NCBI GenBank assembly: GCA_007095785.1
Contig: SFBL01000018.1
Location: 1-43,017, forward strand
Source of the DNA: Microcystis aeruginosa Ma_SC_T_19800800_S464
GTDB taxonomy: Bacteria > Cyanobacteriota > Cyanobacteriia > Cyanobacteriales > Microcystaceae
DNA length: 43,017 nt
Direction: 5' to 3'
Shown: piece by piece, positions 1 through 43,017 of the stretch
Position numbering within the stretch: position 1 is the first letter of the stretch
Layout: the number at the start of each line of letters is the position of its first letter
The notes under the pieces: model-generated
Databases searched by the model: none
Told to the model about the DNA's origin: nothing
Seen by the model: the letters and a program-made list of their open reading frames with translations, nothing else
Position numbers and translations under genes: made by a program

Positions 1-561
1 CGCATTTACCAATGTATCTAACTTCCCCAGGTTTGTCAACCCCTTTTGGCAAAATTTTTTGATCTTTTTTCTATCCCTTGCTACGTAAGCCTTTCAGCTT
101 TTGGTCTTTTGGGGTGGTCGGGTCTTTTTGTCTAGTAATTTTGTTCTAATTTAGCTCTTGATGGAGGTTACAGGGTTTTGAGCAAGAGCAAGCTGAAGTA
201 TGAGGGGACTTGGTATCATCCTTGGACGACCACCTACTGTTCTGGTGTTGTCTGTTCCCCACTGCCAACTCCAGTGCGGTCTTGAGGGGTAATCTTAGAT
301 AGTCAACAACTCAGTTTCCTCTTATCAAGAATAATTTCTAGTCAGCTTGCTCCCATCCCCAATTCTTTTCTTAGCTTTTTGCCTGCCGTTGTATCGATCT
401 ATTTTAAGCAAGAGAAGCTGAGAACCCTTGTGGGCAGGCTTTTGAACTTAGCTTGTGTCCGTCTGGGCCAGTTTTCCTAGCCATTGCCCTATAACTGATA
501 TATTTCCTGAAAAACTGGGCAATCTAGGACTAGACAGCATCGTGATAAGGGGGATAAAACC
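1..561. other. Left-edge region without a convincing protein gene
   Basis: I find no coding region that I trust here. A 64-codon reading frame that overlaps the start of the Hpt gene has no recognisable motifs. The stretch holds a candidate structured RNA (listed separately at 174-360) and, from about 405 to 460, a second segment resembling its stem arm. AAGGGGG at 547-553 is a good ribosome binding site for the downstream TTG start. Confidence 0.5.
174..360 (+). ncRNA. Candidate structured RNA (6S-like?)
   Basis: An 11-bp perfect inverted repeat, GAGCAAGCTGA (186-196) and TCAGCTTGCTC (342-352), would close a stem around about 145 nt. Inside, GGGGA (204-208) can pair with TTCCCC (255-260), and smaller hairpins CACC/GGTG and CACTG/CAGTG follow. 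A long closing stem, an open middle and a distal hairpin at about 180 nt is the general design of bacterial 6S RNA, but I see no sequence that proves it. The strand is assumed from the direction of the downstream gene. Confidence 0.25.
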
Positions 562-1440
562 TTGGACTCCGCTAACGCTCAGAAAATTCTCGGCTATTTC
601 ATCGAAGAAGCAAAAGAACACCTGGAAACTTTGGAACAGGGGATTTTAGACTTAGGCAATCTCGTGAACAATACTGAACAGATGAACGAGATGTTTCGTG
701 CCGCCCATTCCATCAAGGGGGGAGCGGCCATGTTAGGTTATAGCAGTATCCAAAAAACTGCTCACCGTCTTGAGGATGCTTTTAAAATACTGAAAGAAAA
801 TCCCATACAAGTCGATCAAAAATTAGAATCTTTGTTCCTCAAGGGTTATGATCTGCTTCAGATATTGATCGATAAGCTGCCCGGTCCATTAGGTTTGCAA
901 GCAGAGGAAGCTAACGCTATCCTTAAAAAAGGTGAACCGACTTTTGCCGAATTACAGGCCCATCTTAACTATCTTCTCAACCCCAAAAAATTTACCCCAG
1001 CTGTTGCGGCAGCGTCTTCTATCTCCATCCGCGTCAGAGATATCCTCAAACAGATGTTACAACTGTTCAAACAGGAAGAAACCAGTGCTTCCCGTCAGCA
1101 ATTACAAAAATTAACCTTATCTCTGTCTCAATTGGCTTCAGAACAGCAAAAGTGGCAATATTTAGTTAAAAATGCCCAATCAGCCCTGGCTAACCCCAAA
1201 CATTCCTACCGCACTCTCGCCCCGGTTATTATTAAAGAATTAAAACAAGCTAGTGATTTACTAGAATGGGGTCGCGGGGAAGAAATCACCGTCAGTCAAG
1301 AACTGCAATTATTAGCCACCGCCAAATTACCACAAATCCTAATTACCCTAGAACCGGAATTAGTAGCTAGTACCCTGCTGCAAATGTTCAATCGCCAACA
1401 GGTCTCGCAACTGGTACAGTTATTACAAACGAGACGTTAA
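562..1440 (+). CDS. Hpt (histidine phosphotransfer) domain protein
   Basis: The N-terminal 100 residues are a histidine phosphotransfer domain. The motif AAHSIKGGAAMLG puts the phospho-accepting histidine at residue 49. Such domains relay phosphate between receiver domains in two-component signalling, and in CheA-type proteins they start the kinase. The remaining 190 residues are helical, carry no kinase or receiver motifs, and I do not recognise them. The start is TTG at 562: AAGGGGG lies 8 nt upstream and the frame has no ATG between the preceding stop and this point. No kinase gene is adjacent, so the partner must be encoded elsewhere. The Hpt assignment is firm; the pathway is unknown. 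Confidence 0.85.
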   Translation: MDSANAQKILGYFIEEAKEHLETLEQGILDLGNLVNNTEQMNEMFRAAHSIKGGAAMLGYSSIQKTAHRLEDAFKILKENPIQVDQKLESLFLKGYDLLQILIDKLPGPLGLQAEEANAILKKGEPTFAELQAHLNYLLNPKKFTPAVAAASSISIRVRDILKQMLQLFKQEETSASRQQLQKLTLSLSQLASEQQKWQYLVKNAQSALANPKHSYRTLAPVIIKELKQASDLLEWGRGEEITVSQELQLLATAKLPQILITLEPELVASTLLQMFNRQQVSQLVQLLQTRR

Positions 1441-1711
1441 CAGCTGCCCCGGCGTAACTAATTGTGCGTCAACCGAGGTGGCAATAATCCTCGATGGTGA
1501 ATTGGGATAGAGCCAAACCAGAAAAAGCTAAGATATGGCAAGATAAAAACTTAATGCTGAAGGCTGACAAATATCAGACCTGAGGCAGCATCTCTTGAGT
1601 CACCGGTCAAGCTGGGATTTACTGAGAGTAAGCGATCTGCTAGAGTTTTAACGTTCGTTAAATTTCTCGGGCAGAGAAAACAAACAAAACCATAATGGTG
1701 TTACTGGGTGT

Positions 1712-3787
1712 GTGGAAGTGTTTAAAAATCTCAATTTTTCGAGGCGATATTCCTCGCTGGCCTTGCTGCTGGCTATTTTCGGATTATTTCACGGGACGGC
1801 AATTGCCCAAGAAGAACCCCCAGAGACGGTTTTTCCCCGCGTCGAGCAGCTAGTACAGTCTCCTCCCGCGACGGGAGAAACTACTCCACCCGTGGCACCA
1901 CCGACGGAAACCCCGACGGAAACCCCAAGCCCTCCAGAAACTCCCACAACAGCCCCACCGGTGCCGGCGGAGGAGTCGCGAGTTTTGGTGGCTGAAGTGG
2001 TAGTACAAGGGGCCGATCGAGAATTAGAAAATCTAGTTTATAATACCATTCGCACCCGACCAGGACGAAGCACGACTCGATCGCAACTGCAAGAAGATAT
2101 TAACGCCGTTTTTGCCACGGGCTTTTTTGCCGATGTGCGGGCAGTTCCCCAAGATACGCCCCTAGGGGTGCGAGTCACCTTTGAGGTGCAACCTAACCCG
2201 GTTTTTCAGGGCGTACAGATTCAAATTGCCCCAGAAACCGTGGATAAATCGATTTTACCTGCCGGGGTGGTCGAGGAAATTTTCGCCAGTCAATACGGCA
2301 AAACCCTGAATTTGCGGGAATTACAGGCGGGGGTAAAAAAAATCAATGACTGGTACAGTAAAAACGGCTATGATCTAGCCCAGGTAATCGGTGCGCCGCA
2401 AGTCACCCCCGATGGTCGGGTGATTCTGGTCATTTCCGAAGGTTTAATCGAAAAAATTCAAGTACGCTACTTTAACGTTGAACAGGAACCGGTCAAAGGT
2501 AAAACCAGAGAATTTATCATTACTAGGGAAATGCGCCTAAAAGCGGGGGATATTTTCAACCGCAATACCGCCCAACAGGATTTACAGCGTGTTTTCGGTC
2601 TCGGTTTATTCGAGGATGTGCGTCTGTCTTTTTCCCCTGGCAGCGACCCAAGGGAGGTGATTGTTAACGTCGATGTGGTGGAAGGTAATACCGGTTCCGT
2701 GGCCGCTGGGGGTGGTATTAGCTCGAATGCGGGCTTATTCGGCACTGTCAGCTATCAACAGCGCAATTTTGGCGGTAATAACCAAACTTTGGGGGCGGAA
2801 GTTCAGTTAGGGGAACGGGAATTTTTATTTGATCTGAGTTTTTCCGATCCTTGGATTGCCACGGATAATTTCCGCACTTCCTACACGGTCAATGTTTTCC
2901 GGCGACAGTCGATTTCTCTAGTTTATGATGGGGAAAATTCCTCAATTCGGACCCTTAACGATAATGATAGTCCCCGTATCGTTCGGACGGGGGGCGGTAT
3001 TACTTTTGTTCGTCCTTTGGCCCCTGATGTGTTTACGAAACCAAAATGGGTGGTTTCCCTAGGCTTTAACTATCAACAGGTACAGGTACAAAATGCCAAT
3101 GGTGACATCTCCCCCCTGTCTGCACCTCTCAATGGTTTTGGCAGTCAACAACTGTCTTTTAGTTCCTCTGGGATCGATGATCTACTGTCCCTAAATATTG
3201 GTGCTATTCAAGATTTTCGCGACAATCCCCTGCAGCCCACCAGTGGTTCTTTCCTGCGTCTAGGTTTAGAGCAAACTATTCCAGTCGGTTCTGGTAGTAT
3301 TTTCGGCACTCGTGTTCGGGGTAGTTATAGTTATTTTATCCCCGTTCGGTTGATTAATTCCTTTAATCTCTTTGAAACCGATATTTTTAAAGGTCAGCAA
3401 TCCCTCGCTTTTAATGTGCAAGCAGGGACAGTATTAGGCGATTTACCCCCCTACGATGCTTTTATTGTGGGGGGTAGTAACTCTGTACGGGGTTACGCCG
3501 AGGGAGAAGTGGGTAGCGGTCGCAGTTATTTCCAAGCGACGGCCGAATATCGTTTTCCCATTGTGGCAATTATCGGAGGGGCGTTATTTGTCGATTTCGG
3601 CACGACTATTGGTTCCCAAGGTGATGTCCCCGGTCAACCTGGGATTGTCCGGGATTTACCCGGTACCGGTCTCGGTTACGGTTTAGGTGTTCGGGTACAG
3701 TCTCCCGTCGGCCAAATTCGGGTTGACTACGGTTTTAATGTCGATGGTAGTTCTCGTCTCCATTTCGGTATCGGGGAACGATTCTAA
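1712..3787 (+). CDS. Omp85/BamA-family outer-membrane assembly protein
   Basis: Omp85 proteins insert beta-barrel proteins into the outer membrane; the cyanobacterial member is the relative of chloroplast Toc75. The 691-residue product starts with a signal peptide (about residues 1-32), then a Pro/Thr-rich linker (about 40-88) and POTRA domains (about 90-330). The C-terminal half is a barrel with repeated aromatic beta strands and the family motif GGSNSVRGYAEG near residue 590. The last residues, IGERF, end in phenylalanine as is typical of outer-membrane barrels. GTG at 1712 is the start used; a nearby ATG at 1695 is out of frame. lpxC follows 78 bp downstream, an arrangement common in cyanobacteria, which ties barrel assembly to lipid A synthesis. 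Confidence 0.93.
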   Translation: MEVFKNLNFSRRYSSLALLLAIFGLFHGTAIAQEEPPETVFPRVEQLVQSPPATGETTPPVAPPTETPTETPSPPETPTTAPPVPAEESRVLVAEVVVQGADRELENLVYNTIRTRPGRSTTRSQLQEDINAVFATGFFADVRAVPQDTPLGVRVTFEVQPNPVFQGVQIQIAPETVDKSILPAGVVEEIFASQYGKTLNLRELQAGVKKINDWYSKNGYDLAQVIGAPQVTPDGRVILVISEGLIEKIQVRYFNVEQEPVKGKTREFIITREMRLKAGDIFNRNTAQQDLQRVFGLGLFEDVRLSFSPGSDPREVIVNVDVVEGNTGSVAAGGGISSNAGLFGTVSYQQRNFGGNNQTLGAEVQLGEREFLFDLSFSDPWIATDNFRTSYTVNVFRRQSISLVYDGENSSIRTLNDNDSPRIVRTGGGITFVRPLAPDVFTKPKWVVSLGFNYQQVQVQNANGDISPLSAPLNGFGSQQLSFSSSGIDDLLSLNIGAIQDFRDNPLQPTSGSFLRLGLEQTIPVGSGSIFGTRVRGSYSYFIPVRLINSFNLFETDIFKGQQSLAFNVQAGTVLGDLPPYDAFIVGGSNSVRGYAEGEVGSGRSYFQATAEYRFPIVAIIGGALFVDFGTTIGSQGDVPGQPGIVRDLPGTGLGYGLGVRVQSPVGQIRVDYGFNVDGSSRLHFGIGERF

Positions 3788-3788
3788 T

Positions 3789-3809
3789 CAGTTATCAGTT
3801 ATCAGTTAT
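3789..3809. repeat. Heptamer repeat CAGTTAT x3
   Basis: Three tandem copies of CAGTTAT lie between omp85 and lpxC. The same heptamer recurs in front of higB at 20679-20697. Such 7-bp tandem repeats are common in cyanobacterial intergenic DNA. Confidence 0.8.
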
Positions 3810-3865
3810 CGATAAATTTAGTTATTTTTGCTGTTCACTGATCAAAGCTTTATTACTTGATAATT

Positions 3866-4678
3866 ATGGTTTCTACTATCCCTAAACAATTTGAATTATC
3901 GGGAATTGGCCTACATTCGGGGGAGATAACCCGGGTGCGCGTCTGTGGGGCCAATCCGGGAGAAGGACGTTATTTTGTCCGCAGAGATTTAGCCAATCAA
4001 CCGATTATTCCCGCTCTAGTTTCTTCGGTTTACCAAACGACTTTATCAACGGAATTGGGACAAGGAGAAGCAAAGGTTAGAACCGTTGAGCATTTATTAG
4101 CGGCCTTAACCGCTTTGGGGGTAGAGAATGCTCGCATTGAGGTGGATGGTGCGGAAATTCCCCTCCTCGATGGTTCGGCCAAAATCTGGGTAGAAGCGAT
4201 CGAAAATGCCGGTTTAAATAACTCTTTTTCTCCATCAGATTTAAGGATTTCTCAACCGATTTGGTTGTACGAAGGGGATGCTTTTGTGGCGGCGATTCCT
4301 TCCCCTGAATTACGTTTTACCTACGGCATCGATTTTACCTATAAACCCATCGGTAATCAATGGTATAGTTGGAGTCCTGATCAGGAAAGTTTTAGTCAAG
4401 CGATCGCATCAGCCCGGACTTTCGGTTTTGCCGATCAAATTGAATATTTACAAAAGGCTGGTTTAATTAAAGGAGGCAGTTTAGAAAATGCTTTAGTCTG
4501 CGATCAAAATCAATGGTTAAATCCTCCTTTACGCTTTGATAATGAGCCAGCAAGACATAAATTATTGGACTTAATTGGTGATTTGAGTTTACTGGGAACT
4601 ATTCCGACTGCTCATTACATGGCTTTTAAAGCCAGTCATAAACTTCACGTTCAATTAGCTAAAGCAATTCAGGGTTAA
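3866..4678 (+). CDS. lpxC: UDP-3-O-acyl-N-acetylglucosamine deacetylase
   Basis: LpxC catalyses the committed step of lipid A synthesis, the zinc-dependent deacetylation of UDP-3-O-acyl-GlcNAc, in the cytoplasm. The family motifs are present: SGIGLHSG at the N terminus, [15 protein letters not shown] with a zinc-binding histidine, and [16 protein letters not shown] with the second zinc histidine and aspartate. At 270 residues it is slightly shorter than the E. coli enzyme (about 305). ATG at 3866 is preferred over an in-frame TTG at 3857 because the conserved sequence begins at once. It is probably co-transcribed with omp85. A MITE begins 2 bp after its stop, where cyanobacteria often carry fabZ-lpxA. 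Confidence 0.95.
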
Positions 4679-4680
4679 CT

Positions 4681-4923
4681 AATTAGGGTTTGCTGAATAA
4701 TGGTAAAACCCTTTTAAAATAAGGCTTTTGACCTGTTAAAATCCGATGTTCATGCTGCGAAAATAGGATTAAGACCTTCAAAAACCTTGCATTATCCTTC
4801 TTTTAGTACATAAACTGGTACGAAAAAGAGAGCAACAAAGCCTGAAACTCCTAACGACCGACGACCGACGACCGACGACCGACTCCTAACCCCGCCAACA
4901 AACTTTTTCAGCAGACCCTAATT
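4681..4923. mobile_element. MITE-like element with 17-bp terminal inverted repeats
   Basis: The left end AATTAGGGTTTGCTGAA (4681-4697) and the right end TTCAGCAGACCCTAATT (4907-4923) are inverted repeats with one mismatch. The 243-bp element has no coding capacity and contains a heptamer tandem repeat. Related left ends occur at 18249 and 26167, so it belongs to a family probably mobilised by a transposase encoded elsewhere. Confidence 0.75.
4854..4881. repeat. Heptamer repeat ACGACCG x4
   Basis: Four perfect tandem copies of ACGACCG sit inside the MITE. No function is evident. Confidence 0.85.
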
Positions 4924-5406
4924 ATAGCTGTCAGCCTCTTCAGTGATCAGTAATCAGATGTGAGTTTTCAGTTCACTGTTTACTGTTCACTAGACCTCTG
5001 GCAAAAATCAAAAGTCTTCCGTTGGGTGAGGAGTAAGGAGCCAGTAGTCAGGATTCAGGAGAATTAAGAATGAGCATTCATCAATTAAATGCTCTATTTA
5101 GGGATTTTATGCAATTTTATGCCTATTTTTGTCATTTTTGAACTTTCAAAAATTAATTATGCAAGAACTCTACTGAAAAAAAGCTCCCTACTCCCTATCC
5201 CCGAACATTTGTCAAGACCTTGAGCAAAAAATCTGGGTTTGTTCACACAGCTTAATTAAGAGTTGTAACTTTTAATGAACAGGAAGGGAGTCTAGGGCTG
5301 AGAGCTTGCTATAGTGAATCCTAGCCGTTTTTTCACGGCTCGTCATTATCATCTCAGAGCCTTTACTCGTCTCAATCATCATCCCAGAGTAAAATCAATA
5401 ATCCCT
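4924..5406. other. Gene-free stretch between the MITE and acsF
   Basis: It contains degenerate TCAGT/TTCACTG-type short repeats (about 4938-4995), AT-rich DNA and, near the end, the leader of acsF with a small hairpin (listed separately). I see no protein or tRNA gene. An in-frame GTG at 5314 would extend acsF by 31 residues, but the extension looks like untranslated leader. Confidence 0.5.
5325..5342 (+). promoter_or_regulatory. Hairpin in the acsF leader
   Basis: AGCCGT and ACGGCT form a perfect 6-bp stem with a TTTTTC loop, 65 bp before the acsF ATG. It could be a leader structure affecting expression. It lacks the downstream T-run needed for a terminator. Confidence 0.35.
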
Positions 5407-6483
5407 ATGGTCAGCACGATCCAAAAACCAGAATTCGAGGAAATCCGTCCGGGTATAAAAGTTCCCGCCAAAGAAACGATCCTCACTCCCCGCTTCTACA
5501 CCACTGATTTTGAAGCGATGGCGGAAATGTCGATCGCCGCTAACGAGGAAGAACTGAAAGCGATTTTAGAGGAATTCCGTACCGATTATAACCGGCATCA
5601 CTTCGTTCGCAATCAAGAATTCGATCGCTCTTGGGAGCATATTGATGGCGAAACTCGCCGTTTATTCGTGGAATTTCTGGAAAGATCCTGCACGGCCGAA
5701 TTTTCTGGCTTTCTTCTCTACAAAGAACTCGGCAGACGTTTAAAAAACAGAAATCCCGTCCTCGCAGAATGCTTTAACCTCATGTCCCGGGACGAAGCGC
5801 GTCACGCTGGGTTCCTTAATAAGGCTTTATCGGATTTTAACCTCTCCCTTGACTTGGGATTTTTAACCAAAAGCCGTAACTACACCTTCTTTAAACCGAA
5901 ATTTATCTTCTACGCCACCTATCTTTCCGAAAAAATCGGTTATTGGCGCTATATCACCATTTATCGTCATCTTGAACAACATCCCGAAGATCGGGTTTAT
6001 CCGATTTTTAACTTCTTCGAGAATTGGTGTCAAGACGAAAACCGTCACGGGGACTTCTTCGATGCGATCATGCGTGCGCAGCCTGATATTCTTAATGATT
6101 GGCGCGCTCGTCTCTGGTGTCGTTTCTTCCTGCTTTCGGTCTTCGCTACGATGTATCTCAATGATACTCAGCGTTCTGGTTTCTACGCCATTCTCGGTTT
6201 GGACGCTCGCGAGTACGATAAGTATGTAATCGAGAAGACCAATGAAACCGCTGGCCGCGTCTTCCCGATTGTTCTCGATGTGGATAGTCCCGAATTCTAT
6301 GATCGCCTAGAAATTTGTGTTCGCAATAACGAGGGATTACGGGCGATCGATAGCGAAAACAGTGCCGCACCGGTTAAATTCCTGAAGAAATTGCCTATCT
6401 TCGCCTCTAATGCTTGGCAATTCCTCAAATTGTACCTGATGAAACCGATTCGGGTCGATAAATTGGCTGGTAGCGTCCGTTAA
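5407..6483 (+). CDS. acsF: Mg-protoporphyrin IX monomethyl ester oxidative cyclase
   Basis: This aerobic di-iron enzyme builds the fifth ring of chlorophyll, turning Mg-protoporphyrin IX monomethyl ester into protochlorophyllide, in association with membranes. The 358-residue length equals the usual cyanobacterial ChlA/AcsF size. Ferritin-like iron ligands appear in [10 protein letters not shown], in SRDEARHAG and in [14 protein letters not shown] at 5407 gives the family N terminus ([20 protein letters not shown]). A strong terminator follows, so it is probably a single-gene transcript. Cyanobacteria often have a second, low-oxygen paralogue; I cannot tell from this window which paralogue this is. 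Confidence 0.95.
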
Positions 6484-6510
6484 AAAGTTTGTTTTCTTGA
6501 GACATGGTGA

Positions 6511-6535
6511 GGGTGGGTGAAACCACCCTTTTTTT
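6511..6535 (+). terminator. Rho-independent terminator after acsF
   Basis: GGGTGG (6511-6516) pairs with CCACCC (6523-6528) across a six-base loop and is followed by seven T residues. It starts 28 bp after the acsF stop. Confidence 0.9.
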
Positions 6536-6640
6536 GTCGATAAAATTCTTAAGAAAATCCTCTAACATTTCTATCCTCGCTAGACTGGATCCTAGGGGTG
6601 TGAACTAGGTTTTTACTTTTTACTTTTCACTGTCAAAAAT

Positions 6641-7189
6641 ATGGCTATTTATAGTGAATTACCCACAGGACAACGTCTCTATCTCGATAATCAAGGGATG
6701 CAGACGATTGTAACCCTCGCTAGTGGTGCGGTGGGACAACAACAGCAGTCTAGCAGTAGTTTTGCCACGGGAGTTTGGACTCAAGAACCCCAAATAGAGA
6801 TAATTCCCCAAGGGGCAATGATTGAAATTATCACCGAAACCGGACCCCACAGAATCCAAATTCAAGGAAGCAGTATCGGTTTTTCCTCTCCTCATACCTC
6901 TGGAGTTTCTCAGTCCTCTCAATCGACAACCGCTACCAGTTTCTCCTCCTCACCGATGCAACCGATGCAACCAATGCAACCAATGCAACCAATGCAACCG
7001 ATGCAACCGATGAAAATGGGTAATATGTCGATGAATTTTGCCCCCATGGAAATGCAAATGGGAGATATGAAAATGAGTATGGGAGACGCAAAAACCGTCA
7101 GTAAAACGCGATTTTGTAGTCAATGCGGGGCAAAAGTAGCGGCAACCGATCGCTTTTGTAGTAGCTGTGGTCATCAGTTACAGCATTGA
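6641..7189 (+). CDS. Met-rich zinc-ribbon protein
   Basis: The 182-residue protein has three parts. The N-terminal 90 residues look like a small beta domain. The middle is low in complexity: a Ser/Thr-rich stretch, six perfect MQP tripeptides (residues 106-123), and a methionine-rich segment with repeated MGDMKMSMGD-like units. The C terminus is a zinc ribbon with two CxxCG pairs (CSQCG and CSSCG). The zinc ribbon probably binds a partner or nucleic acid. The dense methionines could bind soft metals such as copper(I), which is inference. The stop codon TGA lies inside a transposon-end relic (TTGACACTCC), so the original C terminus may have differed. Confidence 0.75.
   Translation: MAIYSELPTGQRLYLDNQGMQTIVTLASGAVGQQQQSSSSFATGVWTQEPQIEIIPQGAMIEIITETGPHRIQIQGSSIGFSSPHTSGVSQSSQSTTATSFSSSPMQPMQPMQPMQPMQPMQPMKMGNMSMNFAPMEMQMGDMKMSMGDAKTVSKTRFCSQCGAKVAATDRFCSSCGHQLQH
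6956..7009 (+). repeat. In-gene 9-bp repeat x6 (MQP)
   Basis: Six tandem copies of ATGCAACCR encode (Met-Gln-Pro)6. Copies differ only at the third base of the proline codon, which suggests recent expansion by slippage. Confidence 0.9.
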
Positions 7190-7234
7190 CACTCCCGTCG
7201 CGCTCATAGGAGTAATTCTTGGTTCCGCCGAGTT
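7186..7234 (-). mobile_element. Relic right end of an IS200/IS605-type element
   Basis: TTGACACTCCCGTCGCGCTC and the following ATTCTTGGTTC closely match the end of the TnpB element at 42315-42366 (TTGACACTCCCGTCGCTCTC then GATTCTTGGTTC). This is the hairpin end found beyond tnpB stops. No tnpB in the matching orientation remains beside it. Confidence 0.7.
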
Positions 7235-7263
7235 TCTTCATCATAGATTAATAGAAATGTTGA

Positions 7264-7455
7264 CCGATAAAGAAAGCTCAATTGAAAGGAATAAAAGTAG
7301 TAATTACTGAGGGATACTATACATCTCAATCAAGTGACTTGGAACGAGACAATTTGCCAAAATATGGGGAAGAGAAACCGTTATTTAAAGGAAAAAGAGT
7401 AGCTAGGTGCTTGTATAAAACTGGAAAAAATCAGCGATTAAATGCTTACGAATGA
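7264..7455 (+). pseudogene. Remnant of a TnpB-type transposase C terminus
   Basis: The + frame from 7264 to the stop at 7455 reads like the last part of an IS200/IS605-family TnpB. It contains GIKVVITEGYYTSQSSDLER, then a KYGEEKPLFKGKRVARCLYK stretch, then QRLNA. These match the family pattern of EESYTS, followed by FxGKRxxRGLY and then LINADVNG. The frame stops at YE, short of the usual NADVNGA region, and upstream sequence is interrupted by a stop at 7261. It differs in type and strand from the relic end just before it, so two elements may have decayed here. Confidence 0.7.
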
Positions 7456-7743
7456 CCGATGCTCTCAGACTTGTGAATAGGTTTGAATAGGTTTAGTCAA
7501 GCGGTTTGCCGTTTAATCCTGTAGTGCTTGACCCACTACTTTGTGTTAGTATTTGGTTTTCAATAGCGTTGCATCTTGTACTTTTTCGCTCCTAAAAAAC
7601 GGCGAAAATCTTGTCCAGATTACCTTGTATTAGTTCTTCAGCAAACCATCTGTAAAACCTGTTTAGCTAGATTTACAAGGCCTTTTGGGGCATAATTTTG
7701 TTTATGTTGGCTGAATTAGGGGGAATATATCCCCTATCTGGTT
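7456..7743. other. Gene-free stretch downstream of clpB with transposon debris
   Basis: No intact gene is present. The first part probably continues the TnpB remnant: a short frame near 7504-7550 could be its very end. The last 70 bp carry a small palindrome (GGGGAATATATCCCC, about 7720-7734) that may form part of the clpB terminator. Confidence 0.4.
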
Positions 7744-10404
7744 TTAATCCGAACTGAGGTTAACCACAGCTAATTCTAATCTTGGCTCTTCCTTTTCTAG
7801 CTCCTTTTTGCTAAAACTTAAAACTTCATCCAGACAATCAATTACTACCGTATCCCCTTCCATAAAAGCTTGTTCGAGAATTTTTGTGGCTAAAGGATTC
7901 TCTAACTCCCTTTGGATAGCACGTTTTAAAGGTCGCGCACCGTAGGTAGGATCGTAACCAACAGTAACGATATGATTTTCTGCGGCCGTAGTTAATTCTA
8001 GATTAATTTTTTGTTCTCCTAATAATCTTTCCAGACGCTGTAATTGCAGACGAACAATGTAACGCAATTCTTCTTTTTTCAGGGTATGGAAAATAATTAA
8101 ATCGTCGATACGATTCAAAAATTCGGGACGAAAATGACTCCGCAAAGCTGTTAAAACCCGTTTCCGCATCTCCTCATAATCGGCATCTTCGGAAACATTT
8201 AAAATATGGTCACTGCCAATATTACTGGTCATCACGATAATCGTATTCCGAAAATCCACCACGCGCCCCTGAGAGTCGGTAATGCGCCCATCGTCAAGCA
8301 CTTGTAATAAAATGTTAAAAACATCCCGATGGGCCTTCTCCACTTCATCCAATAAAACCACAGAATAGGGACGACGACGCACCGCTTCCGATAGTTGTCC
8401 CCCTTCCTCGTAACCCACATAACCCGGAGGGGCGCCGATTAACCGCGAAACCGCGTGTTTTTCCATGTATTCCGACATATCGATACGAACCATGGCTTCC
8501 TCGGAGTCGAACAGTAACCCCGCCAAGGCCCGCGCTAACTCGGTTTTACCCACTCCGGTAGGTCCCATAAATAGGAATGAACCAATCGGACGCGAGGGAT
8601 CTTTCATTCCCGCGCGGGCCCGTCGAATCGCCGCTGCTACTGCCGTGACTGCTTCATTTTGTCCGACCACTTTTTTCTGTAAATGAGACTCTAATTCTAA
8701 TAATTTTTGTCGTTCCGATTCCATTAAACGATTGACGGGAATTCCCGTCCAACGGGCGACTATTTCGGCAATATCAGCATCAGTTACCTGTTGTCTTAAC
8801 AGGGTAGAACCTGCCGCTTGAATAGTTTCTAGTTCTTTTTCTTTTACTTCTAATTCCCCCTGTAAAATTTCTAGTTTGCCATACTTTAATTGGGCGGCTT
8901 TATTGAGATCATAAGCTCGTTCGGCCTGCTCCACCTGTAGGCGCAATTGTTCCTCTTCCTCTCGCAATAATTTAATTTCCTCGGCGATATGTTTTTCCGT
9001 TTGCCATTGGTCAGCAAGAGGCTTTTGTTTACTTTCTAATTCCTCAATTTCTTCGATAATTCTTTCTAAACGCTCTTGAAAAGCTCGATCTTTTTTCTCC
9101 TCTTTTTCTAAGGAGAATTTTTCCATTTGTAACTGCATTAAGCGACGATCTATCATTTCCAAATCGGCAGGTTTAGTGGTACTTTCTACCTCTAATTTGG
9201 CCGCCGCTTCATCGACTAAATCGATCGCTTTATCTGGTAAAAAGCGATCGCTAATATAACGATGGGATAAGGTAGCTGCTGCCACTAGGGCCGAATCGGT
9301 AATTGTCACCCCATGATGCACCTCATAACGTTCTTTTAAACCCCGGAGAATTGAGATAGTATCCTCCACGGAAGGTTCCTTAATATAAACCTGTTGAAAA
9401 CGTCTTTCTAAAGGGGGGTCTTTTTCAATATGATTGCGATATTCATCTAAAGTTGTCGCCCCAATACAGCGCAATTCTCCCCGAGCTAACATAGGTTTTA
9501 ATAGGTTGCCCGCATCCATCGATCCCCCTTCCCTAGAACCCGCACCGACAACGGTATGTAGTTCATCGATAAAGAGAATAATTCGCCCTTCTGATTGGGT
9601 AACTTCTTTCATGACTGACCGCAATCTTTCCTCGAATTCGCCTCGATATTTTGCCCCAGCGATTAAACTTCCCATATCGAGGGAAATTAACTGACGATTT
9701 TTTAAAGATTCGGGAACATCTCCGTTAACAATCCGTTGAGCTAATCCTTCAGCTATAGCGGTTTTTCCTACCCCCGGTTCACCGATTAAAACCGGGTTAT
9801 TTTTCGACCGTCGCGAGAGAACTTGTACCACCCGTCGAATTTCTTCATCACGACCGATAACTGGGTCTAATTTGCCTTCTTTGGCCGCTGCTGTTAAATC
9901 CCGTCCATATTTATCTAAAGCTTCGTATTTTTCCTCTTGATTGGGTTCAGTAACCTTTTGAGTGCCGCGAATCGCTTTGATAGCTAATTCTAAATCTTGG
10001 GGGTCAAGATTGAAGGTGCGTAAACATTTCCGGCCAACCCTTTCATCTTCGGCAAAACCGACGAGAAGATGTTCGACGGAGATAAATTTATCTTGCCAAC
10101 TTTCCCGGGATGCTTCCGCTCGATCGAGCAGCAGATCGAGACCACGACCCAAGTATAATTGATCGACGATGGCCACTTTCGGCTGCCGGTTGGTGAAGAC
10201 TTCTAGCTGTTGTTGCAGTCGCGGAATTTCTATATTAGCTTTTTGTAAAATCCGGGTGGCTAGACCGTTATTCTGCTCTAGGAGGGCAATAATAACGTGT
10301 TCCACCTCTAAGGTCTGATTTTTAAAGCGTCGCGCAATTTCTTGCGATTTAACAATCGAATCCCAAGCTTGTTCGGTAAATTTATTCGAGTCTGTGGGTT
10401 GCAT
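7744..10404 (-). CDS. clpB: ATP-dependent chaperone ClpB (disaggregase)
   Basis: ClpB is a hexameric AAA+ machine that, with DnaK, pulls proteins out of aggregates after heat or other stress. The 886-residue product shows the full layout. The Clp N-domain covers about residues 1-150. AAA-1 has Walker A GEPGVGKT at 208-215 and the Walker B region [14 protein letters not shown]. The charged coiled-coil middle domain covers about 400-520. AAA-2 has Walker A GPTGVGKT near 610 and [20 protein letters not shown] after it, with the small C-terminal domain last. There is no ClpP-binding tripeptide loop that I can see. ATG at 10404 gives the family start [11 protein letters not shown]; the longer frame adds 21 unrelated residues. 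Cyanobacteria have two ClpB paralogues and I cannot say which this is. Confidence 0.95.
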
Positions 10405-10505
10405 TCTGCACCAATGAGGAAAGCCAGTGTCAGAGGTATAGTATAGCAAGGAGTCTCGATCGATCACAAAGTTCTAGGCTCGACAAAGGGTCTGACTTGA
10501 AAGAG

Positions 10506-10536
10506 GGTGTGGGGTGTGGGGTGTGGGGTGTAGGGA
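10506..10536. repeat. Heptamer repeat GTGTGGG
   Basis: About four tandem copies of GTGTGGG lie between clpB and the acetyltransferase gene. A longer array of the same unit is at 20577-20628. Confidence 0.85.
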
Positions 10537-10586
10537 AGGAAATCTCTTTCATCTGTGGGGGTGAAAATTTTTTCATCGGGACTGAC

Positions 10587-11072
10587 TTATTTATCACTAT
10601 TACCCAATTCCGTTAAAGCAGTCCCGGTGAGACGACAAATTTGCCACTCTTTGAAGACCTTAGCCCCCATTTTTCCATAAAAATCGATCGCCAGTTGATT
10701 CCACTCTAAGACAGTCCATTCTAAAAGTCCTGCATCCCTAGCGACGGCAATTTTAGCCACAGCAATTAGTAAAGCTTTCCCGATACCTTGACTGCGATAA
10801 TCGGGTAAAACGAAGATATCTTCTAGGTAAAGCCCCGGTTTAGTGATAAAGGTGGAATAGTTAGCAAAAAATAGGGCAAAACCGACTATTTTACCCTCTA
10901 CTTCCGCCACCAATGCTTCGATGTAGGGTTTTTCTCCGAATAAATGATCCCCTAAAGCTTGACTATTTCCTGTCATTAAATGGCTGAGTTCTTGATAGGC
11001 TGCTAAGGCAACAATTAAGTCAAAAATAGCCTTGACATCGGTAGCAACGGCAGCACGGATGGAATAATTCAT
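10587..11072 (-). CDS. GNAT-family N-acetyltransferase
   Basis: The 161-residue protein is a single GNAT domain, which transfers an acetyl group from acetyl-CoA to an amine. The acetyl-CoA binding motif A appears as LYLEDIFVLPDYRSQGIGKA (RSQGIG pyrophosphate loop), and the later NQLAIDFYGKMGAK matches motif B. The N-terminal IRAAVATDVKAIFDLIVALA and the overall pattern resemble diamine or thialysine acetyltransferases, but the substrate cannot be read from sequence. The gene stands in the same direction as clpB and the decapeptide-repeat gene, 22 bp from the latter, so the three may share transcripts. Confidence 0.88.
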   Translation of the reverse strand: MNYSIRAAVATDVKAIFDLIVALAAYQELSHLMTGNSQALGDHLFGEKPYIEALVAEVEGKIVGFALFFANYSTFITKPGLYLEDIFVLPDYRSQGIGKALLIAVAKIAVARDAGLLEWTVLEWNQLAIDFYGKMGAKVFKEWQICRLTGTALTELGNSDK

Positions 11073-11094
11073 GATTGCTGGTCAAATCTTGATT

Positions 11095-11397
11095 TTAATG
11101 CTGATGATGTTTATGGGGAGATTCAGCAGGGGGAGAATTAAGATTGGAAAAATGACCGTTATTTAATCCCATCCCAACGCTACCAATACTGAAAAGTCCC
11201 ATGGACACAAAACCGGCTGCAATTGTCCCCATGGCCACGGTTCCAATGGAAACTACTCCCATAGGCACAATACCGATGGAAATAACGCCCATGGGAACAA
11301 TACCAATAGAAATTATACCCGTGGGGGCAATACCGATCGACAACCATTTTCGCCCACCACAACTATTCTCTTTTTCTTGACCTAGATTGGAATCCAT
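11095..11397 (-). CDS. Decapeptide-repeat protein with His-rich tail
   Basis: I do not recognise a named family. After 23 polar residues the protein runs through about seven 10-residue units of the form S-I-G-I-V-P-M-G-V-I, with glycine and small residues at fixed positions: SIGIAPTGII, SIGIVPMGVI, SIGIVPMGVV, SIGTVAMGTI and so on. It ends in a polar tail with HKHHQH. The pattern suggests either a packed glycine-zipper membrane hairpin or a repetitive beta solenoid. The histidine tail could bind metal. It is 22 bp upstream of the acetyltransferase gene and probably transcribed with it. The 100-residue length and ATG start at 11397 are unambiguous. Confidence 0.65.
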   Translation of the reverse strand: MDSNLGQEKENSCGGRKWLSIGIAPTGIISIGIVPMGVISIGIVPMGVVSIGTVAMGTIAAGFVSMGLFSIGSVGMGLNNGHFSNLNSPPAESPHKHHQH

Positions 11398-11516
11398 GCT
11401 TTTAACCCCGAAGATGCTTTAAGCCTTCCCATCCTAGGTTAGGGGTAGAATTCTTGTCAAAAGACCGCTAGTCAAAATGAAAGTTAATTTTTTATAAAAA
11501 CTATTGACTTTTCATC

Positions 11517-12410
11517 TCAGTTATGTATTGGCAGGATACCAGCCGCGTCGAGAATTTTCGGGACTAAATCCTCCCGTTTAATCGCCATGATGTGGACACC
11601 TTGACATAACTGCTGGGCTAATTTTATTTGTTCGGCGGCGATTTTGATGCCTTCTTCGAGAGGATGAGCTGCATCGGCGAGTCTTTGAATGATCTGGTCG
11701 GGAATTTGTACCCCTGGCACATTTTTATTTAAAAATACGGCGTTTTTAGCTGATTTTAACAGAAAAATTCCCGCTAGAACTGGTTTATCGGCGATCGTAG
11801 CCACCTGTTCCATGAACTTATCAAGGCGATCAAAATCCGTAACTAATTGACTTTGAAAAAACTGCGCTCCTGCTTCGATTTTACGCTCAAAACGGCTTTG
11901 AAGACCGGACCAACTTTTTGACTGCACATCGACGGCAGCCCCAGCAAAAAGTTCTAGGGGTCCATCTGGTAAAGATTTATCGTTAAAGTCAAAACCTTTA
12001 TTCAATTTATCAATTAATTTTAACAAACGTACCGATTCTAAGTCAAAAACTGCTCTAGCTTGGGGGTGATCTCCTGCTTTGACCGGATCTCCAGTTAAAG
12101 CTAGTATATTTCTCAATCCCAAGGCATGAGCGCCCATGAGATCTGCTTGTAATCCGATCACATTGCGATCGCGACAGGCCATTTGACAGATGGGTTCAAT
12201 GTCGTGTTGATAGAGAATAGCAGAGGCAGCCAGAGAGGACATTCGCACTACAGCGCGACTGCCATCGGTAATATTAGCCGCATGAACGCGATTTTTTAGC
12301 CAGAGGGCCATTTCTAACATATGACTGGTATTACCACCCTTTGGGGGAGTAATCTCGGCTGTAATCAAAAATTCTCGGTCTTGAACCGCGCGTCGTAAAC
12401 GAGTAGTCAT
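11517..12410 (-). CDS. metF: Methylenetetrahydrofolate reductase
   Basis: This flavoenzyme reduces 5,10-methylene-tetrahydrofolate to 5-methyl-tetrahydrofolate, the methyl donor for methionine synthesis. The 297-residue length matches bacterial MetF. The family signatures are visible: FLITAEITPPKGG near the N terminus with the catalytic glutamate, the NITDGSRAVVRMSSLAAS segment, and the folate/FAD region GLRNILALTGDP. The C-terminal VHIMAIKREDLVPKILDAAG is also typical. It is a single gene; the next genes diverge or are unrelated. Confidence 0.92.
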   Translation of the reverse strand: MTTRLRRAVQDREFLITAEITPPKGGNTSHMLEMALWLKNRVHAANITDGSRAVVRMSSLAASAILYQHDIEPICQMACRDRNVIGLQADLMGAHALGLRNILALTGDPVKAGDHPQARAVFDLESVRLLKLIDKLNKGFDFNDKSLPDGPLELFAGAAVDVQSKSWSGLQSRFERKIEAGAQFFQSQLVTDFDRLDKFMEQVATIADKPVLAGIFLLKSAKNAVFLNKNVPGVQIPDQIIQRLADAAHPLEEGIKIAAEQIKLAQQLCQGVHIMAIKREDLVPKILDAAGILPIHN

Positions 12411-12478
12411 TGAGTTATCTAGGTTTTAATCATAGATTCTATAGCAGATTTAGCCCGGAAATGACTCGGAGGGAAGCA

Positions 12479-12568
12479 ATGATCATCGGGCTGCGCTGCT
12501 TTATACTGGTCGGTGTCAGTGCCTGGCTGATGTTTAAGTTAACTGGCAGGAAAAAATTTCTAATGTAG
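12479..12568 (+). CDS. Possible 29-residue single-helix membrane peptide
   Basis: ATG at 12479 is preceded at an ideal 5-nt distance by GGAGGG. It opens a 29-codon frame with one hydrophobic segment (CFILVGVSAWLMF) and a basic C terminus (LTGRKKF), the classic make-up of a small inner-membrane protein. It lies in the metF-GDSL gap, divergent from metF. I know of no named homologue. The strong ribosome binding site is the main support. A chance frame remains possible. Confidence 0.35.
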   Translation: MIIGLRCFILVGVSAWLMFKLTGRKKFLM

Positions 12569-12574
12569 TATAAT
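12569..12574 (+). promoter_or_regulatory. -10 box upstream of the GDSL gene
   Basis: A perfect TATAAT in the context TAGTATAATACAC lies 63 bp before the GDSL start. No clear -35 box is at 17 bp. It would place the transcript start near 12581. Confidence 0.5.
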
Positions 12575-12637
12575 ACACGGACAGTTTAACCAAATTCGTT
12601 TACAAGTGTAAAGGACAACCGATTCGATCGAGCGATC

Positions 12638-13366
12638 ATGCAAACTCTTTCTCGTTTACCTACTAAAGACAAAGGCCTAATCATGCCCCATCCCCTCAAA
12701 ATCGTCGCTTTAGGTGATAGCCTTGTGTACGGCTATGGCGACCCCGTGGGTGGCGGTTGGGCCGAGCGCCTACGTCGTTTGTGGATGGAAAGTGCCGGTC
12801 ATGCCCTGTATAATTTGGGTATTCGCGGCGATCGAGTGGTACAAGTGTCCGAACGTTTAGAACAGGAATTTCGTCTCAGGGGGGAAATTCGCAATCGTCT
12901 CCCCGACCTGATTCTTCTCTCCGTCGGTGTTAATGATACAGCCCGCTTGGGCCGGCCCGATGGTCGTACTTATACCGATCACGATCTTTTTCAAACTCAA
13001 ATCGAACATTTACTCACCCGGGCCCGTTCTCTTTGCCCGGTTTTGTTTGTAGGTATGATTCCCGTGGATGAGCGGAAAATGCCCTTTTTAGACTGCTTTT
13101 ACTTCAACCATGGCGATCAGTATAGTTTTAAAGAAACCACTAAACAAGCTTGTCTAGAACAAAATATTCCCTATCTCGATTTATTTGATCTCTGGATGGA
13201 CCGGGGTGATCTGTGGTGCCAAGAAAGATTAATGGCAGATGGACTTCATCCCAATGTGCAAGGCTATCAATCAATTTTAGAGGATATTTTACACTGGTCG
13301 CCCCTCACCTCCTTTGTCGGTGTGGATAGTTTTATTCAACCGTTTACAGGAATTGCACAAAAGTGA
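12638..13366 (+). CDS. SGNH/GDSL-family hydrolase
   Basis: This is an esterase-like hydrolase of the SGNH superfamily, about 240 residues. Block I is ALGDSLVYGYGD with the nucleophilic serine, block III is LSVGVNDTA with the asparagine, and block V is ADGLHPNVQGY with the catalytic Asp and His. No signal peptide is evident, so it is likely cytoplasmic. The substrate is unknown (ester, lipid or acyl group). ATG at 12683, preceded by AAAGG, is an alternative start that begins closer to the conserved core. Its 3' end overlaps the antitoxin relic on the other strand. Confidence 0.88.
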   Translation: MQTLSRLPTKDKGLIMPHPLKIVALGDSLVYGYGDPVGGGWAERLRRLWMESAGHALYNLGIRGDRVVQVSERLEQEFRLRGEIRNRLPDLILLSVGVNDTARLGRPDGRTYTDHDLFQTQIEHLLTRARSLCPVLFVGMIPVDERKMPFLDCFYFNHGDQYSFKETTKQACLEQNIPYLDLFDLWMDRGDLWCQERLMADGLHPNVQGYQSILEDILHWSPLTSFVGVDSFIQPFTGIAQK

Positions 13367-13600
13367 TGTCCTCTGTTCTCAGTGGTTCTAGGAGCATCAA
13401 AATCATCGGCTATCCCAACTTTTCCCGCAGCACTTCCGGGTTGAAGCGGTGGTTTCTTGGCTAACTTTACAGGACCTAATTTAACTACAGGTTCATTCTT
13501 TTTTGTGATGATAATTTCTTCACCTTTAAGTACAGCTTCCAATAACTCATTAAGTTAATTTTTTGCTGGTTTTAATTCAACTGTAGTCGTTGGTTTACCT
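13336..13600 (-). pseudogene. Broken Phd/YefM-type antitoxin
   Basis: Reading leftward, the frame gives GKPTTTVELKPAKN, then TAA, then LNELLEAVLKGEEIIITKKN and EPVVKLGPV. This is the N-terminal DNA-binding half of a Phd/YefM antitoxin (compare VKEAKNQLSELL in intact members). The stop falls where members usually have glutamine, so a CAA to TAA change is likely. The C-terminal part starts normally (GSAAGKVGIADDFDAP) and then runs into unrelated sequence that overlaps the GDSL gene end. A 68-residue product could still start after the stop. No toxin gene is beside it. Confidence 0.65.
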
Positions 13601-13874
13601 GACTGTTCAACAATACAAACAAGCGATGGATTAAGTTATATCTATATCTTTACTTTTAATCATTATAGTTAACTTTTGAGGAGCGGTATCTTATCCGACA
13701 AAGCCCCGAACCTAAAAACCGAGGCGGGATTGTCATATGATAAATTATAGCGGTTCTCGCATCTGCGAGGCACAGTTTAACCTTTGCTGATTAAGCTTTT
13801 CAGAATCGATAATGTACCTCTTGTGAACAGGAAACGCTATATCATATAAATAATATTACCTCATCTCCCGACCC
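13601..13874. mobile_element. Gene-free stretch with a possible MITE (13735-13849)
   Basis: ATATGATAAATTATAGCGGTT near 13735 and the inverse of GAAACGCTATATCATAT near 13831-13847 form imperfect inverted ends around about 110 bp. Just before them, 13697-13734 can form an imperfect hairpin (GACAA...TTGTC). Both look like decayed insertion-element ends. No coding region is visible. Confidence 0.35.
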
Positions 13875-14129
13875 ATGACCCAATCAAGCACCAAACAACG
13901 GATATCTATTACCGTCGATTCTAAATTGCTTCAAGATATTGACCAATTGACGGAGAATCGCTCTGCTGCTGTCGAAGAAGGATTGCGACTGTGGCACCGA
14001 CAGCAGATAGAAAACCAGTTACGCACCTTCTACCAAACCCAAAAACCAACTGAACGGCAATTTGACCTGGACTGGGGAGAATTCGCCCAAACCCAAATGG
14101 AAGAAATCCTCGACCCGGAAGGACTCTAA
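13875..14129 (+). CDS. Ribbon-helix-helix type antitoxin
   Basis: The 84-residue protein begins with QRISITVDSKLLQDIDQLTE, a beta strand and helix of the ribbon-helix-helix DNA-binding fold, followed by NRSAAVEEGLRLWHRQQ. The acidic C-terminal tail (LDWGEFAQTQMEEILDPEGL) would bind and block the toxin. The gene ends 1 nt before the MazF-like gene, the standard antitoxin-toxin order. It probably autoregulates the operon by binding its promoter. Confidence 0.85.
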   Translation: MTQSSTKQRISITVDSKLLQDIDQLTENRSAAVEEGLRLWHRQQIENQLRTFYQTQKPTERQFDLDWGEFAQTQMEEILDPEGL

Positions 14130-14130
14130 C

Positions 14131-14484
14131 ATGGAAGATGACAATTATCCCCACCAAGGAGAGATTTATTTAATTCGCGCCCTTAAAACCATAGGAGACA
14201 CCAAAAAAAGCCCTGCTGTTGTCGTTTCTATCAATGTCAGGAATCAGCTTTCTAGTAGTGTTTTGGTTGTTCCCTTGACCAGCGATTTAACCGGTGGAGA
14301 AACCCCTACCCGTATTTTGATCGAAGCGGGAGAAGGTGGACTCTTAACAGATTCTCTGGCCTTATGCGACAATATCTCAGCGATTCGCCAAATTTATCTC
14401 GAACAAGGTCCCTATGGCGCAATTTCGCCTCAATCCCGACAACTAATTCAACAGGGAATTAAAATTGCGATCGCTATCTTTTAA
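14131..14484 (+). CDS. MazF/PemK-family toxin
   Basis: MazF-type toxins are ribosome-independent mRNA interferases. The 117-residue protein shows the family start HQGEIYLIRA, then SPAVVVSINVRNQ, SSVLVVPLTSD and the loop before CDNISAIRQIYLEQ. ATG at 14131 follows the antitoxin stop by one base. An upstream in-frame TTG at 14062 would overlap the antitoxin and is not preferred. The usual arginine after the first motif (KxRP) is replaced by KSP, so activity should not be assumed. Confidence 0.85.
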   Translation: MEDDNYPHQGEIYLIRALKTIGDTKKSPAVVVSINVRNQLSSSVLVVPLTSDLTGGETPTRILIEAGEGGLLTDSLALCDNISAIRQIYLEQGPYGAISPQSRQLIQQGIKIAIAIF

Positions 14485-14556
14485 TTCCCTGTTTTATTGG
14501 GAAAGATAAAAGTTAGCCAACTTAATTCCCTGGGAAAAATTTGCAGCCTGTAGGTT

Positions 14557-14720
14557 GGGTTGAGGAACGAAACCCAACACACAATAATTGTTATGATTTC
14601 TTGGAGCAAGTTGAAAAATCGATCTTCTATGTTCAGCAACATCACAACATCAGTGAAGAAATCGGCACTCGGCAAGGGGCAGTATGAAATGGGATCACTT
14701 ATTTAGATTTCAGATTCTAT
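14557..14720. repeat. Direct repeat, copy 1
   Basis: This segment recurs almost unchanged 288 bp downstream (from CCCAACACACAATAATTG to TTAGATTTCAGATKCTAT), with only a few differences over 148 bp. One frame (FLEQVEKSIFYVQQ, then ISEEIGTRQGAV, stop) looks like a protein fragment, so the unit may derive from a decayed gene. Confidence 0.85.
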
Positions 14721-14742
14721 GCGGAATTATCGCCATTAGCCT

Positions 14743-14839
14743 GTAGTAAGCTAAACGGCTTTTACTTCGGATCACCGATATAGACTCCAAAAGGGTTATA
14801 GCTATTAGATCATGCAGGTTAAGCGCCGTTTAGCTTAGT
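14743..14839. repeat. Inverted repeat between the two direct repeats
   Basis: AGTAAGCTAAACGGC (about 14745-14759) and GCCGTTTAGCTTAGT (about 14825-14839) are near-perfect inverted repeats about 65 bp apart. They look like the ends of a small element sitting between the two long direct repeats. Confidence 0.6.
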
Positions 14840-14843
14840 AGTA

Positions 14844-15008
14844 GGGTTGACGTAAGGAAACCCAACACACAATAATTGTTATGATTTCTTGGAGCAAGTT
14901 GAAAAATCGATCTTCTATGTTCAGCAACATCAGAACATCAGTGAAGAAATCGGCACTCGGCAAGGGGTAGTATGAAATGGGATCACTTATTTAGATTTCA
15001 GATGCTAT
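14844..15008. repeat. Direct repeat, copy 2
   Basis: Second copy of the 14557-14720 repeat. It ends 64 bp before the EACC1-like gene and therefore supplies part of its upstream region. Confidence 0.85.
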
Positions 15009-15072
15009 ATGGTAAAATTTGCATAATTCAGTAAGATTAGTATTATCCTATATTATTTCAACTCAACTTCCC

Positions 15073-15450
15073 ATGAGTAACAAATCTACGATTAAATTGC
15101 TGATCGCTTTTAACGATCCTAACCTGGAGCCTGAAGAACGCGACGAACAGGCCCAAGTATTACTGACAGAACTAGAACAGGCAGATGAAGTTGAATCGGT
15201 TAAACGCATTCTTGATCCCAATCCCCCTGAAGGTAATAAGTCATTGGGCGGTTTTTTGGGAGGAATGTTAATGACCGAAGTTAACCCCGCTAATGGGAAA
15301 AAGTTGTTAGGGTTTCTGGGCGATCGCTTGGGAGGTAAACCGATAGAATTGTCGGTAGAGGCCAATGGTCGCAAGTTGACGGTTAAAGCTCACAGTCGAG
15401 AAGAATTGGAAATGGCTATTAAAGCGGCTCAAGACTTTATCTCAGGTTAA
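15073..15450 (+). CDS. EACC1-like effector-associated component
   Basis: The 125-residue protein resembles effector-associated constant component 1 (EACC1), a small protein regularly encoded next to caspase, trypsin or other effectors in bacterial conflict systems. Visible features are an acidic N terminus (DPNLEPEERDEQAQVLLTEL), the middle ILDPNPPEGNKSLGGFLGGM and a second LLGFLGDRLGG unit, and the final beta strands IELSVEANGRKLTVKAHS with a helix (REELEMAIKAAQDFI). ATG at 15073 is chosen over an upstream frame start because conserved sequence begins there. The caspase gene starts 10 bp after its stop, a tight two-gene unit. Its biochemical role is unknown. Confidence 0.7.
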   Translation: MSNKSTIKLLIAFNDPNLEPEERDEQAQVLLTELEQADEVESVKRILDPNPPEGNKSLGGFLGGMLMTEVNPANGKKLLGFLGDRLGGKPIELSVEANGRKLTVKAHSREELEMAIKAAQDFISG

Positions 15451-15460
15451 AGAAGGTATT

Positions 15461-18247
15461 ATGGCAAAATTTGCTTTGTTAATTGGTGTGAGCGAGTATT
15501 CCGAAGGATTGCGCCCAATTTCTAGTGCAATTCTAGACGTTGAAGCAATGCGCCGAGTATTAGAGCATCCAGACATGGGAGCCTTTGATCAGCATCAGGT
15601 TACAGTTTTGCCTAACCCAGACAAAGGGAGCATGGAAAAAGCAGTTGAGGATTTATTTGCTAATCGACAGCAAGATGATTTGGTGCTTTTATATTTTTCT
15701 GGGCATGGACTTAAAGATCAAGATGCTAAATTTTTTCTGAGTACAAGAGACACTGGGTGTGATCAGAATGGAAATTTTTTTCGTGCAACAGCTTTACCGG
15801 CAAGTGAACTTCAAGAGTACATCAAAAATAGTCGTTCCAAAAGGCAGATAATTATTCTCGACTGCTGTTTTAGCGGAGCATTGGTTCAGGGAATGCCAAT
15901 CAAAGGGGAATTTAACATTCAAGAGGAATTAGGAGGTAAAGGAAGGGCGATTTTGACCTCTTCTAGTCCGATTGAATATTCTTTTGAGTCGGACAATAAC
16001 GATTTGTCCATCTATACAAAATATCTAGTTGAAGGAATTCAAACTGGTGCAGCCGATAAGGATGGTGATCAATTAATTTCTGTTAATGAATTGCATGAGT
16101 ATGCCAGCGAACGAGTAAAAGAAGCTGCCCCTGCAATGACTCCCAAATTTTATCTTTCTCTTGAAGGAGACGAGACTATTTATTTGGCCAGATCTCCTCT
16201 TGCTGCTAATGATCCTAAATTTAAGTATCGTGAGAAGATTAGAGAAATTCTAGATGAATGGAGCAAGGAAAATATATGTAAAGAAAATTTTAATCGTGCA
16301 GAAAGAAACTGCCTAAATGAACTAAGAAACGAATTAGATTTATCATTACAGGAGGCAGATATTATCGAATACGAGAATCTTGCGCCATTCAGAAAAAGAT
16401 TACAAAATTTAACAGAGTACAAAGCAACTTTTAGAGAATTATTAGCTGATTCTATTTCAATAACAGAAGGAAACAGAAGGAGACTAAAAGAGTTACAAAG
16501 CCGTTACGGGCTGAGGGATGAGGATATTCAGGTGATTGAAGAAGAAGTGCAAAATGAGGTTTATCCCATTACTCCGACGATTCCAACAAGCACTTCTCCT
16601 TCTGCAAAAATTGCCCAAATTTTGCATTCTATAAAAACTTTAAAGCCCCAAAATTTCAAATTAAATCTGCCAGTTAGCATAGGAATACCATTAATAGCAG
16701 TTGTAGGTTTAATTGCCATTTATCGACCTGGTATTATTACTCGATTAATTCCATCTAATTGTCCAAAACAAACGGGCGACTTTATTAGTGAAGGAGAAGA
16801 AGTTCTTAATTACTCTCAATCGTTTAACAAGAAGAAAGGTGCAGAATATTTTGCACAGTGTGATTATCAAAAAGCCCTGTTAAGATTTAAGGACGCATGG
16901 CAACAGGATAGGCTAGATCCAGAAACGTTAATTTACTTAAATAATGCTTTACTAGAAGCCACTAAAAAGCCATATTACACCATTGCTGTTGCTGTTAGTA
17001 TTCCCAAAAATCAAAATAGCTCTAATGATGATGATGATGATAGTCGAGCAAAAGAAATGTTACGAGGAGTAGCACAATTACAAACAAAAATTAATCTAGG
17101 ACTTTTAAATGACAATGATCCATTCCTCAAGTATTTTCCAGATCAAGATTTTATCAACAAAAAAGCGATTAATGGTAAGGGATTAAAAGTTGTCATTACT
17201 AATGATGAAAATAAAGAATTATTAGCCAAAAAGATAGCATCATCTCTTTCCCAGCGTCCTGAAATTTTAGGGGTTGTTGGTCACTATCCCAGTGAAATGA
17301 CTGTGGCAACGGTGGATATTTATAAGGAAAATAATTTAGTTTTGATTTCTCCCGGATCAACGACTAGCGAGCTTACTAAATACCCCAGAAAAAATTTCCT
17401 GCGAACTGTTTTTTCTGTCGAGCAACAATCTCCTGCCATTGCAAAATTTTTGCAAGAAAAGTCTATTAAAAAAGTGGTAGGCTTTTATAGTGAAGGAAGT
17501 CCATTTAGTGAATCTTTTTTTAATAGTTTTAAAACTATTTTTACAAGCCCTCCATTCTCTGGAACTGTAGTAAAATTAGATGAATTTGATCTGGGAAATA
17601 ATTTTAAGGCAGAAGAAGCCATCCAAGAGTTACGAAAAAGACAAGGAAAAATAACAGAAACAATAGGGCTTGTACTATCCCCAAAAGCAATTGGCGATGC
17701 TGAAGGCGATGCAATTAAACTTATAAAACTTAATAATAGTCAAAATTGGGTTATCGGATCATGGGGGCTTCGTAGTCCTCGTACCTTAGAACAAATTGAC
17801 AACCTACAACCTTTTCAAAAGTTTGTTATTGCGGTTCCTTGGGATTCTTTAACCAGTCCTAACAAGAATTTTCTTAAGGATGCCAAAATTTTATGGACTA
17901 CAACTTCTGTTAATGCAATAACAGCCCTATCCTATGATGCAACTCTTGCTCTAACAAAAGCTCTAGAAAAGGCAAATACTCCCACACGAATTAATATCCG
18001 TGAACAATTAAAGTCTCCTGAGTTTCTTGTCACTAAAGGTGCAACTGGGACAATTAAATTCGATGAAAATGGCGATCGCGAAAAATTCGATGAAAATGGC
18101 GATCCCCAAAATCCCTCCGTAGAATTTGTTCACATTGTGGAGTGTCGGACACTAAGTTCAGATTTTGCTTTTGTCCCAATCAAGTATCCTACTGCTAAAG
18201 ATGCTGGTTTATCCTGTTTAAACTCACCCAAAAAGCCTAGTCCCTAG
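15461..18247 (+). CDS. Caspase-like protease fused to a periplasmic-binding-protein sensor
   Basis: A 928-residue membrane-anchored protease. Residues 1-240 are a caspase/metacaspase domain with catalytic His82 in YFSGHG and Cys136 in IILDCCFSGA. An EF-hand-like loop, DKDGDQLISVNE (199-210), could bind calcium, as in calcium-dependent metacaspases. Residues 255-365 are helical, a region seen in other cyanobacterial signalling proteins. A transmembrane helix spans about 404-422, then a TPR-like stretch (about 450-500). Residues 505-890 are a type-I periplasmic binding protein domain of the branched-chain amino-acid receptor kind. The layout suggests that an external ligand controls an internal protease. 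AAGAAGG precedes ATG at 15461. It pairs with the EACC1-like gene. Confidence 0.88.
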   Translation: MAKFALLIGVSEYSEGLRPISSAILDVEAMRRVLEHPDMGAFDQHQVTVLPNPDKGSMEKAVEDLFANRQQDDLVLLYFSGHGLKDQDAKFFLSTRDTGCDQNGNFFRATALPASELQEYIKNSRSKRQIIILDCCFSGALVQGMPIKGEFNIQEELGGKGRAILTSSSPIEYSFESDNNDLSIYTKYLVEGIQTGAADKDGDQLISVNELHEYASERVKEAAPAMTPKFYLSLEGDETIYLARSPLAANDPKFKYREKIREILDEWSKENICKENFNRAERNCLNELRNELDLSLQEADIIEYENLAPFRKRLQNLTEYKATFRELLADSISITEGNRRRLKELQSRYGLRDEDIQVIEEEVQNEVYPITPTIPTSTSPSAKIAQILHSIKTLKPQNFKLNLPVSIGIPLIAVVGLIAIYRPGIITRLIPSNCPKQTGDFISEGEEVLNYSQSFNKKKGAEYFAQCDYQKALLRFKDAWQQDRLDPETLIYLNNALLEATKKPYYTIAVAVSIPKNQNSSNDDDDDSRAKEMLRGVAQLQTKINLGLLNDNDPFLKYFPDQDFINKKAINGKGLKVVITNDENKELLAKKIASSLSQRPEILGVVGHYPSEMTVATVDIYKENNLVLISPGSTTSELTKYPRKNFLRTVFSVEQQSPAIAKFLQEKSIKKVVGFYSEGSPFSESFFNSFKTIFTSPPFSGTVVKLDEFDLGNNFKAEEAIQELRKRQGKITETIGLVLSPKAIGDAEGDAIKLIKLNNSQNWVIGSWGLRSPRTLEQIDNLQPFQKFVIAVPWDSLTSPNKNFLKDAKILWTTTSVNAITALSYDATLALTKALEKANTPTRINIREQLKSPEFLVTKGATGTIKFDENGDREKFDENGDPQNPSVEFVHIVECRTLSSDFAFVPIKYPTAKDAGLSCLNSPKKPSP
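18056..18104 (+). repeat. 27-bp in-frame tandem duplication in the caspase gene
   Basis: AAATTCGATGAAAATGGCGA is present twice, 27 bp apart, so FDENGD occurs twice (residues 867-872 and 876-881) within the sensor domain. The first copy ends in a GCGATCGC palindrome. Confidence 0.85.
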
Positions 18248-18248
18248 C

Positions 18249-18296
18249 TAATTAGGTTTTGCTGAAAAAGTCTGAAATGCCGCTAGGAAAAAGGTT
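18249..18296. repeat. Left end of a MITE-family element
   Basis: TAATTAGGTTTTGCTGAAAA resembles the left end of the MITE at 4681, and the following CTGAAATGCCGCTAGGAAAA matches the element at 26167 with one difference. No right-hand end is recognisable. The rest of the gap to 18468 has no gene. Confidence 0.6.
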
Positions 18297-18383
18297 TCGA
18301 CTCAATAAAGCGATCGCTGCCATCGTACCTACGTTCATCTTATATTTAATTCCACCCACCCACTTGCAATAATCTATATTAAG

Positions 18384-18405
18384 CCAATAAAGCCTGTTTT
18401 ATTGG
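18384..18405 (+). terminator. Hairpin downstream of the caspase gene
   Basis: CCAATAAA (18384-18391) and TTTATTGG (18398-18405) form a perfect 8-bp stem with a 6-base loop. Only three T residues follow the stem, so termination is uncertain. Confidence 0.4.
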
Positions 18406-18468
18406 GTTTCCTGCCTCCTATTGACAGTATGCTAAAACTTATAATTAATATCATCGTCGCAATCACTC

Positions 18469-19119
18469 GTGGACTGGAGACAACAACTGATTATTTTTAC
18501 CCGTTACCCGGAATTGGGGAAAGTAAAAACCCGTATGATTCCAGCTTTGGCAGCCGAGGGAGCCGAGGAATTGCACCGCAAACTGGCCGAATATACTCTC
18601 GGTAAATTAGCGGGTTTGAGGAATTTTCTCTCCCTGATCATTTACTACCATGGCGGCAGCGAGGAGAAAATGCGTACTTGGTTAGGTGTGCATTATTGCT
18701 ATCATTCTCAACGGGGAAAAGACTTAGGAGAAAAGATGCAAAATGCTTTTGCCGATGGTTTTGCTCAAGGGATGACAGCGATCGCTATTATTGGCACAGA
18801 TTGCCCAGAAATCGGGGAAAAAGAGATTTTAGCAGCCTTTGAAGCCCTAAAAACCCACGATATGGTTTTAGGGCCGGCGTTAGATGGAGGATACTACCTA
18901 ATTGCTTTAAAACAGGTCTTTCCAGAGCTTTTTAGCGATATTCCCTGGGGAACGGGGGAAGTCCTGGCAAAAACCCAGACAATCGGCGCTAAACTGGCTT
19001 TAAAAACCGCTTATCTGCCTAAATTAGCCGATATTGATCGCCCGGAAGACCTGCCTATCTTAAAAAAATACCTGCCGGAATTAAGGTTGAACGATGACGG
19101 GGGTTCCCATGCGGACTAA
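18469..19119 (+). CDS. DUF2064 / TIGR04282-type glycosyltransferase-like protein
   Basis: The 216-residue protein has the fold of nucleotide-sugar transferases (GT-A/MobA-like). It begins QLIIFTRYPELGKVKTRMIP and contains IIGTDCPEIGEKEILAAFEA and VLGPALDGGYYLIAL, the signatures of the DUF2064 family. Members are often annotated as arsenosugar-biosynthesis glycosyltransferases from gene context, but that context is missing here. GTG at 18469 is the start; no clear ribosome binding site is visible. Its 3' end overlaps the L,D-transpeptidase gene on the other strand by 39 bp. Confidence 0.85.
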   Translation: MDWRQQLIIFTRYPELGKVKTRMIPALAAEGAEELHRKLAEYTLGKLAGLRNFLSLIIYYHGGSEEKMRTWLGVHYCYHSQRGKDLGEKMQNAFADGFAQGMTAIAIIGTDCPEIGEKEILAAFEALKTHDMVLGPALDGGYYLIALKQVFPELFSDIPWGTGEVLAKTQTIGAKLALKTAYLPKLADIDRPEDLPILKKYLPELRLNDDGGSHAD

Positions 19120-19593
19120 ATCAAACAACACTTTTACATCCCGATTCCGCATCCGCACACAACCATGGGAAGCGGCAGTACCGAGGGAATTTTCTGCGGG
19201 GGTGCCGTGAAAACCGATGGAATTTTTGCCGTCACTCCAAAAACCGATCCATCTTTCCCCTAGGGCACTATTGGGACCGGGAGCGCTGACTTTGCCTGTC
19301 CAAGGACTTTTCCAGACGGGATTGCGAACTAATTCCCGCACTTCAAATTTACCGGTGGGGGTTTCCCAGCCTTTTTTGCCGACGGCGACGGTAAATTGCG
19401 CTAAAAGTTGCTTATCTTGATAAACGTAAACTTTTCTCTCTTTCAGTTTTAGGACCAGATGGGTAGCGAGAGTTTGATTGGCCGCCGTATTCGGGGTGAC
19501 GGTGCTGATTTGGTTAGCTTGGGCCGGATATAGGGGTAAACAAGTTAATCCTAATCCGATGATTAAGAGGGTCAAATTTCGTTTGAACGCCAT
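19081..19593 (-). CDS. L,D-transpeptidase (YkuD domain)
   Basis: L,D-transpeptidases form 3-3 cross-links in peptidoglycan or attach proteins to it, acting in the periplasm. The 170-residue product starts with a signal peptide (MAFKRNLTLLIIGLGLTCLP, cleavage near PAQA). The YkuD domain ends with the catalytic motif SHGCVRMRN, containing the active-site cysteine, after the upstream HGTPAENSLG with its histidine. ATG at 19593 has AGGAG upstream and is preferred to a TTG six codons earlier. There is no LysM or peptidoglycan-binding domain, so this is a minimal enzyme. Confidence 0.92.
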   Translation of the reverse strand: MAFKRNLTLLIIGLGLTCLPLYPAQANQISTVTPNTAANQTLATHLVLKLKERKVYVYQDKQLLAQFTVAVGKKGWETPTGKFEVRELVRNPVWKSPWTGKVSAPGPNSALGERWIGFWSDGKNSIGFHGTPAENSLGTAASHGCVRMRNRDVKVLFDLVRMGTPVIVQP

Positions 19594-19671
19594 TATTCCC
19601 ACACTCCTCAATTGCGATAGCGATAATTTTTAAGGATAGCAAATAGGGAACCTTTTGGAAGCTCAAGCCGC

Positions 19672-19977
19672 TTACACTGTGCCAGTTTTAGCTTCGTACT
19701 GCCGACAACCTTCACAAGGACCCGGGGGATTAACCGCACAACGCAAATGGGGGGAGTAGGCATTAAAACGACAACTAAGATCACCGATAAAGGCCGGTTT
19801 ATTTTCTGTCTCTAGAGGGATTGACAAAAAATCACCGGCAATCACCGTGCTGTATTCGTGACGATAGCGAATCCCTCTCAAACGGTTGCTTAATCTCTGT
19901 TGGGATCGGTTAATTAACCAGAGACTAAGCAGAGAGGGAAAGATGGCAAGGATAAAAACAAAGGTTATCCTGATCAC
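19672..19977 (-). CDS. DUF6464-family small membrane protein
   Basis: A 101-residue cyanobacterial protein with an N-terminal hydrophobic helix (TFVFILAIFPSLLSLWLI), an arginine-rich stretch, and a C-terminal cysteine cluster: RCAVNPPGPCEGCRQYE. The cysteines suggest a metal site or disulfides. I recognise the C-terminal pattern as DUF6464; no function is established. It lies alone on the minus strand between the L,D-transpeptidase and speD. Confidence 0.7.
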   Translation of the reverse strand: MIRITFVFILAIFPSLLSLWLINRSQQRLSNRLRGIRYRHEYSTVIAGDFLSIPLETENKPAFIGDLSCRFNAYSPHLRCAVNPPGPCEGCRQYEAKTGTV

Positions 19978-20036
19978 GACTCCAGTTTAGGCGATCGCCA
20001 GTGATGCTAACTTATTATTGAGGCAGTCCCTAGAAA

Positions 20037-20444
20037 TTAGGCCATAACCAGGGAAGATTTAAGGGGTTCTTCCTTTTTGCTTTCATAAACTGCCCCAGGA
20101 CCGGGGAATCCTCTGGTTAGTTCCCGCACTTTAATCTCACCTGCTTGCAGGGATTTGGTCAAGATTTCCATGGCAACCACGGGTTTACCGGCACCACAGA
20201 AGAATAAATCGGCGGCGAAATAGCCGTGTTCAGGCCAGGTGTGGATCGCGATATGAGATTCAGCTAAAGTCGCCGTCGCGGTAACTCCGTGGGGACTGAA
20301 CTGGTGGACACACAAATCGATCAGCGTTGCTTCTCCTGCCGTAATTCCATCGAGGATAGCGCGACGAATGCGCTCGGGATCGTTGAGGAGGTCAGCAGGT
20401 ACTTGCCAAGCATCGACAATCAAATGGGTTCCCAGTTTGGTCAT
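20037..20444 (-). CDS. speD: S-adenosylmethionine decarboxylase proenzyme
   Basis: SpeD decarboxylates S-adenosylmethionine to give the aminopropyl donor for spermidine synthesis. The 135-residue product is the short bacterial class that self-cleaves to form its pyruvoyl group. The cleavage site lies in LAESHIAIHTWPEHGY, at the Glu-Ser bond. The family motif DLFFCGAGKP follows. ATG at 20444 is preceded by GGGAG and a -10-like box. It is transcribed alone. Confidence 0.95.
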   Translation of the reverse strand: MTKLGTHLIVDAWQVPADLLNDPERIRRAILDGITAGEATLIDLCVHQFSPHGVTATATLAESHIAIHTWPEHGYFAADLFFCGAGKPVVAMEILTKSLQAGEIKVRELTRGFPGPGAVYESKKEEPLKSSLVMA

Positions 20445-20487
20445 TTTTTTTTCAATACTCCCTATCGAAAAACCTTCACAGATTTAC

Positions 20488-20493
20488 CAGTAT
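20488..20493 (-). promoter_or_regulatory. -10 box of speD
   Basis: On the minus strand TATACT (within GTGTTATACTGG) lies 44 bp before the speD start. It matches a housekeeping -10 element. No good -35 is evident. Confidence 0.45.
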
Positions 20494-20576
20494 AACACAA
20501 TTTTTCTAACTTGTGCAAAAAAGATCTGGTTTTTTTCGGGTACTTTCTCTAAAAACTGAGACAGAGCAGGGGAGAA

Positions 20577-20628
20577 GGGTGTGGGGTGTGGGGTGTGGGG
20601 TGTGGGGTGTGGGGTGTGGGGTGTGGGG
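20577..20628. repeat. Heptamer repeat GTGTGGG x7
   Basis: About seven perfect copies of GTGTGGG form the longest tandem array in the window, between speD and the higBA pair. Copy number may vary among strains. Confidence 0.9.
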
Positions 20629-20695
20629 CTTACTTCTGCTTGACAATAGTATCGTTAGGCGTTAGGATTTGATCATCAGTTATCAGTTATCAGTT

Positions 20696-20980
20696 ATGAT
20701 CGTCAATTTCAAGTCCGAAGAGACTAAGCTCATTTTCGAGGGGTTTCAGTCTCGTCACTATCCCCCTGATATTCAATCGGTCGCTCTACGAAAACTGCTA
20801 ATCCTTGCAGCGGCGTTATCGATCAATGATCTGCGTGTCCCACCGGGTAATCGGTTGGAGAAGTTGCAGGGCGATCATCAGGGCCAGTACAGCATCCGTA
20901 TTAATGACCAATGGAGAATTTGCTTCATTTGGACTGATGAAGGCAATGCTGATCAGGTAGAGATAGTGGACTACCACTAA
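20696..20980 (+). CDS. higB: HigB-family toxin (RelE/ParE fold)
   Basis: A 94-residue plasmid-maintenance killer protein. HigB toxins cut mRNA on the ribosome. The family sequence is clear: MIVNFKSEETKLIFEG at the start, LRVPPGNRLEKLQGDHQGQY in the middle, SIRINDQWRICFIW toward the end, and VEIVDYH at the C terminus. ATG at 20696 is preferred to an upstream TTG because it starts the conserved region, although it lies directly after the CAGTTAT repeats. higA follows after 15 bp, the usual toxin-first order. Confidence 0.92.
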   Translation: MIVNFKSEETKLIFEGFQSRHYPPDIQSVALRKLLILAAALSINDLRVPPGNRLEKLQGDHQGQYSIRINDQWRICFIWTDEGNADQVEIVDYH

Positions 20981-20995
20981 AATTAGCTAAATGCA

Positions 20996-21349
20996 ATGAA
21001 CAGCAACACTTCGACACATTTCGACAGGCTCAATGTAAAAGCTCAGTTCCACCGTTTGCCCAATATCCATCCCGGTGAAATCCTCAAGTTAGATTTTCTG
21101 GAACCGCTCAATATTACCCCCTACAGACTGAGCAAAGATTTAAGCGTAGCTCAAACTCGTATCGGTGAGATTTTAGCCGGTAAGCGTAGTATCACTGCGG
21201 ACACAGCTTTGCGTCTGTCACGATATTTCGGTAACAGTCCTCAGTTTTGGCTGAATCTTCAAACAGACTACGATCTCCGTCAAGCTCAGGCAAAGAATGC
21301 CGAAGTTTATGACCACATTCCCATCACTCCATTTACAGATGTAGCTTAG
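20996..21349 (+). CDS. higA: HigA-family antitoxin
   Basis: A 117-residue antitoxin with an XRE-type helix-turn-helix: NIHPGEILKLDFLEPLNITP, then YRLSKDLSVAQTRIGEILAG and KRSITADTALRLSRYFG. It neutralises HigB and represses the operon. The first 19 residues (NSNTSTHFDRLNVKAQFH) are not typical, so translation could start later, but no good in-frame ATG is present before the conserved part. Confidence 0.92.
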   Translation: MNSNTSTHFDRLNVKAQFHRLPNIHPGEILKLDFLEPLNITPYRLSKDLSVAQTRIGEILAGKRSITADTALRLSRYFGNSPQFWLNLQTDYDLRQAQAKNAEVYDHIPITPFTDVA

Positions 21350-21359
21350 GGTCCTAATT

Positions 21360-22013
21360 TTATCTAGGAGGGGAGACGGGATTAGTGGGGACGGTGGGAC
21401 TGGGAGAAGCGGCAGGAATGGGGGGATTTTCGGGTTTACGGACTTGGGGGACGGGTAAAATATAGAAAAGTAGGGCGCAAGCGACAAGACTGCCTAATCC
21501 TGCCAAAAAAGGTACTGTTCGACTGGCCACCGATTCATCCACCTTATGGTAGCGACGGGAAACGGGCTGTAATTTCAGGGTTAGGTCAGGTAAAGTGCGA
21601 GTATCGGCAAAAAATTGGTCAATCGCTTCTATTAAATCGAATAACTGCACGGTACTGATTTCTATGTTGACCGGACTTTCTGGGATATTCAAGTCCGTTG
21701 ATGGATACCAAACCAGACGATGGAGATTATGGTCAATCTTTTCTAGGTACACATGATCTGGTTCATGGACGGGGTCTTGGGGATGACGAACACCACTCAA
21801 AAATTCTTGGGCATACTGACTGACCGCTTGTACTAAATTTTCCAAGAAAACCCGACCACCTTGCAGGACTTTATTAGCTCCGATTAACCGACATTCTACG
21901 TTAGTCAAAATTGAGAGTAAAGGTCGGCTATCACCGGGGTTAGCCGGGGCGAAATCATCGCCGAAACCATCGAGAATCAGGGTACAATTGGGCAAGCTAT
22001 ACTGTCTTCTCAT
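21360..22013 (-). CDS. DUF4335-family protein
   Basis: A 217-residue cyanobacterial protein. The start RRQYSLPNCTLILDGFGDDF is the DUF4335 signature. A single transmembrane helix (FLAGLGSLVACALLFYILPV) lies near residue 180, followed by a Pro-rich tail. The partner DUF3038 gene ends 2 bp before its start, the standard cyanobacterial pairing, so they probably act together. Function is unknown. Confidence 0.85.
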   Translation of the reverse strand: MRRQYSLPNCTLILDGFGDDFAPANPGDSRPLLSILTNVECRLIGANKVLQGGRVFLENLVQAVSQYAQEFLSGVRHPQDPVHEPDHVYLEKIDHNLHRLVWYPSTDLNIPESPVNIEISTVQLFDLIEAIDQFFADTRTLPDLTLKLQPVSRRYHKVDESVASRTVPFLAGLGSLVACALLFYILPVPQVRKPENPPIPAASPSPTVPTNPVSPPR

Positions 22014-22015
22014 TT

Positions 22016-22642
22016 CTACACGATCTCCCCATCAAATAAACTAATCCAAAACCGCTGCATTCCCGTCGTACCAGTACAAAATAATAACCGATCGAGGAGG
22101 GATAAAGCCAGTTCATTTAGGGCATTTTCATCAGCTAGATAAACCGATACTTTGGCCCGACGGGGGTTCATGCGACTGCGAAAATTGGAGCGAAATCTTT
22201 CTAGGTATTCTGATAAAAGAAAATTATTATCCACGGGTAAACCTTTTGATTCCATCTGTTGCCGCGCTAAGAGTAATTGTCGGATGGATATAGCCAGGGG
22301 TTTGGCCCGATAACTGGCAATGATAACTAAAGCTTTTGCTTGGTCAAGGGTGAGACGGTCGAGGGTGTAGGAAATTCGCCAAGGATTAGTACAGCGCAAG
22401 CGCCAGAAAATAATCCGGTTTTTGACAATTTTATCGAGTCCTAGTTCTTTACAGAGGGCTAACAGGGCCTCCCCGGCACCGACTTCTAAGGATTCCAACG
22501 CTAACAGCATTAAATCGATATGCTGTTGGAGATGTAGGGCGCATTGCTGACTGGCAATCGGAAAATCGGGTAAAACGCTTAAAATAACTGGTTTTTCTGG
22601 GGCTGATGCTGTAGATTCGGGCGTTAGGCTAGTAGAGGTCAT
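22016..22642 (-). CDS. DUF3038-family protein
   Basis: A 208-residue, mostly helical soluble protein found across cyanobacteria. The region LHLQQHIDLMLLALESLEVG and the later TNPWRISYTLDRLTLDQAKA fit the DUF3038 family. It forms a two-gene operon with the DUF4335 gene. No enzyme motif is visible and no function is established. Confidence 0.85.
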   Translation of the reverse strand: MTSTSLTPESTASAPEKPVILSVLPDFPIASQQCALHLQQHIDLMLLALESLEVGAGEALLALCKELGLDKIVKNRIIFWRLRCTNPWRISYTLDRLTLDQAKALVIIASYRAKPLAISIRQLLLARQQMESKGLPVDNNFLLSEYLERFRSNFRSRMNPRRAKVSVYLADENALNELALSLLDRLLFCTGTTGMQRFWISLFDGEIV

Positions 22643-22740
22643 GATATAGGAGAACTAAAACACAAGGGCGATCGAGTCAGGATATTGTAGATTGTATTGT
22701 ATAGATAGCTGTCCCCCATTTTACGAGACACGGAAACCGA

Positions 22741-23259
22741 ATGGATCTGAAATCATTGATTCGCGATATTCCCGACTTTCCCAAACCGGGTATTGTCTTC
22801 CGCGATATTACTACCCTACTCAATCATCCCCAAGGATTACGTTACACGATCGATACCCTAACGGCAAAGTGTCGCGATTACGGTTTATCCCCCGATTACA
22901 TTGTCGGTATGGAATCCAGGGGTTTTCTCTTTGGTGTTCCTTTAGCATACCAATTAGAAGCGGGATTTATTCCTGTTCGGAAACCGGGCAAATTACCCGC
23001 CGCCGTTCACAGTATCGAGTATGATTTGGAATACGGAAGCGATAGTCTCGAAATTCATCAAGACGCGGTGGCAGCCCATCATAAAGTCTTAATTGTCGAT
23101 GATTTAATTGCGACGGGAGGGACGGCGAAAGCAACGGCGGATTTATTAGAAAAAATTGGTTGCGAGGTGTTAGGATTTGCCTTTATCATCGAGTTAATCG
23201 ACCTCGGTGGTCGGGAAAAATTACCAGATTTACCGATTATTACCCTCATCGATTATTAG
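22741..23259 (+). CDS. apt: Adenine phosphoribosyltransferase
   Basis: Apt salvages adenine by joining it to phosphoribosyl pyrophosphate to form AMP. The 172-residue length is typical. The family start is [35 protein letters not shown] is conserved, and the PRPP-binding motif is [17 protein letters not shown]. It diverges from the DUF3038/DUF4335 operon, with about 100 bp between starts. Confidence 0.96.
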
Positions 23260-23278
23260 GTTTCTCTTAAGTACCTAA

Positions 23279-23349
23279 GCAGAATTAATTACACATTTCG
23301 CTAACACTCTTCCAAGAGTGCCTATCTCAAAAATGGCAATTAATTCTGC
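23279..23349. repeat. 71-bp inverted-repeat element
   Basis: GCAGAATTAATT (23279-23290) and AATTAATTCTGC (23338-23349) are perfect 12-bp inverted repeats. Inside, CACTCT/AGAGTG forms a second hairpin (23305-23320). It could be a small mobile element or a terminator structure after apt. Confidence 0.7.
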
Positions 23350-23401
23350 ACGACTATTTATCTCCTGTCTCCTGAATTGGAGTCCCCACTAGGAAATTAA
23401 C

Positions 23402-24478
23402 TTGGCACGATTACTTATGACGGCGACCGATGATAATTACAAGGCTAAAACCGCTCGATCGAGTGCTAATGGGTTACAATCTCTCCTAACTAGCGAAACT
23501 TTTTTATATATTGTCAAGCGTGTTCTCCAGGGTTTATTAACTCTGTTGTTAGCCTCGGCTTTGAGTTTCGCTATTATCCAATTAACCCCAGGCGGTTTTC
23601 TGGCTTTGCTTGACCTTAATCCCAAGATTAGTCAGGAAACTAAAGAACAATATATTGCCCTTTTTGGTTTAAAAGACCCGCCGATTGTCCAGTATTTTAA
23701 ATGGTTATGGCAAGTGGTAACTCAGTTTAATTTTGGTCTGAGTTTTACCTATTTTCGTCCCGTGTCTTCCCTATTATTAGAGAGAATTCCAGCGACGTTA
23801 TTAATGTCTTTGACTTCCATTATTTTAACCTGGGCGATTGCGATTCCCTTGGGCATTCTCAGCGCCGTCAAACAAAACCAATTTATCGATAAATTTTTCC
23901 GAGTTATCAGTTATCTTGGTCAAGGTTTTCCCAGTTTTATCACTGCCCTTTTACTGCTAATTCTCGCCCAAAATGTCTCGCCGCTTTTACCGGTGGGTGA
24001 TATGACCAGTATTAACTATTCGGAATATTCCCCTATCGGTAAAGTTTTAGATATCGCTTGGCACATGATTTTACCAACTATTGCCCTGACAGTTACCAGT
24101 TTTGCAGGATTACAAAGATTGATGCGGGGACAATTGTTAGATGTTCTGCGACAGGATTATATTCAAACCGCCAGGGCCAAAGGTTTACCAGAAAATAAAG
24201 TTATCTATGTTCACGCTTTACGCAATGCTATTAATCCCCTGATAACTCTTTTGGGCTTTGAATTTTCCAGTTTGTTAAGTGGGGCATTTATCGCCGAATT
24301 TTTCTTTAACTGGCCTGGATTAGGTCGTTTGATTCTGCAAGCTGTGACGGCTAAAGATTTGTATTTAGTTATGGGCAGTTTAATGATGGGTGCTACTATG
24401 TTGATTATCGGTAATCTTCTGGCTGATTTGCTTCTCAAAGCTGTAGATCCTAGAATTAAATTGGAGGATTTAAAGTAG
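23402..24478 (+). CDS. ABC transporter permease (DppB/OppB type)
   Basis: An inner-membrane permease of the peptide/nickel import class. It has about six transmembrane helices, the first at ILQGLLTLLLASALSFAIIQ-like residues 40-62. The N-terminal periplasmic loop carries LFGLKDPPIVQYFKWL as in DppB. The ATPase-coupling EAA loop is DYIQTARAKGLPENKVIYVH followed by ALRNAINPL. The second permease, ATPases and binding protein are not nearby, which is common in cyanobacteria. TTG at 23402 has AGGA upstream; ATG at 23417 is an alternative. The substrate is unknown. Confidence 0.9.
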   Translation: MARLLMTATDDNYKAKTARSSANGLQSLLTSETFLYIVKRVLQGLLTLLLASALSFAIIQLTPGGFLALLDLNPKISQETKEQYIALFGLKDPPIVQYFKWLWQVVTQFNFGLSFTYFRPVSSLLLERIPATLLMSLTSIILTWAIAIPLGILSAVKQNQFIDKFFRVISYLGQGFPSFITALLLLILAQNVSPLLPVGDMTSINYSEYSPIGKVLDIAWHMILPTIALTVTSFAGLQRLMRGQLLDVLRQDYIQTARAKGLPENKVIYVHALRNAINPLITLLGFEFSSLLSGAFIAEFFFNWPGLGRLILQAVTAKDLYLVMGSLMMGATMLIIGNLLADLLLKAVDPRIKLEDLK

Positions 24479-24839
24479 GGTGATAGGGAAATTTCAGCTA
24501 AATTTACCACTATCCAACGGGTGCATCTCACATTTGCAGAAATAGGGACAATCAGCAATTATCAGTGACCCTTAAATTATTACAGATGTATCAGCAGCTG
24601 CGTGTAAGCATCCCACCGAAAAACTAATGCGCGGGGGGTTTGGGGGCGGCGCCACGCCCCCAACGGGGGGTTTGGGGGGTAGAACCCCCCAAAGGCTTGG
24701 ATTGAGTGGTAAAATTGGAAGTAATGACCAATTTTAGAAGATAGTTTCCCTTTAAAAATCCCAACTCAGTAGATTTACAAAAATGGGATGTACCCCCACC
24801 CAACCCCTTTTTTCCTTTTCACTTTTCACTTAATAAACT
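24479..24839. other. Gene-free stretch with a G-rich palindromic repeat
   Basis: The core (24631-24693) has G-runs separated by TTT and palindromes GGGGGCG/CGCCCCC and GGGGGGT/ACCCCCC. Such GGGGTTTGGGGGG blocks are typical dispersed repeats in some cyanobacteria. No coding region is visible. Confidence 0.6.
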
Positions 24840-25148
24840 ATGTTAGCAACTACACATTATTTACTCAGGTCAAAACAAGACGGACAATACCTAGTAGCGC
24901 GTCTGAGAAAAGGTGAAAGCGAAACTCCAGCTAGTTATCTGCTTCTGTTTAAAGAATCCTATGATGCTTTAAGTTATATCAATACCCATGCTCAGGATTT
25001 AGCCAATAATTTTTCTGTGGAAACTCTCTCAGGAACACAATTAAAGGGACTAATGCAGCGATGGGGATTTGCAGGAATTGGTTTAGTTAGTGAACCTTTG
25101 GAACCGCAAGTGCAGTTTTTAGCCTACGAAAAAGGATTTAATCTCTAA
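24840..25148 (+). CDS. Conserved hypothetical 102-residue protein
   Basis: I do not recognise a named family. The protein is soluble and mixed in structure. It starts MLATTHYLLRSKQDGQYLVA and contains YLLLFKESYDALSYINTHAQ, and it ends FLAYEKGFNL. Its frame is open and well bounded: ATG at 24840 and the next gene starts 3 bp after its stop, so it is probably co-transcribed with the RmlD-like reductase. The pattern of short strands and helices suggests a small adaptor or regulator, but no evidence shows which. Confidence 0.7.
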   Translation: MLATTHYLLRSKQDGQYLVARLRKGESETPASYLLLFKESYDALSYINTHAQDLANNFSVETLSGTQLKGLMQRWGFAGIGLVSEPLEPQVQFLAYEKGFNL

Positions 25149-25151
25149 ACT

Positions 25152-26030
25152 ATGAAAACGCTGTTAATCACTGGAGTTAGTGGGTTTTTAGGTTGGCATA
25201 TTTACCAAAAAACTCGCTCATCTTGGGCAAGTTTCGGTACATACCTTAATCACAATGTCAATAGTAATGACCCAAATTTAATTAAAATTAATTTAACAGA
25301 CTTAGCCGCAGTTAAAGAACTTTTTCAACAGATTAAACCCGACGCGGTAATTCATGGGGCTGCCCAATCAAAACCGAATCTCTGTCAAGAATTTCCCCAA
25401 GCATCCGAGGCAATTAATCTGACAGCTTCTCTAGAAATTGCCCGTTTATGTAGTCAATATCAAATACCCCTAGTTTTTACCTCTACCGATTTAGTTTTTG
25501 ATGGTAAAAATGCCCCCTATTCCGAAAATGATCCCGTTTCTCCAGTCAGTGTCTATGGTGAGCAAAAAGTAGCGGCAGAAAAGGGTATTTTAGCAATATA
25601 TCCTCGGGCAGCTATTTGTCGAATGCCGTTGATGTTTGGTTCCCCTTCTCCCAGCGCTAATAGTTTTCTGCAACCCTTTTTAAAAACCCTGCAAGAGGGA
25701 AAAGAATTATCTCTATTTACCGATGAATATCGGACGGCTGTTGGGGTTAATAGTGCGGTGGATAGTTTACTTTTGGCATTAGAAAAAGTGCAAGGTATTA
25801 TTCATCTGGGGGGTAAAGAAAGAGTTTCTCGTTATCAATTTGGTTTACTAATGGCGGCAGTTTTTAACCTTCCCAGGGAACAAATAAAACCCTGTTTACA
25901 GTGCGATGTTCCCATGAGCGCACCGCGTCCGCAGGATGTTTCTCTTGATAGTTCTCTTGCTTTTTCTTTAGGTTATCAACCATTAAGTATTAAAACCGAA
26001 TTAGAGGCAATTAGAGATGAAATTATCTGA
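25152..26030 (+). CDS. RmlD-like NAD(P)-dependent sugar-nucleotide reductase
   Basis: A short-chain dehydrogenase of the extended type, 292 residues, similar to dTDP-4-dehydrorhamnose reductase. The nucleotide-binding motif is TGVSGFLGWHIYQ. IHGAAQSKPNLCQEFPQASE, the catalytic region FTSTDLVFDGKNAPYSE, and YGEQKVAAEK with its Tyr and Lys all follow in the expected order. Neighbouring rml genes are absent, so the sugar is unknown. The 50-residue membrane protein overlaps its last 14 bp. Confidence 0.88.
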   Translation: MKTLLITGVSGFLGWHIYQKTRSSWASFGTYLNHNVNSNDPNLIKINLTDLAAVKELFQQIKPDAVIHGAAQSKPNLCQEFPQASEAINLTASLEIARLCSQYQIPLVFTSTDLVFDGKNAPYSENDPVSPVSVYGEQKVAAEKGILAIYPRAAICRMPLMFGSPSPSANSFLQPFLKTLQEGKELSLFTDEYRTAVGVNSAVDSLLLALEKVQGIIHLGGKERVSRYQFGLLMAAVFNLPREQIKPCLQCDVPMSAPRPQDVSLDSSLAFSLGYQPLSIKTELEAIRDEII

Positions 26031-26169
26031 ACAAAAGCGGACTATATTAATCATCTTACTCCTTTTTTTTACCGCTATTCTCATGACTAATTATTTCGAG
26101 GTAGGGATGACGGGAGTGTTAGCTTTTTTCGTTGCCTATCTTTCTAAAGGATTGCGAAAAGTTAAGTAG
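26017..26169 (+). CDS. Small two-helix membrane protein (50 residues)
   Basis: ATG at 26017 lies within the last codons of the reductase gene (14-bp overlap), suggesting translational coupling. The 50-residue product has a basic N terminus (MKLSEQKRT), a first hydrophobic helix (ILIILLLFFTAILMT), a short loop (NYFEVGM), a second helix (TGVLAFFVAYL) and a basic end (SKGLRKVK). I know no named family. The stop TAG is also the first three bases of the repeat at 26167, so its C terminus may have been set by that insertion. Confidence 0.6.
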   Translation: MKLSEQKRTILIILLLFFTAILMTNYFEVGMTGVLAFFVAYLSKGLRKVK

Positions 26170-26220
26170 GGTATGTTGAAAAAGCCTGAAATGCCGATAG
26201 GAAAAAGGTAAAATACCCTA
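26167..26220. repeat. 54-bp inverted-repeat element
   Basis: TAGGGTAT (26167-26174) and ATACCCTA (26213-26220) are perfect inverted ends. The inside contains CTGAAATGCCGATAGGAAAA, shared with the element at 18249. It belongs to the same family as the MITE at 4681. Confidence 0.7.
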
Positions 26221-26374
26221 AAAGTCCTGCACTTTTTTTATTCAGTACAGATGTATATAATCTTGGCGGCAACTCCATCAGAACCAGAATCATTTGAACT
26301 ACCCTTTGCAACTTAATTGGCGTATTTACCTACTTATTTTCCCGAATTCTCTCCTATTTTAGTCTTTTCTTAAG

Positions 26375-27844
26375 TCATTTTTTAAGCATTTGGTTATAAA
26401 CTTGTAGTGAAAGAATTGGGAAAAACTCTTTGTCTTGATAAAACTTTTTTTCATCTCCAAAGACAACTAAAATATAATGAGCTTTGTTATCAGGACTGAC
26501 GATAATAGCCGCATCATTTCGATTATTAAATGTCCAGCCCATTTTAGCATAAAATTGAGTTTTAACGGGGAGAGATTGACCGAAAAAGTCTTGGATAGGA
26601 TTAAAAGGTTTTTCTTTCCACGCTTGAGGATGTAAATCTCGTTTAATTAATTCTTTAATCGCTTGGCTATAAGCTGGCGAAATGGCTTTTCCTTGTTCAA
26701 TTTCGAGCACCAATCTAGCAACGCTATAGGTATTTAAATAATTTCGTCTCGGTGGTGAGTTTTTGCCGTTAAGCTGACGAATTTGTTGGTCTGGTCCTGC
26801 TGGATCTTCGAGTAGATTGGGAATAGGGAAAGTTTTCTGACTAATATTCAGGGGGTAATTAACAGAATCAACAAAATAGGATGCAAAAAAATCATTAAGA
26901 GCGTAACGTTTGCTAATCCAGACTTTGAGTTTTTCTGGTGCGAGGTCTTTTTGAATCGATTTGGTTTGAGTAATTTCATCAACAATGATACTCGCTGATT
27001 CATTATCGGAATCTTTAATCATTTTAGAAATAACTTTTAGTTTTTCTGGAGGAATTTGATTCGGCTCAATTCCTTGATAATAATATTGACTATAGAGAAC
27101 TACCAGCCAGAAAAGCTTGACAATACTAGCGGGATATCTAAATTCACTATCTTGATAAGCAGCATAAGCGCAACATTCAGATTGATTTAAGTCAACTAAA
27201 CTGATAGACAATTTATCTATTGGTAACTTTCTAGATTGAGCTAAACTTACAATATTGTCAACGATTTTCTGCAATTCTTGATCTTGATAAAAAGTAGGCG
27301 ACTGTTGAATGTTATAAGTTAGCCGATTAGGCTGACTAGGAAGTTGAGGTGTTAAAGGTATTAAAGAAAAATCAGTAACGGGCGTTTTTCTAGGCAGATT
27401 AGTTGTATTTTGCGAGCTTACTATCAGGTTAATTTGATAATCTAAGTTATCTTCTTGCGTCTCTATGACTAGCGAATAGTCACCTGTTTCGGACAGAATC
27501 GTTTGATAATCGCCTTGGAGATTTTGAGATTGATTACCTGGGTAAATCAAGCTTATTTTTTTATTAGTTGTTAATTGTAATTGCTGTCCTTGAATGCCTT
27601 GAAATTTATAGCATTGGACTCGATTAGGAGAAACTCGACCTTCTAGAGATTTAGGAACGCTGTCAATTAACGATAGTTTAGTTATTGTACAGGATTCGTT
27701 TTTGGAGGAGTTTAAGATAAAATATAGAGTGATTGCAGATGTTATAAACAAAGAAATTAAGATGGGCAAAAACCTAGACCACTGGATATGGTAGGTTTTC
27801 GATTGTGTTCTGACTTTTATTGACTTTCTTCTTTTTCTTTCCAT
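26375..27844 (-). CDS. Membrane-anchored class-A beta-lactamase-like serine hydrolase
   Basis: The 489-residue protein has a basic N terminus and one transmembrane helix (about 27-45), then a beta-sandwich domain of the pre-peptidase (PPC) kind (about 65-145), a linker, and from about 190 a class-A beta-lactamase-like domain. All three active-site motifs are visible: SxxK as S240-I-V-K243, SDN at 279-281, and KMG at 434-436 in the place of KTG. It should act outside the membrane on peptidoglycan-type or ester substrates; antibiotic resistance is not implied. It is the last gene of the GTPase operon, starting 2 bp after the lipoprotein stop, so it may be an effector or remodelling enzyme of that system. 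Confidence 0.82.
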   Translation of the reverse strand: MERKRRKSIKVRTQSKTYHIQWSRFLPILISLFITSAITLYFILNSSKNESCTITKLSLIDSVPKSLEGRVSPNRVQCYKFQGIQGQQLQLTTNKKISLIYPGNQSQNLQGDYQTILSETGDYSLVIETQEDNLDYQINLIVSSQNTTNLPRKTPVTDFSLIPLTPQLPSQPNRLTYNIQQSPTFYQDQELQKIVDNIVSLAQSRKLPIDKLSISLVDLNQSECCAYAAYQDSEFRYPASIVKLFWLVVLYSQYYYQGIEPNQIPPEKLKVISKMIKDSDNESASIIVDEITQTKSIQKDLAPEKLKVWISKRYALNDFFASYFVDSVNYPLNISQKTFPIPNLLEDPAGPDQQIRQLNGKNSPPRRNYLNTYSVARLVLEIEQGKAISPAYSQAIKELIKRDLHPQAWKEKPFNPIQDFFGQSLPVKTQFYAKMGWTFNNRNDAAIIVSPDNKAHYILVVFGDEKKFYQDKEFFPILSLQVYNQMLKK

Positions 27845-27846
27845 GA

Positions 27847-28701
27847 TTAGGTTCCTACCTTATATTTTTCTATTTTCCAAACACCGTTATTTTTTTGAAA
27901 CCAATAGGTAACATTTTTTTGATAAGTTTGGGTTGGGGTTCCACATCCAGCACTTCTGGGACCATGGAGTGTAAGTTGTTCCGTGACATTGACCGTTATT
28001 GAAGGTAACGAACCTGAAGGAGCAAAAGAGACTATCTCATTGATATTGGAAAAATCATAAGTATAATAACAGCCTTTAGAGCGCAGCCAACCCACTGTCC
28101 CCCCGCAGATTCCATCATTACATTTTTCTAAGGTGTTAGAATAAAGTTGTCCGGTGGCGTATTGCTTTACTAAGCTGTCGTCAAAAGAAGAACCGAAAGC
28201 CTGTCTTTTAACTTCATACCAACGTTTAACAAGTTTTTCTGCTTCATCTTGTGTGAGATCATGGGAAGGTGAGGGAGATGGAGAGAGTCTTGGTGTCGGT
28301 GTCGGGGAAGAAGCGAGCGTTCCTAAACTCATTTCTATCTTAAAGGTTTTAGAACCTTTGGGGGCAGCAATTTGCAGCAAATACTTTCCATCTTCTGGCA
28401 ATTTTGTTCCTTGTAAAATTTGATTGTCTGGACTATAAAGCCACACACAGATATCATCATCTGTGTTATAGCTAAGGGTTTGTCCTGACTTTCCTTTAAA
28501 GGTGTATCCGACAGCTTTAGTAGAACTAACCTGATTAGATTTGGTGATATTTTCAGTTGTTAGGTTAACATTTTCTAGATTTTCTGCCATGAGAATAGCT
28601 GTGGGTTTTTGAGGACATTCTGAAGTTGTTTGAGGTTGATTAAACTGAAAATTACAACTACTGAGAAAAAAGAGAGATGAATAAATAAGGATCTGTTTCA
28701 T
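27847..28701 (-). CDS. Lipoprotein with PPC-like and IMS (ARC6-like) domains
   Basis: The 284-residue product begins with a lipoprotein signal (MKQILIYSSLFFLSSC, lipid-bearing Cys16). A PPC-like beta domain (about 55-125) resembles that of the next gene. After a Pro/Ser linker (PTPTPRLSPSPSPS) the last 135 residues look like the IMS domain (DUF4101) known from the C terminus of ARC6: EAEKLVKRWYEVKRQAFG at its start, TYWFQKNNGVWKIEKYK at its end. ATG at 28701 is chosen because it gives the lipobox; a longer frame adds 21 residues. It lies between the vWA gene (29 bp) and the beta-lactamase-like gene (2 bp). Confidence 0.75.
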   Translation of the reverse strand: MKQILIYSSLFFLSSCNFQFNQPQTTSECPQKPTAILMAENLENVNLTTENITKSNQVSSTKAVGYTFKGKSGQTLSYNTDDDICVWLYSPDNQILQGTKLPEDGKYLLQIAAPKGSKTFKIEMSLGTLASSPTPTPRLSPSPSPSHDLTQDEAEKLVKRWYEVKRQAFGSSFDDSLVKQYATGQLYSNTLEKCNDGICGGTVGWLRSKGCYYTYDFSNINEIVSFAPSGSLPSITVNVTEQLTLHGPRSAGCGTPTQTYQKNVTYWFQKNNGVWKIEKYKVGT

Positions 28702-28730
28702 GACTTTACAAGTGCCGAAAATATTTAGGA

Positions 28731-30077
28731 TTAGTTTTGTTTTTCCTTTAACCATTTTCCCCAATAATAAAAAGGAATTACTCCCCCCAAACCAAGAGCA
28801 AGAAAAATAAAAATAAGCATTAATATTCTGGTTTCTAAGGGAAGTGTGCGCCCAAAAAAATCAAGGGTATAAGGTTTAGATTGTGATGCTACTTTTTGAG
28901 TAAAAACTGTGGCTACATATTCGCCTCCTCGTCGAACGTTGGGTTGGATATAACTAATTTCGTATCGTCCTTGAATTGCATCAAGGAAAATTTCTAATTT
29001 CTCGGCAATTTCATCAGCATCACCAGCAAATTCAGTAACTCCTCCTGTTAACTTCGCAATTTCCGCTAACTGTTTTTGATCTACAAATTCTTTTTCTAGT
29101 TGCTCTCTAGTTTCTTGGGATAATTTTGGGTTATTAATATCTCCACGAACAGCAGGTTTACCTAAAGAATATTTTTTGCCTAATTGTTGTGGGGTTAAGC
29201 CATATCCTAGGGTATGAACAACAATATCTTTATTGTTCTGAAGATTGGCTAAAGTTTTCTGAATTTCTTGATAATTGCTATTGTTATCAAAGCCATCAGA
29301 AAGGAGAATAATTGAGAGTCGTGGTTGAGGTTTTAAAGGTTTTCCTTCTTTATCTTTAGGATAAAAACGACCTTCTTTATCGTTTTTAAAAAATTTGACG
29401 GTTTCTCTGAGAGCTTGATAGAAGTTGGTCGTTGCACAAGGAGTTTTATCAGCAAGACTACCTAGAAAATTAGTTAGTTTAACATCTTGCACTAAACTAA
29501 AATTATTGAGAGTTTCTGAAGTAACTTTTGGGTAATAATTACAGGCTCCAGGCTTATCTTTTTTACCTTCTACCCCAAAGGGAACAATAGATAAATAGGT
29601 GTTGCCTTTACGCTCTGAGGCGAATTTAATAAATGTTCCCAGTGCGTTAATTGCTGCATCTAATTTTCGCTTTCCTTTAGCAACCGCTTTAGCATCACAT
29701 TTTGTGTTGAGAGCCTGAGAACAATTCATACTGCCACTAAAGTCGATGAGAACGACAATCCAAGCATCAGGAGGAGTCGTTTCTCGGGGAGACTTCCAGT
29801 CAAAAGGCAGTTGTTTCCCTTGATAAGTTTTGTTGTTTTTTTTATCAAGAACTTTAAGCTGAAAATCGCTTTCATCTAGACCCATAATCGGCTTACCACC
29901 TTCTCCTGTCACTTGAATTTGAAGAGTCACTTTATCGTCGATGTCCTCAATATCTGTGATTTCAGGTTTAATTCCCCAAGCTGGGGTAATCAGAGCGCTT
30001 AACATAATCATTGATAAACTAAGCTTGTGGGTCAAGGAAGCGATTGTAGAAGACGAAACGATAGATTTTGGGTTCAT
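28731..30077 (-). CDS. Membrane-anchored von Willebrand factor A domain protein
   Basis: A vWA domain binds protein partners through a metal site. The MIDAS residues are present: DFSGS (D112, S114, S116), the threonine in CATTNFYQA (about 216) and the aspartate in LLSDGFDNN (about 261). The N terminus is a signal-like segment (LSMIMLSALITPAWG) and a C-terminal helix (ILMLIFIFLALGLGGVIPFY) ends the protein with a short cytoplasmic tail, so the vWA domain faces the periplasm. Several cysteines (CSQALNTKCDAK) may form disulfides. ATG at 30077 overlaps the upstream gene by 59 bp; 30011 would avoid the overlap but cut the signal short. Confidence 0.85.
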   Translation of the reverse strand: MNPKSIVSSSTIASLTHKLSLSMIMLSALITPAWGIKPEITDIEDIDDKVTLQIQVTGEGGKPIMGLDESDFQLKVLDKKNNKTYQGKQLPFDWKSPRETTPPDAWIVVLIDFSGSMNCSQALNTKCDAKAVAKGKRKLDAAINALGTFIKFASERKGNTYLSIVPFGVEGKKDKPGACNYYPKVTSETLNNFSLVQDVKLTNFLGSLADKTPCATTNFYQALRETVKFFKNDKEGRFYPKDKEGKPLKPQPRLSIILLSDGFDNNSNYQEIQKTLANLQNNKDIVVHTLGYGLTPQQLGKKYSLGKPAVRGDINNPKLSQETREQLEKEFVDQKQLAEIAKLTGGVTEFAGDADEIAEKLEIFLDAIQGRYEISYIQPNVRRGGEYVATVFTQKVASQSKPYTLDFFGRTLPLETRILMLIFIFLALGLGGVIPFYYWGKWLKEKQN

Positions 30078-31125
30078 CGGGGTTGTGGTTATCTTTAACA
30101 TGGAAGGTTATCAGGTTATTGTGTTTAAGTGTAATTTCTTTGGTGCTAGTTAAACGTCTGCCATTGAGTTCAATAAGGTTGTAAAATGTTGGGTTAGGAT
30201 CTAAAATGGCATCACGGCGGGTAATTTTGATGTCAGCAATATGGGGGGGGAGTCCGGGGAGATAAATATCCGATCCTCTTTCTACACCATCAGAACCTTT
30301 AGTTTTGGGGACAGAACCAATTTTGATGATTCCTTTGGCGGGAAGTTGAATCGACAGTCCCTCTTCGATTTTTTCCGCATCCGATTCACTGACAAATTTG
30401 AGCGTTTTATGGATGTTAGGAAAGACTGAATTAATGGATGTAAATTGAGGATCGATGCTTTCGAGTTCGGGAATGATTTTTCTGTACTCGAATCCTTTAC
30501 CGGCTCTCAGTGCCGCCATGTAGCTAGGAGAATTAGTAATTGTAAAGGTTAGGCCGAGCAATAAGCCTAAAATGGCAAATCCGAGGGGATCTTCTGCTTT
30601 TCTAAACGCTTCTGAGGTGCCTAACCATTGACGAATAAATTCAAAGATTACCACCGCTACGAAACTGGCAACAACCGCACCGATGATGCTAGTATATAAC
30701 CGTTGTCGAAAACGATCGCGATCGCCAGCCTCCATGCTGTAAAATTGCCAAGTTAGTCCTTCGGCTAATCCGACGGCTGCACCGACAAAAAGCCAACCCA
30801 AAAATCTACCGAGAAATTCAGCAACTCCAAATTGAATTAATAGCTGAAAGATTCCACCCGCTGCTAATCCGGCAATCAATCCGATTAAGGTGGCAATTAA
30901 TAGGGGAACTAAAGCAATCCGAAAGTTGAGTTTAGGACGGGTGGGATTACTAATAAATATTTCATTCATTACCATCCCAATCGCTAAGGATATGGCGACG
31001 CAGGGAAAAAGAACCACCTCTGGAAACCGAGAGAGGATTTTTAAATCAGTCAAGAAAATCTGACCGATATTCCAGCCAATTAAAGCTGAGGTTATTCCTG
31101 CTAGTATGTAAAGCCAAATTCTCAT
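30019..31125 (-). CDS. Multi-pass membrane protein with C-terminal FHA-like domain
   Basis: Residues 1-200 hold about six hydrophobic helices (for example LYILAGITSALIGWNIGQIF and ILGLLLGLTFTITNSPS). From about 265 to 362 the sequence has the FHA-type pattern: IIKIGSVP, GSDIYLPGLPPHIADIKI, NLIELNGRRL, ITLKHNNLITF and KIYRFVFYN. FHA domains bind phosphothreonine peptides in the cytoplasm. The key phosphate-contact arginine/serine pair is not clearly retained, so binding is uncertain. The gene overlaps the vWA gene and lies 32 bp after the GAP1-like gene, which implies a membrane complex with them. Confidence 0.75.
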   Translation of the reverse strand: MRIWLYILAGITSALIGWNIGQIFLTDLKILSRFPEVVLFPCVAISLAIGMVMNEIFISNPTRPKLNFRIALVPLLIATLIGLIAGLAAGGIFQLLIQFGVAEFLGRFLGWLFVGAAVGLAEGLTWQFYSMEAGDRDRFRQRLYTSIIGAVVASFVAVVIFEFIRQWLGTSEAFRKAEDPLGFAILGLLLGLTFTITNSPSYMAALRAGKGFEYRKIIPELESIDPQFTSINSVFPNIHKTLKFVSESDAEKIEEGLSIQLPAKGIIKIGSVPKTKGSDGVERGSDIYLPGLPPHIADIKITRRDAILDPNPTFYNLIELNGRRLTSTKEITLKHNNLITFHVKDNHNPDEPKIYRFVFYNRFLDPQA

Positions 31126-31157
31126 AGGTTTAAAAACTATCCTCTTGGGGGAGTTGA

Positions 31158-33788
31158 TTAATCAATTGGGTTTACTTTACCGCAAATTGGTGTATTACTT
31201 AATGTTTGACCTAGTTGAGCAGCTACATCACACTTCAAAAGGTTATAGGTATTCCTTTCATAGTTAATCACTCCATCAACATCAATATTAATAGATTGCT
31301 CCTTTTTAAGTCTAGATTTAAGACTTTCTTGGTATTGTAAAATAGCTTTAACCCAAGCTTCTTTATCTGCTGGTTCAGTCATACGACTAAGGTAAATTCC
31401 AAATTCATTATTGGGATCAAGAACATTAATTACATTATATGAAGATGAAACAGAAAAAGCCTCATCTAATTCTTTTACTAAAGTTTCTAAACTAAATTTT
31501 GTCTTTTGTAGTTTATCAAACTCTTGGATTCCCTTTTTAATTGCTTCGTCTCTTGTCGGAGATGGGGATGGAGTTGGAGTTGGAGTTGGAGATTGCGTTG
31601 TTTTTTTAGCGGCAGTTTTAGCCGCTTTAACTTTGGAAAACCCTAGATTTTTACAATTGTCAGCAGTTTCTTTAGTTGCTTGCAGTTGCATATTTTGAAG
31701 TAGATTACATTTTAGAGTTTCATTGGTTTTTCCAGACTTATCAATAATACCGTCAATATCATCAGAATTAGATGGTGTAACTTTATATAATTGATAAGAC
31801 AATATAGATAAAATCCACTTTTCTTTATCTTTATTATCTTCTAGTTTATTTAGAGTCTTAAGCTCAAAAGATTTATTGGGATCGAGAATTTTTGAAATAG
31901 CTTCATCAATCTCATTCTTGTTAGGTTTAGAAGCATCTGCTCTAGTAGTATGTGTTAAGTCATTCTTAATTTGCTCTAATGATTTTTCGGTATTTGAAAA
32001 GTTTTTGATCGCTTTTTTAATAATCGGCGATTCTGAAGTATTTGATCCTCCGGGTAAACCGGGTACAGATAAATTAGCTAAATTCAATAATCTTTGAAAG
32101 AAAAATCCTCCTAAAGTGAATATAAGCAAAAAATAAATAATAGCAATAAAACAGCCAGATGCTCCACCTCTAAACACGGAAGATAGAAGAAATATTGCTG
32201 TTTCTTTTATTTCTCTAAATACTGGTTCATACCAAGGTATATCTCTTTTAACTTCAATACCAAAATTATAAACTTCATCCCCCTTCAATTTATGGCGTTT
32301 ATATACGTCACTAGGAATCTTTTCCTGGGCGAGATGATAAAAGAAAACGGTTAAACTATATCCTTTATACTGTTCCTGCGATGACACTTCTAGTTTATCA
32401 AATAGGCGAGCAAGATGGATGTATTTTTGAGTTGTTGGATCGGGATAAAAACGATGATTCCAAACTTTCCTTAAGTCATCTATAATTTCTTGCCAACGTG
32501 CATCATTTAACACATAAAATTCTTTTTCTTTTAAACCTTCTGTTTCCGTGCTTAGATAACCTGCTTTTTTCTTTAAATCTTGTTTCAATCCCACACTTGT
32601 GTAACTTTTATATGTTACTCCCCAGAGTCCGACTTCATCTAATAAGAGTTTAGCTGTAGCATCTATCAATTCTGGCTGCTTAATGATATGAAGAATAAGT
32701 ATATTAATACCTTGCTTAACTTGATTAAATATTAATGAGTTTCGCTGAGTAATAGCTTTTACAATTTCCCCTTGAAAACTCTGAGATATTGGATAATCAT
32801 CCTCCTGTTTTTTCATTATCCAAGCGACAAAATCTGGCAGCTTTTCAGGGCAAATTATGGCTTGTAGCGTCAAAAGACGTACTTTAAAGTCATCATAAAT
32901 TTGTTGCTCATAAGCATCTTTGGAGCCTTGTCCTTCAAATATGGAATTCCAAAAGGTTGTATAATCCTGTTGAATTTTAGGATTGTTCAAAGCATCTTCG
33001 ATAGGGGCTAAATTTTCTTGAAAGTTTCCTGTCCGGCAGGAATTCTTAATAGCAGTTCTGATTAGGGGTTCTTCGGGTATAGCCGGGGGAAGTTGAGGAA
33101 TACTGTTTATTGTGGCTCTTATGGTCTCCTCTGCTTTTTTACTGGCGGGATGAATGACTAAAAAGCGATTTGGTTTCTCTAAAGCCTCCACATTACAGGC
33201 CCAAGAAATCAATTTATTATATTTTGCTGGGTCAGTTTTAGAGGCAATTTTATGAATGATTAAAGCAGTATATGGTGGCTGTTTTTGAGTAATAATTATC
33301 GGTGTTTTTCCTTCCCAAATCCCATCCAACTCAGGCGGAATATAGTCATTAATTTGAGTCCCAGTATCGTCATATTCTGTAAACCAATCGACTTGTTTAT
33401 GATCGGAGGGGTTAAAAGTTGGCATTCCATTTTTCATGTACCAAGATACAAGATCAGGCAGCTTACCCCTTTCCTCACACAAGAAATAACGATAGAGAGA
33501 TGCACCCCGTCCCCGTTCATCCATCCCCCGTGTGACGACGGCAATGACTGACCAAGCCTCTCCATGATATTCCACTTCCCGTCCAATAATGGCGGGATTT
33601 TGGCTAGATGCGCCTTCAGAAACGGCAAATTCCCGATTTTTGATCGCTAACTGTACAGGTCTAGGAATTTCAGCAAGGGTTGAGTTCATGTACTCTCCCG
33701 AAAAACCCCGCGACCTCCACTCACCAGCACCGCCAGTGCCATCGACTAAAATACCCGTGCTAAATTCATGAATGTGAATAGTAGTCAT
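31158..33788 (-). CDS. GAP1-like GTPase-associated membrane protein
   Basis: The 876-residue protein sits directly downstream of the three GTPases. Its first 105 residues (GEWRSRGFSGEYMNSTLAEI ... DERGRGASLYRYFLCEE) fit the N-terminal domain of GTPase-associated protein 1 (GAP1), whose hallmark is a GR-x-GN/S-like strand before an aromatic. A helical middle follows to about 520, then one transmembrane helix (about 542-566). The C-terminal third holds two copies of a roughly 110-residue domain (about 590-712 and 749-870) joined by a Thr/Pro/Ser linker. AAGGA precedes ATG at 33788. The GAP1 assignment rests on remembered family pattern and on context. Confidence 0.6.
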   Translation of the reverse strand: MTTIHIHEFSTGILVDGTGGAGEWRSRGFSGEYMNSTLAEIPRPVQLAIKNREFAVSEGASSQNPAIIGREVEYHGEAWSVIAVVTRGMDERGRGASLYRYFLCEERGKLPDLVSWYMKNGMPTFNPSDHKQVDWFTEYDDTGTQINDYIPPELDGIWEGKTPIIITQKQPPYTALIIHKIASKTDPAKYNKLISWACNVEALEKPNRFLVIHPASKKAEETIRATINSIPQLPPAIPEEPLIRTAIKNSCRTGNFQENLAPIEDALNNPKIQQDYTTFWNSIFEGQGSKDAYEQQIYDDFKVRLLTLQAIICPEKLPDFVAWIMKKQEDDYPISQSFQGEIVKAITQRNSLIFNQVKQGINILILHIIKQPELIDATAKLLLDEVGLWGVTYKSYTSVGLKQDLKKKAGYLSTETEGLKEKEFYVLNDARWQEIIDDLRKVWNHRFYPDPTTQKYIHLARLFDKLEVSSQEQYKGYSLTVFFYHLAQEKIPSDVYKRHKLKGDEVYNFGIEVKRDIPWYEPVFREIKETAIFLLSSVFRGGASGCFIAIIYFLLIFTLGGFFFQRLLNLANLSVPGLPGGSNTSESPIIKKAIKNFSNTEKSLEQIKNDLTHTTRADASKPNKNEIDEAISKILDPNKSFELKTLNKLEDNKDKEKWILSILSYQLYKVTPSNSDDIDGIIDKSGKTNETLKCNLLQNMQLQATKETADNCKNLGFSKVKAAKTAAKKTTQSPTPTPTPSPSPTRDEAIKKGIQEFDKLQKTKFSLETLVKELDEAFSVSSSYNVINVLDPNNEFGIYLSRMTEPADKEAWVKAILQYQESLKSRLKKEQSINIDVDGVINYERNTYNLLKCDVAAQLGQTLSNTPICGKVNPID

Positions 33789-33792
33789 TGTT

Positions 33793-34707
33793 TTAATCCT
33801 TATCTAATTCTTTGTGATGTTGACCGGTACAAAGCCAGTAAATCGGGGAAACTAAACCAAAGGGTCGCCACCGCTTCGGATCGCGGATAATAGAAGTTGT
33901 TCCTTGGCGATCGCGTTGTTTTTCGATCGAGTTGGGTTCGGGATAATTTGTTCCCAACGTACCAAAGGCAGAAGTGGCAAAATAGTCCACTTCACCTCCT
34001 CCCCTATCTACCCAGTTTTCTAATTTATTTTGCATCAGAGGAAAGCGTCTTTGTGTCAATTTTCTCGGTTCATGACGACTCACCCACAGTTGACTCAGTT
34101 CGCACTTACTAACCGCAAAAGCAACGCGGCGCTGTTTGGGATTAATATCCACCCTGTCTAAAGCTGCTAAAAACTTTTCTAGTCCAATAGCATAGTCTTT
34201 ATCTTTGCGGTGAGAGGTTCCATCCACTAACAATAAAAGACCTGTAGCCACCACACAGTCTTCGAGATAGTCAACTAAGCGCGGATCGCCGGTTTTGTTA
34301 ATGAGATCCCGAAGAAACTCGCCGGAATAATCTTTACAGTTAACATTGAGACGTATTGCGCTAGAAGATAGGCCTCTTTGCAGATTTTTCAAAGAAAATT
34401 GTTCTTTGAGAACAATACTTAATCCATAATCTTTGACTTCATCAACGGTGGCTTCTAGGGGAGTTGGTTCTAATTCTAGTCCCTGTTCCAAGATGTTCTG
34501 TGCCATGTTCATCAGTTGTGCGCTGGCTTCTTGGTTCCCCACTGGAGTCACCGATTGAACTGGACTATCGGCCTTAGCATTTGGCCAATAGGCGAGGGAA
34601 GCCATATAGGCGGTTTTACCAGCACTGAGATCGCCAATAACCCGTATTTCGGCATTGGCATCTTTTAATTCAGGAGCTTTTGGTTTTAACCAGTCAAACG
34701 CTTTCAT
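33793..34707 (-). CDS. Double-GTPase-type P-loop protein (second of pair)
   Basis: A 304-residue P-loop protein. The Walker A motif is GDLSAGKT (25-32), the switch II motif is DYSG (126-129), and the place of the base-specificity motif is taken by SKCE (200-203), giving the pattern seen in DO-GTPase1 proteins. It is a clear paralogue of the next gene: both share the order P-loop, D-Y-x-G-E and A-x-x-x-SKCE-x-x-x-x-W. ATG at 34707 lies inside the end of the upstream gene (14-bp overlap), typical of translational coupling. The GAP1-like gene follows 4 bp after its stop. Confidence 0.8.
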   Translation of the reverse strand: MKAFDWLKPKAPELKDANAEIRVIGDLSAGKTAYMASLAYWPNAKADSPVQSVTPVGNQEASAQLMNMAQNILEQGLELEPTPLEATVDEVKDYGLSIVLKEQFSLKNLQRGLSSSAIRLNVNCKDYSGEFLRDLINKTGDPRLVDYLEDCVVATGLLLLVDGTSHRKDKDYAIGLEKFLAALDRVDINPKQRRVAFAVSKCELSQLWVSRHEPRKLTQRRFPLMQNKLENWVDRGGGEVDYFATSAFGTLGTNYPEPNSIEKQRDRQGTTSIIRDPKRWRPFGLVSPIYWLCTGQHHKELDKD

Positions 34708-35539
34708 TTTTGGCTCTTTGATTTGGTTTTTTACTGAGCCAATAGAGAGGTTCAATTAGATTATAAGGTTGCCATGAGTTTGGTTGTCTAATCACCGAAG
34801 CCGGTTCTTCTCCTTTCATCCGATCTTCTCGGTTAGGACGGGGATTATCTCTGCCTAAAACGCCAAAGGTAGAAAGGGCAAAAAAACGCAGATTTTGGGG
34901 AATAACTTTTGCTCGCAAGGTTTTAGTAGTCTCTCGTAAATGGACGGCGAACAAATCAATTTCTGGGTCAAGCCTACCGGGCCAAATTTCTCCTCTTTCA
35001 CATTTACTCATAACTATTGCTAACTTCAAATTCTGAGAACGACCCCGCTCATCCATTAATTTAAGGAATTGTTTCATGATTCTGTTATAAAAGTTATCAG
35101 TTCCGGGTTCCCATCCTGTTAGCATAATTAGACAGCCGATGACATCGGTAAAACATTCATTAATAAAATCTTCATGGATAGGCTTTCTTGCACTGGGACT
35201 GGCAATTGCCTCAAAGACTTCTCCGGGATAATCTCTAGCGGTTAATTGAAAAGTCTCCGTGGAACTATACCAATAGGGTTTGGCTGTGATACCAAAGGAA
35301 TAAAAGGGTAAGTCATCTACTGACTCAATCTCTTGTCCGATGACAGTTCTATCTAGATCGGCCGCCTGTTTGAGAATATTTTCAGCTTTTTCTGCAAGTA
35401 TTCTTGTGGCAGGATTTTGGGGGTTGACAGTAAATAGTTTTTTGCCTTGTTTGTGTTCTTTGAAGTAGGATAAAGCCGCTAAATAGGTGGTTTTTCCTGC
35501 TGCTGTCGGTCCAATTACAACAATATTTCCACTGGTCAT
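34694..35539 (-). CDS. Double-GTPase-type P-loop protein (first of pair)
   Basis: A 281-residue paralogue of the preceding entry. Walker A is GPTAAGKT (10-17), switch II DYPG (103-106) followed by EVFEAI, and SKCE (178-181) stands where Ras-like GTPases have NKxD. Both paralogues end in a shared segment, near SIIRDPKRWRPFGLVSPIYW in one and SVIRQPNSWQPYNLIEPLYW in the other, which shows common origin. The two products probably form a heterodimer. It lies 19 bp downstream of the third GTPase gene. Confidence 0.82.
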   Translation of the reverse strand: MTSGNIVVIGPTAAGKTTYLAALSYFKEHKQGKKLFTVNPQNPATRILAEKAENILKQAADLDRTVIGQEIESVDDLPFYSFGITAKPYWYSSTETFQLTARDYPGEVFEAIASPSARKPIHEDFINECFTDVIGCLIMLTGWEPGTDNFYNRIMKQFLKLMDERGRSQNLKLAIVMSKCERGEIWPGRLDPEIDLFAVHLRETTKTLRAKVIPQNLRFFALSTFGVLGRDNPRPNREDRMKGEEPASVIRQPNSWQPYNLIEPLYWLSKKPNQRAKNESV

Positions 35540-35558
35540 TTTTACTCCTATTTTAACT

Positions 35559-36317
35559 TTACTTTGCGAGATGACTGCCCAAATAAATCCAGGGTAGTTC
35601 TAATAATTTTCGATTATATATGCTCGTAATGAAACATCTAATTGTTAACCCTTGAATACTACGGTTAAGTTGATTGATTTGAGGGTGAATCGGTCGAAAA
35701 TAACGCTGAAAAACATAGTTATCTCTCTCTTGCCATGTTATGGGTTGGAAATCAGGATTAAAAGCGAGTTTTCTGGCTTCTTCTTCGAGATCGATTGGGA
35801 GTAAATCGGCTTTATTTAAACAGAGGAGAAGATGTCGAATTTTCGGACAATCTTGCTGGAAAAATTCAAGCCAACGGTCAAAACGATTACACCATTGTTT
35901 TGTGGTGATAAAGTCATCTTTGTTGACTTGACCGGTCGGTTTAATGATGTCCCGATAGGGCGGTAAAATCAACATAATTCCTTCAGCTTTTCTGATCGTT
36001 TCGAGAAATCCTTTCCATTCATCGGGTTGTTTGTCTTGCCAAGATTTTCGCCAGATTTCACCGGGGGTGTCCAACCAATCCAAGGCAATCATTTTCTCTC
36101 CTGTGGGAAGGGTGACATTAACTTCTATGTACTGCTCATAAATTGCTTGCTTATCATCTGTTGCTCTAGTTTTGCCCTGTTCTGGAAGATATAAAATGCC
36201 TTTGAGATACTGATAATCGGGATAAGTAACTTTGACATAATTTCCCCTGGGGTTAGCTAATTCCAAGACTAGGTGAGTTTTACCTGTTTCGCGATCGCCA
36301 ATATAAATAACTCCCAA
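35559..36317 (-). CDS. Third small GTPase-like protein
   Basis: A 252-residue P-loop GTPase of a different subtype from the pair. Walker A is GDRETGKT, switch II LDTPGEIW, and the guanine-specificity motif LNKADLL is intact, so guanine binding is likely. The promoter-proximal gene of the operon. TTG at 36317 is the better start: AGGAGG ends 8 nt before it, whereas GTG at 36326 begins at the last base of that ribosome binding site. Confidence 0.82.
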   Translation of the reverse strand: MGVIYIGDRETGKTHLVLELANPRGNYVKVTYPDYQYLKGILYLPEQGKTRATDDKQAIYEQYIEVNVTLPTGEKMIALDWLDTPGEIWRKSWQDKQPDEWKGFLETIRKAEGIMLILPPYRDIIKPTGQVNKDDFITTKQWCNRFDRWLEFFQQDCPKIRHLLLCLNKADLLPIDLEEEARKLAFNPDFQPITWQERDNYVFQRYFRPIHPQINQLNRSIQGLTIRCFITSIYNRKLLELPWIYLGSHLAK

Positions 36318-36325
36318 GCACTCCA

Positions 36326-36331
36326 CCTCCT
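36326..36331 (-). promoter_or_regulatory. Ribosome binding site that fixes the GTPase start
   Basis: On the minus strand a perfect AGGAGG is followed by eight bases and then TTG at 36317. The alternative GTG at 36326 overlaps this site and would have no spacing. Confidence 0.6.
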
Positions 36332-36646
36332 GATCAATGAGTCCTGATTGATAGCAACCAAACAGCGATCGTGTTTAGTTCCGGTTTTACATTACTTTCT
36401 CGTAGCGATGGCTGCTTTTTATGCAAAATTTGGGTTTATCTTAACATAAATTTACATTCTCGATAGTACCCCGCGCCACATCCACTCTGGCTGCGATACC
36501 GAAGGCAGTCCGGGAGCGAGATCGCAATTCCCTCGACAATTCCTCACAAAAAAGAATTTTAATTATCGGTTTTTGCATAAAATGCCAGTAACCTGACGAG
36601 TAGATGAAAGGGGTAGTGATCTAGAAAATGCAAGGAGAGTTCTCCG
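36332..36646. other. Divergent promoter region of the conflict island
   Basis: The 315-bp gap separates the leftward GTPase operon from the rightward sigma-like gene, so promoters of both should lie here. The middle is GC-richer than its flanks (CCCGCGCCACATCCACTCTG and following). AAGGAGAG precedes the sigma-like ATG at 36647. I see no strong consensus promoter, operator palindrome or RNA gene. Confidence 0.45.
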
Positions 36647-37354
36647 ATGAGTAACCCAGACAGCAAACTTAAGCTTCTTGAAGAAATAGCACTTTTGGCT
36701 AAAAGCTCCCCTGCAAACAGCAAGGAGAGACAAAAATGGCTAACAAAACTAACCAATGAGATTCAAAACTCTAATAAAGTGTACTGTAAAAATATCTATA
36801 ATTTTCCTAAGTCTGTCTATCAGGATATTTTTCACGAAGCTCTACAGCAGACTTTTTTAGAGATTTTTGAAAAAATTGATCTGTACGACCCAAGTAAAGG
36901 TAATGTCTTGGCATGGGTAAGTTTTTTGCTCGATAAGCGATTTATCGATGCTGTCAGGGAACATTTAAAACTGCGACATAGACAAAATAACGGCAAACGA
37001 GTCAGAATTTATGAGCAATCTTTGGATGTTCCTCTCCAGTCGGAGCAATCAAGCTGGACTAATGCCTCAGATATTTCCTTGCTTGATATAATCCAGCAAC
37101 CTGAATCTATGTCCCCCCAAAAAGATTGGGAGAGATTATGGGATTTTATCCAAAAAGACCCTAGAGATTGTTTTCGACAGACTCACATAGAAAAGCATCC
37201 GGAGGCTAATTTTCAAGCAATCTGTATAAGGCGATTTAATGGACAATCTTGGAAGGAAATGTCAACAGAATGGGGAATTTCCTTAGCAACTTTAAGCAGC
37301 TTTTATCAACGCAGCGTTGATAAATTGCAACCAATTTTTCAAGAATATTTTTAG
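36647..37354 (+). CDS. Sigma-70-family-like factor
   Basis: A 235-residue protein with two sigma-like regions. Residues 55-110 (EALQQTFLEIFEKIDLYDPS, NVLAWVSFLLDKRFIDAV) match sigma region 2. Residues 187-228 (ANFQAICIRRFNGQSWKEMS, then EWGISLATLSSFYQRSVDKL) form a sigma region 4 helix-turn-helix. The size and pattern fit a cyanobacterial sigma-like family that pairs with DUF1822, whose gene is 18 bp downstream. It diverges from the GTPase operon and could control it or its own operon; that is inference. Confidence 0.8.
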   Translation: MSNPDSKLKLLEEIALLAKSSPANSKERQKWLTKLTNEIQNSNKVYCKNIYNFPKSVYQDIFHEALQQTFLEIFEKIDLYDPSKGNVLAWVSFLLDKRFIDAVREHLKLRHRQNNGKRVRIYEQSLDVPLQSEQSSWTNASDISLLDIIQQPESMSPQKDWERLWDFIQKDPRDCFRQTHIEKHPEANFQAICIRRFNGQSWKEMSTEWGISLATLSSFYQRSVDKLQPIFQEYF

Positions 37355-37372
37355 AAATAGGAGACAAAAACC

Positions 37373-38287
37373 ATGATGCCACTAGCTGAACGTTTAACTT
37401 TTACAGTCCCCTTGAGCGGTGCTGATTTTAAATTAGCTCAAAAGTTTAGTAGCGAGCAGAAAAATTCCGATAAAAGTCAACAGGTTTTTCTAAATACTTT
37501 AGCCGTGCTTGCTGTTAACTTTTACTGCCAGTGTTTGAAAGTAGAAACAAATTTAGAGGAAAGCACTATTGGGCATTATAATCAGCGAATTTTAATGGAT
37601 AGTGCTGATTTAAAGATCGATGTTCTCGGTAAATTAGAATGTCGTCCAGTTTTGCCAAATGAAAATATCTGTTATGTCCCGTCCGAGGTATGGTCAGATA
37701 GAGTGGGTTATGTGGTGGTAGAAATTGATGAAGAAGCGAAGAAAGCTATTTTAGTTGGATTTGTCGAGCAGATAGAAACTGACGAATTACTATTAGCTCA
37801 ATTACCGGATATTGACAATTTAGTTGATTTACTTCTTCTGGCTAAAAACAAACAATTTCTCGAAAGAATTTTTGCCAAGAATTGGGATGAGCATGAATCA
37901 GCAAAAATTCTTAATGCTAAACAGCAAAATTTTGTTTGCCTAGATGATCCCGCTTTACCTACAATTGATAAATCTATCACCTCTCCTCTCTATAAGGCTA
38001 AATACATTACTCTGAGAAGACGGACATTTATCCTATTCGTCAGGATAACCCCTGAAAAAGAAGGAAAGTTTCAACTTCTCGTGGAAGTTCAATCCTATAG
38101 AGGGGAAAGAATTCCATCTGATTTGAATTTGAAGCTACTATCTTTATCCGATCAAACTTTGAAGGCAAATCTGACAAAAGGAGGTGATTATATCTCTTTG
38201 GAATATACCCTTCAATTGGGAGAGAGTTTTCAAATACAAGTGAAGCGAGCAGAGGAAATTCACACAGAACAATTTTCTTTTGACTAA
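37373..38287 (+). CDS. DUF1822-family protein
   Basis: A 304-residue cyanobacterial protein. The start RLTFTVPLSGADFKLAQKFS and the middle CYVPSEVWSDRVGYVVVEID followed by AILVGFVEQI are the DUF1822 signature. A C-terminal beta-rich segment (TLRRRTFILFVRITPEKEGK and following) resembles an immunoglobulin-like strand set. Function is unknown, but the pair with the sigma-like gene is a recurrent cyanobacterial arrangement, often beside CHAT or CHASE2 proteins; a CHAT gene is indeed nearby. AGGAG precedes ATG at 37373, and ATG at 37376 is equally possible. Confidence 0.82.
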   Translation: MMPLAERLTFTVPLSGADFKLAQKFSSEQKNSDKSQQVFLNTLAVLAVNFYCQCLKVETNLEESTIGHYNQRILMDSADLKIDVLGKLECRPVLPNENICYVPSEVWSDRVGYVVVEIDEEAKKAILVGFVEQIETDELLLAQLPDIDNLVDLLLLAKNKQFLERIFAKNWDEHESAKILNAKQQNFVCLDDPALPTIDKSITSPLYKAKYITLRRRTFILFVRITPEKEGKFQLLVEVQSYRGERIPSDLNLKLLSLSDQTLKANLTKGGDYISLEYTLQLGESFQIQVKRAEEIHTEQFSFD

Positions 38288-38305
38288 ACCCTATTTTAAC
38301 GGGAT

Positions 38306-38342
38306 AATTTATCTAAATTTCTGATTAAAATTTAGATAAATT
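38306..38342 (+). terminator. Perfect AT-rich hairpin after DUF1822
   Basis: AATTTATCTAAATTT (38306-38320) and AAATTTAGATAAATT (38328-38342) form a perfect 15-bp stem with a 7-base loop. It separates the sigma-DUF1822 pair from the next genes. Being AT-rich and without a T-run, it may be an attenuator, processing site or protein-binding palindrome instead. Confidence 0.5.
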
Positions 38343-38380
38343 GTTAAAAATTTTATCTTATATCTCTTCTCAAGTAAGCT

Positions 38381-39247
38381 ATGTCAAACCAAAAAGATTT
38401 GTCGGATATTCGCAATTATCTCTACGATCAAGCTGAAGTGAGATGGTGGTACAGCTTGTTGTTATCTTTATGCGCTCAAGTTTTAGCATTAATTGCGACA
38501 GTCAACAATAAATTGTGGCTTTTAGCTATTGCCGGTTTTCTTGCTTTAATCACTCCAATAGCAGTAGCATGGTTGCGAGAATGGGCTAATAACTTGACAC
38601 AAAAAGCTGATAAATGTAGAAGAATGATTTTATATGCTGATAGTTTAGGAGAAGATATTCCGAGCCATGAGTTAGCTATGGTTAGAGCTTGGACAACGGG
38701 AATTCAATTACAACAAGCTCCTTTTACTTATCCTTATTATTCATCTTCTCTATCTAATAGTCCACAAAGATTAATGGATATTACAACAGAATCTGCTTAC
38801 TTTACTGAGTTTTTAGCAACAAAAGTGGTCAATTATTTACTGGTATTTTTAGTTATTTCAATTTCAATTTTATCAGGAATTATTTATTTTGCAGACTTTG
38901 CAACTTCTCCGGCTACAATCAGCCAAGAAAATCAAGATATGACTGTGGTAAAGTGGGCAGTTAAGGCAGCATTAACAGCTATTTCTTTTATCCTATCTGG
39001 GGATATATTACTGCTTTGGAAAAAGTATTCAGATCTGAAATTATCTGCTCAAAATACTTTTCAAAAATGCGCCGATCTTCGTTACGATAAATCCTTATCT
39101 ACTTCTGAAGCTATGCAGGTTGTTGAGGACTATCATCTAGCGTTGATTCAGAGTCCACCGATTCCTCTAAAACTTTACCTAACTTACAGAGATCCCTTAA
39201 ACCAATCTTATCAAGATAGTCATTCAATTGGCTCTAATCGACCCTAG
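38381..39247 (+). CDS. Four-helix membrane protein, S-4TM-like
   Basis: A 288-residue protein with two pairs of transmembrane helices: about 24-42 and 45-66, then about 150-170 and 192-213. The regions between and after are cytoplasmic and helical. This resembles the S-4TM family, predicted pore-forming effectors paired with nucleotide-generating or nucleotidyltransferase proteins in conflict systems. The gene is followed by a DUF6932 nucleotidyltransferase-like protein 51 bp on. The family assignment is from topology and gene context only; the N-terminal segment differs from typical S-4TM sequences. Confidence 0.5.
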   Translation: MSNQKDLSDIRNYLYDQAEVRWWYSLLLSLCAQVLALIATVNNKLWLLAIAGFLALITPIAVAWLREWANNLTQKADKCRRMILYADSLGEDIPSHELAMVRAWTTGIQLQQAPFTYPYYSSSLSNSPQRLMDITTESAYFTEFLATKVVNYLLVFLVISISILSGIIYFADFATSPATISQENQDMTVVKWAVKAALTAISFILSGDILLLWKKYSDLKLSAQNTFQKCADLRYDKSLSTSEAMQVVEDYHLALIQSPPIPLKLYLTYRDPLNQSYQDSHSIGSNRP

Positions 39248-39298
39248 TTTTTATTGGGCAATGCCTAGCTTGCTTATAAATTATCTAATATTAAAAAC

Positions 39299-39760
39299 AT
39301 GGGAATTCCTCCTTTTAATAAACACGGCTTTTTGCCGCCGGGAGAACATAAATTAGATAGCTGGAAAGAGCTTGTAGAAAGATTTGGAACAACTCGAAGA
39401 AGACAACGTCTTCTAGTCGGACTAAAAAAAGTATTGCTAAATCTTCAACAAGCAGGTTGCCAAAAAGTCTATCTTGATGGTAGTTTTGTGACTAAAAAGC
39501 GAAAACCCAATGATTATGATGGTTTTTGGGAAAGCGAGAAAGTAAATCCAGAAAAGCTTGATAGTATCCTGCTGGATACTTCCTTAGAAGGATGTGGAGA
39601 GCAAAAGAAAAAGTATGGAGGAGAATTATTAACCGCAGATACGAGAGCCGTAAATGGTCAAACGATTTATGGTTATTATACAATAGATATAGAAAGAGGA
39701 ATTACTAAAGGTATTGTTTGCGTTGAGTTACAGTTAGTGGATTTACAGCTATGGTTTTGA
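39299..39760 (+). CDS. DUF6932-family nucleotidyltransferase-like protein
   Basis: A 153-residue protein matching DUF6932: GIPPFNKHGFLPPGEHKLDS at the start, ELVERFGTTRRRQRLLVGLK, the core VYLDGSFVTKKRKPNDYDGF, and EQKKKYGGELL later. The GSF...DYD pattern is the G-S/D-x-D metal site of nucleotidyltransferases of the MNT kind. The family usually pairs with a small antitoxin-like protein beginning NERxYRITxAQ. That partner follows here with a 10-bp overlap, but in altered form. It probably adds a nucleotide to a target or toxin; no direct evidence shows which. Confidence 0.75.
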   Translation: MGIPPFNKHGFLPPGEHKLDSWKELVERFGTTRRRQRLLVGLKKVLLNLQQAGCQKVYLDGSFVTKKRKPNDYDGFWESEKVNPEKLDSILLDTSLEGCGEQKKKYGGELLTADTRAVNGQTIYGYYTIDIERGITKGIVCVELQLVDLQLWF

Positions 39761-40227
39761 ACGAAAAGGGATATGAACTTAGAAAAGCTCAAGCTCAAGA
39801 GTTTGAGAAAGCAATAGCAGAATTTTCTGACTATGCAATTCAACATCCTGAAATCGATTCAAGAATCTTAAAAGCAAGAGAAAATTCTTTACGGACTTTG
39901 TTAGCGAGAATCAATACAGAACTTGCAGAATATGAAAATAAACAGTTAGAAAGTTTAGCTTTGGCTGCTAAAAATTATCCAAAAATTAGTCAGCAAAGAT
40001 ATAAAAGTTTAACGAAATTAACTAATAAAATTCAAGAATCTAATCAAGTACAAAATCAAAATATCTATAGTTCTTCCCCGGATATTTCTGGAATGGCATG
40101 GCAGCAAACTTTGAAGCAAGTATTTGATAAAATCGATCAATACAATCCTAATAAAGAAACGGTATCGCAGTGGTTTTTATCGCTGTTCAAGCTTCAATAT
40201 CGTAAGCTGGAAAAAGAATGTTTATAG
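39751..40227 (+). CDS. Antitoxin-like N terminus fused to a sigma-factor fragment
   Basis: Residues 1-65 (LNEKGYELRKAQAQEFEKAI ... LARINTELAEYEN) match the helical N terminus of the XRE-type partners of DUF6932 proteins. The expected helix-turn-helix is missing. From residue 66 the sequence instead parallels residues 12-105 of the sigma-like protein at 36647: LTKLTNKIQESNQVQNQNIY against LTKLTNEIQNSNKVYCKNIY, and KQVFDKIDQYNPNKETVSQW against LEIFEKIDLYDPSKGNVLAW. It ends before region 4. This is a gene fusion formed by partial duplication of the sigma gene. The product may have new or no activity. Confidence 0.7.
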   Translation: MVLNEKGYELRKAQAQEFEKAIAEFSDYAIQHPEIDSRILKARENSLRTLLARINTELAEYENKQLESLALAAKNYPKISQQRYKSLTKLTNKIQESNQVQNQNIYSSSPDISGMAWQQTLKQVFDKIDQYNPNKETVSQWFLSLFKLQYRKLEKECL

Positions 40228-40232
40228 CCTTG

Positions 40233-42278
40233 TTATTCATACTGACAAGATTCAGTATAAAATGAAAACTTTGATTCTTCTATGTTACTTATCGATGTGT
40301 CCTGGGGATTTTTAAGCTTTTTTACCTCTAGAAGCGTATCTTTTGGAATACCAATTCCCAAATTCTGATTAGGCAACTTAGAAATACCTAAATCAATTCC
40401 AATTAAGCAGCCATCTTGATTAATAATAGGATTTCCTTCCGCTTTTGGTTTAATTGTACTATCGAAGCTGTTGTAGAAAAAATTATAAGTTTGATTTTTT
40501 TCCATTGGATTTAGATCGGTAATTTTACTATCAATTAAATTGAGATTTGAAGAAGGGTCTTCTGGAGACTGTTTAGCAGCCATATAAACTTTTTCTTCTA
40601 ATGCAGCCTTATCTTTGCTCAGTTGAGCGATTTTGTATGTTTTATTGCTGTTAAAAGTCATTATAGCTAAGTGCTGACTCACCTCTGTAATAGGTCTGTG
40701 GTTTCTGAAATTTTCTCGTCCTTGATTAGTTAATATAACAATTTGATGATTTTCTCTGTTTTCTAATAATTTTGCGGTGGTTAGAATATAATAAGTTGTA
40801 TCTTGTTGAGGATGAGATTTGTCTGCTTTCTTGTCATAAGCAAAAATAATACCCGCAAAAAAACTAGATTTTTCTTTTTCTGTGTTGGGGTCATAAACTT
40901 TAATAGTTACCGTACTTTCTTGTAATACATTTTCTACTTCAGCTTTTGACGGAGGAAATATTTTATTAATCTGTCCAGGAAGATTAAGTAATCTATTCTT
41001 GCTCAAAGTAGGAATTATTGCTAATATGAATAAACAAGACAAAAAACCTGAGCAATATAGAAATAGATTCTTTTTGAAGCGAGATTCTTTATTATTAGGC
41101 CATGTCCAAGGAGTTTTGTTGAGATTTTGTAAAAGAGCAACGACTGAAGCAGAACTTTGCCATTTTTTATCATCCTCATTATCTTCTATCTTTTCTTGAG
41201 CTTCTTTAAGAGCAAAAGGTAAAAATTTATATCGAAGTAAATCGATCAACAAAACCACTAAAAATTCTCGAGAAAAATCCAGAAAGATAGACTCTCTCAT
41301 CGCAATAACTTGAGGAATTTCTGCCTCGTTAATGAGAGCTTTTGCTAACTTTAGGGAATAGCAAGAGTTTAAAATAACTAGCTTTAAAGTTTTTATTTTT
41401 TTTATGTTAATAGATGAACAAAATTTATCATACGACCAATCTTCATTTTCACTAATTTTTATCCTTTTGTCTTCTTGCCCATTGCTTTCTTCGTCGTCTG
41501 GATTATGTCCCAAGAAGTAAATAACTTCAAATTGATGCCCATTATTGACAAGTGAGCTTATCTTTTGAGAACTAATTTTTTCCAAATAATGCAACTCTAA
41601 CTTAATACCCAAATTATGACATATCGAAATTGATTTTTCCCAGATATTTTTTTGCTTTTGAATATTTCCTTCTGGGATATCTCCGAAAATAATCAAAACT
41701 TTCAACGCCTCATTAAACGGCCGAACATATAATTCTTGTTTAACTTTATTTTTTGGTCGTGTTATCCCAAATACAAGGCTAATTTGAGGATGCTTTTTGA
41801 GTAATTTCCAATGATGCCAAAACAGCTTTTGAATTTCCAGAATTTCAGTTTCAATGACAAAGATTACTTTGGTATCAGAGTCCAAAAATTTTTCAAGACT
41901 ACTTAAGAAATTTTTCTCTATTTTTTCTTCAACTTTATTAGGAACAGATTCTAACCATTTATTTAATTCTTGGTTAAATTGTTCTAGGTTACGATCTAAT
42001 TGTTTTGCACATTTATCTAAATCCTCATTTGCCGAGCCAGGATTCAGTCCTAATTTTTGAAATTGCTTACATTTACTGTTCCAATTATTATATTTATTAA
42101 TCAGTTCAGTAGGATAATCGAGTTTAAATTTTTCGCCGTAGGAAAAATTATAAAATCGTTGAATAGTCCGATCAAAGATTAACGCTCGCAATGGATTAGT
42201 TGATAAATATTTTATTTGCAGAGAACATTGAATGTTATCATTGCTCGGTTCTAAATTGAGAATAACGTATTTAATCAT
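40233..42278 (-). CDS. CHAT protease fused to a degenerate trypsin-like domain
   Basis: A 681-residue protein. Residues 190-360 form a CHAT (caspase-like) domain with catalytic His258 in YFLGHN and Cys306 in VILNSCYS. A transmembrane helix spans about 404-424. Residues 450-655 resemble the trypsin-like domain widespread in cyanobacteria, but the catalytic positions are lost. TAKLL has Lys503 in place of His, SQHLAIM has His536 in place of Asp, and AEGNPIIN has Glu614 in place of Ser in GxSGGP. The N-terminal 190 residues match other effector-associated regions loosely. The layout implies a cytoplasmic protease linked to an external, non-catalytic binding domain. It ends 5 bp from the converging fusion gene. 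Confidence 0.8.
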   Translation of the reverse strand: MIKYVILNLEPSNDNIQCSLQIKYLSTNPLRALIFDRTIQRFYNFSYGEKFKLDYPTELINKYNNWNSKCKQFQKLGLNPGSANEDLDKCAKQLDRNLEQFNQELNKWLESVPNKVEEKIEKNFLSSLEKFLDSDTKVIFVIETEILEIQKLFWHHWKLLKKHPQISLVFGITRPKNKVKQELYVRPFNEALKVLIIFGDIPEGNIQKQKNIWEKSISICHNLGIKLELHYLEKISSQKISSLVNNGHQFEVIYFLGHNPDDEESNGQEDKRIKISENEDWSYDKFCSSINIKKIKTLKLVILNSCYSLKLAKALINEAEIPQVIAMRESIFLDFSREFLVVLLIDLLRYKFLPFALKEAQEKIEDNEDDKKWQSSASVVALLQNLNKTPWTWPNNKESRFKKNLFLYCSGFLSCLFILAIIPTLSKNRLLNLPGQINKIFPPSKAEVENVLQESTVTIKVYDPNTEKEKSSFFAGIIFAYDKKADKSHPQQDTTYYILTTAKLLENRENHQIVILTNQGRENFRNHRPITEVSQHLAIMTFNSNKTYKIAQLSKDKAALEEKVYMAAKQSPEDPSSNLNLIDSKITDLNPMEKNQTYNFFYNSFDSTIKPKAEGNPIINQDGCLIGIDLGISKLPNQNLGIGIPKDTLLEVKKLKNPQDTSISNIEESKFSFYTESCQYE

Positions 42279-42314
42279 GATTCAAATCAATTAGCTAAAC
42301 TCGAAAACTACTAA

Positions 42315-42366
42315 CTTGACACTCCCGTCGCTCTCATGCGAGGGATTCTTGGTTCACTGAGTTTCC
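42315..42366 (-). mobile_element. Right end of an IS200/IS605-type element
   Basis: Beyond the tnpB stop, CCAAGAATCCCTCGCATGAG and AGCGACGGGAGTGTCAA on the minus strand form the hairpin end typical of these elements. The same sequence, degraded, is at 7186-7234. In active elements the guide RNA that directs TnpB starts in tnpB's 3' end and runs to this end. Confidence 0.8.
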
Positions 42367-43017
42367 TTAATCTGACAGGACGTATCCAACCAAACCAGAG
42401 GGAATCTCTCCCCAAGCGTGAGTTCCGGTATGCCCTACCGTACTTAGTCCCTTTTTGAGAATATTGATAGCGGCGTTAATATCTCTATCTTCTACATAGC
42501 CACAATGGGGACAAACATGGGTTCTAGTAGATAGAGATTTAGGTACTTTTTCTCCACAGCTAGAACAATTTTGACTGGTATTATGGGGCGATACTGCTAC
42601 CGTAGCCTTACCGTATTTAAAGCCAAAATATTCTAACCATTGTCGAAAAATTGACCAAGCCACATCATTAATAGATTTAGCTAGTTTCGAGTTTTTTACC
42701 ATGCCTTGAACATTTAAATCTTCGTAAGCAATAAAATCGTTAGATTTAATGACGCGCAATGCCTCTTTTGAGCCAAAGCCTTTACGTTGCCTACTTACTC
42801 TTAAATGCTTTTTGGCATATCTCTTTCTAGCTTTTTTGTAGTTGTTTGATTGGGGTTGACCTCGTTTAAACTTCTTAGATTTCTTCCGATTCAGACGATT
42901 TAATCTTTTCTCTGCTTTACGATAGTATTGCGGTATTTCTACCGTTTCTCCATCGCTGTTAGCATAGAAAACTTTTAATCCCACATCCAACCCTACACAT
43001 TTTTTAGTAGGTTCAAG
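42367..43017 (-). CDS. tnpB: TnpB RNA-guided nuclease (IS605 OrfB), 5' end outside window
   Basis: TnpB is the RuvC-type, RNA-guided nuclease of IS200/IS605 elements, an ancestor-type relative of Cas12. The window contains the C-terminal 216 residues. The three RuvC carboxylates are visible: Asp in GLDVGLKVF, Glu in IAYEDLNVQGM and Asp in CGYVEDRDINAAINIL. The zinc ribbon has CSSCG and CPHCG. No stop or frameshift interrupts this part, so it may be active. No TnpA lies on the right-hand end side; any companion would be beyond the window. Confidence 0.9.
   Translation of the reverse strand, partial: LEPTKKCVGLDVGLKVFYANSDGETVEIPQYYRKAEKRLNRLNRKKSKKFKRGQPQSNNYKKARKRYAKKHLRVSRQRKGFGSKEALRVIKSNDFIAYEDLNVQGMVKNSKLAKSINDVAWSIFRQWLEYFGFKYGKATVAVSPHNTSQNCSSCGEKVPKSLSTRTHVCPHCGYVEDRDINAAINILKKGLSTVGHTGTHAWGEIPSGLVGYVLSD

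What the first reader, a model, noticed from the sequence alone, without database searches (positions are those of the whole stretch)
31158..36317. Three-GTPase plus GAP1-like operon resembling a double-GTPase conflict system
Two paralogous P-loop proteins (DYxG, SKCE in place of NKxD), a third with intact NKAD, and a GAP1-like partner are tightly packed with overlaps. Established: DO-GTPase/GAP1 loci are predicted conflict systems. Inference: this is a variant with a third, more canonical GTPase. No function has been seen directly.
Basis: partly seen in the sequence, partly recalled or inferred. Interest (0 to 1): 0.75.

Follow-up and report, generated by a model that had tools for sequence, protein, structure and literature searches.

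The report
Cyanobacterial three-GTPase envelope signalling operon
A cyanobacterium carries a mobile, 8-to-16-gene operon that couples three switch proteins to a membrane protein with a probable wall-binding tail and to a protein-phosphorylation module; it looks like a new, still untested variant of a predicted bacterial defence system.

Summary
The four genes are real and conserved. Family consensuses and some orthologues of the two paralogous GTPases pass Pfam's DO-GTPase1/2 cut-offs; the window's own copies fall just below. The third GTPase is a constant part: G3-G1-G2 recur in that order in 65 of 81 cyanobacterial loci. The "GAP1-like" partner sits where GAP1 sits, but no GAP1 profile matches 58 relatives or their consensus. 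Its modelled N-terminal domain most resembles the T6SS regulator TagF and longin-type GTPase regulators (weak, Z 6.9); a helical middle, one transmembrane helix and, in 10 of 58, a recognisable peptidoglycan-binding domain follow. The operon continues with TM/FHA-like, vWA, IMS-lipoprotein and serine-hydrolase genes. In many relatives, including a 36-kb plasmid, it runs on into a vWA-vWA-FHA-PP2C-kinase half, which this genome has on another contig. All 16 genomes with a strong marker for that half have the GAP-like gene. The GAP-like gene evolves fastest (highest dN/dS in 8 of 9 close pairs), mostly in its C-terminal part, as a variable recognition component would. Best reading: a cyanobacterial, envelope-spanning variant of the DO-GTPase systems. 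A conflict role is plausible, not shown.

The parts
35559..36317 (-). G3: third GTPase (P-loop GDRETGKT, DTPGE, NKAD), first gene of the cassette; TTG start fits the alignment (a GTG at 36326 is also possible)
34694..35539 (-). G1: DO-GTPase-type paralogue (GPTAAGKT, DYPGE, SKCE)
33793..34707 (-). G2: DO-GTPase2-type paralogue (GDLSAGKT, DYSGE, SKCE); ATG start that fits the alignment, overlaps the end of G1 by 14 nt
31158..33788 (-). GAP-like protein, 876 aa: TagF/longin-like N domain (1-235, model), helical middle (240-520, model), one TM (about 538-570), C-terminal region with two repeats that by alignment correspond to the peptidoglycan-binding domain of some relatives (no Pfam hit in the window copy); fastest-evolving gene of the cassette
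30019..31125 (-). multi-TM protein with a C-terminal FHA-like region (Pfam FHA in 5 of 25 relatives, best E 0.026, not in the window copy)
28731..30101 (-). vWA protein (DFSGS MIDAS, by eye) with a signal-like N terminus (by eye) and a C-terminal TM; predicted periplasmic domain; Pfam VWA 17.9 bits, below its cut-off
27847..28764 (-). lipoprotein-like (by eye) protein with an ARC6-like IMS domain (82.2 bits, cut-off 22.8); 0 to 4 copies in relatives
26375..27844 (-). TM-anchored serine hydrolase of the Beta-lactamase2 family (36.7 bits, cut-off 22; SxxK and SDN present)

Best explanation
A cyanobacterial, envelope-spanning variant of the DO-GTPase ('GTPase-centric') systems. Proposed working: (1) G1 and G2 form a paralogue pair, probably a heterodimer, under the membrane, with G3 as a further constant switch subunit [inferred]. 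(2) They dock on the longin/TagF-like N domain of the GAP-like protein, which acts as their regulator or scaffold [inferred from a predicted fold and gene order]. (3) Its TM helix and C-terminal region, with the periplasmic vWA, IMS lipoprotein and serine hydrolase, report on the cell wall; the fast-changing C-terminal part is the recognition surface [topology predicted, divergence measured]. (4) A linked kinase, PP2C phosphatase, FHA and vWA module, with a conserved double KTVKM-type tail on vWA3 as candidate phosphosite, sets the threshold and passes the signal on [co-occurrence shown, biochemistry inferred]. (5) The trigger would be an attack on the envelope (phage, predator, competitor) and the output either repair or cell death through partners such as the neighbouring CHAT/trypsin protease and ECF sigma genes [speculative].
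For: DO-GTPase profiles met by family consensuses and 3 of 6 single relatives; D-x-x-G-E signature, the Walker-B glutamate by which Kaur et al. define the family. G3-G1-G2 in order in 65 of 81 loci, with GAP, FHA and VWA following in 36 (other ORFs between ignored, repeated labels merged). GAP-like model pLDDT 83.6, N domain 90.6. TM prediction; PG_binding_1 in 10 of 58 relatives, best 7.5e-15. The two halves together: marker c8 strong in 16 of 292 genomes, all among the 19 with a GAP-like match, mostly because they are neighbours, but in G233 they lie 0.43 Mb apart on one contig; one 16-gene run on a 36-kb plasmid. GAP-like gene has the highest dN/dS in 8 of 9 pairs, its TM/C-terminal part being the least conserved region in 6 of 7 pairs. 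Patchy and mobile: 5 of 12 genomes of the genus, 8 plasmid records. The kinase + PP2C + vWA theme is reported for actinobacterial GAP1-N2 systems.
Against: No GAP1 profile hit and no detectable sequence similarity of the N domain to the one canonical GAP1-N2 available. The window's own GTPases fall below Pfam cut-offs; searched against its whole genome DO-GTPase2 finds nothing at E<=0.001 and DO-GTPase1 only G3 at 21.4 bits. The TagF/longin match is in the range of chance for such searches: Foldseek best E 5e-3 with an unrelated regulator at 1.2e-2, Z 6.9, and with the full-length model FANCD2-FANCI rows on the helical middle score as high as TagF (6.5 against 6.7). 3 of 19 GAP genomes (G051, G109, G235) lack c8. 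No PADLOC defence model fits. High dN/dS does not reach positive selection (Fisher p 0.16) and could be relaxed constraint or recombination between tandem copies; one of 9 pairs goes the other way.
Confidence: 0.6

Rival explanations
1. Envelope-stress or cell-wall maintenance system without a conflict role: a GTPase and phospho-threonine switch that senses wall damage and adjusts wall enzymes, carried as a niche-adaptive accessory operon.
For: Wall-related parts: PG-binding in 10 of 58 relatives, serine hydrolase with SxxK and SDN, a penicillin-binding protein directly upstream in L126; a DO-GTPase in some Psp operons is predicted to serve membrane stress (PMC11237479, passages read).
Against: Plasmid location, patchiness within the genus (5 of 12) and fast divergence of the GAP-like protein are unusual for housekeeping.
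Confidence: 0.25
2. A regulator of contact-dependent or secretion machinery, by analogy with the T6SS threonine-phosphorylation pathway (PpkA kinase, PppA phosphatase, Fha, TagF).
For: TagF is the best structural match of the N domain (first by Z also with the full model); kinase, PP2C and FHA genes are linked; TagF represses T6SS by binding Fha (PMC5995506, passages read).
Against: No T6SS apparatus gene among the proteins that I scanned with Pfam; the match is weak and by fold only; the passages read name no GTPase in that pathway.
Confidence: 0.08
3. A plasmid or island maintenance/transfer function (entry exclusion or conjugation control).
For: Plasmid-borne copies, one close to a type IV secretion gene on a plasmid typed as conjugative; a TraG/TrwB-like coupling ATPase family (Pfam checked in one) is the gene before G3 in 5 loci, 3-12 nt away in the three measured.
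Against: Only 8 plasmid records were found and the coupling-like ATPase is in 5 of 81 loci; transfer genes were not looked for systematically.
Confidence: 0.07

Closest known systems
DO-GTPase/GAP1-N2 GTPase-centric systems (Kaur et al. 2020, eLife 9:e52696, PMC7159879; passages read)
   Same: Paralogous DO-GTPases with Walker-B glutamate; a large multi-domain protein encoded just downstream; C-terminal TM on that protein; PG-binding and vWA partners; a reported theme with kinase, PP2C and vWA; variable component.
   Different: A constant third GTPase with NKAD; no TM predicted and no zinc-ribbon hit on the GTPases; no GAP1-N/M/C profile match; no FNIII protein noticed; IMS lipoproteins and serine hydrolase added; PG-binding domain on the GAP-like protein itself; cyanobacteria are not among the phyla listed as main carriers of GAP1-N2.
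T6SS threonine-phosphorylation pathway: PpkA, PppA, Fha, TagF (PMC5995506, passages read)
   Same: Kinase + PP2C + FHA with a TagF-like fold in the membrane protein's N domain.
   Different: No T6SS apparatus noticed; GTPases present; TagF similarity only by weak fold match.
Longin/roadblock GTPase regulators (GATOR1-Rag, FLCN-FNIP, DENN-Rab; MglA/MglB from recall and paper listings)
   Same: Predicted longin-like fold beside paired GTPases at a membrane.
   Different: No sequence relation found; Z 3.7-4.6; function not tested.
EACC2-caspase systems with ECF sigma and DUF1822 (PMC8195603, passages read)
   Same: ECF sigma, DUF1822 and CHAT genes lie next to the operon in the window and between its two halves in G292.
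   Different: A separate, divergent set; EACC2 itself was not looked for.

Membership tests
DO-GTPase (Pfam PF19975/PF19993) | score over the curated Pfam cut-off (27 bits) | tested here: inconclusive
   Window proteins 23.7, 22.7, 23.1 bits, below. Consensus G1 29.4 and G2 29.7, above; G3 consensus 24.7, below. Six single relatives: L044 G1 39.1, L049 G2 35.0, L044 G2 34.4 above; L049 G1 14.2, L049 G3 18.0, L126 G2 20.4 below. All 18 G2 members match DO-GTPase2 at E<=1.
DO-GTPase | conserved glutamate in the Walker B motif (D-x-x-G-E), per Kaur et al. | tested here: met
   76/77 G1, 69/71 G2, 65/69 G3.
DO-GTPase | two paralogous copies side by side (38% of systems) | tested here: met
   G1-G2 adjacent and paralogous.
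DO-GTPase/GAP1 system | GAP1-N1 or GAP1-N2 domain in the downstream protein | tested here: not met
   No hit in 58 GAP-like proteins at E<=0.02 or in the consensus at E<=10. Profile against one real GAP1-N2: -3.5 bits, reached by 107 of the 170 shuffles (of 500) that got a score; that second test has little power.
DO-GTPase/GAP1 system | GAP1-M and GAP1-C domains | tested here: not met
   GAP1-M in 0 of 194 cyanobacteria.
DO-GTPase/GAP1 system | large multi-domain protein encoded directly downstream of a DO-GTPase gene | tested here: met
GAP1-N2 system | FNIII-repeat protein in the operon | not tested
   None noticed among Pfam hits of the operon; fast-evolving FNIII repeats could be missed.
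TagF (T6SS) | TagF domain by sequence profile | tested here: not met
   No TagF family among the Pfam hits of 58 GAP-like proteins at E<=0.02 or of the consensus, nor a TagF chain in the PDB sequence search.
TagF/longin fold | N domain fold match | tested here: inconclusive
   9t0n Z 6.9, 192 residues aligned, 4.1 A; next Lst4 longin 4.6, GATOR1 4.3; below Z 8, under which the tool warns of common arrangements.
known anti-phage system | PADLOC model | tested here: not met
   Ten proteins scanned; best E 3.7e-4, G1 against P-loop models, no convincing hit.

The most novel reading that the evidence does not exclude
A bacterial counterpart of the Rag-GATOR arrangement: paired GTPases plus a third one read out by a transmembrane longin-type regulator anchored to the cell wall, wired to a T6SS-like kinase/phosphatase/FHA relay, forming a mobile wall-breach immunity system of cyanobacteria. 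It would make the GAP-like domain a third GAP1-N class and suggest that T6SS TagF is a GTPase-type adaptor fold.
Probability: 0.22. Interest if true: 0.85.

Novelty: new variant of a known kind. Interest (0 to 1): 0.6.

Why it matters
It extends a predicted immunity-type GTPase system to bloom-forming cyanobacteria, in a compact form that includes one complete plasmid copy in a named, cultured strain (Trichormus variabilis ATCC 29413). That makes the untested DO-GTPase idea directly testable by curing or deleting a plasmid operon. If the longin/TagF-like fold is right, it also links bacterial GTPase switches with the fold that eukaryotes use for GTPase regulators. In the two plasmid records that I read, the three GTPases and the GAP-like gene are annotated as 'hypothetical protein'.

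Tried and rejected
GAP1 membership of the fourth protein: tried by Pfam on single proteins, on 17 relatives (one search shows 25 of 37 families, so hits weaker than about E 0.19 are unseen), on 58 relatives at E<=0.02 with all 13 families shown and on a consensus, by profile comparison with one canonical GAP1-N2 and with shuffles: nothing. The positive control, G2 profile against the canonical DO-GTPase2, was also weak, so the profile comparisons have little power.

Viral carriage: one scan with the GAP-like query found 2 pattern matches and no relative in viral contigs. Solved relatives of the GTPases by sequence: none significant. GAP-like profile against PDB sequences: none of note.

I first took the phosphorylation half on contig C96 as unlinked in this genome. 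The complete congener G292 shows both halves within about 27 kb, with the sigma/DUF1822/CHAT genes between, so in the window genome the contigs are probably adjacent and broken near a TnpB gene. Only G233 keeps the unlinked argument.

Positive selection on the GAP-like N domain: dN exceeds dS in residues 1-150 but not significantly (p 0.16 and 0.19).

Dropped before counts: fragments and proteins under 220 aa; of the 87 GAP cluster members, 11 partial or short ones before alignment A5 (76 kept, 3 unclustered added); 6 of 79 segments under 150 aa and 7 of the remaining 73 (long insertions or extra copies) before A8; 21 of 79 (extra copies and the longest) before A9. The dN/dS pairs were hand-picked close pairs, L042 used twice, and only one GAP-like copy of each locus; the regional comparison covers 7 of the 9 pairs.
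Full report
WHAT IS THERE. The minus strand from 36326 to 26375 holds eight co-directional genes. In order of transcription: G3 (255 aa with the GTG start, 252 with TTG), G1 (281), G2 (320, or 304 from the ATG that fits the alignment), a large GAP-like protein (876), a multi-TM/FHA-like protein (368), a vWA protein (456), an IMS-domain lipoprotein-like protein (305) and a serine hydrolase (489). The finding names the first four. Upstream and divergent lie an ECF-like sigma factor, a DUF1822 protein, a four-TM protein and two small ORFs; then a CHAT/trypsin protein on the minus strand and a TnpB-like end. G000 is probably Microcystis: a congener's contig of 35265 bases matches in length one of Microcystis viridis; this is inference.

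GTPases. Window scores against Pfam DO-GTPase models are 23.7 (G3), 22.7 (G1) and 23.1 (G2) bits, below the cut-off of 27; searching the window's genome gives DO-GTPase1 only at G3, 21.4 bits, and no DO-GTPase2 match at E<=0.001. Consensus sequences from 18 members each give G1 29.4 (DO-GTPase1), G2 29.7 (DO-GTPase2) and G3 24.7. Of six single relatives scanned, three pass (39.1, 35.0, 34.4) and three do not (20.4, 18.0, 14.2). All 18 G2 members match DO-GTPase2 at E<=1. The signature D-x-x-G-E and the KCE replacement of NKxD are conserved. G3 is related to G1 more distantly (hhalign probability 63, E 6.8e-5). Profile searches found no significant solved relative.

GAP-like protein. No Pfam, PADLOC or NCBIfam family covers the window copy. 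Among 58 relatives only PG_binding_1 recurs (10 of 58, best 7.5e-15); no GAP1 or TagF model appears at E<=0.02. The AlphaFold2 model has mean pLDDT 83.6, pTM 0.62: a mixed N domain, a helical middle, a TM helix and helical C-terminal repeats. The N domain alone gives pLDDT 90.6, pTM 0.89. VIA-align ranks TagF 9t0n first (Z 6.9, 192 residues, 4.1 A), then the Lst4 longin (4.6), a second TagF entry (4.5), GATOR1 (4.3), PA0076 (4.1, also TagF by recall) and DENND1B-Rab35 (4.0), followed by Fuzzy-Inturned, FLCN-FNIP2, TRAPP and SNARE longins, mixed with PAS/LOV and SecB folds. That several chains are longins is recalled where the title does not say so. Foldseek's best E is 5.2e-3, TagF, with an unrelated mycobacterial regulator at 1.2e-2. 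With the full-length model TagF is first at Z 6.7, but FANCD2-FANCI, matched on the helical middle, reaches 6.5. Below Z 8 such a match may be chance; what speaks for it is that three TagF entries and many longin GTPase regulators come together.

DISTRIBUTION. One genome-contig scan with the G1 alignment gave 186 candidate stretches, 88 confirmed, 80 kept; all 80 record titles are cyanobacterial. In 292 sampled cyanobacterial genomes 19 have a GAP-like match. In the genus 5 of 12 genomes have a G2 match: the window's own, one 99% identical (G292), one 61% (G294) and two distant ones (39-41%). Eight plasmid records, all cyanobacterial, carry G1 at E below 1e-57; the other listed records have E of 0.4 or more, many being IstB-type ATPases, and 28 of 68 records were not listed. 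I read two of the eight. In 65 of 81 loci G3, G1 and G2 occur in that order, and in 36 the six genes G3-G1-G2-GAP-FHA-VWA do, with other ORFs between ignored and repeated labels merged; the rest show shorter subsets (contig ends, missing or interrupted members, not counted apart). L121 has an extra G2, L055 has FHA and VWA inverted, L129 shows none by the clustering used. The GAP-like gene occurs in one to three copies where it was recognised.

SECOND HALF. In many relatives the operon continues into a second vWA with TM, a protein c8 of about 130 aa, a third vWA (vWA3), a zinc-ribbon FHA protein, a pseudokinase-PP2C protein and a kinase. Plasmid B of Trichormus variabilis ATCC 29413 (35,762 bases) carries the whole set, from G3 to the kinase, in one run of 16 genes across the start of its record. 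In the window's genome this half is on contig C96, 3503-12249. In the complete congener G292 it lies upstream of G3, with the CHAT, sigma and DUF1822 genes between. c8 matches 17 of 292 genomes; 16 are strong (E below 1e-25) and all 16 are among the 19 GAP genomes; the 17th, G245, is weak and has no GAP-like match; G051, G109 and G235 have the GAP-like gene without c8. Linkage explains much of this co-occurrence; in G233, however, the halves are 0.43 Mb apart on one contig. Within the genus, c8 occurs in 3 of 12 genomes, all with G2. All 10 complete cluster-7 proteins of 433-466 aa in the named loci (vWA3), and that of C96, end with two KT[VIM]K[MI] motifs nine residues apart.

DIVERGENCE. Between the window and G292, G1 and G2 are 99% identical, the GAP-like protein 84% and 80% (two copies), G3 88-89%. 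Over nine close pairs the GAP-like gene has the highest dN/dS of the genes compared in eight (0.29-0.83; in those eight G1 and G2 range from 0.04 to 0.27). The exception is L078/L106, where G1 (0.76) and G2 (0.66) exceed GAP (0.57). In the seven pairs split by region, the TM or C-terminal PG part is the least conserved in six and the middle in one (the window-G292 pair); the N domain in none. Positive selection is not significant.

COMPARISON. Kaur et al. [quoted passage not shown] GAP1-N2 is found in 0 of 292 and GAP1-M in 0 of 194 cyanobacterial genomes, the control genome Corynebacterium glutamicum ringing in both, while DO-GTPase2 passes its cut-off in 29 of 292. GAP1-N1 and GAP1-C were not sought phylum-wide. 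So cyanobacteria have DO-GTPases without the two GAP1 domains sought, and the GAP-like family is a candidate partner. Paper searches for DO-GTPase, GAP1-N2, GTPase-associated protein 1, GTPase-centric, double-GTPase or double GTPase listed Kaur et al., one further relevant mention (the PSP paper) and three papers unrelated by title; TagF with longin gave five listings, none relevant by title. Not finding it in print rests on these searches only.

VERDICT. Conflict is the most likely role but no function has been shown.

Noticed in passing
window 36647-42278: ECF-like sigma factor, DUF1822, four-TM protein and a CHAT/trypsin protein form a set like the EACC2-caspase neighbourhoods with ECF sigma and DUF1822 (PMC8195603); in G292 it sits between the two halves of the GTPase system, a CHAT/trypsin relative lies upstream of G3 in L056, and sigma, DUF1822 and CHAT relatives follow the kinase in G294.
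   Followed up: partly
window 15461-18247: 928-aa protein with a caspase-like N terminus, a TM and a periplasmic-binding-like C terminus (by eye).
   Followed up: no
window 42367-43017: TnpB-like end that probably breaks the assembly between the two halves of the system; absent at that place in G292.
   Followed up: partly
L053, L056, L061, L067, L077: Members of one protein family, TraG/TrwB-like coupling ATPase by Pfam in L056, lie directly upstream of G3 in these five loci, 3-12 nt away in the three measured (L053, L056, L061).
   Followed up: partly
L120:5627-8839: Type I restriction HsdR subunit upstream of the cassette, which hints at a defence island.
   Followed up: no
L174 (G091:C2), L175 (G111:C70): Pairs of strong DO-GTPase2 proteins in two cyanobacteria without a GAP-like match; their partners are unknown.
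   Followed up: no
window 11095-11397: 100-aa protein made of near-identical GISIGIVPMGVVSIG-type repeats (by eye).
   Followed up: no
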